Shown: positions 1 through 50,377 of the stretch, piece by piece
Layout: every line of letters starts with the position of its first letter
How positions within the stretch are numbered: position 1 is the stretch's first letter
NCBI GenBank assembly: GCA_031261175.1
Contig: JAISJW010000013.1
Span: 1 to 50,377 of the forward strand
DNA: 50,377 bases
Direction of reading: 5' to 3'
Origin: Lactobacillales bacterium
GTDB taxonomy: Bacteria; Bacillota; Bacilli; Lactobacillales; Streptococcaceae
Program-made: the position numbers and the translations under genes
Notes under the pieces: generated by a model
The model's input: only the letters and a program-made list of their open reading frames with translations
The model's database searches: none
What the model was told of the DNA's origin: nothing

Positions 1-25
1 AACGTAGAAGTGATCACAATACAAA

Positions 26-61
26 AACTCAAATCCGTCGATGTCTCAACGAATTTGAGTT
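26..61. other. Hairpin downstream of the subtilisin gene
   Basis: A 13-bp inverted repeat with one mismatch (26-38 against 49-61) and a 10-nt loop. Read on the minus strand it is followed by TTTG, so it could be a second, weaker terminator behind the hairpin at 130-156. The remaining bases of 1-170 hold no gene that I can see. Confidence 0.4.
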
Positions 62-120
62 CTGCTGCTTAACTCTATTTATCAAAAATTGGAAAACCCC
101 ATCAGTTGACAAAGAGCCTA

Positions 121-156
121 AAAAACAGAAAGCCACCCGCGCGCAGCGGGTGACTT
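121..156 (-). terminator. Rho-independent terminator of the subtilisin gene
   Basis: An 11-bp stem (130-140 with 146-156) and a 5-nt loop, followed on the minus strand by a TTCTGTTTTTT tract, lies 15 nt after the subtilisin stop codon. The 5' arm of the RNA stem begins inside a GGCAAGT motif, the over-represented 7-mer of this window. Confidence 0.85.
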
Positions 157-170
157 GCCTAAAATGCTTT

Positions 171-3100
171 TTAATCGACAATCTCGACGCTAACGCGGCG
201 GCGCAGGTAGAAGTATACCGTGCCCGAGGCTAGCAAGACGATACCGATCGCGATGATCCAGTAGATACCATGCCCACCAGTCGATGGAAGCTCGTTCTCT
301 GGAACGTTTTCGATGATGTAGTAGTCATCGTCGTACGTAATGTCGTTTAGTTTATCGACATTACGAGCGTGGTTCAACCAGTTGACCTCTGGATATTTAG
401 TCGCAGAAGACGCTGGTTCCACAATACCGTCGTGAGTTTCCTTGTTCCGGTAAGAACCAGCCTCAGCGTGGAAGATTGTGAAGTTGTTGTTCAGCATATA
501 GCCGTCAACTTTGTTTTGTTCGACTAGAGCATAGACAACTTTTTCAGCCCCGGTTGTCAAGGCTTGCAAGTTATCAGGTTCCGTTGAAACGTAATCAGCG
601 ACTCCGCTCAGACCGACAAGTTCAAGTTCACCCGAACCGATATTTGTCGAATCGATATAGACATCGCTCAACGCAGTCGGGATACCTTTACCTAGGTTGT
701 AACGGTTTCCTGTAGTCAAGACAGTTGCAGTAGGCAATTGGCGAACCTCAGCTGCCGTAACATCAGTAATCGCAGTAGCATTAGTCTTGTTCGAATCCGC
801 AGCTGAATCGCCCACATTCCACGAATCCCCTTCTTTACCAGTGATCGTTGTCCAGTTTTGCTTACCATCGGCAGCTCCACCAGCGTAATATTGGATACCT
901 AACTTCTTGCTGTAGCGAAGCAGTTTGAATTGAGCCGTAGCGCCATTCGCGAACATTTTACCAGTTCCTTTGTCGACTTTGGCAAATTTCTTACCGAAAG
1001 TTGTGACAAACGGACCGTTATCAGATTTAACGATGTTTTGTTCGCCGAGACGAGTCAAGTTGTAGTTCGCAACGTTCTTATACTTGTAATCCGGAATTGG
1101 CGTGATCGTAATATTGTTCGGCGTACCCCATTGGTGGTGATATCCAGTAAATGCTCCATCGGTAAGTTGAAGGAGTAGCACTTCCGGTTTGTAACCCGTT
1201 ACGTAACTTGTGTAGTTCAGCGTCAATTCGCGCCCAGCGTATTTCGCCAGGTTATCAGCCATCGCAACAGCTTTATTCACTTCTGAATCGATATTATTCT
1301 TAGAAGCATAGGCAATTGAATCCGCCTCATAAACCGCTTGTTGATTAGCCCCCGCATAAGCGTAATCGGCAAGTGCCGGAGCTTTAACCTCGGAGTTACC
1401 AGTCTTAATATTGATCAAATCGTAATTGTAGCTAACGATATTAGTCATACTATCGTTGTTTAGCACTGATTCGACAACACCGTTGACGTTATCGCCAACG
1501 CTACCTGCTGCAGTAGTGTTAACAGTGGTTTTTTGCAATTGAACGCGCAAGTTACTTCTCACGTTTCCAGTTGAATCCGCTCCACCGAACAAACGATATT
1601 GAGCTGATTGGACTGTATCCCCGCCAAGTAAACCAAGCGGAGTTCTAAGGTCTTGACGAGCTTTAGCCGGATCTGCTTTTGCAGTCACATCAGCATAACC
1701 CGTCGGAGCTTTGGCAAATTCTTCACGCGCTCGAAGAGCTGAATCACCGTTTCCATCAACAGTATCTCTCATATCATAAGTTTGAACGACCGTTCCGTCA
1801 GGAGCCGTAATTGTCGGCGCCACTGTATTGTCGAGAACTAACTGAGCAGTTGGTTTATCCGCAATTGATAATTGGTTGTATTTCGGAATTGACTTGCCTG
1901 CAAAGCGACCTGTCGTCGGCGTGTAGCGATCCGCGATATCAAGCGGAACCGTGAATTTAACCTGGTATTTGACCGGCGCACCCACGTTACGTTTGAAGAT
2001 TTCAGTATTAACGTCGGCTTCAATATCACCTACCGAACGGTCTGCTATGATGTCTTTGTTAATCGGTTCATCGTAATCCTTAGGATAAAGTTGAACTTCA
2101 TTCATCTGCGCACCAAGCGTTGCGCTCGCTTCATTCGTTTGGTAAACAGGCATCGAGATGATGATCGGTTGCGCCCCGCTCAAGACCCCAGTGTTATCAG
2201 GCGTTGTTGTGTCTTTTGAATTGCCCGTTTCCATAATTAAGTAAACGGCATTTTTACCTGTGTAGATACTATCTAGAGTCTTATCACCTAGCGCTGTTAA
2301 CTGAACACTATTGTTATAAGTTCCTGGTTGAACTTTATTGAATAAGCGAAGGTTAGATAGACCATAGCTATTGTTTGTATAATACTGGATTGGCGCTACC
2401 TTATTAGGAGTGTTCCCCGGTGAATTTTTCGCATCAGGTGACACGAATAACCCTTCAGGCGATAGCGCCGTATTGATCATGCTAACCGCGCTAGAGTTAG
2501 TCGCCGCATACTCAAATGCTCCATCAGTTACAAGTGGAACTGCATAGATATTTGTATCGTCCCGACCTGTTGGCGGCGTCCGTTTCTTGAAGTTATTGCG
2601 ACCAGTACGCGCTTCGAACGAAATTTGTTCTAGCGCATCCGCATTAGACAGTTCAAGCGGTGCTCCCTCTGCCGTTACGATACCATTTACAATATTCGTA
2701 CCTGCTTGGTTCGTAAGTTTGTCACGCAAATCGATAGCGACAACATCCCCGACAAGTAACCCGTGGACACTATCAGCACGACTGCTGGCACCTTCCCCGG
2801 CAAGTGGGCTAGTGATATCGTAGTAACGTTGTTCGATGTGGTAAACCGTGAATTCAGCGCCACCTAAGCGAGTGAAGCTAGATGTATCGTAAAGAGGTAA
2901 GACGTTACCATCATTGACAATTGTTGGGAACGATTTAGATCCGTCCGAATTTGTTTCTAAAAGTCCTTGATGGAATAATAATTTATTAATGATTAACGTA
3001 GTTGCGTTCGTTCCGTTATAAGCTGCTTTTTGTTCTGGCGTAAGAGCTGCTGGAACGATTAGAATCGCTATTTCTTTAGTTTGTGTAGCTCCATTCGCAT

Positions 3101-6100
3101 TTTTATAAGTAAGAGTCCGTTTTTGCACTGTATTATAAACTTCAGGATCTATCGGAGATGATAGAGTTAATTTCCCGTAAGTTGAATCGGCATTTCCGGT
3201 ATTAATAAGATTTGCTGCTTGAGCTTTCGTGAAGCTTGTTACCGCATCAGTCATCGCCGTTGCTTGGAAGAGGTTGGCGATATTGAACGCCGGAACTCCC
3301 GCATAGCGATAAATCGCAGCAACATTTGTCGGGTCGAAAGTTGGGTCAGCCGCTTGCATTTGTCCAAGCATTTCATCGTTAGCATTATTCGCCGTTGGAT
3401 AAGCGAAATTAAGCGTTGACGTTTGCGCTGTTACTGTAAGATATAGCTCAGGAGAAGATACTTCGAACCCGTTGACACCTTTTACTCTGAATTGGAATTT
3501 GTAATCGCCCGCTACCGAAACCGGCCCAGTGATTAATGTCCATTGAGAACCAGCTGTATCAGGTCGGATATATTTATCAACTTTACCGAACGGAATCGTT
3601 GTTCCGTCGTAGTCCTTAATACCGATTTGAGTGTTTGCCGTGCTACAGAATTCTTTTAGCCAATCCGGCGAACCTGTCGCTGTTGCTGTAAGTTGAACTT
3701 TCGTTTCAGAAGTTCGACCCGTCATCGTGTCTAAGTCGAAGTAAGCTTTGTCATCTGGGTCAAGTGCAGAAGCATCTTCGTCAATATCTAATGTTCGATA
3801 AACATCATGACCTACAAAGCCTAAGTTAATCGAACCATCTGCAACAGTTGCACTAACAGTTTGCATTACTGGAGTAAGATCTTCTTCTACTTCTTCGTCT
3901 GCTTTGGTCGCATTGTTATGACCACCTAATAAACCGAATGTTAGCTTATTAAGAAGTGAAGAGAATACCGAAACCGGCTGGCTGATTTCTAAATCAGCAC
4001 CATGGTCGTTTTTAGCATAAGTTGCAGGAGATGTGATCGTGATCATTTTTAGTTTGATCTTGCGAGCTTTCGCAGCGTCTTTCGTCGCTTGCGTTACCTG
4101 TTTATAGTGGTAGGTGATTTTATTATTCGCATAAGTAACTTCACCACCGGTATAGCTTGTATCTCCTGTGATAGACTCCATGATTGCTTGAGGCAAGCCC
4201 GGTTCTGCTTGTTGCGTTGTTGAAACGAATTGCACATTCTCAACCGGTTCAAGTACGTTACCGGCATTATCTTTAACATCCGTTGTTGTGCTTAGAATCG
4301 TAACATGGTTTACGTTTGTAAATTCGTGCGTCGGACTTAAACTTGATTTGCGCACATATAACCGCAAATAGTTGGTGTTGTTGTTTTGATTGTAATCAAG
4401 GTCCATAATGACGTTTTCAACAGAATCGATATCATTCAACTCAATATCAGCTCTAAGGCTACCATTGGTAGTTGAATAGCTCAAATTGTTAGTGACTTCG
4501 GTAATCGGTAAAGTAATTATATAACCTGTAGAATCTTCCGTGAAAGTTCCCGGGTTTACGTGTGGCGCTGTTTGGTCAACATTAACTGTATAGAACTTAG
4601 TTTCAGTTCGTCCGTCGCCTGTCGCCGTAACACCATAATAGTAAGTGCCATCAGCTACATAAGTAGAACCTGTCCAACCAGAGTTAGAACCATTCCAACT
4701 CAAGACCGTTGCAGTTTCCGTTGACAAAGCACCAATTCCGGCACCATCCGTTTTTTCAAACACTGGATTAGTCAAATTCTTACTGCGGTAAATACCGAGT
4801 TTCGTAATCGTAACACCTTCCGAACTTGCCTTGAAGTTGATAGACAGCGAGTCTTTTGCCGCTGAATTGCCCGGAGAGATGAATGGGTTTACGACCCCGC
4901 TAAGGCCGCCCACGTTGAAGTTCACCGTGTTCGGGATAAGCGGTTGGATCGTAGCTGTTTTATAGGCAGTGAAAGGAATCGATAGGTCAGCCGAAGCATC
5001 TGCCACGCTAGCTGGTCTGAAGCGGATGAAGCCTTCAGTATAGGCTGCCTCAGTCGTCGAAGCCGTATTGATTTGGAAAGTCAGCGTTTTGCTTTCGCCC
5101 GCTGCAACCGTGATCACCGAATCAACCCCGCCGAGCGACGGTTCGTTTTGCACATCGTTGGCAATTAAGCGAACGTTGGCATCAGCAAGTTTTGTCAGTG
5201 TCGAAGAACCTAAATCCGTGATTTTGAAGCCTTCAGTTGAGTCGTCCGTATAAGTTCCAGGAGTTTGCGTCGCTGAGAACACACCTCCGTAATTGTTCCA
5301 TTTATAATCAACCGATTCCGCATCTTCGTTCTTGATGACAACTTGAATCGTTACGCTGTCACCTAGATAGGGTGCCGCGTAGGCAAGTGGTTGGCTATCA
5401 ATACCTCTAAGCGTTGTTTTTGCTGCAACTGCTTTAGCAAGGTCGATATAACCTCCACCCTGTTCGCGTGTCGAGAAGTAATTATCGCCCGTTTTAGATG
5501 GAGTAGCCGCATTGTCTAAAGCAACTTTAATTGAATCAGTCGTTTTACCAGGTTTTAGCTCTTTGTAAACCGCAACCGCTCCGGAAACTGCTGGCGTCGC
5601 CATCGAAGTTCCGTCCTTACTTGCGTACTGTGTACCTGGCCATGAGTTCCCCACACCGTTAGAATCGGCATTGTTACCGATGACTGAACTGCTAACTGAT
5701 TGACCTTTAGCAAGTAAATCCGGTTTTGCATGTCCGTTGTCAAACGCTGCATTTCTCCAAGATGAGAAGTTGCAAGGCACTTGGGTAGTTGCATTAGCTG
5801 CCCCAACTGCAATAACGTTATCAAAGGCCGCTGGAACGTTGACCGCTCCAACTAAACCTTCGTTACCTGCAGCTGCAACAACCGTTGCTCCAGCTGCCGT
5901 AGCGGTTGTAATAGTATTATATAAATTTGCGAAGTATGGATCAGCAATGAGTTCCGCATAAGTTTCAGCCAAGTCTTCTTTTTCAAACATCGCAATTCCA
6001 AGCGATAGGTTGATGACATCAGCGTTCAATTTAACCGCGTCTTCAATTGCCGCAATTATCTTGTTTGTCCCACCGCTTTGCTCTAAGTTAGCCGGATCGA

Positions 6101-7028
6101 AGAGTCTCATATTTAGGATTTGGGCGTCTGGCGCTACCCCTTTATGATTGGCCGCTGTACCAGATGCGATCCCCGCAACGTGTGTCCCGTGAGAGTAGTT
6201 AGCTGACTGTGCGCCTGTTTCCCAACCATCAGTATCAGAAGTGTTAACATAGTTGTATTCGTAAGGAATTTTAGATGATTTGTAAGTCGCTGGGTGACCT
6301 AGGTTTTGCGTGTTGGTAGCCCAGTTGGTGTTTTTAGTGATCGCTAACGCCGACGAATCCATTGTCGCTGGATTAAAGTTTTCGTGGTTAGCTCGCACTC
6401 CGTCATCGATGATGGCGATGACTTGCCCACGCCCTGTTCCTGCAGCTGCAGTTGCCTCAGAAGTCGCAGCGTTTTTACCAGCTTCTTCAGCGTCGCCGCC
6501 TTCAAGTCGTTGGAAGTACGCATTGACACCAGTGTTTTCGAAGTGGTTGTCTTTTGCGATCGCTTCGACTTGGTCGTATTTAACCTCAACCGTCGCAGTG
6601 TTCACCAAATAAGCGCTTTGGTCGATAACCTTAGCACCGTATTTTTTGACCAAGCGGTTGATGTCGCCTTGCGCAGCTTTTTTGATATCTGCTTCGACGG
6701 CCGCAACTTTTGTAGCCGACGCGCTTTGCAACTTGTCACCAAGTTCGCTCGCCACCGTTTTATCGCCGAGATTGACGATCAACTCGACTTTCGCATTTTT
6801 GGCATCTTCAAGCAAGGCCGCCCGTTTAGTGTCGTCCTGCAAATCAGCAAGCTTCCCGTGCTTAGCCGCGTACTGTTCGATAATTCGTTGGTTCACCTTT
6901 TCGGGTTGATAAGCAACGTCCGTCTTTTCCACTTGCCCTTTGACAAATAAAAATGCCGACGCTACCGCGACAATAACAACCACTCCTATAGCTGCTTTGA
7001 TCGCAATCGCTTTTTGTTTGTAACTCAT
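171..7028 (-). CDS. Cell-wall-anchored subtilisin-family serine protease (LPSTGG)
   Basis: An extracellular S8 endopeptidase of 2,285 aa that resembles lactocepin/C5a-peptidase-type surface proteases. A hydrophobic signal segment lies at residues 8-30, followed by a propeptide-like region to about 190. The catalytic triad is readable: Asp208 (IIDDGV), His280 (SHGTHVAG), Ser475 (GTSMATP), with the oxyanion Asn389 (AAGNEG). Fn3-like modules follow (around 'VADGTYYYGVTATGDG'), then a long region of unknown repeats, and a C-terminal sorting signal: LPSTGG at about 2247, a hydrophobic stretch and a basic tail (YLRRR). I chose ATG 7028 rather than the upstream in-frame ATG 7091, because the promoter predicts transcription start near 7083 and a GGGGGA ribosome site precedes 7028. 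The gene is monocistronic between its own promoter and terminator. The substrate is unknown; peptide nutrition or host-protein cleavage are both possible. Confidence 0.9.
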   Translation of the reverse strand: MSYKQKAIAIKAAIGVVVIVAVASAFLFVKGQVEKTDVAYQPEKVNQRIIEQYAAKHGKLADLQDDTKRAALLEDAKNAKVELIVNLGDKTVASELGDKLQSASATKVAAVEADIKKAAQGDINRLVKKYGAKVIDQSAYLVNTATVEVKYDQVEAIAKDNHFENTGVNAYFQRLEGGDAEEAGKNAATSEATAAAGTGRGQVIAIIDDGVRANHENFNPATMDSSALAITKNTNWATNTQNLGHPATYKSSKIPYEYNYVNTSDTDGWETGAQSANYSHGTHVAGIASGTAANHKGVAPDAQILNMRLFDPANLEQSGGTNKIIAAIEDAVKLNADVINLSLGIAMFEKEDLAETYAELIADPYFANLYNTITTATAAGATVVAAAGNEGLVGAVNVPAAFDNVIAVGAANATTQVPCNFSSWRNAAFDNGHAKPDLLAKGQSVSSSVIGNNADSNGVGNSWPGTQYASKDGTSMATPAVSGAVAVYKELKPGKTTDSIKVALDNAATPSKTGDNYFSTREQGGGYIDLAKAVAAKTTLRGIDSQPLAYAAPYLGDSVTIQVVIKNEDAESVDYKWNNYGGVFSATQTPGTYTDDSTEGFKITDLGSSTLTKLADANVRLIANDVQNEPSLGGVDSVITVAAGESKTLTFQINTASTTEAAYTEGFIRFRPASVADASADLSIPFTAYKTATIQPLIPNTVNFNVGGLSGVVNPFISPGNSAAKDSLSINFKASSEGVTITKLGIYRSKNLTNPVFEKTDGAGIGALSTETATVLSWNGSNSGWTGSTYVADGTYYYGVTATGDGRTETKFYTVNVDQTAPHVNPGTFTEDSTGYIITLPITEVTNNLSYSTTNGSLRADIELNDIDSVENVIMDLDYNQNNNTNYLRLYVRKSSLSPTHEFTNVNHVTILSTTTDVKDNAGNVLEPVENVQFVSTTQQAEPGLPQAIMESITGDTSYTGGEVTYANNKITYHYKQVTQATKDAAKARKIKLKMITITSPATYAKNDHGADLEISQPVSVFSSLLNKLTFGLLGGHNNATKADEEVEEDLTPVMQTVSATVADGSINLGFVGHDVYRTLDIDEDASALDPDDKAYFDLDTMTGRTSETKVQLTATATGSPDWLKEFCSTANTQIGIKDYDGTTIPFGKVDKYIRPDTAGSQWTLITGPVSVAGDYKFQFRVKGVNGFEVSSPELYLTVTAQTSTLNFAYPTANNANDEMLGQMQAADPTFDPTNVAAIYRYAGVPAFNIANLFQATAMTDAVTSFTKAQAANLINTGNADSTYGKLTLSSPIDPEVYNTVQKRTLTYKNANGATQTKEIAILIVPAALTPEQKAAYNGTNATTLIINKLLFHQGLLETNSDGSKSFPTIVNDGNVLPLYDTSSFTRLGGAEFTVYHIEQRYYDITSPLAGEGASSRADSVHGLLVGDVVAIDLRDKLTNQAGTNIVNGIVTAEGAPLELSNADALEQISFEARTGRNNFKKRTPPTGRDDTNIYAVPLVTDGAFEYAATNSSAVSMINTALSPEGLFVSPDAKNSPGNTPNKVAPIQYYTNNSYGLSNLRLFNKVQPGTYNNSVQLTALGDKTLDSIYTGKNAVYLIMETGNSKDTTTPDNTGVLSGAQPIIISMPVYQTNEASATLGAQMNEVQLYPKDYDEPINKDIIADRSVGDIEADVNTEIFKRNVGAPVKYQVKFTVPLDIADRYTPTTGRFAGKSIPKYNQLSIADKPTAQLVLDNTVAPTITAPDGTVVQTYDMRDTVDGNGDSALRAREEFAKAPTGYADVTAKADPAKARQDLRTPLGLLGGDTVQSAQYRLFGGADSTGNVRSNLRVQLQKTTVNTTAAGSVGDNVNGVVESVLNNDSMTNIVSYNYDLINIKTGNSEVKAPALADYAYAGANQQAVYEADSIAYASKNNIDSEVNKAVAMADNLAKYAGRELTLNYTSYVTGYKPEVLLLQLTDGAFTGYHHQWGTPNNITITPIPDYKYKNVANYNLTRLGEQNIVKSDNGPFVTTFGKKFAKVDKGTGKMFANGATAQFKLLRYSKKLGIQYYAGGAADGKQNWTTITGKEGDSWNVGDSAADSNKTNATAITDVTAAEVRQLPTATVLTTGNRYNLGKGIPTALSDVYIDSTNIGSGELELVGLSGVADYVSTEPDNLQALTTGAEKVVYALVEQNKVDGYMLNNNFTIFHAEAGSYRNKETHDGIVEPASSATKYPEVNWLNHARNVDKLNDITYDDDYYIIENVPENELPSTGGHGIYWIIAIGIVLLASGTVYFYLRRRVSVEIVD

Positions 7029-7089
7029 CCTGTGTTCCCCCACATCTCTAACGGCAAATTCGCCGTAGTTTAGCATAATATATACAAAC

Positions 7090-7118
7090 ATTGTATAATA
7101 AATGTGGAAATTTCACAA
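7090..7118 (-). promoter_or_regulatory. Sigma-A-type promoter of the subtilisin gene
   Basis: The -35 box is TTGTGA (7113-7118), the spacer is 17 nt and the -10 box is TACAAT (7090-7095). The predicted start near 7083 excludes the upstream ATG at 7091 as translation start and gives a leader of about 55 nt. Confidence 0.7.
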
Positions 7119-7221
7119 TGATTTTACACTAAAACTTTTCACAAATTCTTCACACAAAAAAACGCCTTAAAATCGGCGCTTTTTCGGTGTTTTCTATTGA
7201 CATTTGGCGTTTTAAAAGTCT

Positions 7222-7296
7222 CTACTGTTTTTTAACGCGTTTTTTAGTGCTTTCGACCCTCGAAACCCCTAAAAAAGGCCTTAAAACACAGTAAGG
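7222..7296. repeat. Dispersed ~75-bp palindrome, copy A (imperfect)
   Basis: Arms CTACTGTTTTTTAACGC and GGCCTTAAAACACAGTAAGG flank inner TTTTTTAG/CCTAAAAAA blocks. It belongs to the family also found at 8876, 23406, 26691, 35277 and 43397. It sits just behind the ABC-F stop codon and may act as a terminator. No gene is visible in 7120-7300. Confidence 0.7.
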
Positions 7297-7300
7297 ATTT

Positions 7301-8854
7301 TTAGAGCGTCTTGGTCGTCCACTCTTCGCAGTTAATCGTCTGCGTCACGATATCCTGATAGAACTCGGGCTCGTGGCACACCATAATGACCGTGCCCTTG
7401 TACTCCTTGAGCGCCCGTTTCAGCTCGTCCTTGGCGTCGACGTCGAGGTGGTTGGTCGGCTCATCCATCACCAGGATGTTCGACTCGTTGTTCATAATCT
7501 TCCCGAGTCTGAGTTTGGCCTGCTCACCGCCGGAAAGCACGTAGACGCGGCTCTCAATCTGCTTCGTCCCCAGACCACAGCGGGCAAGTGCCGCGCGGAT
7601 TTCGGCTTGGTTCCACGATGGGAACTCATCCCAAAAATCATCGAGGCAAGTTTTTTGACTAGGATTTTTGATTTCCTGGGCGAAGTAGCCGATTTCTTGG
7701 TATTCGCCGTGTTCAGTCGTTCCCGATAGCGGTTTGATTTGACCGAGTAAGCTGCGGAGTAAGGTCGTTTTTCCGATTCCATTTGAGCCAGTGAACGCGA
7801 CTTTCGCGCCGCGTTCAAGTTTGAGCGTGATTGGGCTTGAAAGTGGCTCCGTGTAGCCGATGACTAAGTCTTTGGTTTCGAAGATTAATTTTCCGGAAGT
7901 GCGTCCGAATTTGAAGTCGAATTTCGGTTTAGGCTTCTCTTGGATTTTTTCGACGATGACCATTTTATCGAGTTTCTTCTGGCGCGCTTTAGCTTGGCCG
8001 CTGGTCGCAACGTTCGCTTTTTTCTTTGCGATGAAGTCTTTTAGTTTTTCAGCTTCTTTGGTTTGGGCTTCGTGCTGCGATTCGAGTTGTTTTTTCTTCT
8101 CTTCATAAAGGCGTTCGAACTCGAAATAATTGCCCACGTAGCGATCGATTTTCAGATTGTTTACGTGGTAGATCAAGTTGATAACCGAGTTCATGAAGTC
8201 GACGTCGTGACTGATTAGGACGAAGGCGTTCTCGTAGTTTTGCAAGTAGGTGCGCAACCACTCGATGTGCTCTTCGTCGAGGTAGTTAGTCGGCTCATCT
8301 AATAGTAGGATATCTGGTTTTTCTAAGAGCAGTTTACCCAGAAGGATTTTCGTTCTTTGACCACCTGAAAGGTCGGCAACGTCTTTATCTAAGAGCGCAG
8401 AGAGGCCGAGCCCGCGCGCGATGTCTTCAACTTTTGAATCGATTAAATAAAAATCGCTATGGTCCAGGAGATCTTGAATTTCAGCTGTGCGCTCTAACGC
8501 AGCAGCCATTTCTTCATCGTTCATCTCGCCCATTTGCATATAGATTTCGTTCATTTCAGCTTCAGCATCAAATAAATATTTGAACGCATCCGCTAAGGCT
8601 TCGCGCGCTGATTTCCCAGGCGTTAACGCCGCGTGCTGATCCATATAGCCGACGCGGTGCTGCTTCGACCAAACAATTTTTCCCTCATCCGGTTCAAGCG
8701 AACCCGTGATGATGTTCATGAACGTCGACTTACCTTCACCGTTGGCGCCGACGAAACCGATGTGTTCGCCTTTTAATAATCGAAAGTTGACGTCATCGAA
8801 AATTGCGCGGTCACCAAAGCCGTGGCTGAGGTTTTTTACTGTTAAAATACTCAT
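7301..8854 (-). CDS. ABC-F family ATPase (YkpA/YbiT-like)
   Basis: A 517-aa cytosolic tandem ATPase without membrane segments, of the ABC-F family whose members act on ribosomes. The first nucleotide-binding domain has Walker A GANGEGKST (36-44), signature LSGGQ (162-166) and Walker B LLLDEP with Glu187. A charged linker of about 80 residues follows. The second domain has GSNGIGKTT, LSGGEQAKLRLG and VMDEPTNHLD. Both Walker B motifs keep the catalytic glutamate. The ATG at 8854 is preceded by TAGGAG. Size and linker fit the YkpA/YbiT branch better than antibiotic-resistance ABC-F proteins, but that is inference. It lies in the same direction as carB, separated from it by a 73-bp palindrome. 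Confidence 0.88.
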   Translation of the reverse strand: MSILTVKNLSHGFGDRAIFDDVNFRLLKGEHIGFVGANGEGKSTFMNIITGSLEPDEGKIVWSKQHRVGYMDQHAALTPGKSAREALADAFKYLFDAEAEMNEIYMQMGEMNDEEMAAALERTAEIQDLLDHSDFYLIDSKVEDIARGLGLSALLDKDVADLSGGQRTKILLGKLLLEKPDILLLDEPTNYLDEEHIEWLRTYLQNYENAFVLISHDVDFMNSVINLIYHVNNLKIDRYVGNYFEFERLYEEKKKQLESQHEAQTKEAEKLKDFIAKKKANVATSGQAKARQKKLDKMVIVEKIQEKPKPKFDFKFGRTSGKLIFETKDLVIGYTEPLSSPITLKLERGAKVAFTGSNGIGKTTLLRSLLGQIKPLSGTTEHGEYQEIGYFAQEIKNPSQKTCLDDFWDEFPSWNQAEIRAALARCGLGTKQIESRVYVLSGGEQAKLRLGKIMNNESNILVMDEPTNHLDVDAKDELKRALKEYKGTVIMVCHEPEFYQDIVTQTINCEEWTTKTL

Positions 8855-8875
8855 TTGGAACTCCTATATATTCGC

Positions 8876-8948
8876 CTAATCGCATCCAAGCCGTTTTTTA
8901 ACTAATTCGAGCCTCGAATCAGTTAAAAATCGGCTTGGATGCGATTAG
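8876..8948 (-). repeat. Palindrome copy B, probable carB terminator
   Basis: Two 35-nt arms (8876-8910 and 8914-8948) with two mismatches and a 3-nt loop fill almost the whole gap between carB and the ABC-F gene. The core shares AACT-TTCGAGCCTCGAA-AGTTAAAAA with the dispersed palindrome family, but the outer arms are unique. It probably terminates carAB transcription. Confidence 0.75.
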
Positions 8949-8953
8949 AGTTT

Positions 8954-11900
8954 TTAAATCGCCATTGTTGAGAAGCTACGAGCTTCTAAAACGCGTAAAA
9001 TTGCATCAGCAGTATCAAGCGACGTGAATAATGGCACTCCACGTTCAACTGCGGCGCGGCGGATGTTGCGACCGTCGTTTTCTTCAGTGCGTTTGCGGCT
9101 CATCGTATTGATCACAACGCAGGCATGGCCCGTGTTGATCGCACCGATGATATTCGCTGGATCCATTTCGTCACCAGCTTCACCGATTTTGTTGACCGTA
9201 TCGACATACAGGCCAGCCTCGCGGAACAAATCAGCCGTTCCTTCAGTCGCAAGTAACGAATAGCCGATTTCGTTAAACCGTTTAGCGAGTTCCAAAGCTT
9301 CGTCTTTCGTTTCATCAGCAATCGTGAACAGGATGCGACCGTATTTCGGCATGTGGAAGTTGCTCGCTTCGAACGCTTTATACAAAGCTTTCTCAAGCGT
9401 AACGTCACTACCCATCGCTTCACCCGTCGATTTCATTTCAGGGCCTAAGTACGTGTCGACTTTTTGCAGTTTCGTGAACGAGAAGACAGGAGCCTTAACA
9501 TGCACGCGACTAGGCGTCGGCGCTAAACCACCTTTGTAGCCCTGTTCGGCAAGTGTTTCGCCTAAAATACATTTCGTCGCAACGTCAGCCATCGGAATAT
9601 CCGTAATCTTCGACAAGAACGGCGCCGTCCGTGATGCGCGCGGATTCACTTCAATCACGTAAACCTTATCTTCGTGAATAACGAACTGCACATTCATCAT
9701 CCCGATACAATTCAAGCCCAAGGCAAGTCGAGTCGTATAGTCTTCGATTGTTTTAATAATTTCATCGCTGAAAGTTTGCGGCGGATAAACCGCCATCGAG
9801 TCACCCGAGTGAACTCCGGCGCGTTCGATGTGTTCCATAATTCCCGGAATCAAAACATCTTTTCCGTCACAAATCGCATCGACTTCACACTCGCGACCAA
9901 GCAAGTAACGGTCGACAAGAACGGGATGGTCGGGACTTGCCTTCACGGCAGTTCGCATGTAGCTTTCCAGGTCTTTTTGGTTTTCGACGATTTCCATCGC
10001 GCGTCCACCCAAGACGTACGACGGGCGGACAAGGACCGGATAGCCGAGGCGGTTGGCAATTACGACCGCTTCCTCTTCCGACACCGCAGTGGCACCTGGA
10101 GGTTGAGGTACTTCGAGCTGATTCAAGGCTTGCTCGAACAAGTCGCGGTTTTCAGCGCGGTCAAGGTCTTCGATTGAAGTTCCCAAGATTTTCACACCTT
10201 GTTTAGTCAATGGTTCAGCGAGGTTGATCGCCGTTTGGCCACCGAATTGCACGATAACGCCCTTAGGTTGTTCAAGGTCGATGACATTCATTACGTCTTC
10301 AAGCGTCAACGGCTCGAAGTAAAGTTTATCAGAAATCGAGAAGTCAGTCGAAACCGTTTCCGGATTTGAGTTCATGATGATGGCTTCGTAGCCAGCTTCT
10401 TGGATGGCTTTCACCGAGTGCACCGTCGCGTAGTCGAACTCGACCCCTTGCCCGATGCGGATTGGGCCTGAACCGAGAACTAAGACACTCTCTTTTCCGG
10501 AGCGAATCGACTCGTTTTCCCACTCGTAGGTCGAGTAGAAATACGGCGTGTGACTCTCAAATTCAGCCGCGCAAGTGTCGACCATCTTGTAAACCGGAAT
10601 AATTCCGTTGTCGTGGCGCGCTGCCGAGATTTCACCCGCTGTGCGGTTCCATAGATCGGCAATTTTGCGGTCCGAGAATCCGTTTTGTTTAGCGTATTTA
10701 AGCACTTCGACTGAATCGACGTTTTGGGCCAATTCTTGTTCGATTTCGAAGATGTGAACTAGTTTATCTAAGAAGAATAAATCGATTTTAGTTAGGTCAT
10801 GTAACTTTTCAACCGACCAACCGCGGCGGATTGCTTCGCTTAGATAGAACAGGCGGTCATCTTGAGCTTTAACGATTTTGAATGTTAATTCTTCTTCGTC
10901 AGCATCTTTTAATTCTTTAATTTCGTTGTGGTAAACACCGATTTCAAGCGAGCGAACAGCTTTGAGTAATGACTCTTCGATGTTGCGGCCAATCGCCATA
11001 ACTTCCCCAGTAGCCTTCATTTGCGTACCTAGGAAACGGTCGCCGTTTTCAAATTTATCGAACGGCCAACGCGGAATTTTAGCGACAACGTAGTCTAAAG
11101 CTGGTTCAAACTCAGCGTAAGTAGTGCCTGTTACCGGGTTGATCATTTCATCCAATGTTAAACCAACCGCAATTTTCGCAGCGAGTTTAGCGATCGGGTA
11201 ACCTGTCGCTTTACTTGCCAAGGCTGACGAGCGTGAAACACGCGGGTTCACTTCGATAACGTAATAGTTAAACGAGTTAGGATCCAAGGCTAGTTGAACG
11301 TTACATCCACCTTCGATTTTCAGCGCGCGGATGATGTCTAATGACGCATCGCGCAACATTTGATATTCGTAGTCGCTCAAAGTTTGCGACGGCGCGAACA
11401 CGATTGAGTCACCGGTGTGAATCCCAACCGGATCGAAGTTTTCCATGTTACAAACCACGATTGCGTTATCCGCCGAGTCGCGCATAACTTCGTATTCGAC
11501 TTCTTTGAAGCCGGCGATTGAACGCTCGATTAGACATTGTGTAACCGGCGAAAGTTTCAAACCGTTTTCCGAAATCAAACGAAGTTCTTCTTCGTTGTCA
11601 CACATCCCGCCGCCGGTACCGCCCAAAGTGAACGCCGGACGAACGATCAATGGATAGCCGATCGTGTTCGCAAACTCGACAGCCTCTTCAACGGTATTTA
11701 CGATTTCAGATTCCGGAATCGGTTGATTCAAATCTTCCATCAATTTCTTGAATAAATCGCGGTCCTCAGCTTGGTCGATCGCCGACAGCTTAGTCCCCAA
11801 TAATTCAATATTTAACTCTTCTAAAATCCCCGATTTGGCAAGTTGCATCGCCATATTCAGACCAGTTTGTCCTCCCAATGTCGGCACGATTGCTTCCGGG

Positions 11901-12145
11901 CGTTCTTTGCGCAAAATTTTGCTTACGAATTCAAGCGTAATCGGCTCGATGTAAACGCGGTCTGCGATTTCTTTGTCGGTCATAATCGTCGCTGGGTTCG
12001 AGTTGACCAAGACAACTTCATAGCCTTCTTCTTTAAGCGACAAACACGCTTGCGTGCCCGCGTAGTCGAACTCGGCGGCTTGCCCGATGATGATTGGGCC
12101 TGAACCGATTACCATAATTTTATTTATATCAGTGCGTTTTGGCAT
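8954..12145 (-). CDS. carB: Carbamoyl-phosphate synthase, large subunit
   Basis: A 1,063-aa subunit that makes carbamoyl phosphate from bicarbonate, ammonia (channelled from CarA) and two ATP; it feeds both pyrimidine and arginine synthesis. Two homologous ATP-grasp halves are clear. The first begins with [20 protein letters not shown] and carries GGTGGG. The second begins with [20 protein letters not shown] and carries [12 protein letters not shown]. The C-terminal MGS-like allosteric domain (from about 930) ends the protein. The length is typical for Bacilli. It follows carA by 12 nt and is under the PyrR attenuator upstream of carA. No oddities. Confidence 0.97.
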
Positions 12146-12157
12146 TCTAAAATCCTC

Positions 12158-13243
12158 TTATCTCTTAACTTTGAAATCGTCCATCAATTGCATAAATTCG
12201 TCAAACAGGTAAATCGCGTCATGCGGCCCTGGCGCTGCATCCGGGTGGAATTGCACCGAAAATGCTGGGCAAGTCGTGTGGGCTACGCCCTCAACCGTTG
12301 AGTCATTGACCTCAACGTGCGTCACTTCTAAACCAGTTCCGGCAAGCGAATCCGGATCGACCACGTAACCGTGGTTTTGACTCGTGAAGTCGATGCGGCC
12401 TGTTTTCAGGTTGCGAACCGGGTGGTTCAATCCGCGGTGACCGAATTTTAATTTAATCGTTTTTGCACCATTTGCTAAACTCAATAATTGGTGACCTAAG
12501 CAGATTCCGAAAATCGGCAACTTACCTTGGATGCCACGGATCATATCAAGCGCTTCCGGCACATCTGTCGGGTCGCCCGGTCCGTTAGTCAGCATAACGC
12601 CATCTGGGTTCATCGCTAAGATTTCTTCAGCTGTTGTGTTGTATGGCACGACTGTTAATTGGCAGTCGCGACGTGAAAGTTCGCGCAAGATTGAGTGTTT
12701 CAAACCGAAGTCGACAACGACAACGTTGCGACCGATGCCCGGTGATGGGTAAGCCGTCTTAGTTGAAACTTGCTCAACTTGGTTGGTCGGGAATGTGATC
12801 GTATTAAGATCAGCGATAACTGATTCAAAGGCTGCGCCCTCGTTCACAAGTTTCCCCTTCATAACGCCGACATTGCGGAGTTTGCGAGTTAACGCGCGCG
12901 TATCGATTCCGCTGATTCCTGGGATGTTGCGCGATTTCAGAAATTCGTCTAAAGTCATTTGGTTACGCCAGTTCGACGCCACGCGAGCGTGTTCCTTCAC
13001 GATAACCCCTTTACAAGTCGGGATAATCGATTCGTAATCGTCGCGGTTGACCCCGTAATTGCCCACCATCGGATAAGTGAACGTCAGGATTTGGCCGTTG
13101 AAACTCTGGTCGGTAATCGACTCCTGGTAGCCGGTCATCGAAGTCGTGAATACGACCTCACCCGCTGTTTCCTCGGGCGCGCCGAACGCATACCCCTCGA
13201 AAATTGTTCCGTCTTCTAATACTAAATAACGTTTTTCGCGCAT
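12158..13243 (-). CDS. carA: Carbamoyl-phosphate synthase, small (glutaminase) subunit
   Basis: A 361-aa glutamine amidotransferase subunit that supplies ammonia to CarB. The N-terminal CPSase domain starts [13 protein letters not shown]. The class I amidotransferase domain has the nucleophile Cys near residue 247 (GICLGHQL) and His near 333 ([12 protein letters not shown]). The third triad position, usually Glu (HPEASPGP), is Asp here. I believe this also occurs in lactobacilli, so it may be lineage-specific. I chose ATG 13243 with GAAGGAG just upstream, rather than the in-frame TTG at 13258, which overlaps that ribosome site. It is the first gene of carAB and is controlled by its own promoter and PyrR attenuator. 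Confidence 0.96.
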
Positions 13244-13265
13244 CTTTTGCTCCTTCAAAATATAA

Positions 13266-13374
13266 AACTCATTTTAACTTATTGGCAAGTCAAAATGAGT
13301 TCGAGAGTGCAAGCCGCCCGGCAGGGATGACTTGCCTAATTATTTTTTTGAACTCTTTTTGACCTCTCTGGATC
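13266..13374 (-). promoter_or_regulatory. PyrR attenuator upstream of carAB
   Basis: In the minus-strand leader, GATCCAGAGAGGTC (13361-13374) matches the PyrR-binding loop: CC and GG pair around an AGAGA loop with a bulged U. Downstream, GGCAAGTCA (13328-13336) is fully complementary to TGACTTGCC (13284-13292). That segment is also part of the 15-bp terminator stem (13266-13280 with 13287-13301), which ends in UUAUAUUUU. This gives the classic mutually exclusive antiterminator/terminator with a PyrR-stabilised anti-antiterminator: high UMP leads to PyrR binding and termination. Confidence 0.85.
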
Positions 13375-13394
13375 AATCATTAAAGATTAAAAGT

Positions 13395-13423
13395 ATTATA
13401 CCTCAAATCCCCAAATCTCTCAA
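13395..13423 (-). promoter_or_regulatory. Promoter of carAB
   Basis: The -35 box is TTGAGA (13418-13423), the spacer 17 nt and the -10 box a perfect TATAAT (13395-13400). It lies immediately behind the pyrB stop codon, so carAB can be expressed independently of pyrRB. Confidence 0.8.
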
Positions 13424-13438
13424 CTTAATATGCAACTA

Positions 13439-15061
<1,623 letters not shown>

Positions 15062-15090
15062 ATTATACCCCTATAATTTTTTTAAAGCAA
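15062..15090 (-). promoter_or_regulatory. Promoter of pyrRB
   Basis: The -10 box is TATAAT (15062-15067), the spacer 17 nt and the -35 box TTGCTT (15085-15090). The predicted start near 15055 places the PyrR loop about 20 nt into the transcript. Confidence 0.7.
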
Positions 15091-15117
15091 AAATAAATTA
15101 AATTCCTTAATAAATGT

Positions 15118-15123
15118 TATAAT
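15118..15123 (+). promoter_or_regulatory. -10 box 6 nt before the start codon (leaderless)
   Basis: TATAAT is followed by GTTCAT and then ATG at 15130. The predicted transcription start coincides with the A of the ATG. No purine-rich ribosome site precedes it and the -35 region is poor. This suggests a leaderless mRNA. Confidence 0.55.
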
Positions 15124-15129
15124 GTTCAT

Positions 15130-16071
15130 ATGAAACCTACAAATCTGAAATTAAATTTAACCCCCCTTTTCAACCTTGGCAAGTTGGGCGAAGCCCGCAA
15201 CGTCTCGCTTGGCAAGTGGATTCTGCAGCTCGCTTTCCTCGTTTTTGTGATTGCGCTGCCTTCTTTATTCTATATGAGTGCTTCGACGAAGCCGATTGTG
15301 GCCGACCTGAACAAGGTTGGGCGGGACTTGCCCGAATTTTCTTTGACCGACGATTACAAACTTTCGATGAAGGACTCGTCAGCGACGATAAAGACTAAGA
15401 CGTTCGACGTTTATTTCCTGCCTAACGAGAAGATCAATACGGACTCGATCGACGCGCGCGATGCGGTGAGTGACGCGATGGTGTCGGTGACGCTGTATAA
15501 GGACCGGATGTATGTGAACGCGATCAACCCAGTGATAGCGGCGTATCTACAAAAGCCGTTGACTCTCGATTACATGCAATATTCGCAGTATTTGCAGAAC
15601 AATAATTCGAAGGATTTGAAAAAAGGTTTGACGACTTTTAGCGTTCCGCGGATCGTGAAAGTTTTCATTTATATCGGGTTGCTACTTCCGACGATTTTGA
15701 CGGTGCTGAGCGATTTGCTGTTGGCGTGTTTGATTTGCCACTTTATAATTGCGTTTACGGTGCCCGGTGCTCGCTGGGTCGACAAGTTGCGCTTTGCGGT
15801 GACCGGCTTTTATATGCCGATGTTGCGCGGCTATCCGAACAAATTTTACACGGCGAAACCGGTGGCGTTTGCCCTGACGATTCCTGCCGTGTTGGTTGCG
15901 GTGCTGAGTTACTTTTTCCCGATGCAACAGATGACGACTTACGTGGTGGTGCTAGCTGGAGCTGCGATTTACCTGTTTAGTTACCGGATGGCGCAGGCGG
16001 AAAATCACACGCACACGAAGTTTAATTACGATGACGATGATGTCGAGGAGGTTAGCGATGACGAGGTCTGA
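15130..16071 (+). CDS. DUF1189-like polytopic membrane protein
   Basis: A 313-aa integral membrane protein of unknown function. One N-terminal membrane segment lies at about 28-48, followed by an extracytoplasmic domain of roughly 125 residues and a cluster of four further segments between about 178 and 283. A very acidic tail ends the protein ([13 protein letters not shown]). This layout resembles the DUF1189 (YqgB-like) family of Firmicutes; the assignment is from memory. The stop codon overlaps the ispG start by 14 nt, so the two are one operon, perhaps by chance and not by shared function. The start is predicted to be leaderless. Confidence 0.75.
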
Positions 16072-17152
16072 TAAGGCGGTGTCTGACAAGACGGTGACGC
16101 ATAGAAGTGCGACGCGCGCAGTTCGCGTTGGGGATTTGGTGATTGGCGGTTCTGATTCTGTGGTGATTCAGAGTATGACGAACACGAAGACCGCTGATGT
16201 TGCGGCGACGGTGGCGCAGATTAATGCTTTAGAAGCGGCCGGTTGCGAAATGGTTCGCGTGACGGTTAACAATGTCGAGGCGGCGGAAGCTGTGGCTGCT
16301 ATAAAAGCGGGGATTTCTATTCCTTTGGTCGCGGATATTCATTTTGATTATAAGTTGGCACTTTTAGCGATTGAGAATGGGATTGATAAAATTCGGATTA
16401 ACCCAGGTAATATCGGGTCGCGCGAAAATGTTGAAGCGGTTGTTCGGGCTTGTAAAGAGCACGGCGTTCCGATTCGGATTGGCGTTAATGCTGGTTCTCT
16501 GGAGAAACATTTATTAGAAGAATTTGGTTATCCGACAGCTGAAGCGATGGTCGCTAGTGCGAAGTTCCACGTTGGAATTTTAGAAGAATTAGATTTCCAT
16601 GATATTATTATTTCTTTGAAAGCCTCGAACGTGCCTTTGGCTTTAGAAGCCTATCGTTTGGCGGCTGAAACGTTTGACTATCCGCTGCATTTGGGTATTA
16701 CGGAAGCCGGAACGAAATTTAGCGGTTCGATTAAATCGGCGGCTGGTTTAGGCGGTTTGTTATCGATGGGAATCGGAAATACTTTGCGCGTTTCGTTAAG
16801 CGCCGACCCCGTCGAAGAGATTAAAGTCGCTCGCGAAGTTTTGAAAACTTTCGGTCTGATGAACAACGCACCAACTTTGATTTCGTGCCCGACTTGCGGC
16901 CGCACCGAGATTGATTTGATTCCAATCGCTGAAGAAATTGAACGTTATTTAGAAAATGTTAAAGCTCCGATTAAAGTAGCTGTGATGGGCTGCATCGTCA
17001 ACGGTCCCGGCGAGGCTCGCGAGGCTGATATCGGTCTGGCCGGCGGTCGCGGAGTTGGGATGCTCTTCAAACACGGCGAACCTTTACGCCGCGTCGACGA
17101 AAGCGAAATGCTTTCGGAGTTAAAAAAAGAAATTGATAAGCTAATTTCCTAA
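16058..17152 (+). CDS. ispG: 4-hydroxy-3-methylbut-2-enyl diphosphate synthase
   Basis: A 364-aa iron-sulfur enzyme of the MEP isoprenoid pathway that converts MEcPP to HMBPP. The N-terminal TIM-barrel motifs include [22 protein letters not shown] and RINPGNIG. The 4Fe-4S ligands are Cys in CPTCGR and [11 protein letters not shown] chose ATG 16058 because GAGGAGG lies 6 nt upstream; upstream in-frame ATGs overlap the previous gene without a ribosome site. It indicates the MEP rather than (or in addition to) the mevalonate route, which is unusual for most Lactobacillales. A nested palindrome starts at the base after its stop codon. Confidence 0.96.
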
Positions 17153-17285
17153 TTAGGCTCCAAATGACACGTTTTTTGGATTTTTGCCCTTATTTTGGCA
17201 CAAAAGAGCCGTGATAAAATATATCACGGCTCTTTTGTGCCAAAAATCGACCTTTTTTCTGAATATTGTGTCATTTGGAGCCTAA
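17153..17285. repeat. Nested palindrome, tandem unit 1
   Basis: Outer arms of 18 bp are perfect (17153-17170 and 17268-17285). Inside is a perfect 24-bp hairpin (17193-17216 with 17222-17245) with a 5-nt loop. The two internal loops contain GATTTTTG-CTTATTTTGGCA on the left and TGCCAAAAATCGAC on the right. Both loop sequences recur in unit 2, while the stems differ. Confidence 0.9.
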
Positions 17286-17418
17286 ACCGCCCCTGATGAC
17301 AAGATTTTTCGATTTTTGGTCTTATTTTGGCAGTTGGGGGCGGGTATAAATTCTATACCCGCCCCCAACTGCCATATATCGACTGCTTTTTCAAAAAACT
17401 TGTCATTCGGGGCGGTTT
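17284..17418. repeat. Nested palindrome, tandem unit 2
   Basis: Outer arms of 20 bp with a two-base mismatch (17284-17303 and 17399-17418) enclose a perfect 21-bp hairpin (17328-17348 with 17354-17374). The internal loops match unit 1 (GATTTTTG-CTTATTTTGGCA; TGCCATATATCGAC). The right outer arm contains the last codons and stop of msrA. A terminator role for msrA and ispG is possible, but the architecture is larger than a normal terminator. Confidence 0.9.
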
Positions 17419-17891
17419 TCTAGCCAATCTTGACGTTCTTGTTTTTCTTGGAGCATTTTTTCTGGATTTCGTTTATAGAACCCTTGATGTTCAGGTTCAG
17501 CTTCGTAAAAATTCGTGTAAGGCACGAGTTCAATGACTGAACCTTCGATTTTTGCTAAACGTTCTGCTGCAATCTCGCGTTCGTTTTCGCTCGTGTAAAA
17601 AATTACAGGACGATAACTTGAACCACGATCCATAAACTGCCCTTGCGCGTCGGTCGCATCAACTAACTGTAAATAAATTTCAAGCAGTTGCGCAAACGAC
17701 CACTTCGCTTCATCATAAGTTATTTTAATCGTTTCGGCGTGGCCGGTCGTTCCGGTTTTGACGTCTTCATAAGTTGGATCAACGAGCGAACCGCCCGCGT
17801 AGCCGGCGGTGACTTGCCCAATTCCGTCTTTTGAATCGAACGGTTCGACGAGGCACCAGAAGCACCCGCCGGCGAAATAGGCGGCGCGCAC
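17403..17891 (-). CDS. msrA: Peptide methionine sulfoxide reductase MsrA
   Basis: A 162-aa cytosolic repair enzyme that reduces methionine-S-sulfoxide in proteins. The active-site motif GGCFWC lies at residues 8-13, with Cys10 as nucleophile. YAGG, GTTGHAE and the EPEHQGFYKRNP region are intact. It starts with GTG at 17891, which overlaps the ftsY stop codon by one base (TAGTG), so translation is coupled to ftsY. The 3' end lies inside the outer arm of nested palindrome unit 2. Confidence 0.95.
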   Translation of the reverse strand: MRAAYFAGGCFWCLVEPFDSKDGIGQVTAGYAGGSLVDPTYEDVKTGTTGHAETIKITYDEAKWSFAQLLEIYLQLVDATDAQGQFMDRGSSYRPVIFYTSENEREIAAERLAKIEGSVIELVPYTNFYEAEPEHQGFYKRNPEKMLQEKQERQDWLENRPE

Positions 17892-19003
17892 TACTTGATC
17901 AGACCCTTGAAGAGGCCGTAGGCGAAGGCCTCCATGTCGAAGGCCTTGAGGTCGTCGATGCCCTCGCCGAAGCCGATGAGCTTGACGGGGATGTTCATCG
18001 CGTTGTGGATGCCGAGCACGACGCCACCTTTAGCGCTTCCATCCATTTTTGTCAGAACGAGGCCGGTAACATCAGTCGTTTCCGTGAAGGCTTTGGCCTG
18101 ACTCAGAGCGTTTTGACCCGTCGTCGCATCGAGAACCAGCAAGACGTCGTCAGCCTTGCGACCGATTTCGCGCTCAATAATTCGGTGAATTTTGGCAAGT
18201 TCCGCCATCAGGTTTTCCTTGTTTTGCAGGCGGCCGGCCGTATCGACCAATAGAATATCGTAATTTTCTTGTTTGGCTTTCGTCAGCGCGTCGAACACGA
18301 CGGCCGCTGGATCGCTCCCCTCAGGTTTCGCCACAACTTCGAAATCGCCACGACGGCCCCATTCGATGAGCTGATTGATGGCGCCGGCGCGGAACGTATC
18401 AGCCGCCGCAGTCAGGATTTTGTGACCGTCGTTTTGAAGTTTCGTCGCAAGTTTCCCTATGGTCGTCGTCTTCCCAACGCCATTGACGCCGACGAACAGG
18501 ATGATGTTGAGCCTGTTTGGCTCGATGTTGAGCTCAGGACTTTTGACCTCGTCCTGCTCGTAAATATCGATCATTTTTTCAATGATGACGTTCTGCACAT
18601 CCTCAGTCGATTTCGCTTTTTCGAGCTTAACCTCGCGGCGGAGGTCTTCGGTTATTTCTAGCGCGAGTTCGTATCCAACGTCGCTTGTAATCAACGTTTC
18701 TTCAAGTTCTTCAAAGAATTCTTCGTCGACCGTGCGGAAATTAGCTAAGAGCGAATTCAGCTTAGCGCCAAACCCCGTGCGGGTTTTTTCTAAGCCTTTT
18801 TCGTAAGTTTTTTCAGCTTCTAATTCTTCGCGTTTGGCGTCGAGCAGGATTGATTCCGTGATCGGATCAGGCATACTGAAGTCGCCGAAGGGCTGACTTG
18901 CCAGCTCCATGCTCTCGATTTCTAAGGCTTCGAGCTCGAGTTGCTCTTCCTCTGACGCCTCTTCGAAGGTGAAGGCGCGTTTGATTTTGTCGAATAGTCC
19001 CAT
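17891..19003 (-). CDS. ftsY: Signal recognition particle receptor FtsY
   Basis: A 370-aa SRP-type GTPase that docks ribosome-SRP complexes at the membrane. An acidic A domain (about 1-75) precedes the N domain helices and the G domain. The G1 loop GVNGVGKTT lies at 172-180; DTAGR and TKMD are present, and the protein ends in the usual GLFKGLI helix region. AAGGAG precedes ATG 19003. It is followed by msrA (1-nt overlap) and preceded by the Cof-type phosphatase with a 24-nt gap, an arrangement seen in Lactobacillales. Confidence 0.97.
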   Translation of the reverse strand: MGLFDKIKRAFTFEEASEEEQLELEALEIESMELASQPFGDFSMPDPITESILLDAKREELEAEKTYEKGLEKTRTGFGAKLNSLLANFRTVDEEFFEELEETLITSDVGYELALEITEDLRREVKLEKAKSTEDVQNVIIEKMIDIYEQDEVKSPELNIEPNRLNIILFVGVNGVGKTTTIGKLATKLQNDGHKILTAAADTFRAGAINQLIEWGRRGDFEVVAKPEGSDPAAVVFDALTKAKQENYDILLVDTAGRLQNKENLMAELAKIHRIIEREIGRKADDVLLVLDATTGQNALSQAKAFTETTDVTGLVLTKMDGSAKGGVVLGIHNAMNIPVKLIGFGEGIDDLKAFDMEAFAYGLFKGLIK

Positions 19004-19027
19004 TTTATTGCTCCTTATTTTCGTTGA

Positions 19028-19834
19028 TTATTGAAGGACGAAGCGCTCGACGGCAATTGCCACGGCATCCTCGTCATTTGTCATTTCCATCACGACGTCC
19101 GCCGCTTGTTTCACTGTTTCGACCGCGTTTCCCATCGCGACGCCGAGGCCGGCGTATTCGATCATGTTGAGGTCGTTTTCCTCATCGCCGAGGCTCATAA
19201 TTTCTGAGATTTCGATGCCGAGAATTTTGCGGAGCATTTCAAGCCCGCTGGCTTTCGTGATGCCGCGACTCATAAACTCGAGCAACATATCGCGGCTTTT
19301 GATGACCTCGTAGCGATCGCGGTACTCTTGCGGAATTTTCGCGATTTTTTCGTCTAGCCGCGCCGGCTCGTCGGTCATCACTGCCTTGTTGAAAATTTTC
19401 CAGTCGTCGAGTTTGACGTCTTGGATGAAGTTCAGGTAAGGGTTGGCTAGACCATAGAGCGACTCTAGGTTTTGTGACGTTGGGAGTTGAAGCACGTTCG
19501 CCTCGGACAAAACGTCCATCGGCAGGTCCAACTCGCGGGCAAGTCGCGCGATGTCGTCAACTTCCTCGCGGGTCATCAAGCGTTTCGCGAGAATCTCGCC
19601 ACTCAGGTTGCGCTGAACTAAACCGCCGTTAAAGGTGATCGAATAATCGTCCTCTTTGTGCGAGCCAATTGCCTCGATGTATGGTTCGATCATCGCGAGC
19701 GGGCGCCCAGTCGTGATGACGACTTTGACGCCTTGCGCTTCGGCTTTTTTGAGTGCTTCGATATTTCGTGGACTGATGGTCTTCGCGCTATTGAGTAGCG
19801 TGCCATCTAGGTCGATTGCAATTAGTTTTATCAT
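19028..19834 (-). CDS. Cof-type HAD-superfamily phosphatase
   Basis: A 268-aa cytosolic HAD IIB hydrolase. Motif I DLDGTLLN (8-15) carries the nucleophile Asp. TTGRP is motif II, and the C-terminal GDEENDLNMIEYAG is motif IV. Members dephosphorylate sugar phosphates, flavins or pyridoxal phosphate; the substrate cannot be read from the sequence. It forms an operon with ftsY and msrA. The ATG sits only 7 nt behind an extended -10 box, so its transcript may be leaderless. Confidence 0.9.
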   Translation of the reverse strand: MIKLIAIDLDGTLLNSAKTISPRNIEALKKAEAQGVKVVITTGRPLAMIEPYIEAIGSHKEDDYSITFNGGLVQRNLSGEILAKRLMTREEVDDIARLARELDLPMDVLSEANVLQLPTSQNLESLYGLANPYLNFIQDVKLDDWKIFNKAVMTDEPARLDEKIAKIPQEYRDRYEVIKSRDMLLEFMSRGITKASGLEMLRKILGIEISEIMSLGDEENDLNMIEYAGLGVAMGNAVETVKQAADVVMEMTNDEDAVAIAVERFVLQ

Positions 19835-19841
19835 ACCTTAT

Positions 19842-19850
19842 ATTATAACA
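19842..19850 (-). promoter_or_regulatory. Extended -10 promoter of cof-ftsY-msrA
   Basis: TGTTATAAT (TGn plus TATAAT, 19842-19850) lies 7 nt upstream of ATG 19834. The -35 region is weak. The predicted start lies at or one base before the start codon. Confidence 0.6.
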
Positions 19851-19883
19851 AAATTTCGCGCCGACCGAAAGGCTTTTTTGCAC

Positions 19884-19912
19884 TTGCTTTTTTCGCCGGT
19901 AAGTTGTATAAT
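19884..19912 (+). promoter_or_regulatory. Plus-strand promoter of a short structured RNA
   Basis: The -35 box is TTGCTT (19884-19889), the spacer 17 nt and the -10 box TATAAT (19907-19912). No open reading frame follows in this direction; only a hairpin ending in a T-run does. Confidence 0.65.
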
Positions 19913-19918
19913 AGAAAT

Positions 19919-19978
19919 ATAAAAAGATACCTAGGCCAATGCCGTGTCGGCAGCGCTACCTAGATATCTTTTTTGTTG
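19919..19978 (+). ncRNA. Candidate ~60-nt small RNA / bidirectional terminator
   Basis: The predicted transcript begins near 19919 and is almost entirely a hairpin. A 15-bp stem with one mismatch (19921-19935 and 19959-19973) encloses TGCC-GTGTC-GGCA (19940-19952), and TTTTTTG follows. The same hairpin, read on the minus strand, terminates the nuclease-like gene ending at 19980. A dedicated promoter in front of a bare hairpin is what makes an RNA gene plausible. I do not recognise a known RNA family. Confidence 0.45.
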
Positions 19979-19979
19979 T

Positions 19980-20366
19980 TTAGAAAACGTTTCTCTCGAT
20001 AATCATTATTACCGGAATTCCTTCACGCACCTGCACCCACTTTATTGTCGCGATTATTTCTTTGTGACAATGCGAATTTTCGCTGATGTCAATAATGATG
20101 TTTCCGGATTGAACGGCCGCTTTTCGCAATACCTTGTCTACATTTTTAGGCTTTCCCGTGAACTTTTTCAGTTCCCAATCTTCACGTGCACCATTCCTAA
20201 ACCACCAATAGTCACTGGTCGGAACATCCCGGATTTCATTGCGATGTATAATTCTACCGCCAAACGTTTTGATCAAGAAATGCGCCACCTGAATTTCGTG
20301 TTCAGATGGCATTTTTTTATGCCTATGATGCGGTTCGAAATCTTCAAACCCGATTGACCTATCCAT
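19980..20366 (-). CDS. CdiA-CT-like PD-(D/E)XK nuclease toxin domain protein
   Basis: A 128-aa protein that matches my recollection of the tRNA-nuclease domain at the C terminus of CdiA toxins and of some phage/ICE proteins. Motif pattern: SEHEIQVAHFL helix, TSDYWW with Asp52, DWELKK with Glu65 and Lys67, then NVDKVLRKAAVQSGNIIIDIS. Here it is a stand-alone gene with a short charged N-terminus and no signal peptide. It starts at the base after the stop codon of the upstream 55-aa gene (TAGATG), so it is translated as the last gene of the EssC-like operon. No separate immunity gene is obvious. It could be an exported effector, an intracellular nuclease, or a remnant. Confidence 0.65.
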   Translation of the reverse strand: MDRSIGFEDFEPHHRHKKMPSEHEIQVAHFLIKTFGGRIIHRNEIRDVPTSDYWWFRNGAREDWELKKFTGKPKNVDKVLRKAAVQSGNIIIDISENSHCHKEIIATIKWVQVREGIPVIMIIERNVF

Positions 20367-20534
20367 CTAGTGCAATTCTAACTTTTTCGTGTGGCATTTG
20401 GGGCATTTTCTTTTGTGAGCCCTAAAAAAATTGTGGCAATTGCGGCAAAGCCGCACGGCGTCTTCACGCTTCGGGCGCAACCTGAACGCAAGAGCAATAT
20501 TAATCGCGATACTCAACAAACAAATGACTAGCAT
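20367..20534 (-). CDS. 55-aa membrane-anchored zinc-ribbon protein
   Basis: A small gene that would be missed by a 60-aa cutoff. The start codon ATG 20534 lies inside the preceding EsaB-like gene (35-nt overlap), and its TAG is directly followed by the ATG of the nuclease gene. Residues 2-17 form one membrane helix (LVICLLSIAINIALAF). It is followed by a basic linker and a four-cysteine ribbon: CRNC at 30-33 and CPKC at 44-47. An N-terminal anchor with a cytosolic zinc knuckle suggests a small adaptor. I know no named family for it. Confidence 0.7.
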   Translation of the reverse strand: MLVICLLSIAINIALAFRLRPKREDAVRLCRNCHNFFRAHKRKCPKCHTKKLELH

Positions 20535-20712
20535 TTTGCACCCCCTGATCCTTCAACGTTTTATCGTTCGCAAGCGCTTGACCCCTGAATTTCAGCGCCT
20601 TGATCGCCTTTTGCAAATAATCTTCGAGCAACTCCGCAAGTTCTTTGACCTCAGCGAACGCGCAAAATCGGCACTCGAACTTCGTGTCTTTCGTTTCAAT
20701 ATTTAATCTCAT
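20500..20712 (-). CDS. EsaB/YukD-like ubiquitin-fold protein
   Basis: A 70-aa protein with the layout of the small ubiquitin-like T7SS component EsaB/YukD: an N-terminal beta strand, a helix around 22-42 (VKELAELLEDYLQKAIK) and a C-terminal LANDKTLKDQGVQNASHLFV, matching the '.L.D.GI.NGD.L.V' ending of ubiquitin folds. Two cysteines (14 and 17) are unusual. It overlaps the EssC-like gene by 4 nt (ATGA), the same partner pairing found in type VIIb secretion loci. I see no WXG100, EsaA, EssA or EssB gene nearby. The assignment is by pattern, so moderate. Confidence 0.6.
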   Translation of the reverse strand: MRLNIETKDTKFECRFCAFAEVKELAELLEDYLQKAIKALKFRGQALANDKTLKDQGVQNASHLFVEYRD

Positions 20713-23324
20713 TTTTTATTCCTCCCTTTGTAAATTATCCTATTTTTTTGATAGATTAATTCGCTTTTTTTATAGCCATAAGTCGGCTGATTATTCCTGA
20801 TAAAAAATTGTTCGTCGTAATCTTCGCCACTTATTCCAATTTTATTCAGATCGCTATCGTAATTAATTTCGTTAGCTTTTTTTATTTCGATTTTTTCTGT
20901 TATTTTTTCGAGCGTATTTATATCGACCGGATAGTCGAAATCGCTCGCTTTGCGCGTGCGTTCAAAGCGGGCAAGTAGTCCCTCGCTGACTGATAAATCT
21001 TTGAATTCTCCGTCATACATAACCGGCAGTTCGCCGGTGTAGCGCGCACCGCAAAAATCTAAAATTTTATTCTGGTCTGTATCGTCAAAAATTAATTTTA
21101 AATCACACAAATTAATTAACGAATAAATTATTTTATCCATTATATAAATTATTTTTTTATTAGTTTTTAATTCTAAATCATATATTTTATCGATGACAAT
21201 AATCACATCATCTTCTAAATCAAAAGCGCGCGCGATATCTTCTTCATCGCTTGTCCTATCTAGCTTAACGGCGCGTTTGCCTTCTAAATATCGATTAATA
21301 AACATCTCACCCTCTCCTAAAATTCCAATAAATTTATATCGCTCAAAATCATCTTCATATTGTCGCACGTTTTTAATATCATCAATTAAAGCAACTGAAT
21401 TAATTTTAGGATTTTTCGGTAATTTTTTACACCATAATTCGCGCGGCGGCGCGCCCTGCACTTGCCCGAATAATTTTTCTTTATGCGTCATCGAATCCCG
21501 AGTGATCGTCCGCACTACTTCCCCCTGAACCCCCAGGATATCTAGCGCCTTGTCATCCACCGGCACATTCAAATCGAGCGCGCGATTCTCGAACAAATAA
21601 TCATCGTAGCCGACAAGCATCATAAATTCGCCCGGCCGTTTGAAACGAATACACTTATCCGTATTCACCATTTCGCGACTCTCACTCGCATCGTTCACCT
21701 TAAAACAAATCTTCGTTTTCGCATTGCTCAAAATCTGATCCGACACGATGGCGCCCGGCTTCTGCGTCGACAAAATCAAGTGAATCCCGAGACTCCGCCC
21801 CACGCGCGCCATACTAACTAAGGCATCGAGGAATTCCGGCGTTTTGGCCGCCATCTGCGCGAACTCATCAACGACTACAAATAAATGTGGTAAATAATTC
21901 CGCTCTCGCTCTCGCTTTTCGATTTCTTTTTCCAAAGCAAATCGCACTCGCTCTACATCCTGCTTTTTCAAATCGGTCATCGCTCCAACGAGATTTCGCA
22001 CCCCCTCAAAGCGCGAACTCAACTCGCCACCCTTGTAATCGACAATCACAAATTGCGCAATTTCCGGAGGATAATAATTAGCCAACATCAGCAAATAATT
22101 AGCGAGAAATTCGCTCTTTCCACTCCCCGTCGTCCCCGCAATCAGGGCGTGCGGGCCAAAAGCGTTCTCGTGCAAATCTAGCATAAAACCCGGGGCAATT
22201 GGCACTTCAAGCTGATGCGTCGCTAATCCCTCAATTTTTTCGAGCATTTTTTCTTCTTCTAGATTAGCCAACTTCTCCGCTAGTTCTTCGTCTAACTTCT
22301 CGTCTGGTAATCTTTGAAACGACTTTTGCGTATTTTCTAACAAATCAAACAAAATAGGATTATCTCGAAAATCAGCAATTAAATTAATATTATGATTTAT
22401 ATCACTCATTTTTTCTGCAAAATAAATCACTCGAATATTATCAGGATTTTCGATCAAAACCTTCTCAATAAAATCGCTTTTTAAATTAGCAAAAATAATA
22501 TAATCAATAGCTAAATCACGCGATAATAATATTTTATCGAGTTTTTTTATTTGCTCAGAATTAAAAGCTACCATCCGAAAATCGCCGTCATACAAATGCG
22601 GAAAATCCTTAACCATTTCAACATCCATTCCATACAACGCAACTCGCACATTCTCCGGTGAATAGTTGGCAATTACTTGAATCATTAACGCTTCAAACAG
22701 ACCGCTTGACCCCAACACCGCAAAACTTCGACCAACCACAATCGGCGCATCTTCGAGTACAACTGGCGACCCGATAAGTTCTTGATATTTTAGCAGCAAA
22801 TCGCTATTTTCGCAGACGAAATCAGCACCTTCGGTTACATCAAATTGAACCTTAGCAGCTACTGTTCCTCGGCCGATTTCCAATTTCAAATAATCCTCAT
22901 GCCCCGGCTTTTTCTCGAACAATTTGCGATTCATTTCCAACACTCGGCGTTTCAAAACTTCTAGCGACGGATACCGATTTAGATAAATATTTTTTTCGCT
23001 ATTTTTGCGCACCTTCAAATCATTAATTTTCCGATTTAAATACTCGATATATTTTTCCCGTAAAATTCGATTTTTTCGTAGCGTATTTTTCTTCCCGATA
23101 AAATCAAACAACAACGGCGTAGCAATCGTCGACCCCAACATTACTAAACTAAACAAGATATTAGTCGTAAAAGAATACATCGCAAAACTCAATCCCATCA
23201 AAATATTCGGAATTAAATTCAACTTATCAAACTTTTCACTCTCGACTAGTCGCGGCGGCTGATCTAGCCGAATCGGCCGCAAATCAAACTTTTCTACAAA
23301 ACGCGGCGTCACATTAAACTTCAT
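20709..23324 (-). CDS. EssC/EccC-like FtsK-SpoIIIE ATPase, short form
   Basis: An 871-aa membrane ATPase. Two membrane helices lie at about 37-75, followed by a coiled basic region and a degenerate domain similar to the EssC D0 region (150-340). One intact FtsK/SpoIIIE domain carries Walker A GTTGSGKS (397-404), VDYKGGE and Walker B FVVVDEF (Asp486-Glu487). The surrounding LDLHENAFGPHALIAG and the LILSTQKP motif are typical of EssC/EccC. A second ATPase-like domain (about 640 on) has no Walker A. Family EssC proteins are about 1,480 aa with N-terminal FHA domains and three or four ATPase domains, so this is a reduced version. The DNA is visibly A+T-richer than its neighbours, suggesting acquisition. 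GGAGG precedes ATG 23324. Confidence 0.8.
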   Translation of the reverse strand: MKFNVTPRFVEKFDLRPIRLDQPPRLVESEKFDKLNLIPNILMGLSFAMYSFTTNILFSLVMLGSTIATPLLFDFIGKKNTLRKNRILREKYIEYLNRKINDLKVRKNSEKNIYLNRYPSLEVLKRRVLEMNRKLFEKKPGHEDYLKLEIGRGTVAAKVQFDVTEGADFVCENSDLLLKYQELIGSPVVLEDAPIVVGRSFAVLGSSGLFEALMIQVIANYSPENVRVALYGMDVEMVKDFPHLYDGDFRMVAFNSEQIKKLDKILLSRDLAIDYIIFANLKSDFIEKVLIENPDNIRVIYFAEKMSDINHNINLIADFRDNPILFDLLENTQKSFQRLPDEKLDEELAEKLANLEEEKMLEKIEGLATHQLEVPIAPGFMLDLHENAFGPHALIAGTTGSGKSEFLANYLLMLANYYPPEIAQFVIVDYKGGELSSRFEGVRNLVGAMTDLKKQDVERVRFALEKEIEKRERERNYLPHLFVVVDEFAQMAAKTPEFLDALVSMARVGRSLGIHLILSTQKPGAIVSDQILSNAKTKICFKVNDASESREMVNTDKCIRFKRPGEFMMLVGYDDYLFENRALDLNVPVDDKALDILGVQGEVVRTITRDSMTHKEKLFGQVQGAPPRELWCKKLPKNPKINSVALIDDIKNVRQYEDDFERYKFIGILGEGEMFINRYLEGKRAVKLDRTSDEEDIARAFDLEDDVIIVIDKIYDLELKTNKKIIYIMDKIIYSLINLCDLKLIFDDTDQNKILDFCGARYTGELPVMYDGEFKDLSVSEGLLARFERTRKASDFDYPVDINTLEKITEKIEIKKANEINYDSDLNKIGISGEDYDEQFFIRNNQPTYGYKKSELIYQKNRIIYKGRNKK

Positions 23325-23340
23325 ATTTTTTACCTCCTTA

Positions 23341-23400
23341 CTATATATATACGTATTTTTTCGCGTTTTGTTACATTTTTCGCCAAAATAATTCGATTAT
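23341..23400 (-). promoter_or_regulatory. ECF-like promoter of the EssC-like operon
   Basis: TGTAAC (23370-23375), a 16-nt spacer and CGTATA (23348-23353) resemble ECF sigma promoters (TGAAAC-N16-CGTA/CGTC). No good sigma-A -35 box is present. The same block recurs with few changes in front of the type I toxin at 26797-26824, and the homology continues into the palindrome upstream of both. Confidence 0.5.
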
Positions 23401-23405
23401 TTTTT

Positions 23406-23482
23406 CCTTACTGTTTTTTAAGGCGTTTTTTAGGACTTTCGCCCCTCGAAATCACTAAAAAACGCCTTAAAAAACAGTAAGG
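23406..23482. repeat. Dispersed palindrome, copy C (perfect 28-bp arms)
   Basis: Arms 23406-23433 and 23455-23482 are perfectly complementary over 28 bp with a 21-nt loop. The outer ends are CCTTACTG and CAGTAAGG. It lies directly upstream of the ECF-like promoter, exactly as copy D does at the toxin locus. Confidence 0.85.
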
Positions 23483-23494
23483 ATTTTTAACCAC

Positions 23495-23535
23495 AAAAAA
23501 AGAAGCAATTCCGACTAGGAATTGCCTCTTTTTTT
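23495..23535 (-). terminator. Terminator of the DEAD-box helicase gene, overlapping its stop codon
   Basis: On the minus strand AGAGGCAATTCC and GGAATTGCTTCT form the stem, with TTTTTTT following. The stem's 5' arm is made by the last codons (AGA GGC AAT TCC) and the TAG begins the loop. The arm contains GGCAATT. Confidence 0.8.
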
Positions 23536-24603
23536 AGGTTCTGTATTGAATCGGCCGCTGTAAACGTAAAGTTCCTCGACCGAAGCCTCGTGACCGCGCA
23601 ACCACTTCAGCTCTTTATGGTTGACGAGCGACACAACCGCCCCGCTATTCATCAAACCGTCCGAATTTATCCGCCCGACCCGGCCCGACCGATGAATATA
23701 AGTCTCATCGTCCAGCGGTGTGCGGACGTTGATCACAAATTTAATGTTATCGAAGTCAATCCCACGAGCCAAAGCGTCCGTCGTGAAAATAAACGACAGC
23801 TCGCCACGCCTAAACATCTTCATCGCGAGATCCCGCTCAAACTTGCTCTCATTCGAACTCATCAGACCGAGCTTAACCCCGTCGTGCTTAAGTTTATACG
23901 CCGTGTGTTCCGCCTCACTTGCCCGGTTGAAAAAAACGATCGCGCGCATCCCTTCCATGTTCGAAATGCTCTTCAGGTAGCTCATAATCTCGCGCTCTTC
24001 CTTGACGAACACAAACCCGTGCGTCACGTCCGCCTTCGGACTCGCGTCCTTATCGACCTCGACAATCTCGAAACTCCCCGAGCGAATCAGCCCGGCAAGT
24101 TCATCCGCCTTCGACAGCGCCGTGGCACTGACGAAGACGAGCTGGTAGTCCTTCGGGGCAAGTCGCAAAAACTTCGCCGCCTCGTTCTCGATCAACTGGT
24201 CCGCCTCATCGAAAACGATTGTTTCCGCCGAGTGCATTTTCAGTTTTTTCTGCGCGACAAGCTCGCTCAGGCGACCCAAAGTTCCAACGACAACCTCAGG
24301 ATTTTTCTTCAATTTTTCAATCTGTCTTTTAACGTTCCCGCCGCCGATTAACGCCGCAACATTCGCTCCAAGCGAGCGCGCTACTTCAGCAATTTGGCTC
24401 GCCAACTCTTTGCTCGGTGCGACCACGATTATCTGGTTTCGCACGCCCGGCTTCACGCCCGCTATAAGAGGTAACAAGTAAGCTAAGGTTTTTCCAGTCC
24501 CCGTCGGGCTAGATATAATGGCGCTTGAGCCACTTGCCAAGACCTCGTAACTGCGCTCTTGGACGAGCGTCGGCGCCCAGCCGTTTGGTAAATTAATTTC
24601 CAT
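23515..24603 (-). CDS. Short DEAD-box RNA helicase
   Basis: A 362-aa ATP-dependent RNA helicase core with almost no extensions. Q-motif region PTLVQE, Walker A SSPTGTGKT (31-39), motif Ia APSKELA (62-68), TLGRL, DEAD (132-135), SAT and the C-terminal motif VI HRSGRVGR are present. Likely roles are mRNA turnover or ribosome assembly; it resembles CshB-type enzymes, but the short length leaves the subgroup open. The start overlaps the clcA stop by 11 nt, so the two genes are co-translated. Confidence 0.92.
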   Translation of the reverse strand: MEINLPNGWAPTLVQERSYEVLASGSSAIISSPTGTGKTLAYLLPLIAGVKPGVRNQIIVVAPSKELASQIAEVARSLGANVAALIGGGNVKRQIEKLKKNPEVVVGTLGRLSELVAQKKLKMHSAETIVFDEADQLIENEAAKFLRLAPKDYQLVFVSATALSKADELAGLIRSGSFEIVEVDKDASPKADVTHGFVFVKEEREIMSYLKSISNMEGMRAIVFFNRASEAEHTAYKLKHDGVKLGLMSSNESKFERDLAMKMFRRGELSFIFTTDALARGIDFDNIKFVINVRTPLDDETYIHRSGRVGRINSDGLMNSGAVVSLVNHKELKWLRGHEASVEELYVYSGRFNTEPKKRGNS

Positions 24604-26083
24604 TTTCTAGCCTCCCAAGACTCGTAATCACATCATTTTTGCGGCCCTTGTCGGTCGCGACGACGAGCAGATCGCCCGCCGAAATCACGCTATCGCCACT
24701 CGCGATAAACTCGTGTTCTCCGCGAATAATTGCGGCAATTATCACCCCGTCCGGCCAGCGAACGTCACGAATCATCGCGCCATCAAGAGCGCTCGCGATG
24801 TCGATATTATAATTGAAACACGTCCTCACACCCGACAGTGCCTGAATCCGCGGCTCTTTGTCGAGCAACTTCTCAAGCAGCGCCTCATAGATCGGCTCAT
24901 TACCCAAGAAGTCAGCGACGACGTAGGCGATAATCACGACGACCGAAATCATCATAAAATTATCGACGTGCCCGACCATCTCGGTAACGAGCACAATTGC
25001 CGTAATCGGCGCCTTCGAAACCGCCGCGAACAGCCCCGCCATGGCAAGTGTCGCAAACGTCGCTTCGAGGTTTGCATGCGCAAAATGCACCACCGGATTC
25101 ATTATGCTATAAGTAATCAGGCCTAAAAAAGCGCCCAATGTCAAAATCGGTAAAAATATTCCGCCGGGCACGCCACTGCCGTAGCTGATCGTCGAAAAGA
25201 CGAAACGCAGAACGAACAGTCCGATCAAAACGGCCAAACTCGTGTGCGACGAAATCTCTGAAATAATCAGCGATGCCCCGCCGCCTAACGTGTCGGTGAA
25301 AAACATCCCAATCGGAACGACCAATAAAAACGGCAGCCACAAAGGAATTTTTAGCCGCGAAACGTTCAAAGTCACCGCGTTATAAATACAGGCGAACAAT
25401 CCGACCACAACGCCCAAAACCAAGAGAACCCAGTAGTTGCGGGGCATAATCGGTTGCACCATTCCAAGATCTAAAACCGGCCGCAACCCAAAAATCTGTA
25501 GCGACACAAAGTTCGCCGAAAGCGCCGAAGCCAAAGCCGTAATCCACAACAGCGGAGCAAAGGAGTGATGCACTTCTTCTAAAATAAACATCAACCCAGC
25601 CAAAGGCGCATTAAATGCCGCTGCTAAACCTGCCGCAGCTCCTGACGAAATCATAATCTTCTTCTCGCGCTCGCCCGACTTAGCTAAATCAGCCATCACA
25701 CCTGCGCTCATCGCACCAAGCTGAATCGATGGCCCTTCGCGCCCGACAAACAGCCCGACAACGCCCGTCAAAATCCCACCAAAAAACTTCGCAACCAAGA
25801 CGCGCCCGTGCTTAACAGGCCCAAAATCCCCCGCCAGCTCGCCTTCAACCTGCGGAATTCCGCTCCCGCGAATCCCGGGTTCCCAGCGCACCAGCGCCCA
25901 AACCACCAAAGCCGCGACCAAACTCAGCCCGGCTGGGATCCACCACTTGCCCGCACTGTAGCAGTTTTTCGTAAAGTCGATGCCGAGCTCGATAAACAGC
26001 CGGAAAATCGACACGATGACCCCCGCAACCAGCCCGACGAGAACGCCTTTCACAATCAGAATTATCTTCGTTTTATCACGCAT
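24593..26083 (-). CDS. clcA: CLC-type chloride/proton antiporter with a C-terminal TrkA-C (RCK-C) domain
   Basis: A 496-aa polytopic protein. The selectivity signatures are GSGIPQ (73-78), GREGP (114-118, gating Glu116), the FILEE helix end (proton glutamate at about 170) and GSGVPGGIFLP. Both glutamates of the antiporter subclass are present, so proton-coupled exchange is likely rather than a passive channel. Residues about 425-496 form a TrkA-C-like ligand domain (AAIIRGEHEFIASGDSVISAGD), which suggests regulation by a small ligand. GAGGTGG precedes ATG 26083. It is separated from secE by a terminator. Confidence 0.92.
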   Translation of the reverse strand: MRDKTKIILIVKGVLVGLVAGVIVSIFRLFIELGIDFTKNCYSAGKWWIPAGLSLVAALVVWALVRWEPGIRGSGIPQVEGELAGDFGPVKHGRVLVAKFFGGILTGVVGLFVGREGPSIQLGAMSAGVMADLAKSGEREKKIMISSGAAAGLAAAFNAPLAGLMFILEEVHHSFAPLLWITALASALSANFVSLQIFGLRPVLDLGMVQPIMPRNYWVLLVLGVVVGLFACIYNAVTLNVSRLKIPLWLPFLLVVPIGMFFTDTLGGGASLIISEISSHTSLAVLIGLFVLRFVFSTISYGSGVPGGIFLPILTLGAFLGLITYSIMNPVVHFAHANLEATFATLAMAGLFAAVSKAPITAIVLVTEMVGHVDNFMMISVVVIIAYVVADFLGNEPIYEALLEKLLDKEPRIQALSGVRTCFNYNIDIASALDGAMIRDVRWPDGVIIAAIIRGEHEFIASGDSVISAGDLLVVATDKGRKNDVITSLGRLENGN

Positions 26084-26095
26084 AATCCACCTCGA

Positions 26096-26125
26096 AAAAA
26101 CAAAAAGAGCGTAACGAGTACGCTC
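26096..26125 (-). terminator. Terminator behind secE
   Basis: GAGCGTA (26107-26113) pairs with TACGCTC (26119-26125); on the minus strand TTTTTGTTTTTT follows. It cuts rpmG-secE off from clcA. Confidence 0.85.
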
Positions 26126-26131
26126 CGTGTC

Positions 26132-26299
26132 TTATAAAAATAAGCCTAGACCCTTCGAAAAGACAAGGTCCATAATTGCGAAGATAATCGCGAATCCGAC
26201 TGTCATTTCGATAACCGTTAGTGAATCGCTGCGCAACTGCTTCATAGTTGGCCAGCTAGTTTTTTTCATTTCTTCAATGACTGATTTGATAAATTTCAT
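26132..26299 (-). CDS. secE: Preprotein translocase subunit SecE
   Basis: A 55-aa single-span SecE. The sequence begins MKFIKSVIEEMKKTSWP, the conserved amphipathic helix with the S/TWP motif, followed by one membrane helix (about 30-48, IEMTVGFAIIFAIMDLVF). It forms the SecYEG channel with SecY and SecG. The order rpmG-secE is the Firmicutes standard, but nusG, which normally follows, is absent: a terminator and clcA come next. Confidence 0.95.
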   Translation of the reverse strand: MKFIKSVIEEMKKTSWPTMKQLRSDSLTVIEMTVGFAIIFAIMDLVFSKGLGLFL

Positions 26300-26313
26300 T
26301 TTCCTGCTCCTAC

Positions 26314-26466
26314 CTATTTCGTTTCTTTATGCACGGTGTGTTTCCCGCAATATTTGCAAAATTTATTAATTTCGAGGCGCGTTGTCCGATTCGTCGAATT
26401 GATCGCCTTCGAATAGTTCCGCGAACCGCATTCGCTACACGCGAGCGACGTCTTGCTGACTGTCAT
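26314..26466 (-). CDS. rpmG: Ribosomal protein bL33 (zinc-binding form)
   Basis: A 50-aa large-subunit protein with two CxxC pairs (CSEC and CKYC), hence the zinc-binding form. Typical SRNY and [19 protein letters not shown] segments are present. AAGGAGAG precedes ATG 26466. It is first in a two-gene unit with secE, 14 nt apart. Confidence 0.95.
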
Positions 26467-26494
26467 CCCAACTCTCCTTCTCCAATTTTCTTCA

Positions 26495-26524
26495 ATTATA
26501 CCACAAAACCGCTCCTTCTGGCAA
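26495..26524 (-). promoter_or_regulatory. Promoter of rpmG-secE
   Basis: The -35 box is TTGCCA (26519-26524), the spacer 18 nt and the -10 box TATAAT (26495-26500). The -35 box is embedded in an ACTTGCC copy of the over-represented motif. Confidence 0.75.
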
Positions 26525-26640
26525 GTGGGCGGCGTGGCGGCTAAAACATTGTTCATTTTAAGGCTGATTTGGGACAATTCGCGCTGCGAATTGTCCCAAA
26601 TCAGCATTAAAATGAACAACGCCGCCACTTCACCGCCTAA
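26524..26640. repeat. Large nested inverted repeat upstream of the rpmG promoter
   Basis: The inner arms are 34 bp with a single mismatch (26549-26582 and 26586-26619) and a 3-nt loop. G+C-rich outer arms continue imperfectly (GTGGCGGC with GCCGCCAC). There is no T-run on either side, so it is not a standard terminator. The nested layout recalls the units at 17153-17418, but the sequence differs. No gene is visible in 26525-26690. Confidence 0.85.
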
Positions 26641-26690
26641 AAACCGCTAAAACCCTTAGAATTTCGCCCCTTTTCGCCGGCATAAAATTG

Positions 26691-26766
26691 CTTACTGTTT
26701 TTTAACGGCTTTTTTAGGAGTTTCAGACCTCGAAACTCCTAAAAAACGCCTTAAAACGCATCAGGA
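26691..26766. repeat. Dispersed palindrome, copy D
   Basis: The left arm begins CTTACTGTTTTTTAACGG and the core is TTAGGAGTTTC-AGACC-TCGAAACTCCTAA. The right arm has decayed to ACGCATCAGG. It aligns with copy C through the whole element and on into the promoter. Confidence 0.8.
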
Positions 26767-26796
26767 CAAAAATAATCGAACTTTTTTGGCCAAAAA

Positions 26797-26824
26797 TGTA
26801 ACAAAACGCAAAAAAATACTTATA
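26797..26824 (+). promoter_or_regulatory. Promoter of the type I toxin mRNA (matches the EssC-operon promoter)
   Basis: TGTAAC (26797-26802), a 16-nt spacer and CTTATA (26819-26824). It is almost identical to 23341-23400 read on the minus strand, including AATAATCGAA upstream and TATATATATAG downstream. The start is expected near 26831; a hairpin (ATAGGG..TAAAA/TTTTA..CCCTAT) then opens the mRNA. Confidence 0.5.
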
Positions 26825-26915
26825 TATATAGTATAGGGGTAAAAAATTTTAGCCCTATGTTACCTAAGAAAGTTAAATGGTGGTAACCGAATTTCATACG
26901 GAAGGAGTGGTGCCT

Positions 26916-27011
26916 TTGGCCCGAAAAACTTATTCTAGTGAAAGGAGGTTAATCTCTTTTGAGCGTTGCAGACGTTTGCGCGTTTTTGACACTTGTAATC
27001 CAAGTCGTTAA
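26916..27011 (+). CDS. Short leader ORF overlapping the toxin gene
   Basis: TTG 26916 follows GAAGGAG at good spacing and opens 31 codons that end at 27011, inside the toxin gene in another frame. An in-frame ATG at 26877 would extend it to 44 codons. The product is basic and cysteine-containing (SERRLISFERCRRLRV) without a family. It may serve to couple or limit toxin translation. Whether it is translated is uncertain. Confidence 0.35.
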   Translation: MARKTYSSERRLISFERCRRLRVFDTCNPSR

Positions 27012-27051
27012 AATCGTAATAAAATCTGAAACTAAAAACAAAAAAGATTAA
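26959..27051 (+). CDS. 30-aa holin-like type I toxin peptide
   Basis: TTG 26959 is preceded by AAAGGAGG with a 10-nt gap. The product, reading SVADVCAFLTLVIQVVKIV after the start, is one membrane helix followed by a basic tail (KSETKNKKD). This fits the 'putative holin-like toxin' peptides of type I systems in Firmicutes (TxpA/BsrG-like). Evidence from context: a convergent antisense promoter and terminator lie immediately downstream, and the mRNA has 5'-3' complementarity. It acts, if real, by membrane insertion and depolarisation. The exact family is not certain from 30 residues. Confidence 0.65.
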   Translation: MSVADVCAFLTLVIQVVKIVIKSETKNKKD

Positions 27052-27163
27052 ATCCGACATTTCACTTTACCGGTGAGTCGGATTTAATCTGAATTCATTA
27101 CGGTTGCCATCAATTGATGACCTTAGGTGGGAGTCGGCGTTCACTGCGCCGACTCTTTTCTAT
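27036..27163 (-). ncRNA. Antisense antitoxin RNA (predicted)
   Basis: The predicted transcript starts near 27163 from the promoter at 27170-27198. It overlaps the 3' part of the toxin mRNA and ends at a perfect 13-bp hairpin (27046-27058 with 27077-27089) that, on the minus strand, is followed by TTTTTTGTTTTT. The length is about 130 nt. Convergent overlapping transcripts with separate terminators are the standard type I antitoxin layout. Confidence 0.6.
27131..27159 (+). terminator. Terminator of the toxin mRNA
   Basis: GAGTCGGCG (27131-27139) pairs with CGCCGACTC (27147-27155), followed by TTTTC. The toxin mRNA would run from about 26831 to 27160. Confidence 0.75.
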
Positions 27164-27169
27164 ACCCAT

Positions 27170-27198
27170 ATAATACCATTTTTTTTATTTCATTGCAA
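27170..27198 (-). promoter_or_regulatory. Promoter of the antisense RNA
   Basis: The -35 box is TTGCAA (27193-27198), the spacer 17 nt and the -10 box TATTAT (27170-27175), between the giant surface gene's stop codon and the toxin terminator. Confidence 0.6.
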
Positions 27199-27212
27199 CA
27201 CTTGCGCAAACC

Positions 27213-30200
27213 CTAAGGGTTAATTGAAAGCGTCCATTCGACCGTTGTTATATACTTGCCGGAATGAGGAATCAAAGTTCGCTCAGGAATCTGCAGGTAC
27301 ATAGCGTTGGTCGTCGGAATCGCAGACAAATCAGCAGCTCGCACAACTTTCGACACGCTGTCATCCACTTCCTTGTGACCAATAAGTCCGGAAGAAATAT
27401 TGCTTCGCTTCGTAATATCGCTCGGCTTACCGAACACAACACTAGAATATTTACCCGTCAAATTGTTATTGGCGATCGGATTTTCCTCTAGGTTATTCTG
27501 CCATAGAATCTCCTCGTCAGTCAGCTCGCGATAAACCGCGTAGAAATCTGTCGGCGCGGTGATCGGCGTGTGCGCGAAGTCAAACTTCACTGGGGCAAGT
27601 TGAGCCGGGGTATCACCAACTGCAGGCGTTATAACCTTGAACCACCCCTCAAATACTTCATACTCGTTGTAGTGCGGAATCGCAGCTTGGGCATTGGCGC
27701 CATCAACCACGTCGGCACTTGCAACTTCGTTGTAAACTACCGGATTCGTGTGCGTTCCGATAAAGAAGCGCACGTGATGCCGCACGATGTCGCCCATCTT
27801 CGCGTAAAGCGTGATTGGCCCTTCGACCGGCGTGCTAAAGTCGTACGGATCTCCGCTGAAATCTTTATCCAAGTACCAACCTAAGAACTCGTGATTGATG
27901 TCATTAAAGGCAGGACCCGGATGGGTTAAATTACTACCATAGAAAACATCTTCGTCTTCAATCGGCACTACCTGACCGCTAACCTGTTTGGTCGCTTGCG
28001 TTTCATCCGCAAATTTATACTGCACCGGATAGCTCAGTAACGTCCATTTCGCATAAACACTCGTAACCTGGCTGGCCGAATAAATCCACTGTCCATAGTA
28101 GTTGGTGAAGCCAGCAATGTTAGTGCGTGGGGCAAGTCCCGTCAACCCGAACAAGCGAGTTGACTCGTCACCGTTTTGAACAGTTGTCCATCCGGCAAAT
28201 TCGTGGCCGACCCATTCTGGATTGTGCGTTCCCGCACTTCCAGGGATCGAATCGTAAACCTCGGTTTGAGAGGTTGGCACTCCGTCCGGTTGGTTTCCAG
28301 CAGGCGCCCCGTTCAAATCAAAGTTTAACGTATATTGATTAGGCGTCCACACTGCTTCAATCGTTATCGGATCTGTGATTATTGTATTGAAATCAAACGG
28401 CAGTTGCTTACCATATTCACGCCAACCGGCGAAAGTGTAACCAGTTCGAGTGGGTCTTTCAATTTCTAGTGGTTCCTGAGCTTTCGAAGCTCCGTTATCT
28501 TGAATATCTTGGTAAGCTTTATCTGCACCGTTGAACTGACCGCCTGTATAGTCGAATGTCACTCGGACCGTCGCACCCTCACTCCATTTAGCATAAAGCG
28601 GGATGTCAGCGTCAAGCTCGACGGGACTTGCCTGAACAAACAGAGTGTTAAATCCTGGATCGGCATACCAACCTTTGAAGTGATGTCCTAGGTAAGACGG
28701 CTCAGGAAGGGCTGCGAAATTAAACGTTTCGCCCTGGTAAACAATTTGATTATTTACCCCGGTTCCTTCGTTAAGATTGACTTGAACGATGTGGTACCAA
28801 ATCGCGTAATAATTTCCGGCTGCTGTGATCGGCGTGCTATTTGAAACAGGAGTGTGCCCTCCCGGTGTCGCTGACCAACCACCGAAGTGCCAATTGCCAT
28901 TGGCCGGAGTCTGTGGTTCCACATCACTTAGCGTTTCGCCGTAAGTCGCAACGGTATCATAAGTAACATCGCTAAGCGTGTCGTTAAACTTAAGCGCATA
29001 GGTATCCGGTGCCCACTGAGCATAAAGGTCTAACCCGTTCATACCGCTACTAAAGGTCGTCTCGAAATCAGGTCCTGTCGGAGTAGGCGCCTTCCAACCG
29101 ATTACGTGATAGCCCGTGCGGTTAAACGCTGGGTTATTAGGCGTCGAAGCGTGGCTGCCAATCAACGTATTGTCATCCGTCACAACCGTGTCCGTTCCGA
29201 AATTAGTGTGATATTTGACCGCAATCGGAGCCGGCACGCCGCCCCAACGAGCGTAAAGCGTTTCGTGCTTCGTAGCCATCGTGACTGGTACATCACCTGC
29301 GAGTGGATCTGCGAACCAGCCGAGGAACTCTTTCCCTTCGGGGTGAACCGGTGTAGGCAATTGTCGTCCGTCATAGAAATAATGATATGTCGGAGCAGGA
29401 GCATCGACGTAGTTGTCATCTAATTGAACGCGCCACTCCGTTTTCGCACCTTCTTCAGCAGTCCAAGTATACCATCGAACGTGGAATTCGGTATTTCCAG
29501 TTACCGTATATCCATCAGCCGCCCTTAAATCTATAAGTGTATTATAATCTGCATCTGCATAAAATTCGCCATCGACCCACATAACCGAATCATCATCGTC
29601 AACGGTGCTACCCTCATTCATATACGCCATTAACCAATAATATGGATCGCCATTTTCCGCTGCCTTCATAACTGTACCTATCTGTACATCAACACTATCA
29701 AGTAGATAATCCCACTCAGTAAAGTGTTCGCCAAATGCAGCAGCATCTGCGTACGTGAACAAGCTTAGATGTGCCATCGGTGTAGCAAACTTAGCGTAAA
29801 GCGTAATATCGTGAGTTATCGGAGTCTCAGGATTAAATAAGTGCTCATTCAAGAAGTCAGGATTAGTATACCAACCTTCAAATGTAGCGTAAGGATTTCC
29901 TTCCATAGCAGCAGTATGTGCTGTTAAATCAATCGTATCGCCATACCAAGCCGTATCTGGTAATATAGGAACAGCAAAAGGAGTATTATTCCCGGTCGTC
30001 GTGTCATAAGTAATGTTCGCATACACGTGACCATAGACACGAGTTACACTATCCTCTGGACTATAATCTCCATCAAAATCATGAGGGTTATCAATAAATA
30101 ACCAATTTTCATCGACTACAGAATCCGCTGGGATAGCTGGACTTTCATGATCATCTGGATCAAGCGTCCACTTGCCAAAGTGCAGATTATCACTTGCTAT

Positions 30201-33200
30201 CTCTGCCGCAAAACTATCTCTACCATGCTGACCAACAGAGTCGAACGTATCGCCATACTCAACGTCCAGATAACCTCCAATTCCTCCGTCTATATCCAAC
30301 AATGAGAAGTCGATATAAATCAAATCGATCTGCCAAACTGCATATAGGTTTATGTTATTATTTGTAAATCTAAACGTTTGATCTAAACCGAACTTCCACA
30401 TTTCCAAATCATTGTTCGGCATTGTTGACCAATATACCAGGTGTTTATGTTCTGGTGGCGTGATACCTAAATCAGCAATATCTTCATTCGCCGCCGGAGT
30501 CGCTCCAACGCTTGTTGTCACCTGCTTATATTGCATTCCATCAGAGCTGTGATAGGTCACCGTGATCGTATTATCACCCCAACGGGCATAAAGTATTTCG
30601 TGAGCTCTAGCCTTATCTAAGAGTTGTTCTGGATCTCCGCCATCGCCCCAACCACGGAATTGTGTCTCATTATCAGGATCGTAATTCGGATCAGGTAAAT
30701 CTTCGCCATCAACTACATAGTAATCCGTAGTCTCATAGTTAAATTCAACTAATCTAACTTGCCAAACGGTGTCGCTCGCCGCATTAACCCACTTAGCGTG
30801 CAAATCGAAGTTTCTGGTGATTACATCATCACCCTCTACGGACTCTTCATAAGATTTATCGTAATACCAACCTGCAAAAGTATAAGTTTTCGCACCGTCG
30901 GTCAAAGTACCGCTAGTAGGCAAGTCAAGATCGGAAATAAGTGTTCCAACCGCTGTATCTATGCCATTATAATTTATGGATTGATCAGTTCCCCATGTGA
31001 TATTATAGGCCCCGCCATAAGCATGCACCCCAATATGCGCATTAACTGGTTCTGGATCAGAGCCTTCTTTCAATTCCCATTTCGCATATATGGTCGTATT
31101 TTCAGTTATCGGTGTATCTTGATTGAACGCACTCGTTCCTTCGCTATTATTGAACCAACCTAGCCAATCTGCCACATTTGTCAGATTAACATTCGACTGC
31201 ATAAGCGACGTAAATGATGTCAAATCAATCGTATCTCCGTACCAAATTTGTTGAACAGGTATTGGTGTTTGAAGTGCCGGATAATAAATGCCTTCATATG
31301 TTTTATGTTCAGGATCGTATGTAGGATTTCCAGTTGTTGTATTTAAGGTTACAATACCCTTCCAGTTAGCGTAGAATTCTTCTTCACCCTGGATTGCGTA
31401 GTTCGAACTTACAGTATCATCGTGATTTCCAGTACCGCTAAATGTCCACGCTCCAAAGCTTAGACTAGGCTCGCTAAACTCTAAATCATCAATATTATTA
31501 GCTATTTTAAGTTGCGCGAAAGTTTGACCGTATTCTACGGTAACAACTGTATCCTCTCTACCTGGAAGCGTACTTTTGAACGTTACGTTTACTTGGTTTG
31601 CATCCCAGTTGGCATATAAATCTAAACCTCCTGAAACATCACCTTGTTCTAAGACGCGGTCAAATGCGTTTTTATTAGCCGCATCCGTTGTCCATGGCAT
31701 ATCTACATTCAAATGATGATGAGCGTATGCCGTTTGATACGGTTGGTCAACGTTATCCCCAACGTGGTGGTATACCTCCGTCTGAACGCTGCCCGCTCCA
31801 TCATAATTATGGTATCTAACCGTAACTGCAGAAGCCGCTGGTTGCGCCCCCTCAGAGACCCACTGTGCATAGAGTTTAGTATGTCCGTAGAATCCAATGC
31901 TAGGGTTAACTATCACCCCGCCATCAGGTGCCACAGTCCAACCAACAAAATCATAACCACTTCTAGTTGGATTGGCAATTGTCGTGCTTTCACCCGAAGC
32001 TGAATAAATTGGATCAATTTCTGCTGCACCTTCGTAATTGGCATTTAGCATAATTTGCCAAACGGTTTTATTATCTTTTGCCGGATCAACCCACTTCGCG
32101 TGGTATTCGAGAACGCTCTCATCAATTCCTGTTAGTTGTATACCCGTAATTTTTGTAGAATAATTTTTATCTTTAAACCACCCCTCAAAGACGTAAGATT
32201 CATTGTATGGTTCCGCTGGCAAGTCGATTGCATATGGAATCGGATACGAAGCATTATTAATTGTCGAATTCGAAGGTCCCCCACCGTAAAGGTATTCACT
32301 AACGAATACAGAATTATTAATTGTGTTATCGACAGCTATTGTTTCTTCCTCTTGTACTGAACTAGGATTCATCGCTAGCGAGTTAGAAATGTACTGCGTT
32401 CCATCTTTTAAGTCGACAACTAATCTGATTGCATATCCACTAGCATAGTCATCTAAATCATTCCCCGATTTATAAGTGAACGTTGTAGGCATTGCATCTG
32501 TTTCAATTACACCGGTATTAGCAACACCTTCTAATGTATCTTTTCCGTAAAAGAAACTTTCTTCGTTATGCCAAGCGACTTCTAAATCGCCATTATCGTG
32601 GGCTTCATAGCCATCCCAAAATTCAACGTGAACTTTTTCGACTTCATCTGCTGTAAATGCGTAATTAAGCGATCCCGGGACATTTATTACTTCTACGTTG
32701 GTTGTAACTTTATCTCCCGAAACAGTTTCACTTGTTTTATTGATATTAAAGCCGTTACTGTGCTCAGCTTGTCCATTATTTCGATTTACAACAGGATTAT
32801 AAGTTAAGACGTTTGAAATAGGATGAGTGCTATCCGAGAACAATTGAACTTTGAATCCATTCGCTTTAGCTCTTTTTACATATCTATTATCGACCTCTTG
32901 TGCACCAAATATTCTTTGAGCCGTCGCCACTCCTAGCTCTGTTTGTCTATTAGGCAACGACCACTGAGGTGTTGCATTTTTTGTTTTGACAGGCACGCCA
33001 TTTTCAAAGTTATCCCCCCAATTTCCATAAGGTATATATGAGTCAAGCTCCTCATCGTACATAAACATAGAGTATAAACCGGGATTATCTGCTGGACTCT
33101 TATTGGATCCGTTAGTATTCGAAGTCGGTAGATCAGCATCTACATATTCCTGTTCCTCGGGATCAAATTTATAAAATTGAATAGCGTTAGTAGGCTGTTT

Positions 33201-35054
33201 ATATATATTCTCTAATAGCGTAAATGCGTAAGTAGTATTAGATACAAATGCCATGTCAGCACTGTAGTTTGAATAATCAGGAATTTTATCAAAATTTCCT
33301 TTTGCTGCATCACAAAGACTACACGCTAATTGAAATAAATCATCCACACTTGCATCCTGCGATGGAGTTATGTCCAGATAAGCTTCACAAGCTTCAGAAA
33401 AACTGTATCCTAAGCCAACAAAAAAGTTTGTAACATCTATAAAATATTTTTCTTTGTAATTACTTAGAATAGTCGGCGTTACAAACATATTCTGTAGCGC
33501 TGCATTGGAAAAGCCTATTTTACCAATCAAGTCTAACGTATCATAATTTAACTCCGCAGCTCCGTTAATCGACCCCGATCTAATCGCGTTGCCGGCCGGT
33601 ACATTTGTCGCATCCGGGATTATCCATTGATATCCGTCCCAATATCTAAAATATTGAGCACCTGTTATTATTTGATCACCTTTTGTAACATCAAAAGCAA
33701 ATGACCAGTTGCTATTTAGTTTAAATGGGTCAATTAACTTCGTACCCAGATTAACCTCGTTAAAATTAGCGGAAGATTGTTGAACCGCTCTTCTATTTGC
33801 ATTTAACGTATTCAAGCTTATATCACGACTTGGTGAAGGAACAATCACGATTGTATCTGTCGATGTATCACCATCCCAAGTTCGGTTATCGTAACCTGCC
33901 ATTGCTAGTGGTTTTTCTCCCGTTTCAGGTTCTGGTGTTCCGCCATTTGAGCCGAGCAGTTGCGCACCTGACTTGCCCAAACCAAGGAGCGAAGCGACCT
34001 TGGCCACCGCTGTTTTCACAAGCGATCCAGCCGATTCGAGCAGGTTGAACGAAGACGTGTGAGTCTGAGCGACTACGCTGGGGTCAGTGCGTTCAACCTT
34101 GTAGCGCATATAGTGTTCCCTGACGTAAGGCCAAAGCAAGTTGTGGTCGTCCGAAACGCCTGGAATCGTGATTCGATCATTAACCGCAGGTTGGAATACA
34201 CCTGCTAGCGAGTAGCCGTGAGGGATTTCAATTTCCACAGTGTTGTTGTTATCGTCAATCTTAGCTGTGTAGCTGTAGCTGCCTTGCCAAGAAAGCTGAG
34301 CGACGAAACTGAAATCTCCAGTCCCTGGATCAATTGTACCGTAGCCATCTTCTTCGGTCCAAATCGGTTGGTTGGTCAGAACGTTGACGCCGGTTTCACT
34401 TTGCAGACCAGTTGCGCTATCGTGAACCAACACACTCTTGATTAATTTAACAGCCATCCCAGCAGTATCACTTACGAACAGTTGATGCTCCTTCATGTAA
34501 ATTTGAGCTGCTTGGATCGAGTCCTCTTCGATCTTTTGCCCACCCTCGTATCTCGTGAACCCTCCGGGAATTTCGCGAGCGTTGAGCGACCAAGGTGTCG
34601 AATCCCCCGAGTAATCGAGCACTTGCGCAAACGGCGGAGTGTACGCAGTTGGCGTAGCGATCGGATCGGCTTGCGCATCGGGACTTGCCCAAAGACCCGT
34701 GTAGAGGGTCGGGATTTGGATGGTTTTGTGGAGGTAGCGCAACACGGTGCGGTTTTGGAACACGAAATTCGGGACGAATTGCATGTAGACTTGGCCGGTC
34801 TCGACATTTTCGATGTACGGGCGCGGGAAGATTGGCACGTAGCCGTTGACGCCGACCGAATCGTCTTCGGAACCGTTCGAGCCTGAACCCGGCAGAATCA
34901 CGTCGTCGTTGACGATTTCGAGGTTGACCTCGCCTTCCGTTTGCGCTCTCGAACTATCCGTGTAGGTGTAGTTGGCAGCACTTGCCGAACTCGCAGCTAT
35001 TAGCGCGGTGAACGCTATGGTTGTTAGAATCGTATATTTTAGAAGTTTATTCAT
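27213..35054 (-). CDS. Giant secreted InlB-repeat surface protein with WxL-like ends
   Basis: A 2,613-aa protein with a signal peptide (NKLLKYTILTTIAFTALIAASSASA). From about 940 to 2,510 I count some 20 degenerate InlB/Listeria-Bacteroides-type repeats, each ending in YAxW or close variants (LYAKW, FYANW, LYARW, LYAQW). There is no LPXTG. Instead the C-terminus reads YITTVEWTLSINP, like the last strand of a WxL cell-wall-binding domain. Near the N-terminus VPNFVFQ and TPWSL resemble the first half of such a domain. ATG 35054 is used because GAGAGAGGG precedes it and overlaps the earlier in-frame ATG's codons. It is monocistronic. It is likely an adhesin, by inference. The middle (about 31.1-33.9 kb) is visibly A+T-richer than the rest. 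Confidence 0.85.
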   Translation of the reverse strand: MNKLLKYTILTTIAFTALIAASSASAANYTYTDSSRAQTEGEVNLEIVNDDVILPGSGSNGSEDDSVGVNGYVPIFPRPYIENVETGQVYMQFVPNFVFQNRTVLRYLHKTIQIPTLYTGLWASPDAQADPIATPTAYTPPFAQVLDYSGDSTPWSLNAREIPGGFTRYEGGQKIEEDSIQAAQIYMKEHQLFVSDTAGMAVKLIKSVLVHDSATGLQSETGVNVLTNQPIWTEEDGYGTIDPGTGDFSFVAQLSWQGSYSYTAKIDDNNNTVEIEIPHGYSLAGVFQPAVNDRITIPGVSDDHNLLWPYVREHYMRYKVERTDPSVVAQTHTSSFNLLESAGSLVKTAVAKVASLLGLGKSGAQLLGSNGGTPEPETGEKPLAMAGYDNRTWDGDTSTDTIVIVPSPSRDISLNTLNANRRAVQQSSANFNEVNLGTKLIDPFKLNSNWSFAFDVTKGDQIITGAQYFRYWDGYQWIIPDATNVPAGNAIRSGSINGAAELNYDTLDLIGKIGFSNAALQNMFVTPTILSNYKEKYFIDVTNFFVGLGYSFSEACEAYLDITPSQDASVDDLFQLACSLCDAAKGNFDKIPDYSNYSADMAFVSNTTYAFTLLENIYKQPTNAIQFYKFDPEEQEYVDADLPTSNTNGSNKSPADNPGLYSMFMYDEELDSYIPYGNWGDNFENGVPVKTKNATPQWSLPNRQTELGVATAQRIFGAQEVDNRYVKRAKANGFKVQLFSDSTHPISNVLTYNPVVNRNNGQAEHSNGFNINKTSETVSGDKVTTNVEVINVPGSLNYAFTADEVEKVHVEFWDGYEAHDNGDLEVAWHNEESFFYGKDTLEGVANTGVIETDAMPTTFTYKSGNDLDDYASGYAIRLVVDLKDGTQYISNSLAMNPSSVQEEETIAVDNTINNSVFVSEYLYGGGPSNSTINNASYPIPYAIDLPAEPYNESYVFEGWFKDKNYSTKITGIQLTGIDESVLEYHAKWVDPAKDNKTVWQIMLNANYEGAAEIDPIYSASGESTTIANPTRSGYDFVGWTVAPDGGVIVNPSIGFYGHTKLYAQWVSEGAQPAASAVTVRYHNYDGAGSVQTEVYHHVGDNVDQPYQTAYAHHHLNVDMPWTTDAANKNAFDRVLEQGDVSGGLDLYANWDANQVNVTFKSTLPGREDTVVTVEYGQTFAQLKIANNIDDLEFSEPSLSFGAWTFSGTGNHDDTVSSNYAIQGEEEFYANWKGIVTLNTTTGNPTYDPEHKTYEGIYYPALQTPIPVQQIWYGDTIDLTSFTSLMQSNVNLTNVADWLGWFNNSEGTSAFNQDTPITENTTIYAKWELKEGSDPEPVNAHIGVHAYGGAYNITWGTDQSINYNGIDTAVGTLISDLDLPTSGTLTDGAKTYTFAGWYYDKSYEESVEGDDVITRNFDLHAKWVNAASDTVWQVRLVEFNYETTDYYVVDGEDLPDPNYDPDNETQFRGWGDGGDPEQLLDKARAHEILYARWGDNTITVTYHSSDGMQYKQVTTSVGATPAANEDIADLGITPPEHKHLVYWSTMPNNDLEMWKFGLDQTFRFTNNNINLYAVWQIDLIYIDFSLLDIDGGIGGYLDVEYGDTFDSVGQHGRDSFAAEIASDNLHFGKWTLDPDDHESPAIPADSVVDENWLFIDNPHDFDGDYSPEDSVTRVYGHVYANITYDTTTGNNTPFAVPILPDTAWYGDTIDLTAHTAAMEGNPYATFEGWYTNPDFLNEHLFNPETPITHDITLYAKFATPMAHLSLFTYADAAAFGEHFTEWDYLLDSVDVQIGTVMKAAENGDPYYWLMAYMNEGSTVDDDDSVMWVDGEFYADADYNTLIDLRAADGYTVTGNTEFHVRWYTWTAEEGAKTEWRVQLDDNYVDAPAPTYHYFYDGRQLPTPVHPEGKEFLGWFADPLAGDVPVTMATKHETLYARWGGVPAPIAVKYHTNFGTDTVVTDDNTLIGSHASTPNNPAFNRTGYHVIGWKAPTPTGPDFETTFSSGMNGLDLYAQWAPDTYALKFNDTLSDVTYDTVATYGETLSDVEPQTPANGNWHFGGWSATPGGHTPVSNSTPITAAGNYYAIWYHIVQVNLNEGTGVNNQIVYQGETFNFAALPEPSYLGHHFKGWYADPGFNTLFVQASPVELDADIPLYAKWSEGATVRVTFDYTGGQFNGADKAYQDIQDNGASKAQEPLEIERPTRTGYTFAGWREYGKQLPFDFNTIITDPITIEAVWTPNQYTLNFDLNGAPAGNQPDGVPTSQTEVYDSIPGSAGTHNPEWVGHEFAGWTTVQNGDESTRLFGLTGLAPRTNIAGFTNYYGQWIYSASQVTSVYAKWTLLSYPVQYKFADETQATKQVSGQVVPIEDEDVFYGSNLTHPGPAFNDINHEFLGWYLDKDFSGDPYDFSTPVEGPITLYAKMGDIVRHHVRFFIGTHTNPVVYNEVASADVVDGANAQAAIPHYNEYEVFEGWFKVITPAVGDTPAQLAPVKFDFAHTPITAPTDFYAVYRELTDEEILWQNNLEENPIANNNLTGKYSSVVFGKPSDITKRSNISSGLIGHKEVDDSVSKVVRAADLSAIPTTNAMYLQIPERTLIPHSGKYITTVEWTLSINP

Positions 35055-35092
35055 AATAGATAAGCCCTCTCTCAATGGTTTCATATACTTTT

Positions 35093-35121
35093 ATTTTACC
35101 TTATTTTGAAGATTTTGTTAA
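35093..35121 (-). promoter_or_regulatory. Promoter of the giant surface protein gene
   Basis: The -35 box is TTAACA (35116-35121), the spacer 17 nt and the -10 box TAAAAT (35093-35098). A weak inverted repeat (GACGTTTTT/AAAAACGTC) lies upstream at 35141-35223. No gene is visible in 35122-35427. Confidence 0.7.
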
Positions 35122-35276
35122 GTTTTATGGGAAGAAAAGTGACGTTTTTACGCGCTTTTGGGCGTTTTCGCCGCCTCGGTGGTGCTAACGGCTTAAAATG
35201 CGGTCGAAAAGGTGAAAAACGTCTATTTTCAGGCATTTTTTTCGCCTTTCGATGCTAACAAGCCCGGTTATTTTTT

Positions 35277-35352
35277 CCCTACTGTTTTTTAGGGCGTTTT
35301 TTAGTGATTTCGAGGTCTGAAAGTCCTAAAAAAGGCGTTAAAAAACAGTAAG
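35277..35352. repeat. Dispersed palindrome, copy E
   Basis: Outer ends are CCCTACTGTTTTTTAGGGCG and GGCGTTAAAAAACAGTAAG, with an inner TTAGTGATTTCGAGG loop region as in copy C. It lies between the recG terminator and the giant surface gene. Confidence 0.8.
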
Positions 35353-35389
35353 CTTTTTTATCCTTCGATTTTGGCTGGTTGACCGCGAA

Positions 35390-35424
35390 AAAACTTACTC
35401 TTTTTAGTCAAAAGAGTAAGTTTT
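35390..35424 (-). terminator. Terminator of recG
   Basis: A perfect 15-bp stem (35390-35404 with 35410-35424) and a 5-nt loop are followed on the minus strand by a T-rich tract. Confidence 0.85.
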
Positions 35425-35427
35425 ATT

Positions 35428-37410
35428 TTAATCACTTATTAAATTTATCGGCGCCGTCGTATCGAGATACCGCTCGGCGTCTTCGCGCGCTTTGTAAAGC
35501 CACTCTTCGTCGCGAACGATGTCGGCGATTTGGAAATCGATGCCGCCACTTTGATTCTTCCCGAAGAAGTCACCGGGCCCGCGAATCTCAAGGTCAGCTT
35601 GGGCTATCTTGAAACCGTCGTTGGTTTCTTCCATAATTTTCAGGCGTTTCAGCGCCGTTTCTCCGCGCGAATCGCTAAGCAGGAAACAGTAACTTTGGTG
35701 GCTACTGCGCCCGACGCGCCCGCGCAACTGGTGCAGCTGGCTCAGCCCGAATCGGTTCGCATCCATCACGAGCATCACCGTCGCTTCCGGCACGTTGACC
35801 CCGACCTCGATAATCGTCGTCGAAACGAGCACCTTCAGCTCGCCTTGGGTAAATTGCGCGATCATCTCGTCTTTTTCCTGCTGCGCCATCTTACCGTGCA
35901 TCAGGCCGACCGCAAAAAATCCGTCGTAATATTGCGCAATGTCCTCGTAAATCTTCTGCGCGTTCGACAGGTCGACGAGCTCGCTCTCCTCGATCAGCGG
36001 GCAGACGACATACATCTGGTGACCCTGGGCAAGTTCCCTCTCCCCGACCCACTTCAGAGTCGCGGCGAGGTTGTTCAGCTTTCCGACTTTCGTCTGGATT
36101 GCTTTGCGCCCGACCGGCATTTCGTCGATTTGACTGAGGTCGAGCTGACCGAATTCGGTGATTGCTAAGGTGCGCGGAATCGGCGTCGCTGTCATGAAGA
36201 GGACGTCGGTATTTTCGCCTTTTTCCCGGAGTGTTTTACGCTGTTCAACCCCGAAACGGTGCTGTTCGTCGATGATAGCGAGCGCAAGATCGCTGTAGAT
36301 TACGTCCTTTTGGAAAAGGGCGTGCGTACCGATGAGAAAGTCGATTTCGCCTGTCGCAAGTTGTTCGAGCATTTCGCGGCGTTCGCGGGTTTTGGTTGAG
36401 CCTAATAATAGTGCGACTTTTATATCGGCTCCGAGCATTTCAGCGAAACTTTCAAAGTGTTGTTTAGCTAAAACTTCAGTCGGAACCATCAACGCTACCT
36501 GCCCACCGTGTTTGATTACAGGCAGAGAAATAGCCGCTGCGACCGCACTTTTTCCACTTCCGACATCGCCTAAAACTAGGCGCTGCATATGGCGCGGACT
36601 TTTGAGGTCGCTTAAAATTTCTTCGCAGACGCGCTTTTGCGCACCCGTCATTTCAAACGGTAATTTTATATCAATTTTCGCATTTTCAGCGGCGTTGACC
36701 CGCCCATATTGCACGTCTTCTTCCGCATTTTTGAGCCGCAACATTTTTTGCTCAAACTCCAAAAACTCCTCGTAAACAAACCGCCCGCGCGCACTTTCGT
36801 AAGCCGAGTTATTATCGGGATAGTGCATCGCACGAAGTGCGCCTTGAAGCGCTGGGAACTGGTACTTGCCCACGATTTTTTCCGGGAGATTCTCGACGTA
36901 GAGGTCGATGTAATTTTCGAACGCGGACGCCACCGCCTTCTGGACGGTCGCGAGATTCAGGCCCTTCGTGAGCGGGTAAACCGCCTCGAAATCGCCCGGC
37001 GTGATGTTTTTGCTGAGAATTTTGATGCCCGCAATCGAAAGCGTGCGCTTCGTAAATTTTCCGTAAACGATGATCTCGTCACCCACCTCGACGTGCTGCA
37101 CGAGCCACGGCTGGTTGAAAAACGTGACGTCGACCACCGCGTCGTCGAAGCTCATCTTGAAATTCAGGATGCTCTTGACCTTCGCCCGGTAGAGATTTTT
37201 GCGAATCGGAGCTGTCAGCACCTCGCCCTTCACGGCAATTCGCTCCTCGTCGAGCGCCTCGTCAAGCGATTTAAGCGTGATGTCCTCGAAGCGGCGCGGG
37301 AAGAAATAAAACAGGTCATTGACCGTTTCCACACCGAGTTTCGCAAACGCATCGAGGCTTTTAGGGCCCACACCATCTAGGTTTGCGATTGAATCAAGTA
37401 AAGTTTTCAT
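35428..37410 (-). CDS. recG: ATP-dependent DNA helicase RecG
   Basis: A 660-aa branch-migration helicase that reverses stalled forks and processes Holliday junctions. The N-terminal wedge/OB region (about 55-135) precedes Walker A GDVGSGKSA (281-289), the DEQH box (IIDEQHRFG), MTATPIPRTLA and the RecG-type RGRVGRSSHQSYCFLL motif. The length is slightly short compared with the usual 680-690 aa but complete. It is the downstream partner of a hydroxyacid dehydrogenase gene, 1 base apart, so probably co-transcribed. Confidence 0.97.
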   Translation of the reverse strand: MKTLLDSIANLDGVGPKSLDAFAKLGVETVNDLFYFFPRRFEDITLKSLDEALDEERIAVKGEVLTAPIRKNLYRAKVKSILNFKMSFDDAVVDVTFFNQPWLVQHVEVGDEIIVYGKFTKRTLSIAGIKILSKNITPGDFEAVYPLTKGLNLATVQKAVASAFENYIDLYVENLPEKIVGKYQFPALQGALRAMHYPDNNSAYESARGRFVYEEFLEFEQKMLRLKNAEEDVQYGRVNAAENAKIDIKLPFEMTGAQKRVCEEILSDLKSPRHMQRLVLGDVGSGKSAVAAAISLPVIKHGGQVALMVPTEVLAKQHFESFAEMLGADIKVALLLGSTKTRERREMLEQLATGEIDFLIGTHALFQKDVIYSDLALAIIDEQHRFGVEQRKTLREKGENTDVLFMTATPIPRTLAITEFGQLDLSQIDEMPVGRKAIQTKVGKLNNLAATLKWVGERELAQGHQMYVVCPLIEESELVDLSNAQKIYEDIAQYYDGFFAVGLMHGKMAQQEKDEMIAQFTQGELKVLVSTTIIEVGVNVPEATVMLVMDANRFGLSQLHQLRGRVGRSSHQSYCFLLSDSRGETALKRLKIMEETNDGFKIAQADLEIRGPGDFFGKNQSGGIDFQIADIVRDEEWLYKAREDAERYLDTTAPINLISD

Positions 37411-37411
37411 T

Positions 37412-38260
37412 TTAGAATTTGTCCGAATATGCCTTAATCAAGCTCTGCGTTCCGAGATCTTGGTCCGCTAATTTTTCGTATAATTTTTCGGCTAAGGCCG
37501 TCATTGGTAAATCTAAGTTCATCGCGCTCGCTTCGTCGAGTGCGATTTTTAAGTCTTTGACGAAGTGTTTCACGAAGAATCCTGGTGCGAAATCTTTGTT
37601 TAAAATGCGTGGCGCGTAGTTCGCCATCGACCAGTTATTTGCGCCGCCACCTGATAAAGTTTCGATAACTTTTTCAAGATTAAGGCCCGCCGCATCTGCG
37701 TAGACCATAAATTCACTCATCCCAAGCATCGTGCCTGCGATCATAATTTGGTTCGCCATTTTACAGTGTTGACCCGCTCCGTTTTCTCCGTGGCGCGCAG
37801 TCGTTTTCCCTAAGATTTCAAAGATTGGAAGCGCCTTATCATAAGCACCTTCAGGTCCGCCGACCATGATAGTCAGCGTCGCATTTTTCGCCCCGACATC
37901 CCCACCCGAAACTGGTGCGTCAAGCGCCTGTGCTCCTGCTACCACTGCGCGTTCGCCAATTTCTTTAGCGAGCGCAGGCGTTGAAGTCGTCATGTCGATC
38001 AGAATTTTTCCAGTGACATCCGCTTGGAAAATATCGTCGTAAACTTCTTTCACATCAGTCGGATAGCCAACGATTGTGATAACAAAATCTGTCGCTTCCG
38101 CCACTTCGTGAGGCGTATCACGCCACGTCGCACCGCGTGAAACTAAATCGTCAGTCTTCGCTTTCGTTCTATTATAAACGTAAACTTCATTTCCTGCATC
38201 AAGCAGATGTCCCGCCATCGCTGCGCCCATCACGCCAGTTCCGATAAATCCTATTTTCAT
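37412..38260 (-). CDS. NAD(P)-dependent beta-hydroxyacid dehydrogenase (6-PGDH superfamily)
   Basis: A 282-aa oxidoreductase of the 3-hydroxyisobutyrate / tartronate-semialdehyde reductase group. The N-terminal Rossmann motif is GFIGTGVMGAAMA. DAPVSGGDVGAKNATL is the substrate loop, and GAGQHCKMANQ carries the catalytic Lys. The substrate is not predictable. ATG 38260 is used, about 10 nt behind GGAGG; ATG 38266 is possible but too close. It is followed at once by recG. Confidence 0.88.
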   Translation of the reverse strand: MKIGFIGTGVMGAAMAGHLLDAGNEVYVYNRTKAKTDDLVSRGATWRDTPHEVAEATDFVITIVGYPTDVKEVYDDIFQADVTGKILIDMTTSTPALAKEIGERAVVAGAQALDAPVSGGDVGAKNATLTIMVGGPEGAYDKALPIFEILGKTTARHGENGAGQHCKMANQIMIAGTMLGMSEFMVYADAAGLNLEKVIETLSGGGANNWSMANYAPRILNKDFAPGFFVKHFVKDLKIALDEASAMNLDLPMTALAEKLYEKLADQDLGTQSLIKAYSDKF

Positions 38261-38292
38261 TGTCATCAAGCCTCCAAATAATCGTTTTTATT

Positions 38293-38301
38293 ATTATAAC
38301 A
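38293..38301 (-). promoter_or_regulatory. Extended -10 promoter of the dehydrogenase-recG unit
   Basis: TGTTATAAT (TGn plus TATAAT) lies about 32 nt before the start codon; there is no clear -35 box. Instead the inner edge of the inverted repeat 38309-38383 occupies that region. Confidence 0.55.
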
Positions 38302-38308
38302 CGCTCAT

Positions 38309-38383
38309 GTATTTTGCGAGTGTAACATCGCAAAAAAATGCCTAAAAAACATCAAAAAGTGCGTTGTTACCCTCGCAAAATAC
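38309..38383. repeat. Inverted repeat overlapping the -35 region of the dehydrogenase promoter
   Basis: Arms 38309-38332 and 38360-38383 pair at 22 of 24 positions (GTATTTTGCGAG and CTCGCAAAATAC at the base), with a 27-nt A-rich loop. It is not a terminator by composition. It may be a regulatory structure or a relic repeat. Confidence 0.75.
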
Positions 38384-38408
38384 TAAAAAGCGTTTTACTG
38401 CATCAAAA

Positions 38409-38433
38409 AAGCCAGCGCGGTGAGCGCTGACTT
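38409..38433 (-). terminator. Terminator of rpmE2, starting within GGCAAGT
   Basis: AAGTCAGCGC and GCGCTGGCTT form a 10-bp stem with a TCACC loop and TTTTTTG after it. As in the subtilisin terminator, the stem's 5' arm is the end of a GGCAAGT motif. Confidence 0.85.
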
Positions 38434-38440
38434 GCCAATT

Positions 38441-38689
38441 TTAGTCTTTGAGACCAAATTTTTTGTTGAAACGGTCGATACGTCCATCCGCTTGGGTGAA
38501 TTTTTGACGACCTGTGTAGAATGGGTGTGAATCGCTCGAAATTTCGACGCGGATCAACGGATAAGTGTTTCCGTCTTCCCATTCGACAGTTTCTGCAGAG
38601 GTTTTAGTCGAACCGCTCAGGAATTGGTAGCCTGTAGTCGAGTCTAAGAAAACAACTGGATGATAGTCGGGGTGAATTCCTTCTCTCAT
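38441..38689 (-). CDS. rpmE2: Ribosomal protein bL31 type B (zinc-free)
   Basis: An 82-aa large-subunit protein. The start [20 protein letters not shown] and [10 protein letters not shown] are characteristic of L31 type B. The CxxC zinc motif of L31 type A is absent, so it does not need zinc. It is monocistronic with its own promoter, a structured leader and a terminator. Confidence 0.96.
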
Positions 38690-38708
38690 GATATTTCTCC
38701 TTACCGCC

Positions 38709-38789
38709 CTGGGGCCTTTGGCACCAGAGTCATTCTTGAATTTTGTTTTACAACTAGAATATTATACCACATCGCTTTTTGGTGGGCAA
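38709..38789 (-). promoter_or_regulatory. rpmE2 promoter and hairpin leader
   Basis: The -35 box TTGCCC (38784-38789), a 17-nt spacer and the -10 box TATAAT (38761-38766) give a leader of about 65 nt. It contains the hairpin CTGG-GCC/GGC-CCAG (38709-38727) immediately before GGTAAGGAG. L31 leaders are known autoregulatory RNAs in Firmicutes; a match to that family is an inference. Confidence 0.6.
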
Positions 38790-38828
38790 ATAATATATTT
38801 AGCGCCTTAAAAACTTACGGGCAAGTCA

Positions 38829-38876
38829 GCGGCTACCGCCGCAGGTAATTGAAAAAAATCCCCTTCGCAGGGGATT
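38829..38876 (-). terminator. Terminator of ccpA
   Basis: AAATCCCC and GGGGATTT (38856-38876) form the stem, followed on the minus strand by TTTTTTTC. A second G+C-rich hairpin (GCGGC/GCCGC, 38829-38842) next to a GGCAAGT copy lies just beyond. Confidence 0.8.
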
Positions 38877-38880
38877 TGAA

Positions 38881-39870
38881 TTATTTTGTTGATGTGCCTT
38901 TTTTGATGTGGAATGGAATTTCGATGACCGAGTCCATCACGTCTTCGGCGTTTAAGAGTTTAGTAAGCAGGCGCATTGAGATGGCGCCGAGGTCATAGAC
39001 TGAGTAGGCTAAAGTTGTCAAAGACGGGCGCGTGATTTCGGTTAACAGAGTGTTGTTGCTTGTCATCACTTCGAAGTCTTCTGGGACTTTGATGCCACGG
39101 TCAGTTAGAGCGTTCAGGATGCCGGTCGCTGCTTCATCGTTGGTTACAAAGGCTGCATCGAATTTCGAGTCGATCAGGCGTTCAGCTAGTTTGTAGCCGT
39201 CTTCGTATTTATATTTGACTTCCAAGACTTGACCTTCGACTGATTTAGCGCCGGTCGCTTTTTGGAATCCTTCGATATAACGTTCTGAGTTCTTTTTATA
39301 ATTAATACTGTTCGTCACGAGAGCAACTTTTTTCTTCCCGCCGCTCACCAAAGTGTCGTAGGCCTTACGAGTCGCTGAAATAATATCGATATTAACCTTG
39401 TATTCTTCGTCACCCTCAGAGCCGACAAGAATAAACGGTTTTTCGTATTTAGACAGAACTTCCTTGATTTCAGGCGTAACTTCGTGTCCGACGAAAACAA
39501 ATCCATCAACGCGTTTGTTCAACAGGCCGACAACCAATTTTTCTTCTTGAACGAGGTCGTTATCGCTTGAAACGAGCATAACTTGATAGTCATACATTTC
39601 CGCAACGTCTTCGATCCCGCGCGCTAAGTTCGCGAAAAAGATATTCGAAATATCCGGCACGACAACTCCGATCGTCGTCGTTTTTTTGCTGGCAAGTGAC
39701 TTCGCCACCAAGTTGGGTTGATAGTTCAGTTTTTCGATCGCTTCAACGACGCGGATGCGCGTTTTTTCTTTCACATTCGTTTTGTTGTTGACGACGCGCG
39801 AAACTGTCGCCATCGACACGCGTGCCTCCTGCGCTACATCGTAAATCGTAATTGTTCTATCCTTGTCCAT
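38881..39870 (-). CDS. ccpA: Catabolite control protein A (LacI/GalR family)
   Basis: A 329-aa transcription factor. An N-terminal helix-turn-helix (ITIYDVAQEARVSMATVSRV) and hinge (LASKKTTTIGVVVPDISNIFFANLARGIEDVA) are close to CcpA. The periplasmic-binding-like core ends in IEIPFHIKKGTSTK. It represses or activates carbon genes at cre sites with P-Ser-HPr. A cre-like sequence lies in its own promoter, so autoregulation is likely. AAGGGG precedes ATG 39870. Another LacI-type regulator is possible but less likely given the hinge. Confidence 0.88.
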   Translation of the reverse strand: MDKDRTITIYDVAQEARVSMATVSRVVNNKTNVKEKTRIRVVEAIEKLNYQPNLVAKSLASKKTTTIGVVVPDISNIFFANLARGIEDVAEMYDYQVMLVSSDNDLVQEEKLVVGLLNKRVDGFVFVGHEVTPEIKEVLSKYEKPFILVGSEGDEEYKVNIDIISATRKAYDTLVSGGKKKVALVTNSINYKKNSERYIEGFQKATGAKSVEGQVLEVKYKYEDGYKLAERLIDSKFDAAFVTNDEAATGILNALTDRGIKVPEDFEVMTSNNTLLTEITRPSLTTLAYSVYDLGAISMRLLTKLLNAEDVMDSVIEIPFHIKKGTSTK

Positions 39871-39896
39871 TCTTCATATCCCCTTCGCATCTAATT

Positions 39897-39942
39897 TGAT
39901 AACGTTTTCCTTTATTTTATAGCAAAATGAAAAGTTTTGCAA
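39897..39942 (-). promoter_or_regulatory. ccpA promoter with a cre site
   Basis: The -35 box is TTGCAA (39937-39942), the spacer 17 nt and the -10 box TAAAAT (39914-39919). Directly downstream, GGAAAACGTTATCA (39897-39910) matches the cre consensus TGWAANCGNTNWCA except at the first base. The position at the transcription start fits repression. Confidence 0.7.
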
Positions 39943-39968
39943 ACAATTGAACATTTGCAAAACTTTTC
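39929..39968 (-). terminator. Terminator of the feo operon
   Basis: A perfect 15-bp stem (39929-39943 with 39954-39968) and a 10-nt loop, followed on the minus strand by CATTTT. It partly overlaps the -35 box of ccpA. Confidence 0.7.
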
Positions 39969-39975
39969 TTAATAT

Positions 39976-40083
39976 TTACTTACAACAGCTGCCATCACAG
40001 CCGCCTTTTTTCTTTTTAACGTGGGCAATTATAATGTATCCCACGAGCGCAAACAGCGCCACAGCTATGATAATCGTTGACAT
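39976..40083 (-). CDS. FeoB-associated Cys-rich small membrane protein
   Basis: A 35-aa protein with one membrane helix (TIIIAVALFALVGYIIIA) and a lysine stretch followed by a cysteine cluster (GGCDGSCC). It matches the small 'FeoB-associated Cys-rich membrane protein' found behind feoB in Firmicutes. Its ATG overlaps the feoB stop (TAATG), so it is coupled to feoB. It may help iron handling on the cytosolic side; the role is unproven. Confidence 0.8.
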   Translation of the reverse strand: MSTIIIAVALFALVGYIIIAHVKKKKGGCDGSCCK

Positions 40084-42353
40084 TATTTACCCCCAATCAC
40101 GATCGTGCCCTTCGCGTATTTATCCTTGCGGAATAGGAAATACAGCATCAAAGCAATCACAATAATTGCAATATAGAACCCGAATCCAAGCGAGCCGCCT
40201 TCAAACAGCACCGAGCCGATCTGGTAAATCACAAGACTCACCGCGTAAGCTAAGCCACATTGGTAAGCGACGGCAATTCCCATCCACTTCCACGTGCCCA
40301 TTTCGCGGCGAATTGCCCCCATTGCAGCGACGCAAGGCGCGCACAAGAGATTGAAAACAAGGAACGAGTAGCTCGCGACGTGCGTGTAACTTTCGCTGAG
40401 CAGTTTCCACAGCGCGTGCGAATCCTCGGCGCCCTCGATCCCCTGATAGAGGATTCCGAACGTCCCGACGACGCTTTCTTTGGCAATTAACCCCGTCACC
40501 GCGGCGACAGTTGCTTTCCAATTGCCGAAGCCGAGGGGCGTGAAGATCCAGCTGACTAGGCGGCCGATGTGGGCTAGGATCGAATCTTCGGTGTCGACGC
40601 GGTGAAGCGTGAAGTCGAAGTTCGATGTCAGCCAGATGATGACAACGGCGGCGAAGATGATTGTGCCGGCGCGTTTGATGAAGCTCCACGCGCGGTCGAA
40701 AGCATATTTCAAGACATTCGACCATTTAGGCGAATGATACATTGGTAATTCCATGATAAATGGTGCCGGTTTTTCAGCAAACCATTTAATTTTTTTCAAG
40801 ACGACACCGCTCAAGATGATCGAAAGCATTCCGATGACGTAAGCGCTCGTCGCTACCCACGCGCTTTCACCGAAGAAAGCGCTCGCAATTAGGGCGATGA
40901 TTGGCAGTTTCGCCGAACACGGAATGAAGGTCGTAACCATGATAGTTATGCGACGATCTTTTTCGTTTTCAATCGTGCGACTTGCCATGATTCCGGGAAC
41001 TCCGCAGCCCGTTCCGATGAGGATCGGGATGAACGATTTTCCGCTAAGGCCGAAACGGCGGAAGATGCGGTCCATGATGAACGCGATGCGCGACATGTAG
41101 CCGCAGTCTTCGAGGATGCCCAGGCAGATGAAGAGCACGAAGATTTGGGGCACGAAGCCAAGCACTGCGCCGACGCCGGCAATTGCCCCGTCGAGGATTA
41201 AGTCGTGGAGCCAGCCCGCGACGTGGAGCGAATTCAAAGCGTCCGAGGCGAGGCCGGGGATCCAGTCGCCGAAGAGGGTTTCGTTGACCCAGTCGGTGCC
41301 GATCGTGCCGACGGTTTGGATTGAGATGTAGTAAACGAGCCACATCACGAGGATGAAAATCGGGATGGCGGCGAAACGGTTGGTTACGACGCGGTCGATT
41401 TTGTCGCTCATCGACACGCCGATTTCGTCTTTTTGGATCATCGACATGTGAACGAGCCGCGTGATAAATTCGTAGCGCTCGTTGGTGATGATGCTCTCTG
41501 CGTCGTCGTCGAACACTTTTTCCGTGTCCTCGATGATCGAGTTGATTTCTGCGATTTCATCGTCTGAAAGTTTCAGGAAGTTCATGACTTCCTCATCGCG
41601 CTCAAACGTTTTGACGATGAACCAGCGCGCCTTGTCTTCGTCGACTTTGCTCGCTACGATGCGGGCGATTTCGTCGAGGGCGACTTCAAGGCGGGCGTCA
41701 TACGCCGGAAAGTGCGTGTGATGATGATATAAATAGTGGTGCGCATGCGTGCTATCGTCGTCGTTCAAGTGAATCGGATGCGGAACTTTCTCCACAATCC
41801 CCTCGACCAACTCGTGCGTTTTGTGCACACGGCGGTGTTTTTTTATTTCGTGTTGGCAAGTGTGGAGCACCTTGTCGACGCCGTCATTTCTGAGTGCGCT
41901 CATGCCGACAACCGGCGCGCCTAGCCAGTGGCTAAGTTTTTCTGTATTGATTTCGCGCCCCGATTTCGCAAGGACGTCCATCATATTTAGCGCTACGACG
42001 ACGGGAATTCCCGTTTCCATCAGCTGCGTTGTCAAGTATAAATTTCTCTCGATATTCGTCGCGTCGACCACGTTCATGATGACTTCCGGCCGCTCGACGT
42101 CAGCGCTGCTGCCTAGCAGGTAGTCGCGCGCCACGATTTCTTCCGGCGTGTAGGGCGACATCGAATAAATCCCGGGCAAGTCATGGACTTGCATCGTTTT
42201 CGATTTTTTGTCCCAGCCGGATTTGCGTTCGACCGTCACGCCGGGCCAATTGCCCACGTACTGGTTCATCCCAGTTATGGCGTTGAAGGTCGTCGTTTTT
42301 CCACTGTTGGGATTTCCCGCAAGCGCGATGTTGTAAATTTCCTTGTTAGCCAT
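40083..42353 (-). CDS. feoB: Ferrous iron transport protein B
   Basis: A 756-aa Fe2+ transporter. The cytosolic GTPase domain has G1 GNPNSGKTT (13-21), DLPG and NMMD. A His-rich insertion (THAHHYLYHHHTHFP) sits between the G domain and the helical domain and may bind metal. The C-terminal half holds the gate domains, with GTGCGVPGIMASR and CIPCSAKLP-type cysteine motifs (FIPCSAKLPI). GGAGGAAG at the feoA end is its ribosome site; the gap to feoA is 3 nt. The operon order is feoA-feoB-small partner. Confidence 0.97.
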   Translation of the reverse strand: MANKEIYNIALAGNPNSGKTTTFNAITGMNQYVGNWPGVTVERKSGWDKKSKTMQVHDLPGIYSMSPYTPEEIVARDYLLGSSADVERPEVIMNVVDATNIERNLYLTTQLMETGIPVVVALNMMDVLAKSGREINTEKLSHWLGAPVVGMSALRNDGVDKVLHTCQHEIKKHRRVHKTHELVEGIVEKVPHPIHLNDDDSTHAHHYLYHHHTHFPAYDARLEVALDEIARIVASKVDEDKARWFIVKTFERDEEVMNFLKLSDDEIAEINSIIEDTEKVFDDDAESIITNERYEFITRLVHMSMIQKDEIGVSMSDKIDRVVTNRFAAIPIFILVMWLVYYISIQTVGTIGTDWVNETLFGDWIPGLASDALNSLHVAGWLHDLILDGAIAGVGAVLGFVPQIFVLFICLGILEDCGYMSRIAFIMDRIFRRFGLSGKSFIPILIGTGCGVPGIMASRTIENEKDRRITIMVTTFIPCSAKLPIIALIASAFFGESAWVATSAYVIGMLSIILSGVVLKKIKWFAEKPAPFIMELPMYHSPKWSNVLKYAFDRAWSFIKRAGTIIFAAVVIIWLTSNFDFTLHRVDTEDSILAHIGRLVSWIFTPLGFGNWKATVAAVTGLIAKESVVGTFGILYQGIEGAEDSHALWKLLSESYTHVASYSFLVFNLLCAPCVAAMGAIRREMGTWKWMGIAVAYQCGLAYAVSLVIYQIGSVLFEGGSLGFGFYIAIIVIALMLYFLFRKDKYAKGTIVIGGK

Positions 42354-42356
42354 CGT

Positions 42357-42827
42357 CTACGCTTCCTCCTTCGCGACCAAAATGAATTCAGCCTCGTCTT
42401 TTCTGAGCGACAACTCATAGCCGCGCAAAATCATCGAAATCGGGTCACCCAGCGGCGCCACGTTTTTGACCTCGATGTTGACACCTTTCGTGATCCCCAT
42501 GTCCATCAGGTGGCGTTTGACCGCACCTTTTCCGACCACGCCGACCACGACAGCTTTGTCGCCGATTACGAGTTGGTCAAGGGTCACCCACTTGCTCTCA
42601 TCCTCGACGCTCGGCACGACGCAGATGTTTTCCAAAAGGTCGTTGTTGAGCGCGATGCGAGCGTTCTTGAGCATGATGATGCCGTTACCGCCGCCTTGGC
42701 TAATCACCGCAACCTTCGCACCCGGAATCAGACCTAGGTCGTTCAAGTGCTTTTCAATGTCCGGTGTTACATTCAGGGATTTCACCTTGTAGACCGAACC
42801 GATGGTCGCTTTATCTAAACTTCTCAT
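42357..42827 (-). CDS. feoA: FeoA, tandem double-domain form
   Basis: A 156-aa cytosolic SH3-like accessory of FeoB, made of two FeoA domains: the first around 5-75 (YKVKSLNV...LNDLGLIPGAKV) and the second around 80-150 (VGKGAVKRHLMDMGITKGV). Single-domain FeoA is about 75-85 aa, so this is a duplication. ATG 42827 is chosen because GAGGAT lies just upstream; longer in-frame starts overlap that site. The promoter with its palindromic operator is shared with the divergent DtxR-type gene. Confidence 0.92.
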   Translation of the reverse strand: MRSLDKATIGSVYKVKSLNVTPDIEKHLNDLGLIPGAKVAVISQGGGNGIIMLKNARIALNNDLLENICVVPSVEDESKWVTLDQLVIGDKAVVVGVVGKGAVKRHLMDMGITKGVNIEVKNVAPLGDPISMILRGYELSLRKDEAEFILVAKEEA

Positions 42828-42896
42828 TTGAAGTATCCTCCGTAAAAAAAGGGCAGTCAGGATTGGCATATCGTGATTTAAGCACCCTTGTTATAA

Positions 42897-42949
42897 TGTT
42901 CGATTAGTCGAACAATTCCTATTTTATCAAAGATTCTTAAATTTTTCAA
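42897..42949 (-). promoter_or_regulatory. feo promoter with palindromic operator
   Basis: The -35 box is TTGAAA (42944-42949), the spacer 17 nt and the -10 box TAAAAT (42921-42926). An 18-bp near-perfect palindrome TGTTCGA-TTAG-TCGAACA (42897-42914) lies on the predicted start site. It is a good candidate operator for the adjacent DtxR-type regulator. Confidence 0.7.
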
Positions 42950-42980
42950 GCATATTCCTTGGAAAAGTTTATTTTTGCGG

Positions 42981-42986
42981 TATAAT
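42981..42986 (+). promoter_or_regulatory. -10 box 6 nt before the regulator's start codon (leaderless)
   Basis: TATAAT is followed by CTACGT and then ATG 42993. A TTGGAA (42959-42964) at 16-nt spacing may be the -35 box. No ribosome site is present, so a leaderless mRNA is predicted. Confidence 0.6.
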
Positions 42987-42992
42987 CTACGT

Positions 42993-43358
42993 ATGGACAA
43001 ATTATCATTTTCACTCGAAAGCTATTTAGACGCCGTCTACGAACTCAGCGCTGGCGGGGGCGGCGCGCGCCTGACCGACATTGCGCGCCGGATGAACGTA
43101 ACAAAATCGACGGCAAGTGCCGCGATGAATTCGCTGGCTGAGCGCGGTTTCATTACGAACGAGCGCTACAAAAATATCTTCTTGACTTCAGACGGAATTG
43201 CTCTGGCCTCAGAAGTCACAAAAAAACACGAAACGATATTGAAATATTTAACTGATGTCTTAGGCATCAACCCAGATGTCGCGGACGTTGACGCTTGCGC
43301 CATCGAACACATCGTCAGCCGTGACGTCGTCAACGCCATGAAAAAAGCCCTTCGCTAA
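42993..43358 (+). CDS. DtxR-family iron-dependent regulator, short form
   Basis: A 121-aa protein with the N-terminal winged helix-turn-helix (LESYLDAVYEL...LTDIARRMNVTKSTASAAMNSLAERGFI) and the helical metal-binding/dimerisation region (CAIEHIVS with Cys-x2-Glu-His). The SH3-like third domain of DtxR/IdeR is missing, as in the short FeoA-linked regulators. It is divergent from feoAB and probably represses it through the palindrome at 42897-42914. The start MDKLSFSLESYLDA fits the family well, even though no ribosome site precedes it. Confidence 0.88.
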   Translation: MDKLSFSLESYLDAVYELSAGGGGARLTDIARRMNVTKSTASAAMNSLAERGFITNERYKNIFLTSDGIALASEVTKKHETILKYLTDVLGINPDVADVDACAIEHIVSRDVVNAMKKALR

Positions 43359-43374
43359 TCGCGAGGGCTTTTTC
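43345..43374 (+). terminator. Terminator of the regulator gene, overlapping its stop codon
   Basis: GCCCTTCGC (last codons) pairs with GCGAGGGC across a TAATC loop that begins with the stop codon, followed by TTTTTC. Confidence 0.8.
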
Positions 43375-43396
43375 GTATTATTCCTTTTTTTGCCGA

Positions 43397-43429
43397 TTTT
43401 AGGAGTTTCGAGGCTCGAAACTCCTAAAA
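43397..43429. repeat. Dispersed palindrome, copy F (core only)
   Basis: A perfect 16-bp inverted repeat with a 1-nt centre (TTTTAGGAGTTTCGAG and its complement), equal to the core of the longer family copies. It sits between convergent genes and probably helps to terminate gltD. Confidence 0.8.
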
Positions 43430-43450
43430 AACGCATTTTCGGGAATTTTT

Positions 43451-44890
43451 TTATTTTATGTTCAGTGCGTAGTCGATTTCTTCGGCTGCTAAGCGGCCTT
43501 CGCGAATCGCCCAGATAACTAGGCTCGGTCCGCGGCGCGCGTCACCTGCGATGAAGATAAACTCGTTGTCCGTGTTGAACTTCTCACCGTGGTGGGCGTT
43601 CGTGTAGTTTTGAACGCTGCACGATTCCAATAATTCCTTTTCAACTCCGACGAAACCAGCTGCGATCAAGACTAGATCGGCTTCAACGGTTTCTTCAGTT
43701 CCGGAAATCACTTTGAAATCAGGGCCAACGCAGGCGATTTTCACGTGTGTCAACGCGCCGTCACTACCGACAAATTCAGTAACTGTCTTACCGTATTCGG
43801 TAAAGTCAGCATCACCGTAAGCTTCGATCGCTTCAAGCTGACCGTAACCTAGCATTAGGTTATTTGGATATTCAGGCCAAACCGTCGTTGGTTCAACCGG
43901 CGGTTTCGGAGCGATTTCGTATTGGCGAACACTGCTTGCGCCTAGACGCACAGCCGTTCCAATACAGTCGTTCCCCGTGTCACCACCACCGATGACGACA
44001 ACTTTTTTACCTTCTAAAGACTTCGCCAGCTTCTTCGACTTCGATTTCTTCACTAATTTAGTGATTTCAGTCAAGAACGGCACTGCAAATTCAATACCGG
44101 CAAGTGACCGGCCCTCTGCGTGAATATCGCGCGGAACACCAGCTCCGTTAGTCAACAGAACGCGGTCGAAATCTTTTTTCAAATCTTTAATGGTTTTATC
44201 AACACCGATTTCGCAGTTTGCGACAAACTCGATTCCGACTTCACGCATTACTTTAATGCGGCGTTCGATAACTTCTTTTTCAAGCTTCATGTTAGGAATT
44301 CCATACATTAACAATCCGCCAAAATCATCGCTCTTTTCAAAGACGACAACGTTGTGCCCAAGTTGGTTCAAGCGCCATGCCGCACTTAGTCCTGCCGGGC
44401 CTGAACCAACGACAGCTACACGACGGCCGCTGCGTTTAGCTGGTAAACCGGTGTCGCGCACCCAACCTTCTTCGAAGGCTTTATCGATGATGAAGCGTTC
44501 GTTATCGTGGATCGAAACGCCATCGGAATTTAAATTATTCACGCATGCTTTTTCGCATGGCGCAGGACAAACTCGCCCTGTCATTTCTGGTAAATAGTTA
44601 GTTTTAACCAAGCGCTCGAATGCGAATTTGAACTCACCGCGGAACAATAAATCGTTCCATTCTGGGATCAAGTTGTTGTTCGGGCAGCCTGATACAGCGC
44701 GCGATCCGCCGTAGAACATTCCGCTCAAGCAGAACGGCACTCCGCAGTTCATGCAGCGCGCGGCTTGCTCGACGCGCTCACTTGCCACAAGAGGGGTTTG
44801 GAGCTCTTTGAAGTCGCCGGAGCGCTCTTTGACAGCTCGGTATGGGTTCGAGCTGCGTTTGAATTTCATGAATCCGTATGAATCTGCCAA
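43451..44890 (-). CDS. gltD: Glutamate synthase (NADPH), small subunit
   Basis: A 479-aa flavo-iron-sulfur subunit that passes NADPH electrons to GltB. The N-terminal cysteine motifs are CMNCGVPFC and CPAPCEKAC. The FAD site is VAVVGSGPAGLSAAW and the NADPH site VVVIGGGDTGNDCIG. The start is uncertain: I use TTG 44890, giving MADSYGFMKFKR like other GltD proteins; GTG 44899 (8-nt overlap with gltB) is the alternative. Translation is coupled to gltB in either case. Confidence 0.95.
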   Translation of the reverse strand: MADSYGFMKFKRSSNPYRAVKERSGDFKELQTPLVASERVEQAARCMNCGVPFCLSGMFYGGSRAVSGCPNNNLIPEWNDLLFRGEFKFAFERLVKTNYLPEMTGRVCPAPCEKACVNNLNSDGVSIHDNERFIIDKAFEEGWVRDTGLPAKRSGRRVAVVGSGPAGLSAAWRLNQLGHNVVVFEKSDDFGGLLMYGIPNMKLEKEVIERRIKVMREVGIEFVANCEIGVDKTIKDLKKDFDRVLLTNGAGVPRDIHAEGRSLAGIEFAVPFLTEITKLVKKSKSKKLAKSLEGKKVVVIGGGDTGNDCIGTAVRLGASSVRQYEIAPKPPVEPTTVWPEYPNNLMLGYGQLEAIEAYGDADFTEYGKTVTEFVGSDGALTHVKIACVGPDFKVISGTEETVEADLVLIAAGFVGVEKELLESCSVQNYTNAHHGEKFNTDNEFIFIAGDARRGPSLVIWAIREGRLAAEEIDYALNIK

Positions 44891-44891
44891 A

Positions 44892-47800
44892 TTACTCACC
44901 CACTTTCTCGTCGCTGATGTCGGCACTCACACTCGCCACCTCACGCGCACTCGTTTTTTCGATATTAACCTCGCCGACCGACACGCCAGTCAGCTCCTCG
45001 AAGGCCTTATTCTGCAACTCCAGACCCGTCAGACCCTGGGCAATTAAACGCTCCTCGATGTCCTTCATTTTGTGGAAGTCGCTCGGATAAACCTTGACGA
45101 ATTTATGTTGATTTTTCGCGAACGATTTCAGGATTTTCGCACCCTTGATCGAGTCCGTGAACTCAACGTGTTTTTCAATCATTTCTTTGACCACTTCATC
45201 GCCGGTTGTCGCACCAAATTCGAAGAGTTCAACCATTTCTAAGTTGCAGTTTCCAGTGAATTTCGCGATGGCGTCCGCGGCACTTGTCGCGTCCTCGATG
45301 TAAACGTAAGCCACACCGCCGCTCATTCCGGCCGCGAAATTGCGCCCAGTTGAGCCGAGGATAACCGCGACACCGCCGGTCATGTATTCACAACCGTGAT
45401 CGCCGACACCTTCGACGACGACGTTCGCCCCGCTGTTGCGGACACAGAAGCGCTCGCCGGCGCGACCGTGGAAGTAACCTTCACCGGTCACGGCACCGAA
45501 CATCGCAACGTTTCCGACGATCGGCGTTTCTGATGGAACGTAAGGCGCGTCAGCCGGTGGCACAACGATAATGCGCGCCCCCGATAGGCCTTTTGCGACG
45601 TAGTCATTGACTTCGCCAGTAACTTTCAGCTGCATCCCCTTGACGGCGAACGCACCGAAACTTTGCCCCGCGATACCTGTATAGTTAAATTTAAGTTGAC
45701 CATCTTTGATCTTGTCGTTCCCGTAACGCTCGGCTAGCCAACCCGCCATGCGCGCACCTGTTGTGCGGTCGACGTTGTTAATCGTCGCATTCATTTCAAG
45801 TTCCTGACCGTTTTGGACCGAACTTTCCGCGAACGCATCAAGCGAATCCCATTGACGAGCAACGTGGAACGGATCTTCGATTTTGCGATCAATCGGGAAT
45901 GTTTCCGTCAAGATGCGATCGAAATTCAGACCCTTAGCTTTACCGCGCGCGATAAATTTCGGTTTCAAGACTTCGACGTGGCCGATCAATTCATCAACCG
46001 TGCGGAAGCCTAAATCCGCCATGATTTCGCGCAAATCTTCGGCGATAAACGTCATCATATTGACGATGTGTTCTGGTTTACCAGTGAACAACTTGCGAAG
46101 TTCTGGGTTTTGCGTTGCAACCCCCACCGGGCAAGTGTTCAGCGAGCAGACGCGCATCATTACACAGCCGATAGCGACCAATGCTAATGACGCAAACGAA
46201 TATTCCTCAGCCCCTAAAATCGCTGAAATCGCGATGTCGCGGCCGGTCATTAATTTACCGTCGGTTTCAATAACCGCGCGGTTTCTTAGGTTGTTTAAGC
46301 TCAATGTTTGGTGAGCATCAGCCAGTCCTAATTCGAATGGAAGACCTGCGTCACGCACCGAGTTACGCGGTGATGCGCCTGTTCCTCCGTCGAATCCTGA
46401 GATTACGACTTTGTGCGCGCCGGCTTTGACAACACCGGTCGCGATCGTGCCGACACCGGTTGACGAAACCAATTTTACGTTGATTTTAGCGTATGGATTG
46501 ATGGCTTTCAAGTCGAAAATCAGCTGCGCTAAATCTTCGATTGAGTAGATATCGTGGTGCGGTGGCGGCGAGATTAAACGCACACCTGGCGTCGCTCCGC
46601 GGATTTCAGCAACCCAAGGGAAAACCTTAGTGCCGGGCAATTGCCCACCTTCACCTGGTTTCGCGCCTTGCGCCACTTTGATTTGCAGTTCATCGGCGCT
46701 CATCAGGTATTCGGCGTTGACGCCAAAGCGTCCACTTGCCACCTGTTTCACGCGGGAGTTCAAGTTGCGGCCGTCGGGCTGTACTTTGAAGCGGTTGCGG
46801 TTTTCGCCACCCTCGCCGGAGTTCGATTTTGCGCCGATCGAGTTCATCGCTTCGGCGATACATTCGTGGGCTTCTTTCGAAAGCGAGCCGAAACTCATCG
46901 CCCCGACTTTGAAGCGTTTCACGATTTCTTTCGCCGGTTCAACTTCGCTCAAGTCGACTTTCGGACGAGTGCTCTTGAATTCCCAAAGCGAGCGAATCGT
47001 CGTTTTATTGTCGTCGAGTTCTTGGTTCAACGCGTTCGAATATTCCTTGTAAAGCGAGTAATCACCAGTGCGGACCGCTTTTTGGAAGTTGTAAATCGTG
47101 CGCGGGTTGAACATGTGATATTCGCCGTTTGCTTTGTATTGGTAACCGCCTTGCGATTCTAGGAAGTCCTTCGCGCGAGCGCCAAACGCCGCGTCGTGGT
47201 GGCGGATGTATTCGTCTTCGATGTCGCTTAACGATAGACCTTCGATGCGGGTCGCAGTTCCAGCGAAATATTCGTCGACGACTTTTGAGCTCAAGCCAAG
47301 CGCTTCGAACAATTTAGCGCCTTGGTAGCCTTGAATCGTCGAAATCCCCATGCGGCTCATGACCTTAACCACGCCTTTTTCGGCAGCCTTGCGGAATTTC
47401 TCGTGGCTGACCGTTTTATCGGTGAATTGGGCAATTGTCGCATACGCGCCGTAAGGGTAGATGGCACTTGCCCCGTAGCCGATTAGAGTTGCAAAGTGAT
47501 GCACTTCGCAGACTTCGCTCGAGTCGACAACGATTGAGGCGTGCGCGCCTTTTCCTTGTTTGACCAGGTAGCTGCTCAGGCCGGAAACGGCTAGCAGGAT
47601 TGGGATTTTGTATTCGCCCTCTTGTTGGATGGCATAGTTGATGCCGTCTTTTGAGCGGTCGCTTAGGATGATGATTGTCGCGCCATCGTCGATCGCTTCC
47701 TCGGCCGCTTTAAACATGTTGTAAAGGGCTTGTTCAAGGCGGTTTTTAACCTTCGTATCCTTGTTGTATAACGTCGTGATGACCTTCGACGACTGTTTGC

Positions 47801-49508
47801 TCGTGTTGAGTTTTAGGATTTCACCAAAGGCTGACGGGCCTAAAATAGGGGAAGCGATTTTGACTTTCGCCGCGTTGTCTGCGACGTTTTGCGTAATATC
47901 GTTTGCTCGTCCTAGGAACATCGACGTGTCGATGACTAGTTTTTCTCTGAGTGCATCGATCGGCGGGTTCGTTACTTGCGCGAATTGTTGTTTGAAATAT
48001 GTGAAAAGAACTTCAGGTTTTTCGCTCAACACTGACAGTGGCGAGTCGTAACCCATTGAAACCACGGGCTCTTCGCCGTTTTCTGACATCGGAAGAATCA
48101 CGCTACGGATCACGTCGTCCCCGTAATTGTTGAGTTTCCAAAGACGCTCAACCTCGATGTCGGTAATTTTTTGCGGCGAATCCAGATAGAAATCGCTTGA
48201 TTCCGTGATGTGCACAATCTCCTCTTTGACCCAACGCTCGTACGGATGCTTGCTCGAATAGCGTGCCTTCACGTCGTCGTTGTGGTAGAACTGATTGTTT
48301 TTCGTGTCGATCACGAGCATATCGCTCGCTTTCAGAACCCCTTTTTCGGCAATTCGGCTCGGCTCCACGTCGACACATCCTGACTCACTGCTCAAAATGA
48401 TGTAGTTGTCAGTCGTGCGCACATAGCGCGATGGACGTAGGCCGTTACGGTCAAGGGTTGCCCCCACGATATCTCCGTCGGTGAAACAAATTGCCGCCGG
48501 TCCATCCCAAGGCGCCATAAAGGCGTTCGCGTATTCGTAGAAAGCTTCGACGGGTCCGGGCAGTAGTGACTCTTTCGAGTGAGCTGCCGGGATTAGCATC
48601 ATCAGGCTTTCCGGAATTTCGCGTCCGTTTTGATATAGGTATTCCATACAGTTTTCAAGTTTCGCTGAATCGGAATTTTCTTCGTTGTAGATTTTGATGT
48701 GGTGAGCGTTCATCCAGTTTTCCGCACCAGCGAGCGTGTTGATTTCCCCGTTATGCGCCATGTAGCGGAACGGTTGCGCGCGGTCCCAACTCGGGAACGT
48801 GTTCGTCGAAAAGCGCGAGTGAACAAGCGCAATTCGGCTCTTGAAGTCCGGCTCTTGGAGATCAAGGAAGAACAAGCCGACTTGATAGGCGTGCAGCATC
48901 CCTTTATAACAGATCGTTTTCGCCGAGAGCGAGCAGATGTTCAGCTCGTTCGCGTCAAAAATACGTTCGATTTCAAGTCGTAGTTTATATAGCGCATCCT
49001 CAAAAGGACGCCCTGCTTCGACGTCGCTTGGACGTTTCACGAAAATCTGCACAAAACTAGGCATCACCTTTTGCGCTGACGGCCCACATTGTTTATATTC
49101 AAACGGCACCTCGCGTTGCGTAATCACGCGGTAGCCGAGATCCGTGATCTCTTTTTCCACTGCGGCAAGTAACGCGGCAGCTGAATCCGGATTTTTAGGA
49201 AGGAACAATTGCCCCACGGCGTAGTCGCCGCTTTCAGGAAGCTCGACTATTTCCCCGTTCGGGTAAACTTCTTCTTTTTCTTTGATCACACGCGCGAAAA
49301 ATTCATGCGGAATTGCCATCAAGATACCGGCTCCATCGCCTGTATCAGGCTCTGCGCCCGTTCCTCCACGGTGATTCATTCTTTCAAGCATCGTCAACGC
49401 GTTCACGATTAATTCGCGTGTCGCAACGCCGTCAACTTTGGCGACAAACCCCATCCCACAGTTTTCGTGTTCGAAACGTTTGTCATATAAAGTGTTTTCT
49501 ATCTTCAT
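44892..49508 (-). CDS. gltB: Glutamate synthase (NADPH), large subunit
   Basis: A 1,538-aa enzyme that makes two glutamates from glutamine and 2-oxoglutarate. The N-terminal class II amidotransferase is preceded by a 16-residue propeptide; Cys17 (ENCGMGFVA) becomes the nucleophile. The central domain and the FMN domain follow (GEGGENRNRFKVQPDGR, GGTGASPRNSVRDAG). The 3Fe-4S site is CVMMRVCSLNTCPVG, and a beta-helical C-terminal domain ends the protein. The length is typical. It has its own promoter and is followed by gltD. Confidence 0.98.
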   Translation of the reverse strand: MKIENTLYDKRFEHENCGMGFVAKVDGVATRELIVNALTMLERMNHRGGTGAEPDTGDGAGILMAIPHEFFARVIKEKEEVYPNGEIVELPESGDYAVGQLFLPKNPDSAAALLAAVEKEITDLGYRVITQREVPFEYKQCGPSAQKVMPSFVQIFVKRPSDVEAGRPFEDALYKLRLEIERIFDANELNICSLSAKTICYKGMLHAYQVGLFFLDLQEPDFKSRIALVHSRFSTNTFPSWDRAQPFRYMAHNGEINTLAGAENWMNAHHIKIYNEENSDSAKLENCMEYLYQNGREIPESLMMLIPAAHSKESLLPGPVEAFYEYANAFMAPWDGPAAICFTDGDIVGATLDRNGLRPSRYVRTTDNYIILSSESGCVDVEPSRIAEKGVLKASDMLVIDTKNNQFYHNDDVKARYSSKHPYERWVKEEIVHITESSDFYLDSPQKITDIEVERLWKLNNYGDDVIRSVILPMSENGEEPVVSMGYDSPLSVLSEKPEVLFTYFKQQFAQVTNPPIDALREKLVIDTSMFLGRANDITQNVADNAAKVKIASPILGPSAFGEILKLNTSKQSSKVITTLYNKDTKVKNRLEQALYNMFKAAEEAIDDGATIIILSDRSKDGINYAIQQEGEYKIPILLAVSGLSSYLVKQGKGAHASIVVDSSEVCEVHHFATLIGYGASAIYPYGAYATIAQFTDKTVSHEKFRKAAEKGVVKVMSRMGISTIQGYQGAKLFEALGLSSKVVDEYFAGTATRIEGLSLSDIEDEYIRHHDAAFGARAKDFLESQGGYQYKANGEYHMFNPRTIYNFQKAVRTGDYSLYKEYSNALNQELDDNKTTIRSLWEFKSTRPKVDLSEVEPAKEIVKRFKVGAMSFGSLSKEAHECIAEAMNSIGAKSNSGEGGENRNRFKVQPDGRNLNSRVKQVASGRFGVNAEYLMSADELQIKVAQGAKPGEGGQLPGTKVFPWVAEIRGATPGVRLISPPPHHDIYSIEDLAQLIFDLKAINPYAKINVKLVSSTGVGTIATGVVKAGAHKVVISGFDGGTGASPRNSVRDAGLPFELGLADAHQTLSLNNLRNRAVIETDGKLMTGRDIAISAILGAEEYSFASLALVAIGCVMMRVCSLNTCPVGVATQNPELRKLFTGKPEHIVNMMTFIAEDLREIMADLGFRTVDELIGHVEVLKPKFIARGKAKGLNFDRILTETFPIDRKIEDPFHVARQWDSLDAFAESSVQNGQELEMNATINNVDRTTGARMAGWLAERYGNDKIKDGQLKFNYTGIAGQSFGAFAVKGMQLKVTGEVNDYVAKGLSGARIIVVPPADAPYVPSETPIVGNVAMFGAVTGEGYFHGRAGERFCVRNSGANVVVEGVGDHGCEYMTGGVAVILGSTGRNFAAGMSGGVAYVYIEDATSAADAIAKFTGNCNLEMVELFEFGATTGDEVVKEMIEKHVEFTDSIKGAKILKSFAKNQHKFVKVYPSDFHKMKDIEERLIAQGLTGLELQNKAFEELTGVSVGEVNIEKTSAREVASVSADISDEKVGE

Positions 49509-49530
49509 ATTTGCGCCCTTTCATAACAAT

Positions 49531-49551
49531 TAATGTTATAACATTATACCA
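49531..49551 (-). promoter_or_regulatory. gltBD promoter with a 16-bp palindrome
   Basis: An extended -10 box, TGGTATAAT, lies at 49543-49551. The perfect palindrome TAATGTTATAACATTA (49531-49546) overlaps it and the expected start site, so a repressor could block initiation. It does not match the TGTNA-N7-TNACA spacing of GlnR. The leader is about 30 nt with AAAGGG before the ATG. Confidence 0.55.
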
Positions 49552-49642
49552 TATTTGGGTAGAAAATTCGCTTACAGGTAAAATTTATTAACTATCGGAA
49601 TTTGCGCGATTTCTTTGCTATTTATGCAAAATTTTGATAATT

Positions 49643-49666
49643 AAAAGGAGCCTCAGCTCCTCTTTT
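49643..49666 (-). terminator. Terminator of the small membrane protein gene, overlapping its stop codon
   Basis: AGGAGC and GCTCCT (49646-49661) form the stem with the TGA stop codon in the loop, followed by TTTTAATT. Confidence 0.65.
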
Positions 49667-50102
49667 TCGTGATAAAGAATGCCATTCCTTGGGTCATAAA
49701 GGCCGCGAGATTTCCAAGAACAAGTGCTAAGATGAAGCGCGGAATGACATTTTCCGTGTAAGGCGGAAAGAGCGGAAGCGCTATAACGGCGGCGAAGATT
49801 AACGGCCAAATAGTTTTCACGCCTCGCTTTTTTAATAGGAAGAAGATTACGACGCCGAGTGCCACGCCGGCTAGAAATAGCAGGATGAGCGGAAGAGAGT
49901 TGACCTGGAATTCGTTTCCTTTTAGCCGTGTCAACCCGTTCGCCATCAAGTCTTTGACCTTGCTGCGATAGCCACCGTCGTCGAGATAGCGCTGCCAGTC
50001 GACTTTCACTCGGTAAATGTGAACCGCGAAGAAAATCGCAATAATCGCCGTCGTCGTCAGTGAATAAATGAGCAAACCAAAGCGCATTAATATATTTTTC
50101 AT
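49653..50102 (-). CDS. Small polytopic membrane protein of unknown function
   Basis: A 149-aa protein with four predicted membrane segments (about 5-27, 67-86, 94-109, 117-139). A soluble loop between the first two (about 28-66) is charged (RVKVDWQRYLDDGGYRSKVKD). The C-terminus is basic (ITKKRS). I do not recognise a family. ATG 50102 follows AGGAGG by 8 nt; the in-frame GTG at 50111 overlaps that site. It is upstream of gltB in the same direction but separated by a terminator, so it is likely its own unit. A TATAAT upstream of the ribosome site probably marks its promoter. Confidence 0.7.
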   Translation of the reverse strand: MKNILMRFGLLIYSLTTTAIIAIFFAVHIYRVKVDWQRYLDDGGYRSKVKDLMANGLTRLKGNEFQVNSLPLILLFLAGVALGVVIFFLLKKRGVKTIWPLIFAAVIALPLFPPYTENVIPRFILALVLGNLAAFMTQGMAFFITKKRS

Positions 50103-50205
50103 CCTTAACACCTCCTCGTTTTGCTATATTATACTATTTATCTAATTTATATGCAGATAACTCTTATATTTTTTAATATTTTTGCAATTTTCTTCTTTGC
50201 AAAAA

Positions 50206-50232
50206 TCCTTACTGTGTTTTAAGCCCTTTTAT
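50206..50232. repeat. Fragment of the dispersed palindrome (copy G)
   Basis: AAAAATCCTTACTGTGTTTTAAGC matches one arm of copy A; the other arm is missing. It lies in a gene-free, A+T-rich stretch (50112-50377). Confidence 0.5.
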
Positions 50233-50275
50233 ATGTAAAGAAAAACACAAAAAAAACAAAAAAAAAGGGATTCCG

Positions 50276-50377
50276 TGCTATAATTAAAGCATAGAAAATT
50301 TTGAAATGATGCGCTCCCTAGTCAATAGCGCTTATTTTCTCAAAATTAGAATTGATCTTGATAACTGGTGTGTGATT
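50276..50377 (+). other. Extended -10 promoter and start of a structured leader, cut by the window end
   Basis: TGCTATAAT (50276-50284) predicts transcription from about 50291. The transcript opens with nested stems: AATTTTGA (50297-50304) with TCAAAATT (50340-50347), and GCGCT (50311-50315) with AGCGC (50327-50331). It may be the leader of the next plus-strand gene. I do not match it to a known riboswitch. Confidence 0.45.

Follow-up and report, generated by a model that had tools for sequence, protein, structure and literature searches.

A compact four-gene operon in the genome of a Lactobacillales bacterium encodes an EssC-like membrane ATPase in which D1 is the only recognisable ATPase domain, and WXG100-like, FHA and Tad-like genes are present elsewhere in the same genome. 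Our best explanation, to which we give an even chance, is that the operon is the motor module of a dispersed, reduced and very divergent type VII-like exporter.

A tightly packed operon of low GC content

The window (the whole stretch of DNA analysed, 50,377 nucleotides) carries on its minus strand four tightly packed open reading frames of 871, 70, 55 and 128 codons (Table 1). As a reading made from the sequence alone (the sequence-only reading) had described, the ATPase gene and the 70-aa gene overlap by 4 nt, the 70-aa and 55-aa genes overlap by 35 nt, and the 55-aa gene meets the nuclease gene at a stop-start TAGATG. The ribosome-binding-like sequences AAGGAGG, GGGAGG and GGGGG lie upstream of the first three starts; a search ahead of the nuclease gene start revealed none, which fits translational coupling of the nuclease to the preceding gene. 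The same reading had called the DNA A+T-richer than its surroundings, and indeed the GC content of the operon is 40.2%, versus 48.4% and 48.5% in the flanking 5 kb on each side. Only 20 of 941 operon-length segments (taken in steps of 50) are as low in GC or lower, and the lowest of these begins near 20200, so that it overlaps the operon for the most part. The inverted repeat that follows the nuclease gene does not appear in the list from a terminator consensus scan. The palindrome upstream of the operon belongs to a dispersed intergenic repeat family and is therefore probably not specific to the operon.

Table 1 Features of the operon and its borders
Feature	Position	Strand or location	Basis
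Candidate terminator (inverted repeat with A/T runs)	19921..19973	directly past the nuclease stop codon	inferred
Stand-alone CdiA_C-type nuclease domain, 128 aa	19980..20366	-	PF18451
Zinc-ribbon-like protein, 55 aa	20367..20534	-	hydropathy, cysteines
YukD/EsaB-like (ubiquitin-fold) protein, 70 aa	20500..20712	-	weak match
EssC-like membrane ATPase, 871 aa	20709..23324	-	profile matches, hhalign, intact Walker motifs
Palindrome, 37-nt arms	23405..23483	upstream of the operon	dispersed intergenic repeat family

The layout bears on whether the four genes belong together. The coupling of the 55-aa gene to a nuclease gene without its own ribosome-binding-like site, the inverted repeat placed directly after the nuclease, and the finding that neither the 70-aa nor the 55-aa protein has relatives in plasmids or viral contigs would all suit two unrelated units, in which a toxin-antitoxin-like pair (the zinc ribbon and the nuclease) was acquired behind an EssC-like/YukD-like pair and uses its promoter. 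GC is nevertheless low in all four genes (39-45%), and a single old operon is favoured by the 35 nt that the 55-aa gene shares with the yukD-like gene; we consider two units quite improbable.

The ATPase retains D1 and lacks D2 and D3

The ATPase matches the EssC model TIGR03928 with an E value of 1e-91 (308 bits, cut-off 778), a match that, together with 871 open codons, is not due to chance. Residues 1-361 correspond to the membrane/D0 region of EssC (hhalign E 2e-21) and residues 380-576 to D1 (hhalign E 2e-58), in which Walker A (GTTGSGKS at 397) and Walker B (VVVDEF at 483) are intact. The protein begins just past the FHA region of EssC and has no FHA domain, so the earlier description of one intact ATPase domain without FHA is borne out. 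Where that description placed the anomaly requires adjustment, because the ATPases of T7SSc, g and h are also without FHA domains (PMC11217815) and the real anomaly is the absence of D2 and D3; in the 2024 survey the T7SSc-j ATPases have four NTPase domains (PMC11217815). Over residues ~580-871 the hhalign probabilities for D2 and D3 are 0.6% and 0.4%, and 10 shuffles reach 0.5% and 0.7%. A degenerate D2 in this C-terminus had been suggested by a forced MAFFT alignment and was not supported by the profile test.

Conservation within D1 is uneven. The ATPase retains every one of the 13 conserved columns at or next to Walker A and B but has lost 15 of the 61 strictly invariant columns of D1 (P 0.015); with a laxer column set the loss is 20 of 70 (P 0.0075). 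Against the 46/61 retained here, 25 EssC-type proteins, each left out in turn, retain between 61/61 and 61/67, i.e. lose 0 to 6 columns. The NI..Y segment before Walker B, present in six EssC-type proteins aligned beside the ATPase, is missing, and the branch in the D1 tree is 3.81 long compared to a median of 0.13. Low column retention and the long branch suggest relaxed constraint or a changed job. For groupings named after an earlier tree had been inspected, p-AU was 0.38 with T7SSg, 0.36 with T7SSb and 0.45 with the T7SSc rows plus G493; the D1 tree thus singles out no origin for the ATPase, the T7SSb grouping being neither shown nor rejected.

The genome yielded no second EssC-like ATPase; the remaining PF01580 matches are to FtsK (882-aa frame) and, at 20 bits, to a TadA-like gene. 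No ortholog was present in overlapping draws of 59, 395, 368 and 378 genomes, which leaves no comparison by which to demonstrate that the operon is conserved. Outside the genome, D1 is matched best (50%, 173 bits) by an FHA-less ATPase of genome G514 (locus L179), and a scan of genome contigs with the ATPase returned one remote relative (28%) in Chitinophagales. Among 116 plasmid records matching the ATPase, 0 covered 80% of it, and the two loci examined encode full-size EssC; among 80 of 244 loci from a viral-contig scan with the ATPase/EssC alignment, only one (L099) has a matching protein of >1000 aa.

The loss of invariant D1 columns, the long branch, the missing NI..Y segment and the want of an ortholog in the genome draws are all on the side of a decaying type VII remnant, whose motor, deprived of D2, D3 and many D1 residues, no longer exports and whose small genes ride along. 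So are the failure to find EssB and EssA in the genome (see below) and the report (PMC9436818) that S. aureus EssC fails to secrete once D3, or D2 and D3 together, have been removed, D2 being required for assembly. We nonetheless regard a remnant as unlikely, given that the reading frame is open throughout, that Walker A and B are kept amid the losses, that the operon is tight with good ribosome-binding-like sites, that the nuclease keeps its core columns, and that the C-terminus of the ATPase has been replaced, not merely cut.

The three small proteins

The 70-aa protein matches YukD (Pfam PF08817) at 18.1 bits (E 0.0048, cut-off 27), with an hhalign probability of 14% where the best of 20 shuffles reaches 5.9%; the match behind the proposed EsaB-type ubiquitin-fold partner is weaker than described. 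Ubiquitin-like TsxB proteins occur in all T7SS subtypes but T7SSd (PMC11217815). The 55-aa protein has a single N-terminal hydrophobic segment (residues 1-21) followed by CxxC...CxxC (Cys 30, 33, 44 and 47), in agreement with its earlier designation as a membrane zinc ribbon; its zinc-ribbon matches are all sub-threshold, the best being to HypA (E 4e-4).

The nuclease is a bare domain, as had been claimed, although its match to PF18451 (CdiA_C; E 3.5e-5, 24.3 bits) falls just below the cut-off of 26.6 and is weaker than the claim implied. It keeps 7 of 7 invariant columns in a seven-sequence alignment that includes the nuclease itself, and so has conserved core columns in common with CdiA_C toxin tips. 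Neither a PDB sequence search nor searches of plasmids and viral contigs with the nuclease gave a match. Elsewhere in the order CdiA_C was seen alongside LXG domains (L077, L078), as the final part of phage-type (phage head) proteins (L073-L076), within a LysM-like protein (L079) and as a short frame (L080), unlike the present gene, which encodes the domain on its own behind an ATPase.

FtsK/HerA-type ATPases occur together with nucleases in defence systems, and the EssC-like ATPase could have left secretion to form, with the nuclease of its operon, a cell-autonomous membrane unit directed, for example, against phage or plasmid DNA. That D1 lost residues kept in EssC while its ATP-binding residues stay would accord with this, as would matches of the PADLOC mad8, SspH and HerA models to the ATPase region. 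Those matches, however, cover the P-loop ATPase domain only and reach 83 bits versus 308 for the EssC model; the three small proteins have 0 matches and the operon corresponds to no PADLOC defence gene set, and CdiA_C in the order accompanies LXG and phage head proteins. The self-contained defence system entertained in the sequence-only reading therefore lacks positive support, and we judge a cell-autonomous unit quite improbable.

Type VII-like parts elsewhere in the genome

Contig C15 carries a WXG100-like gene pair at 57728-58184 (TIGR03930 E 1.3e-5, NF035934 E 5.9e-9; all below curated cut-offs). It is adjoined by an Mbeg1-like hydrolase gene (PF11187 E 1.4e-15; GHSKG by eye), whose product had no match in a PDB sequence search, and has beside it a gene for an FHA protein (PF00498 E 2.3e-12) found in 1 of 395 genomes, its own. 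A DUF6382 N-terminus of the FHA protein, suspected by eye, was unsupported by Pfam. Contig C26 carries a small Tad-like cluster of TadZ-like, TadA-like, Flp1-like, prepilin peptidase and DUF6382 genes. The operon and these two loci lie on separate contigs, linked by co-presence in one genome only. The statement that no WXG100 gene is visible thus holds for the window and fails for the genome. Weak WXG100 matches on contigs C12 and C3 lie in ABC-transporter-like and coiled-coil-like proteins.

Searches of the genome (assembly rated 96% complete) likewise found none of the EsaA, EssA and EssB genes reported as lacking: EssB (PF10140) gave nothing at E 1, EssA (PF10661) only a 14.7-bit match (E 0.02, cut-off 24.1), and EsaA, in place of a full-size protein, a 594-aa match at 58 bits (cut-off 122). 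The last resembles a generic member of the YhgE/Pip family, and its gene adjoins one that is TetR-like by eye.

With T7SSb (EssC/EsaB/EssA/EssB/EsaA/EsxA) the operon shares an EssC-type membrane ATPase and an adjoining YukD/EsaB-like partner, but here no FHA, D2/D3, EssB, EssA or full-size EsaA was found. T7SSg (Garrett et al. 2024, PMC11217815) likewise has an FHA-less ATPase (EssC/TsgC), a YukD-like TsgB and two WXG100 proteins; all these kinds are present in our genome, over two contigs and with a weak YukD match. Locus L179, in which an FHA-less ATPase accompanies YukD, DUF5050 and two WXG100 genes, has the T7SSg layout of PMC11217815. Its TsgC, of 1302 aa, has P-loops in D1, D2 and D3, whereas D2/D3 are missing here, and its genes form one locus with a DUF5050 propeller, whereas here the parts are on separate contigs and the propeller (TsgL) is not in the window operon. 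Adjacent Tad genes are reported for T7SSg (PMC11217815); those of L179 were recognised by eye only, two being without a Pfam match. The same paper reports reverse lipases at loci of both T7SSe and T7SSg, describes a TadZ-like protein for T7SSf, and assigns DUF6382-FHA proteins to T7SSe, f and j (PMC11217815).

The C15 locus resembles S. aureus TslA-TlaA1-TlaA2 (PMC10730906) in its N-terminal alpha/beta hydrolase, in the hydrolase's helical-looking C-terminus (by eye) and in two small WXG100-like partners. The likeness is one of layout, and there are differences: the C15 hydrolase is of an Mbeg1-like family, the partner genes precede it, and no tilA-like lipoprotein gene of the kind described there was noticed.

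A proposed reduced, dispersed exporter

If the operon is a motor module, a TsxC-like ATPase and a TsxB/YukD-like protein would constitute it, with export across the membrane driven by a single D1 ring and the FHA function shifted to a separate protein. The cargo would be the C15 WXG100-like pair and hydrolase, the latter as a TslA-type 'reverse' effector, and the unrelated C-terminal ~290 residues of the ATPase may take over the part of D2/D3 in assembling the machine or recognising cargo. As for the CdiA_C nuclease, it could act as another toxin or represent a toxin tip that is not attached to anything, with the 55-aa protein a possible immunity or anchoring partner. A working exporter of this kind, in which one ATPase ring suffices, the C-terminus takes the cargo, and three loci divide among them the FHA module, the WXG100 proteins, the effector and the Tad-like parts, strikes us as fairly unlikely. 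The S. aureus EssC truncations, the losses in D1 and the placement of the loci on separate contigs count against a motor module. The operon may also be decaying or have another function. Among the three possibilities raised by the sequence-only reading, a reduced T7SS fits best, though not clearly as a remnant of the T7SSb of the bacterium's own order, given that EssB and EssA were not found, that the sole EsaA-type match is YhgE/Pip-like, and that the tree is undecided; a minimal toxin-export module is possible only if it draws on parts encoded outside the operon, at other places in the genome.

The EssC/EccC ATPases described in the papers cited here contain several stacked ATPase domains, and the role of each is still debated. 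If the proposal is true, a natural D1-only motor with a foreign C-terminus would reveal which parts of the motor are essential to export and where cargo is recognised in a motor that has no D3, and the scattering of type VII parts would let such systems escape searches that rely on gene clusters.

An A+T-rich operon encoding an EssC-like ATPase with one intact ATPase domain

The sequence-only reading had described a compact four-gene operon with two overlaps and one direct stop-start junction, and this observation stands: four minus-strand genes, encoding an 871-aa EssC-like ATPase, a 70-aa YukD-like protein, a 55-aa zinc-ribbon-like protein and a 128-aa CdiA_C nuclease, are joined as it gave. 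Its claim that the operon is A+T-richer than its surroundings is likewise borne out (GC 40.2% versus 48.4 and 48.5% on the two flanks). Codon usage differs, with a relative CAI of 0.51–0.65 for the operon genes versus 0.64–0.75 for 14 window genes, a comparison biased in favour of the latter, from which the reference was built. The source genome (1.70 Mb, 33 contigs) is 96% complete with 0% contamination. By eye, the genes around the operon resemble Bacillota housekeeping genes, and a nearby CcpA-like regulator has as its best match among solved structures 2o20, presumably from Lactococcus lactis, which makes membership of Lactobacillales likely. The window also holds two very large surface-protein-like genes, by eye one of 2306 aa with an LPSTG tail and one of 2623 aa with repeats.

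The ATPase matches the EssC family TIGR03928 (E 1e-91) at 308 bits, well below the cut-off of 778, and its N-terminus is the EssC 'SPRI' linker, which follows the FHA domains. Compared with profiles built from 25 EssC-type proteins (from 12 in the case of D3), residues 1–361 matched the membrane/D0 region (E 2e-21) and D1 matched D1 (E 2e-58). Residues 580–871 matched neither D2 (probability 0.6%; up to 0.5% in 10 shuffles) nor D3 (0.4%, with at most 0.7% in the shuffles), and the 'one intact ATPase domain' of the earlier reading therefore holds. This D1 is unusual: it retains 46 of the 61 columns invariant in the 25 proteins (50/70 on a laxer count), each of which retains 61/61 to 61/67 in a leave-one-out control, and it misses a stretch of ~20–30 residues before Walker B that is present in six EssC-type proteins aligned beside it. 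All 13 conserved columns in or beside Walker A and B are retained (P 0.015 if losses were random, 0.0075 on the laxer set, with motif limits of our own choosing). This pattern is more in keeping with an ATPase that still works but has changed its partners than with simple decay, although relaxed constraint is possible.

Searches with the ATPase gave matches in 57/59 relatives (E 1e-3), to frames as long as EssC, partial copies or frames resembling FtsK, in 64/395 genomes of the order (E 1e-30), and, at E 1e-25, in 15/368 of the phylum and 64/378 of the class; the last three draws overlap, each includes the source genome, and at most two candidates per genome were scored in them. Among the matches listed for these draws, all but the self-match are confined to residues 352–593, and none spans the whole ATPase or extends to its C-terminus. 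The best of these listed matches lies in genome G514 (phylum draw; 173 bits, 50%). In a D1 tree of 27 rows the window ATPase has a branch of 3.81 versus a median of 0.13, and grouping it with T7SSb (p-AU 0.36), T7SSg (0.38) or the T7SSc rows plus G493 (0.45) was in no case rejected.

The small genes and the nuclease

The resemblance of the 70-aa protein to YukD is weak (E 0.0048; hhalign probability 14%, at most 5.9% in 20 shuffles), and the 55-aa protein has a single hydrophobic segment and four cysteines as CxxC pairs; searches of plasmids (tblastn, E 1) and of viral contigs gave no relative of either. The 128-aa protein retains 7/7 of the columns that are invariant in an alignment of seven CdiA_C sequences, itself among them. 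CdiA_C is present in 9/395 genomes of the order, the source genome counted. In the 3.2-kb stretches read (L082 left out), it stands at the end of phage-type proteins (L073–L076; one confirmed as Phage_Mu_F), is fused to an LXG domain (L078) or follows one in a separate frame (L077), lies behind LysM-like repeats by eye (L079), or occupies a short 101-aa frame in which the family match contains a stop (L080). From these loci, short CdiA_C frames exist beyond the window; no FtsK-type ATPase was noticed in the stretches. The nuclease had no match in plasmids and matched four phage records, two from the same phage, at 32–33% (E 0.002–0.007); two are annotated as minor head protein.

Other type VII-like and Tad-like genes in the genome

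Searching the genome for WXG100 proteins revealed a tandem pair of genes on contig C15, whose products have matches (TIGR03930 E 1.3e-5; NF035934 E 5.9e-9) below curated cut-offs. The second protein has near its C-terminal end a YFDTE stretch, which we take to resemble the YxxxD/E signal. After the pair lie the genes for an Mbeg1-like hydrolase (374 aa, containing GHSKG, its C-terminus helical in appearance), a coiled-coil-like protein of 94 aa and an FHA protein (PF00498 E 2.3e-12) in which GR, SxxH and NG, presumably the functionally relevant FHA residues, are present by eye. This FHA protein was matched in 1/395 genomes of the order, the source genome itself. The locus is like the TslA lipase with two partners in PMC10730906, which gives a form of the YxxxD/E motif. 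Near this cluster are two low-GC (42%) genes, of which one has an endonuclease-like match below threshold (PF18741 E 2e-7) and the other no Pfam match.

On contig C26, TadZ-like, TadA-like, Flp1-like and prepilin peptidase genes precede a DUF6382 gene. Searches of the genome found no EssB, a single 14.7-bit match for EssA and, for EsaA, only a 594-aa YhgE/Pip-like protein adjoining a TetR-like gene.

A palindrome of ~80 nt (TACTGTTTTTTAAGGCGTTTTTTAG...TTTCGAG and its complement) is dispersed through the window and three other stretches of the genome, one copy lying upstream of the operon. A 14-nt arm of it (at most one mismatch) has eight matches in the window versus 0.1 expected; the palindrome had no Rfam match there.

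Coordinates of features in the window and in other stretches of the same genome
Feature	Stretch	Position
WXG100-like pair, Mbeg1-like hydrolase, coiled-coil-like protein and FHA protein, one tight run	L042 (G000:C15)	9427-12191
Low-GC genes	L042	788-1597; 12333-13022
Small Tad-like cluster (TadZ-like receiver protein, TadA-like ATPase, Flp1-like pilin, prepilin peptidase), DUF6382 gene last	L210 (G000:C26)	7251-11462
Surface-protein-like genes	window	171-7091; 27213-35084
Dispersed palindrome	window	7153-7282; 23405-23483; 26700-26756; 35280-35350; 43397-43429
Dispersed palindrome	L042	15340
Dispersed palindrome	L072	12658
Dispersed palindrome	L210	2545; 5166; 11533-11581

Comparison with type VII systems

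Locus L179 of G514 encodes YukD (PF08817), DUF5050 (PF16472), a 1302-aa ATPase that lacks FHA and has three P-loops, and two WXG100 proteins (one below cut-off), which is how T7SSg loci are described as being laid out. The genes before it look Tad-like by eye only, and for two of those Pfam gave no match. PMC11217815 describes T7SSc–j, with an ATPase without FHA in T7SSc, g and h, DUF6382-FHA proteins in T7SSe/f/j, a TadZ-like domain in a T7SSf protein, Tad genes adjoining T7SSg/h, reverse lipases in T7SSe and T7SSg loci, and a CdiA-related endonuclease toxin in a T7SSi locus. According to PMC9436818, S. aureus EssC without D3 or D2-D3 gives no secretion. No single-ATPase-domain EssC appeared in the titles and abstract openings from literature searches, an absence in that material rather than proof.

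We do not class the operon as T7SSb, since searches gave no EssB, EssA or full-size EsaA and its ATPase has no FHA, nor as a full T7SS, since no match to D2 or D3 was seen. A functional link between the loci, and function at all, we infer from one genome. The operon is most likely the motor module of a type VII-like system that is both reduced and dispersed, in which the nuclease would be a toxin or toxin tip.
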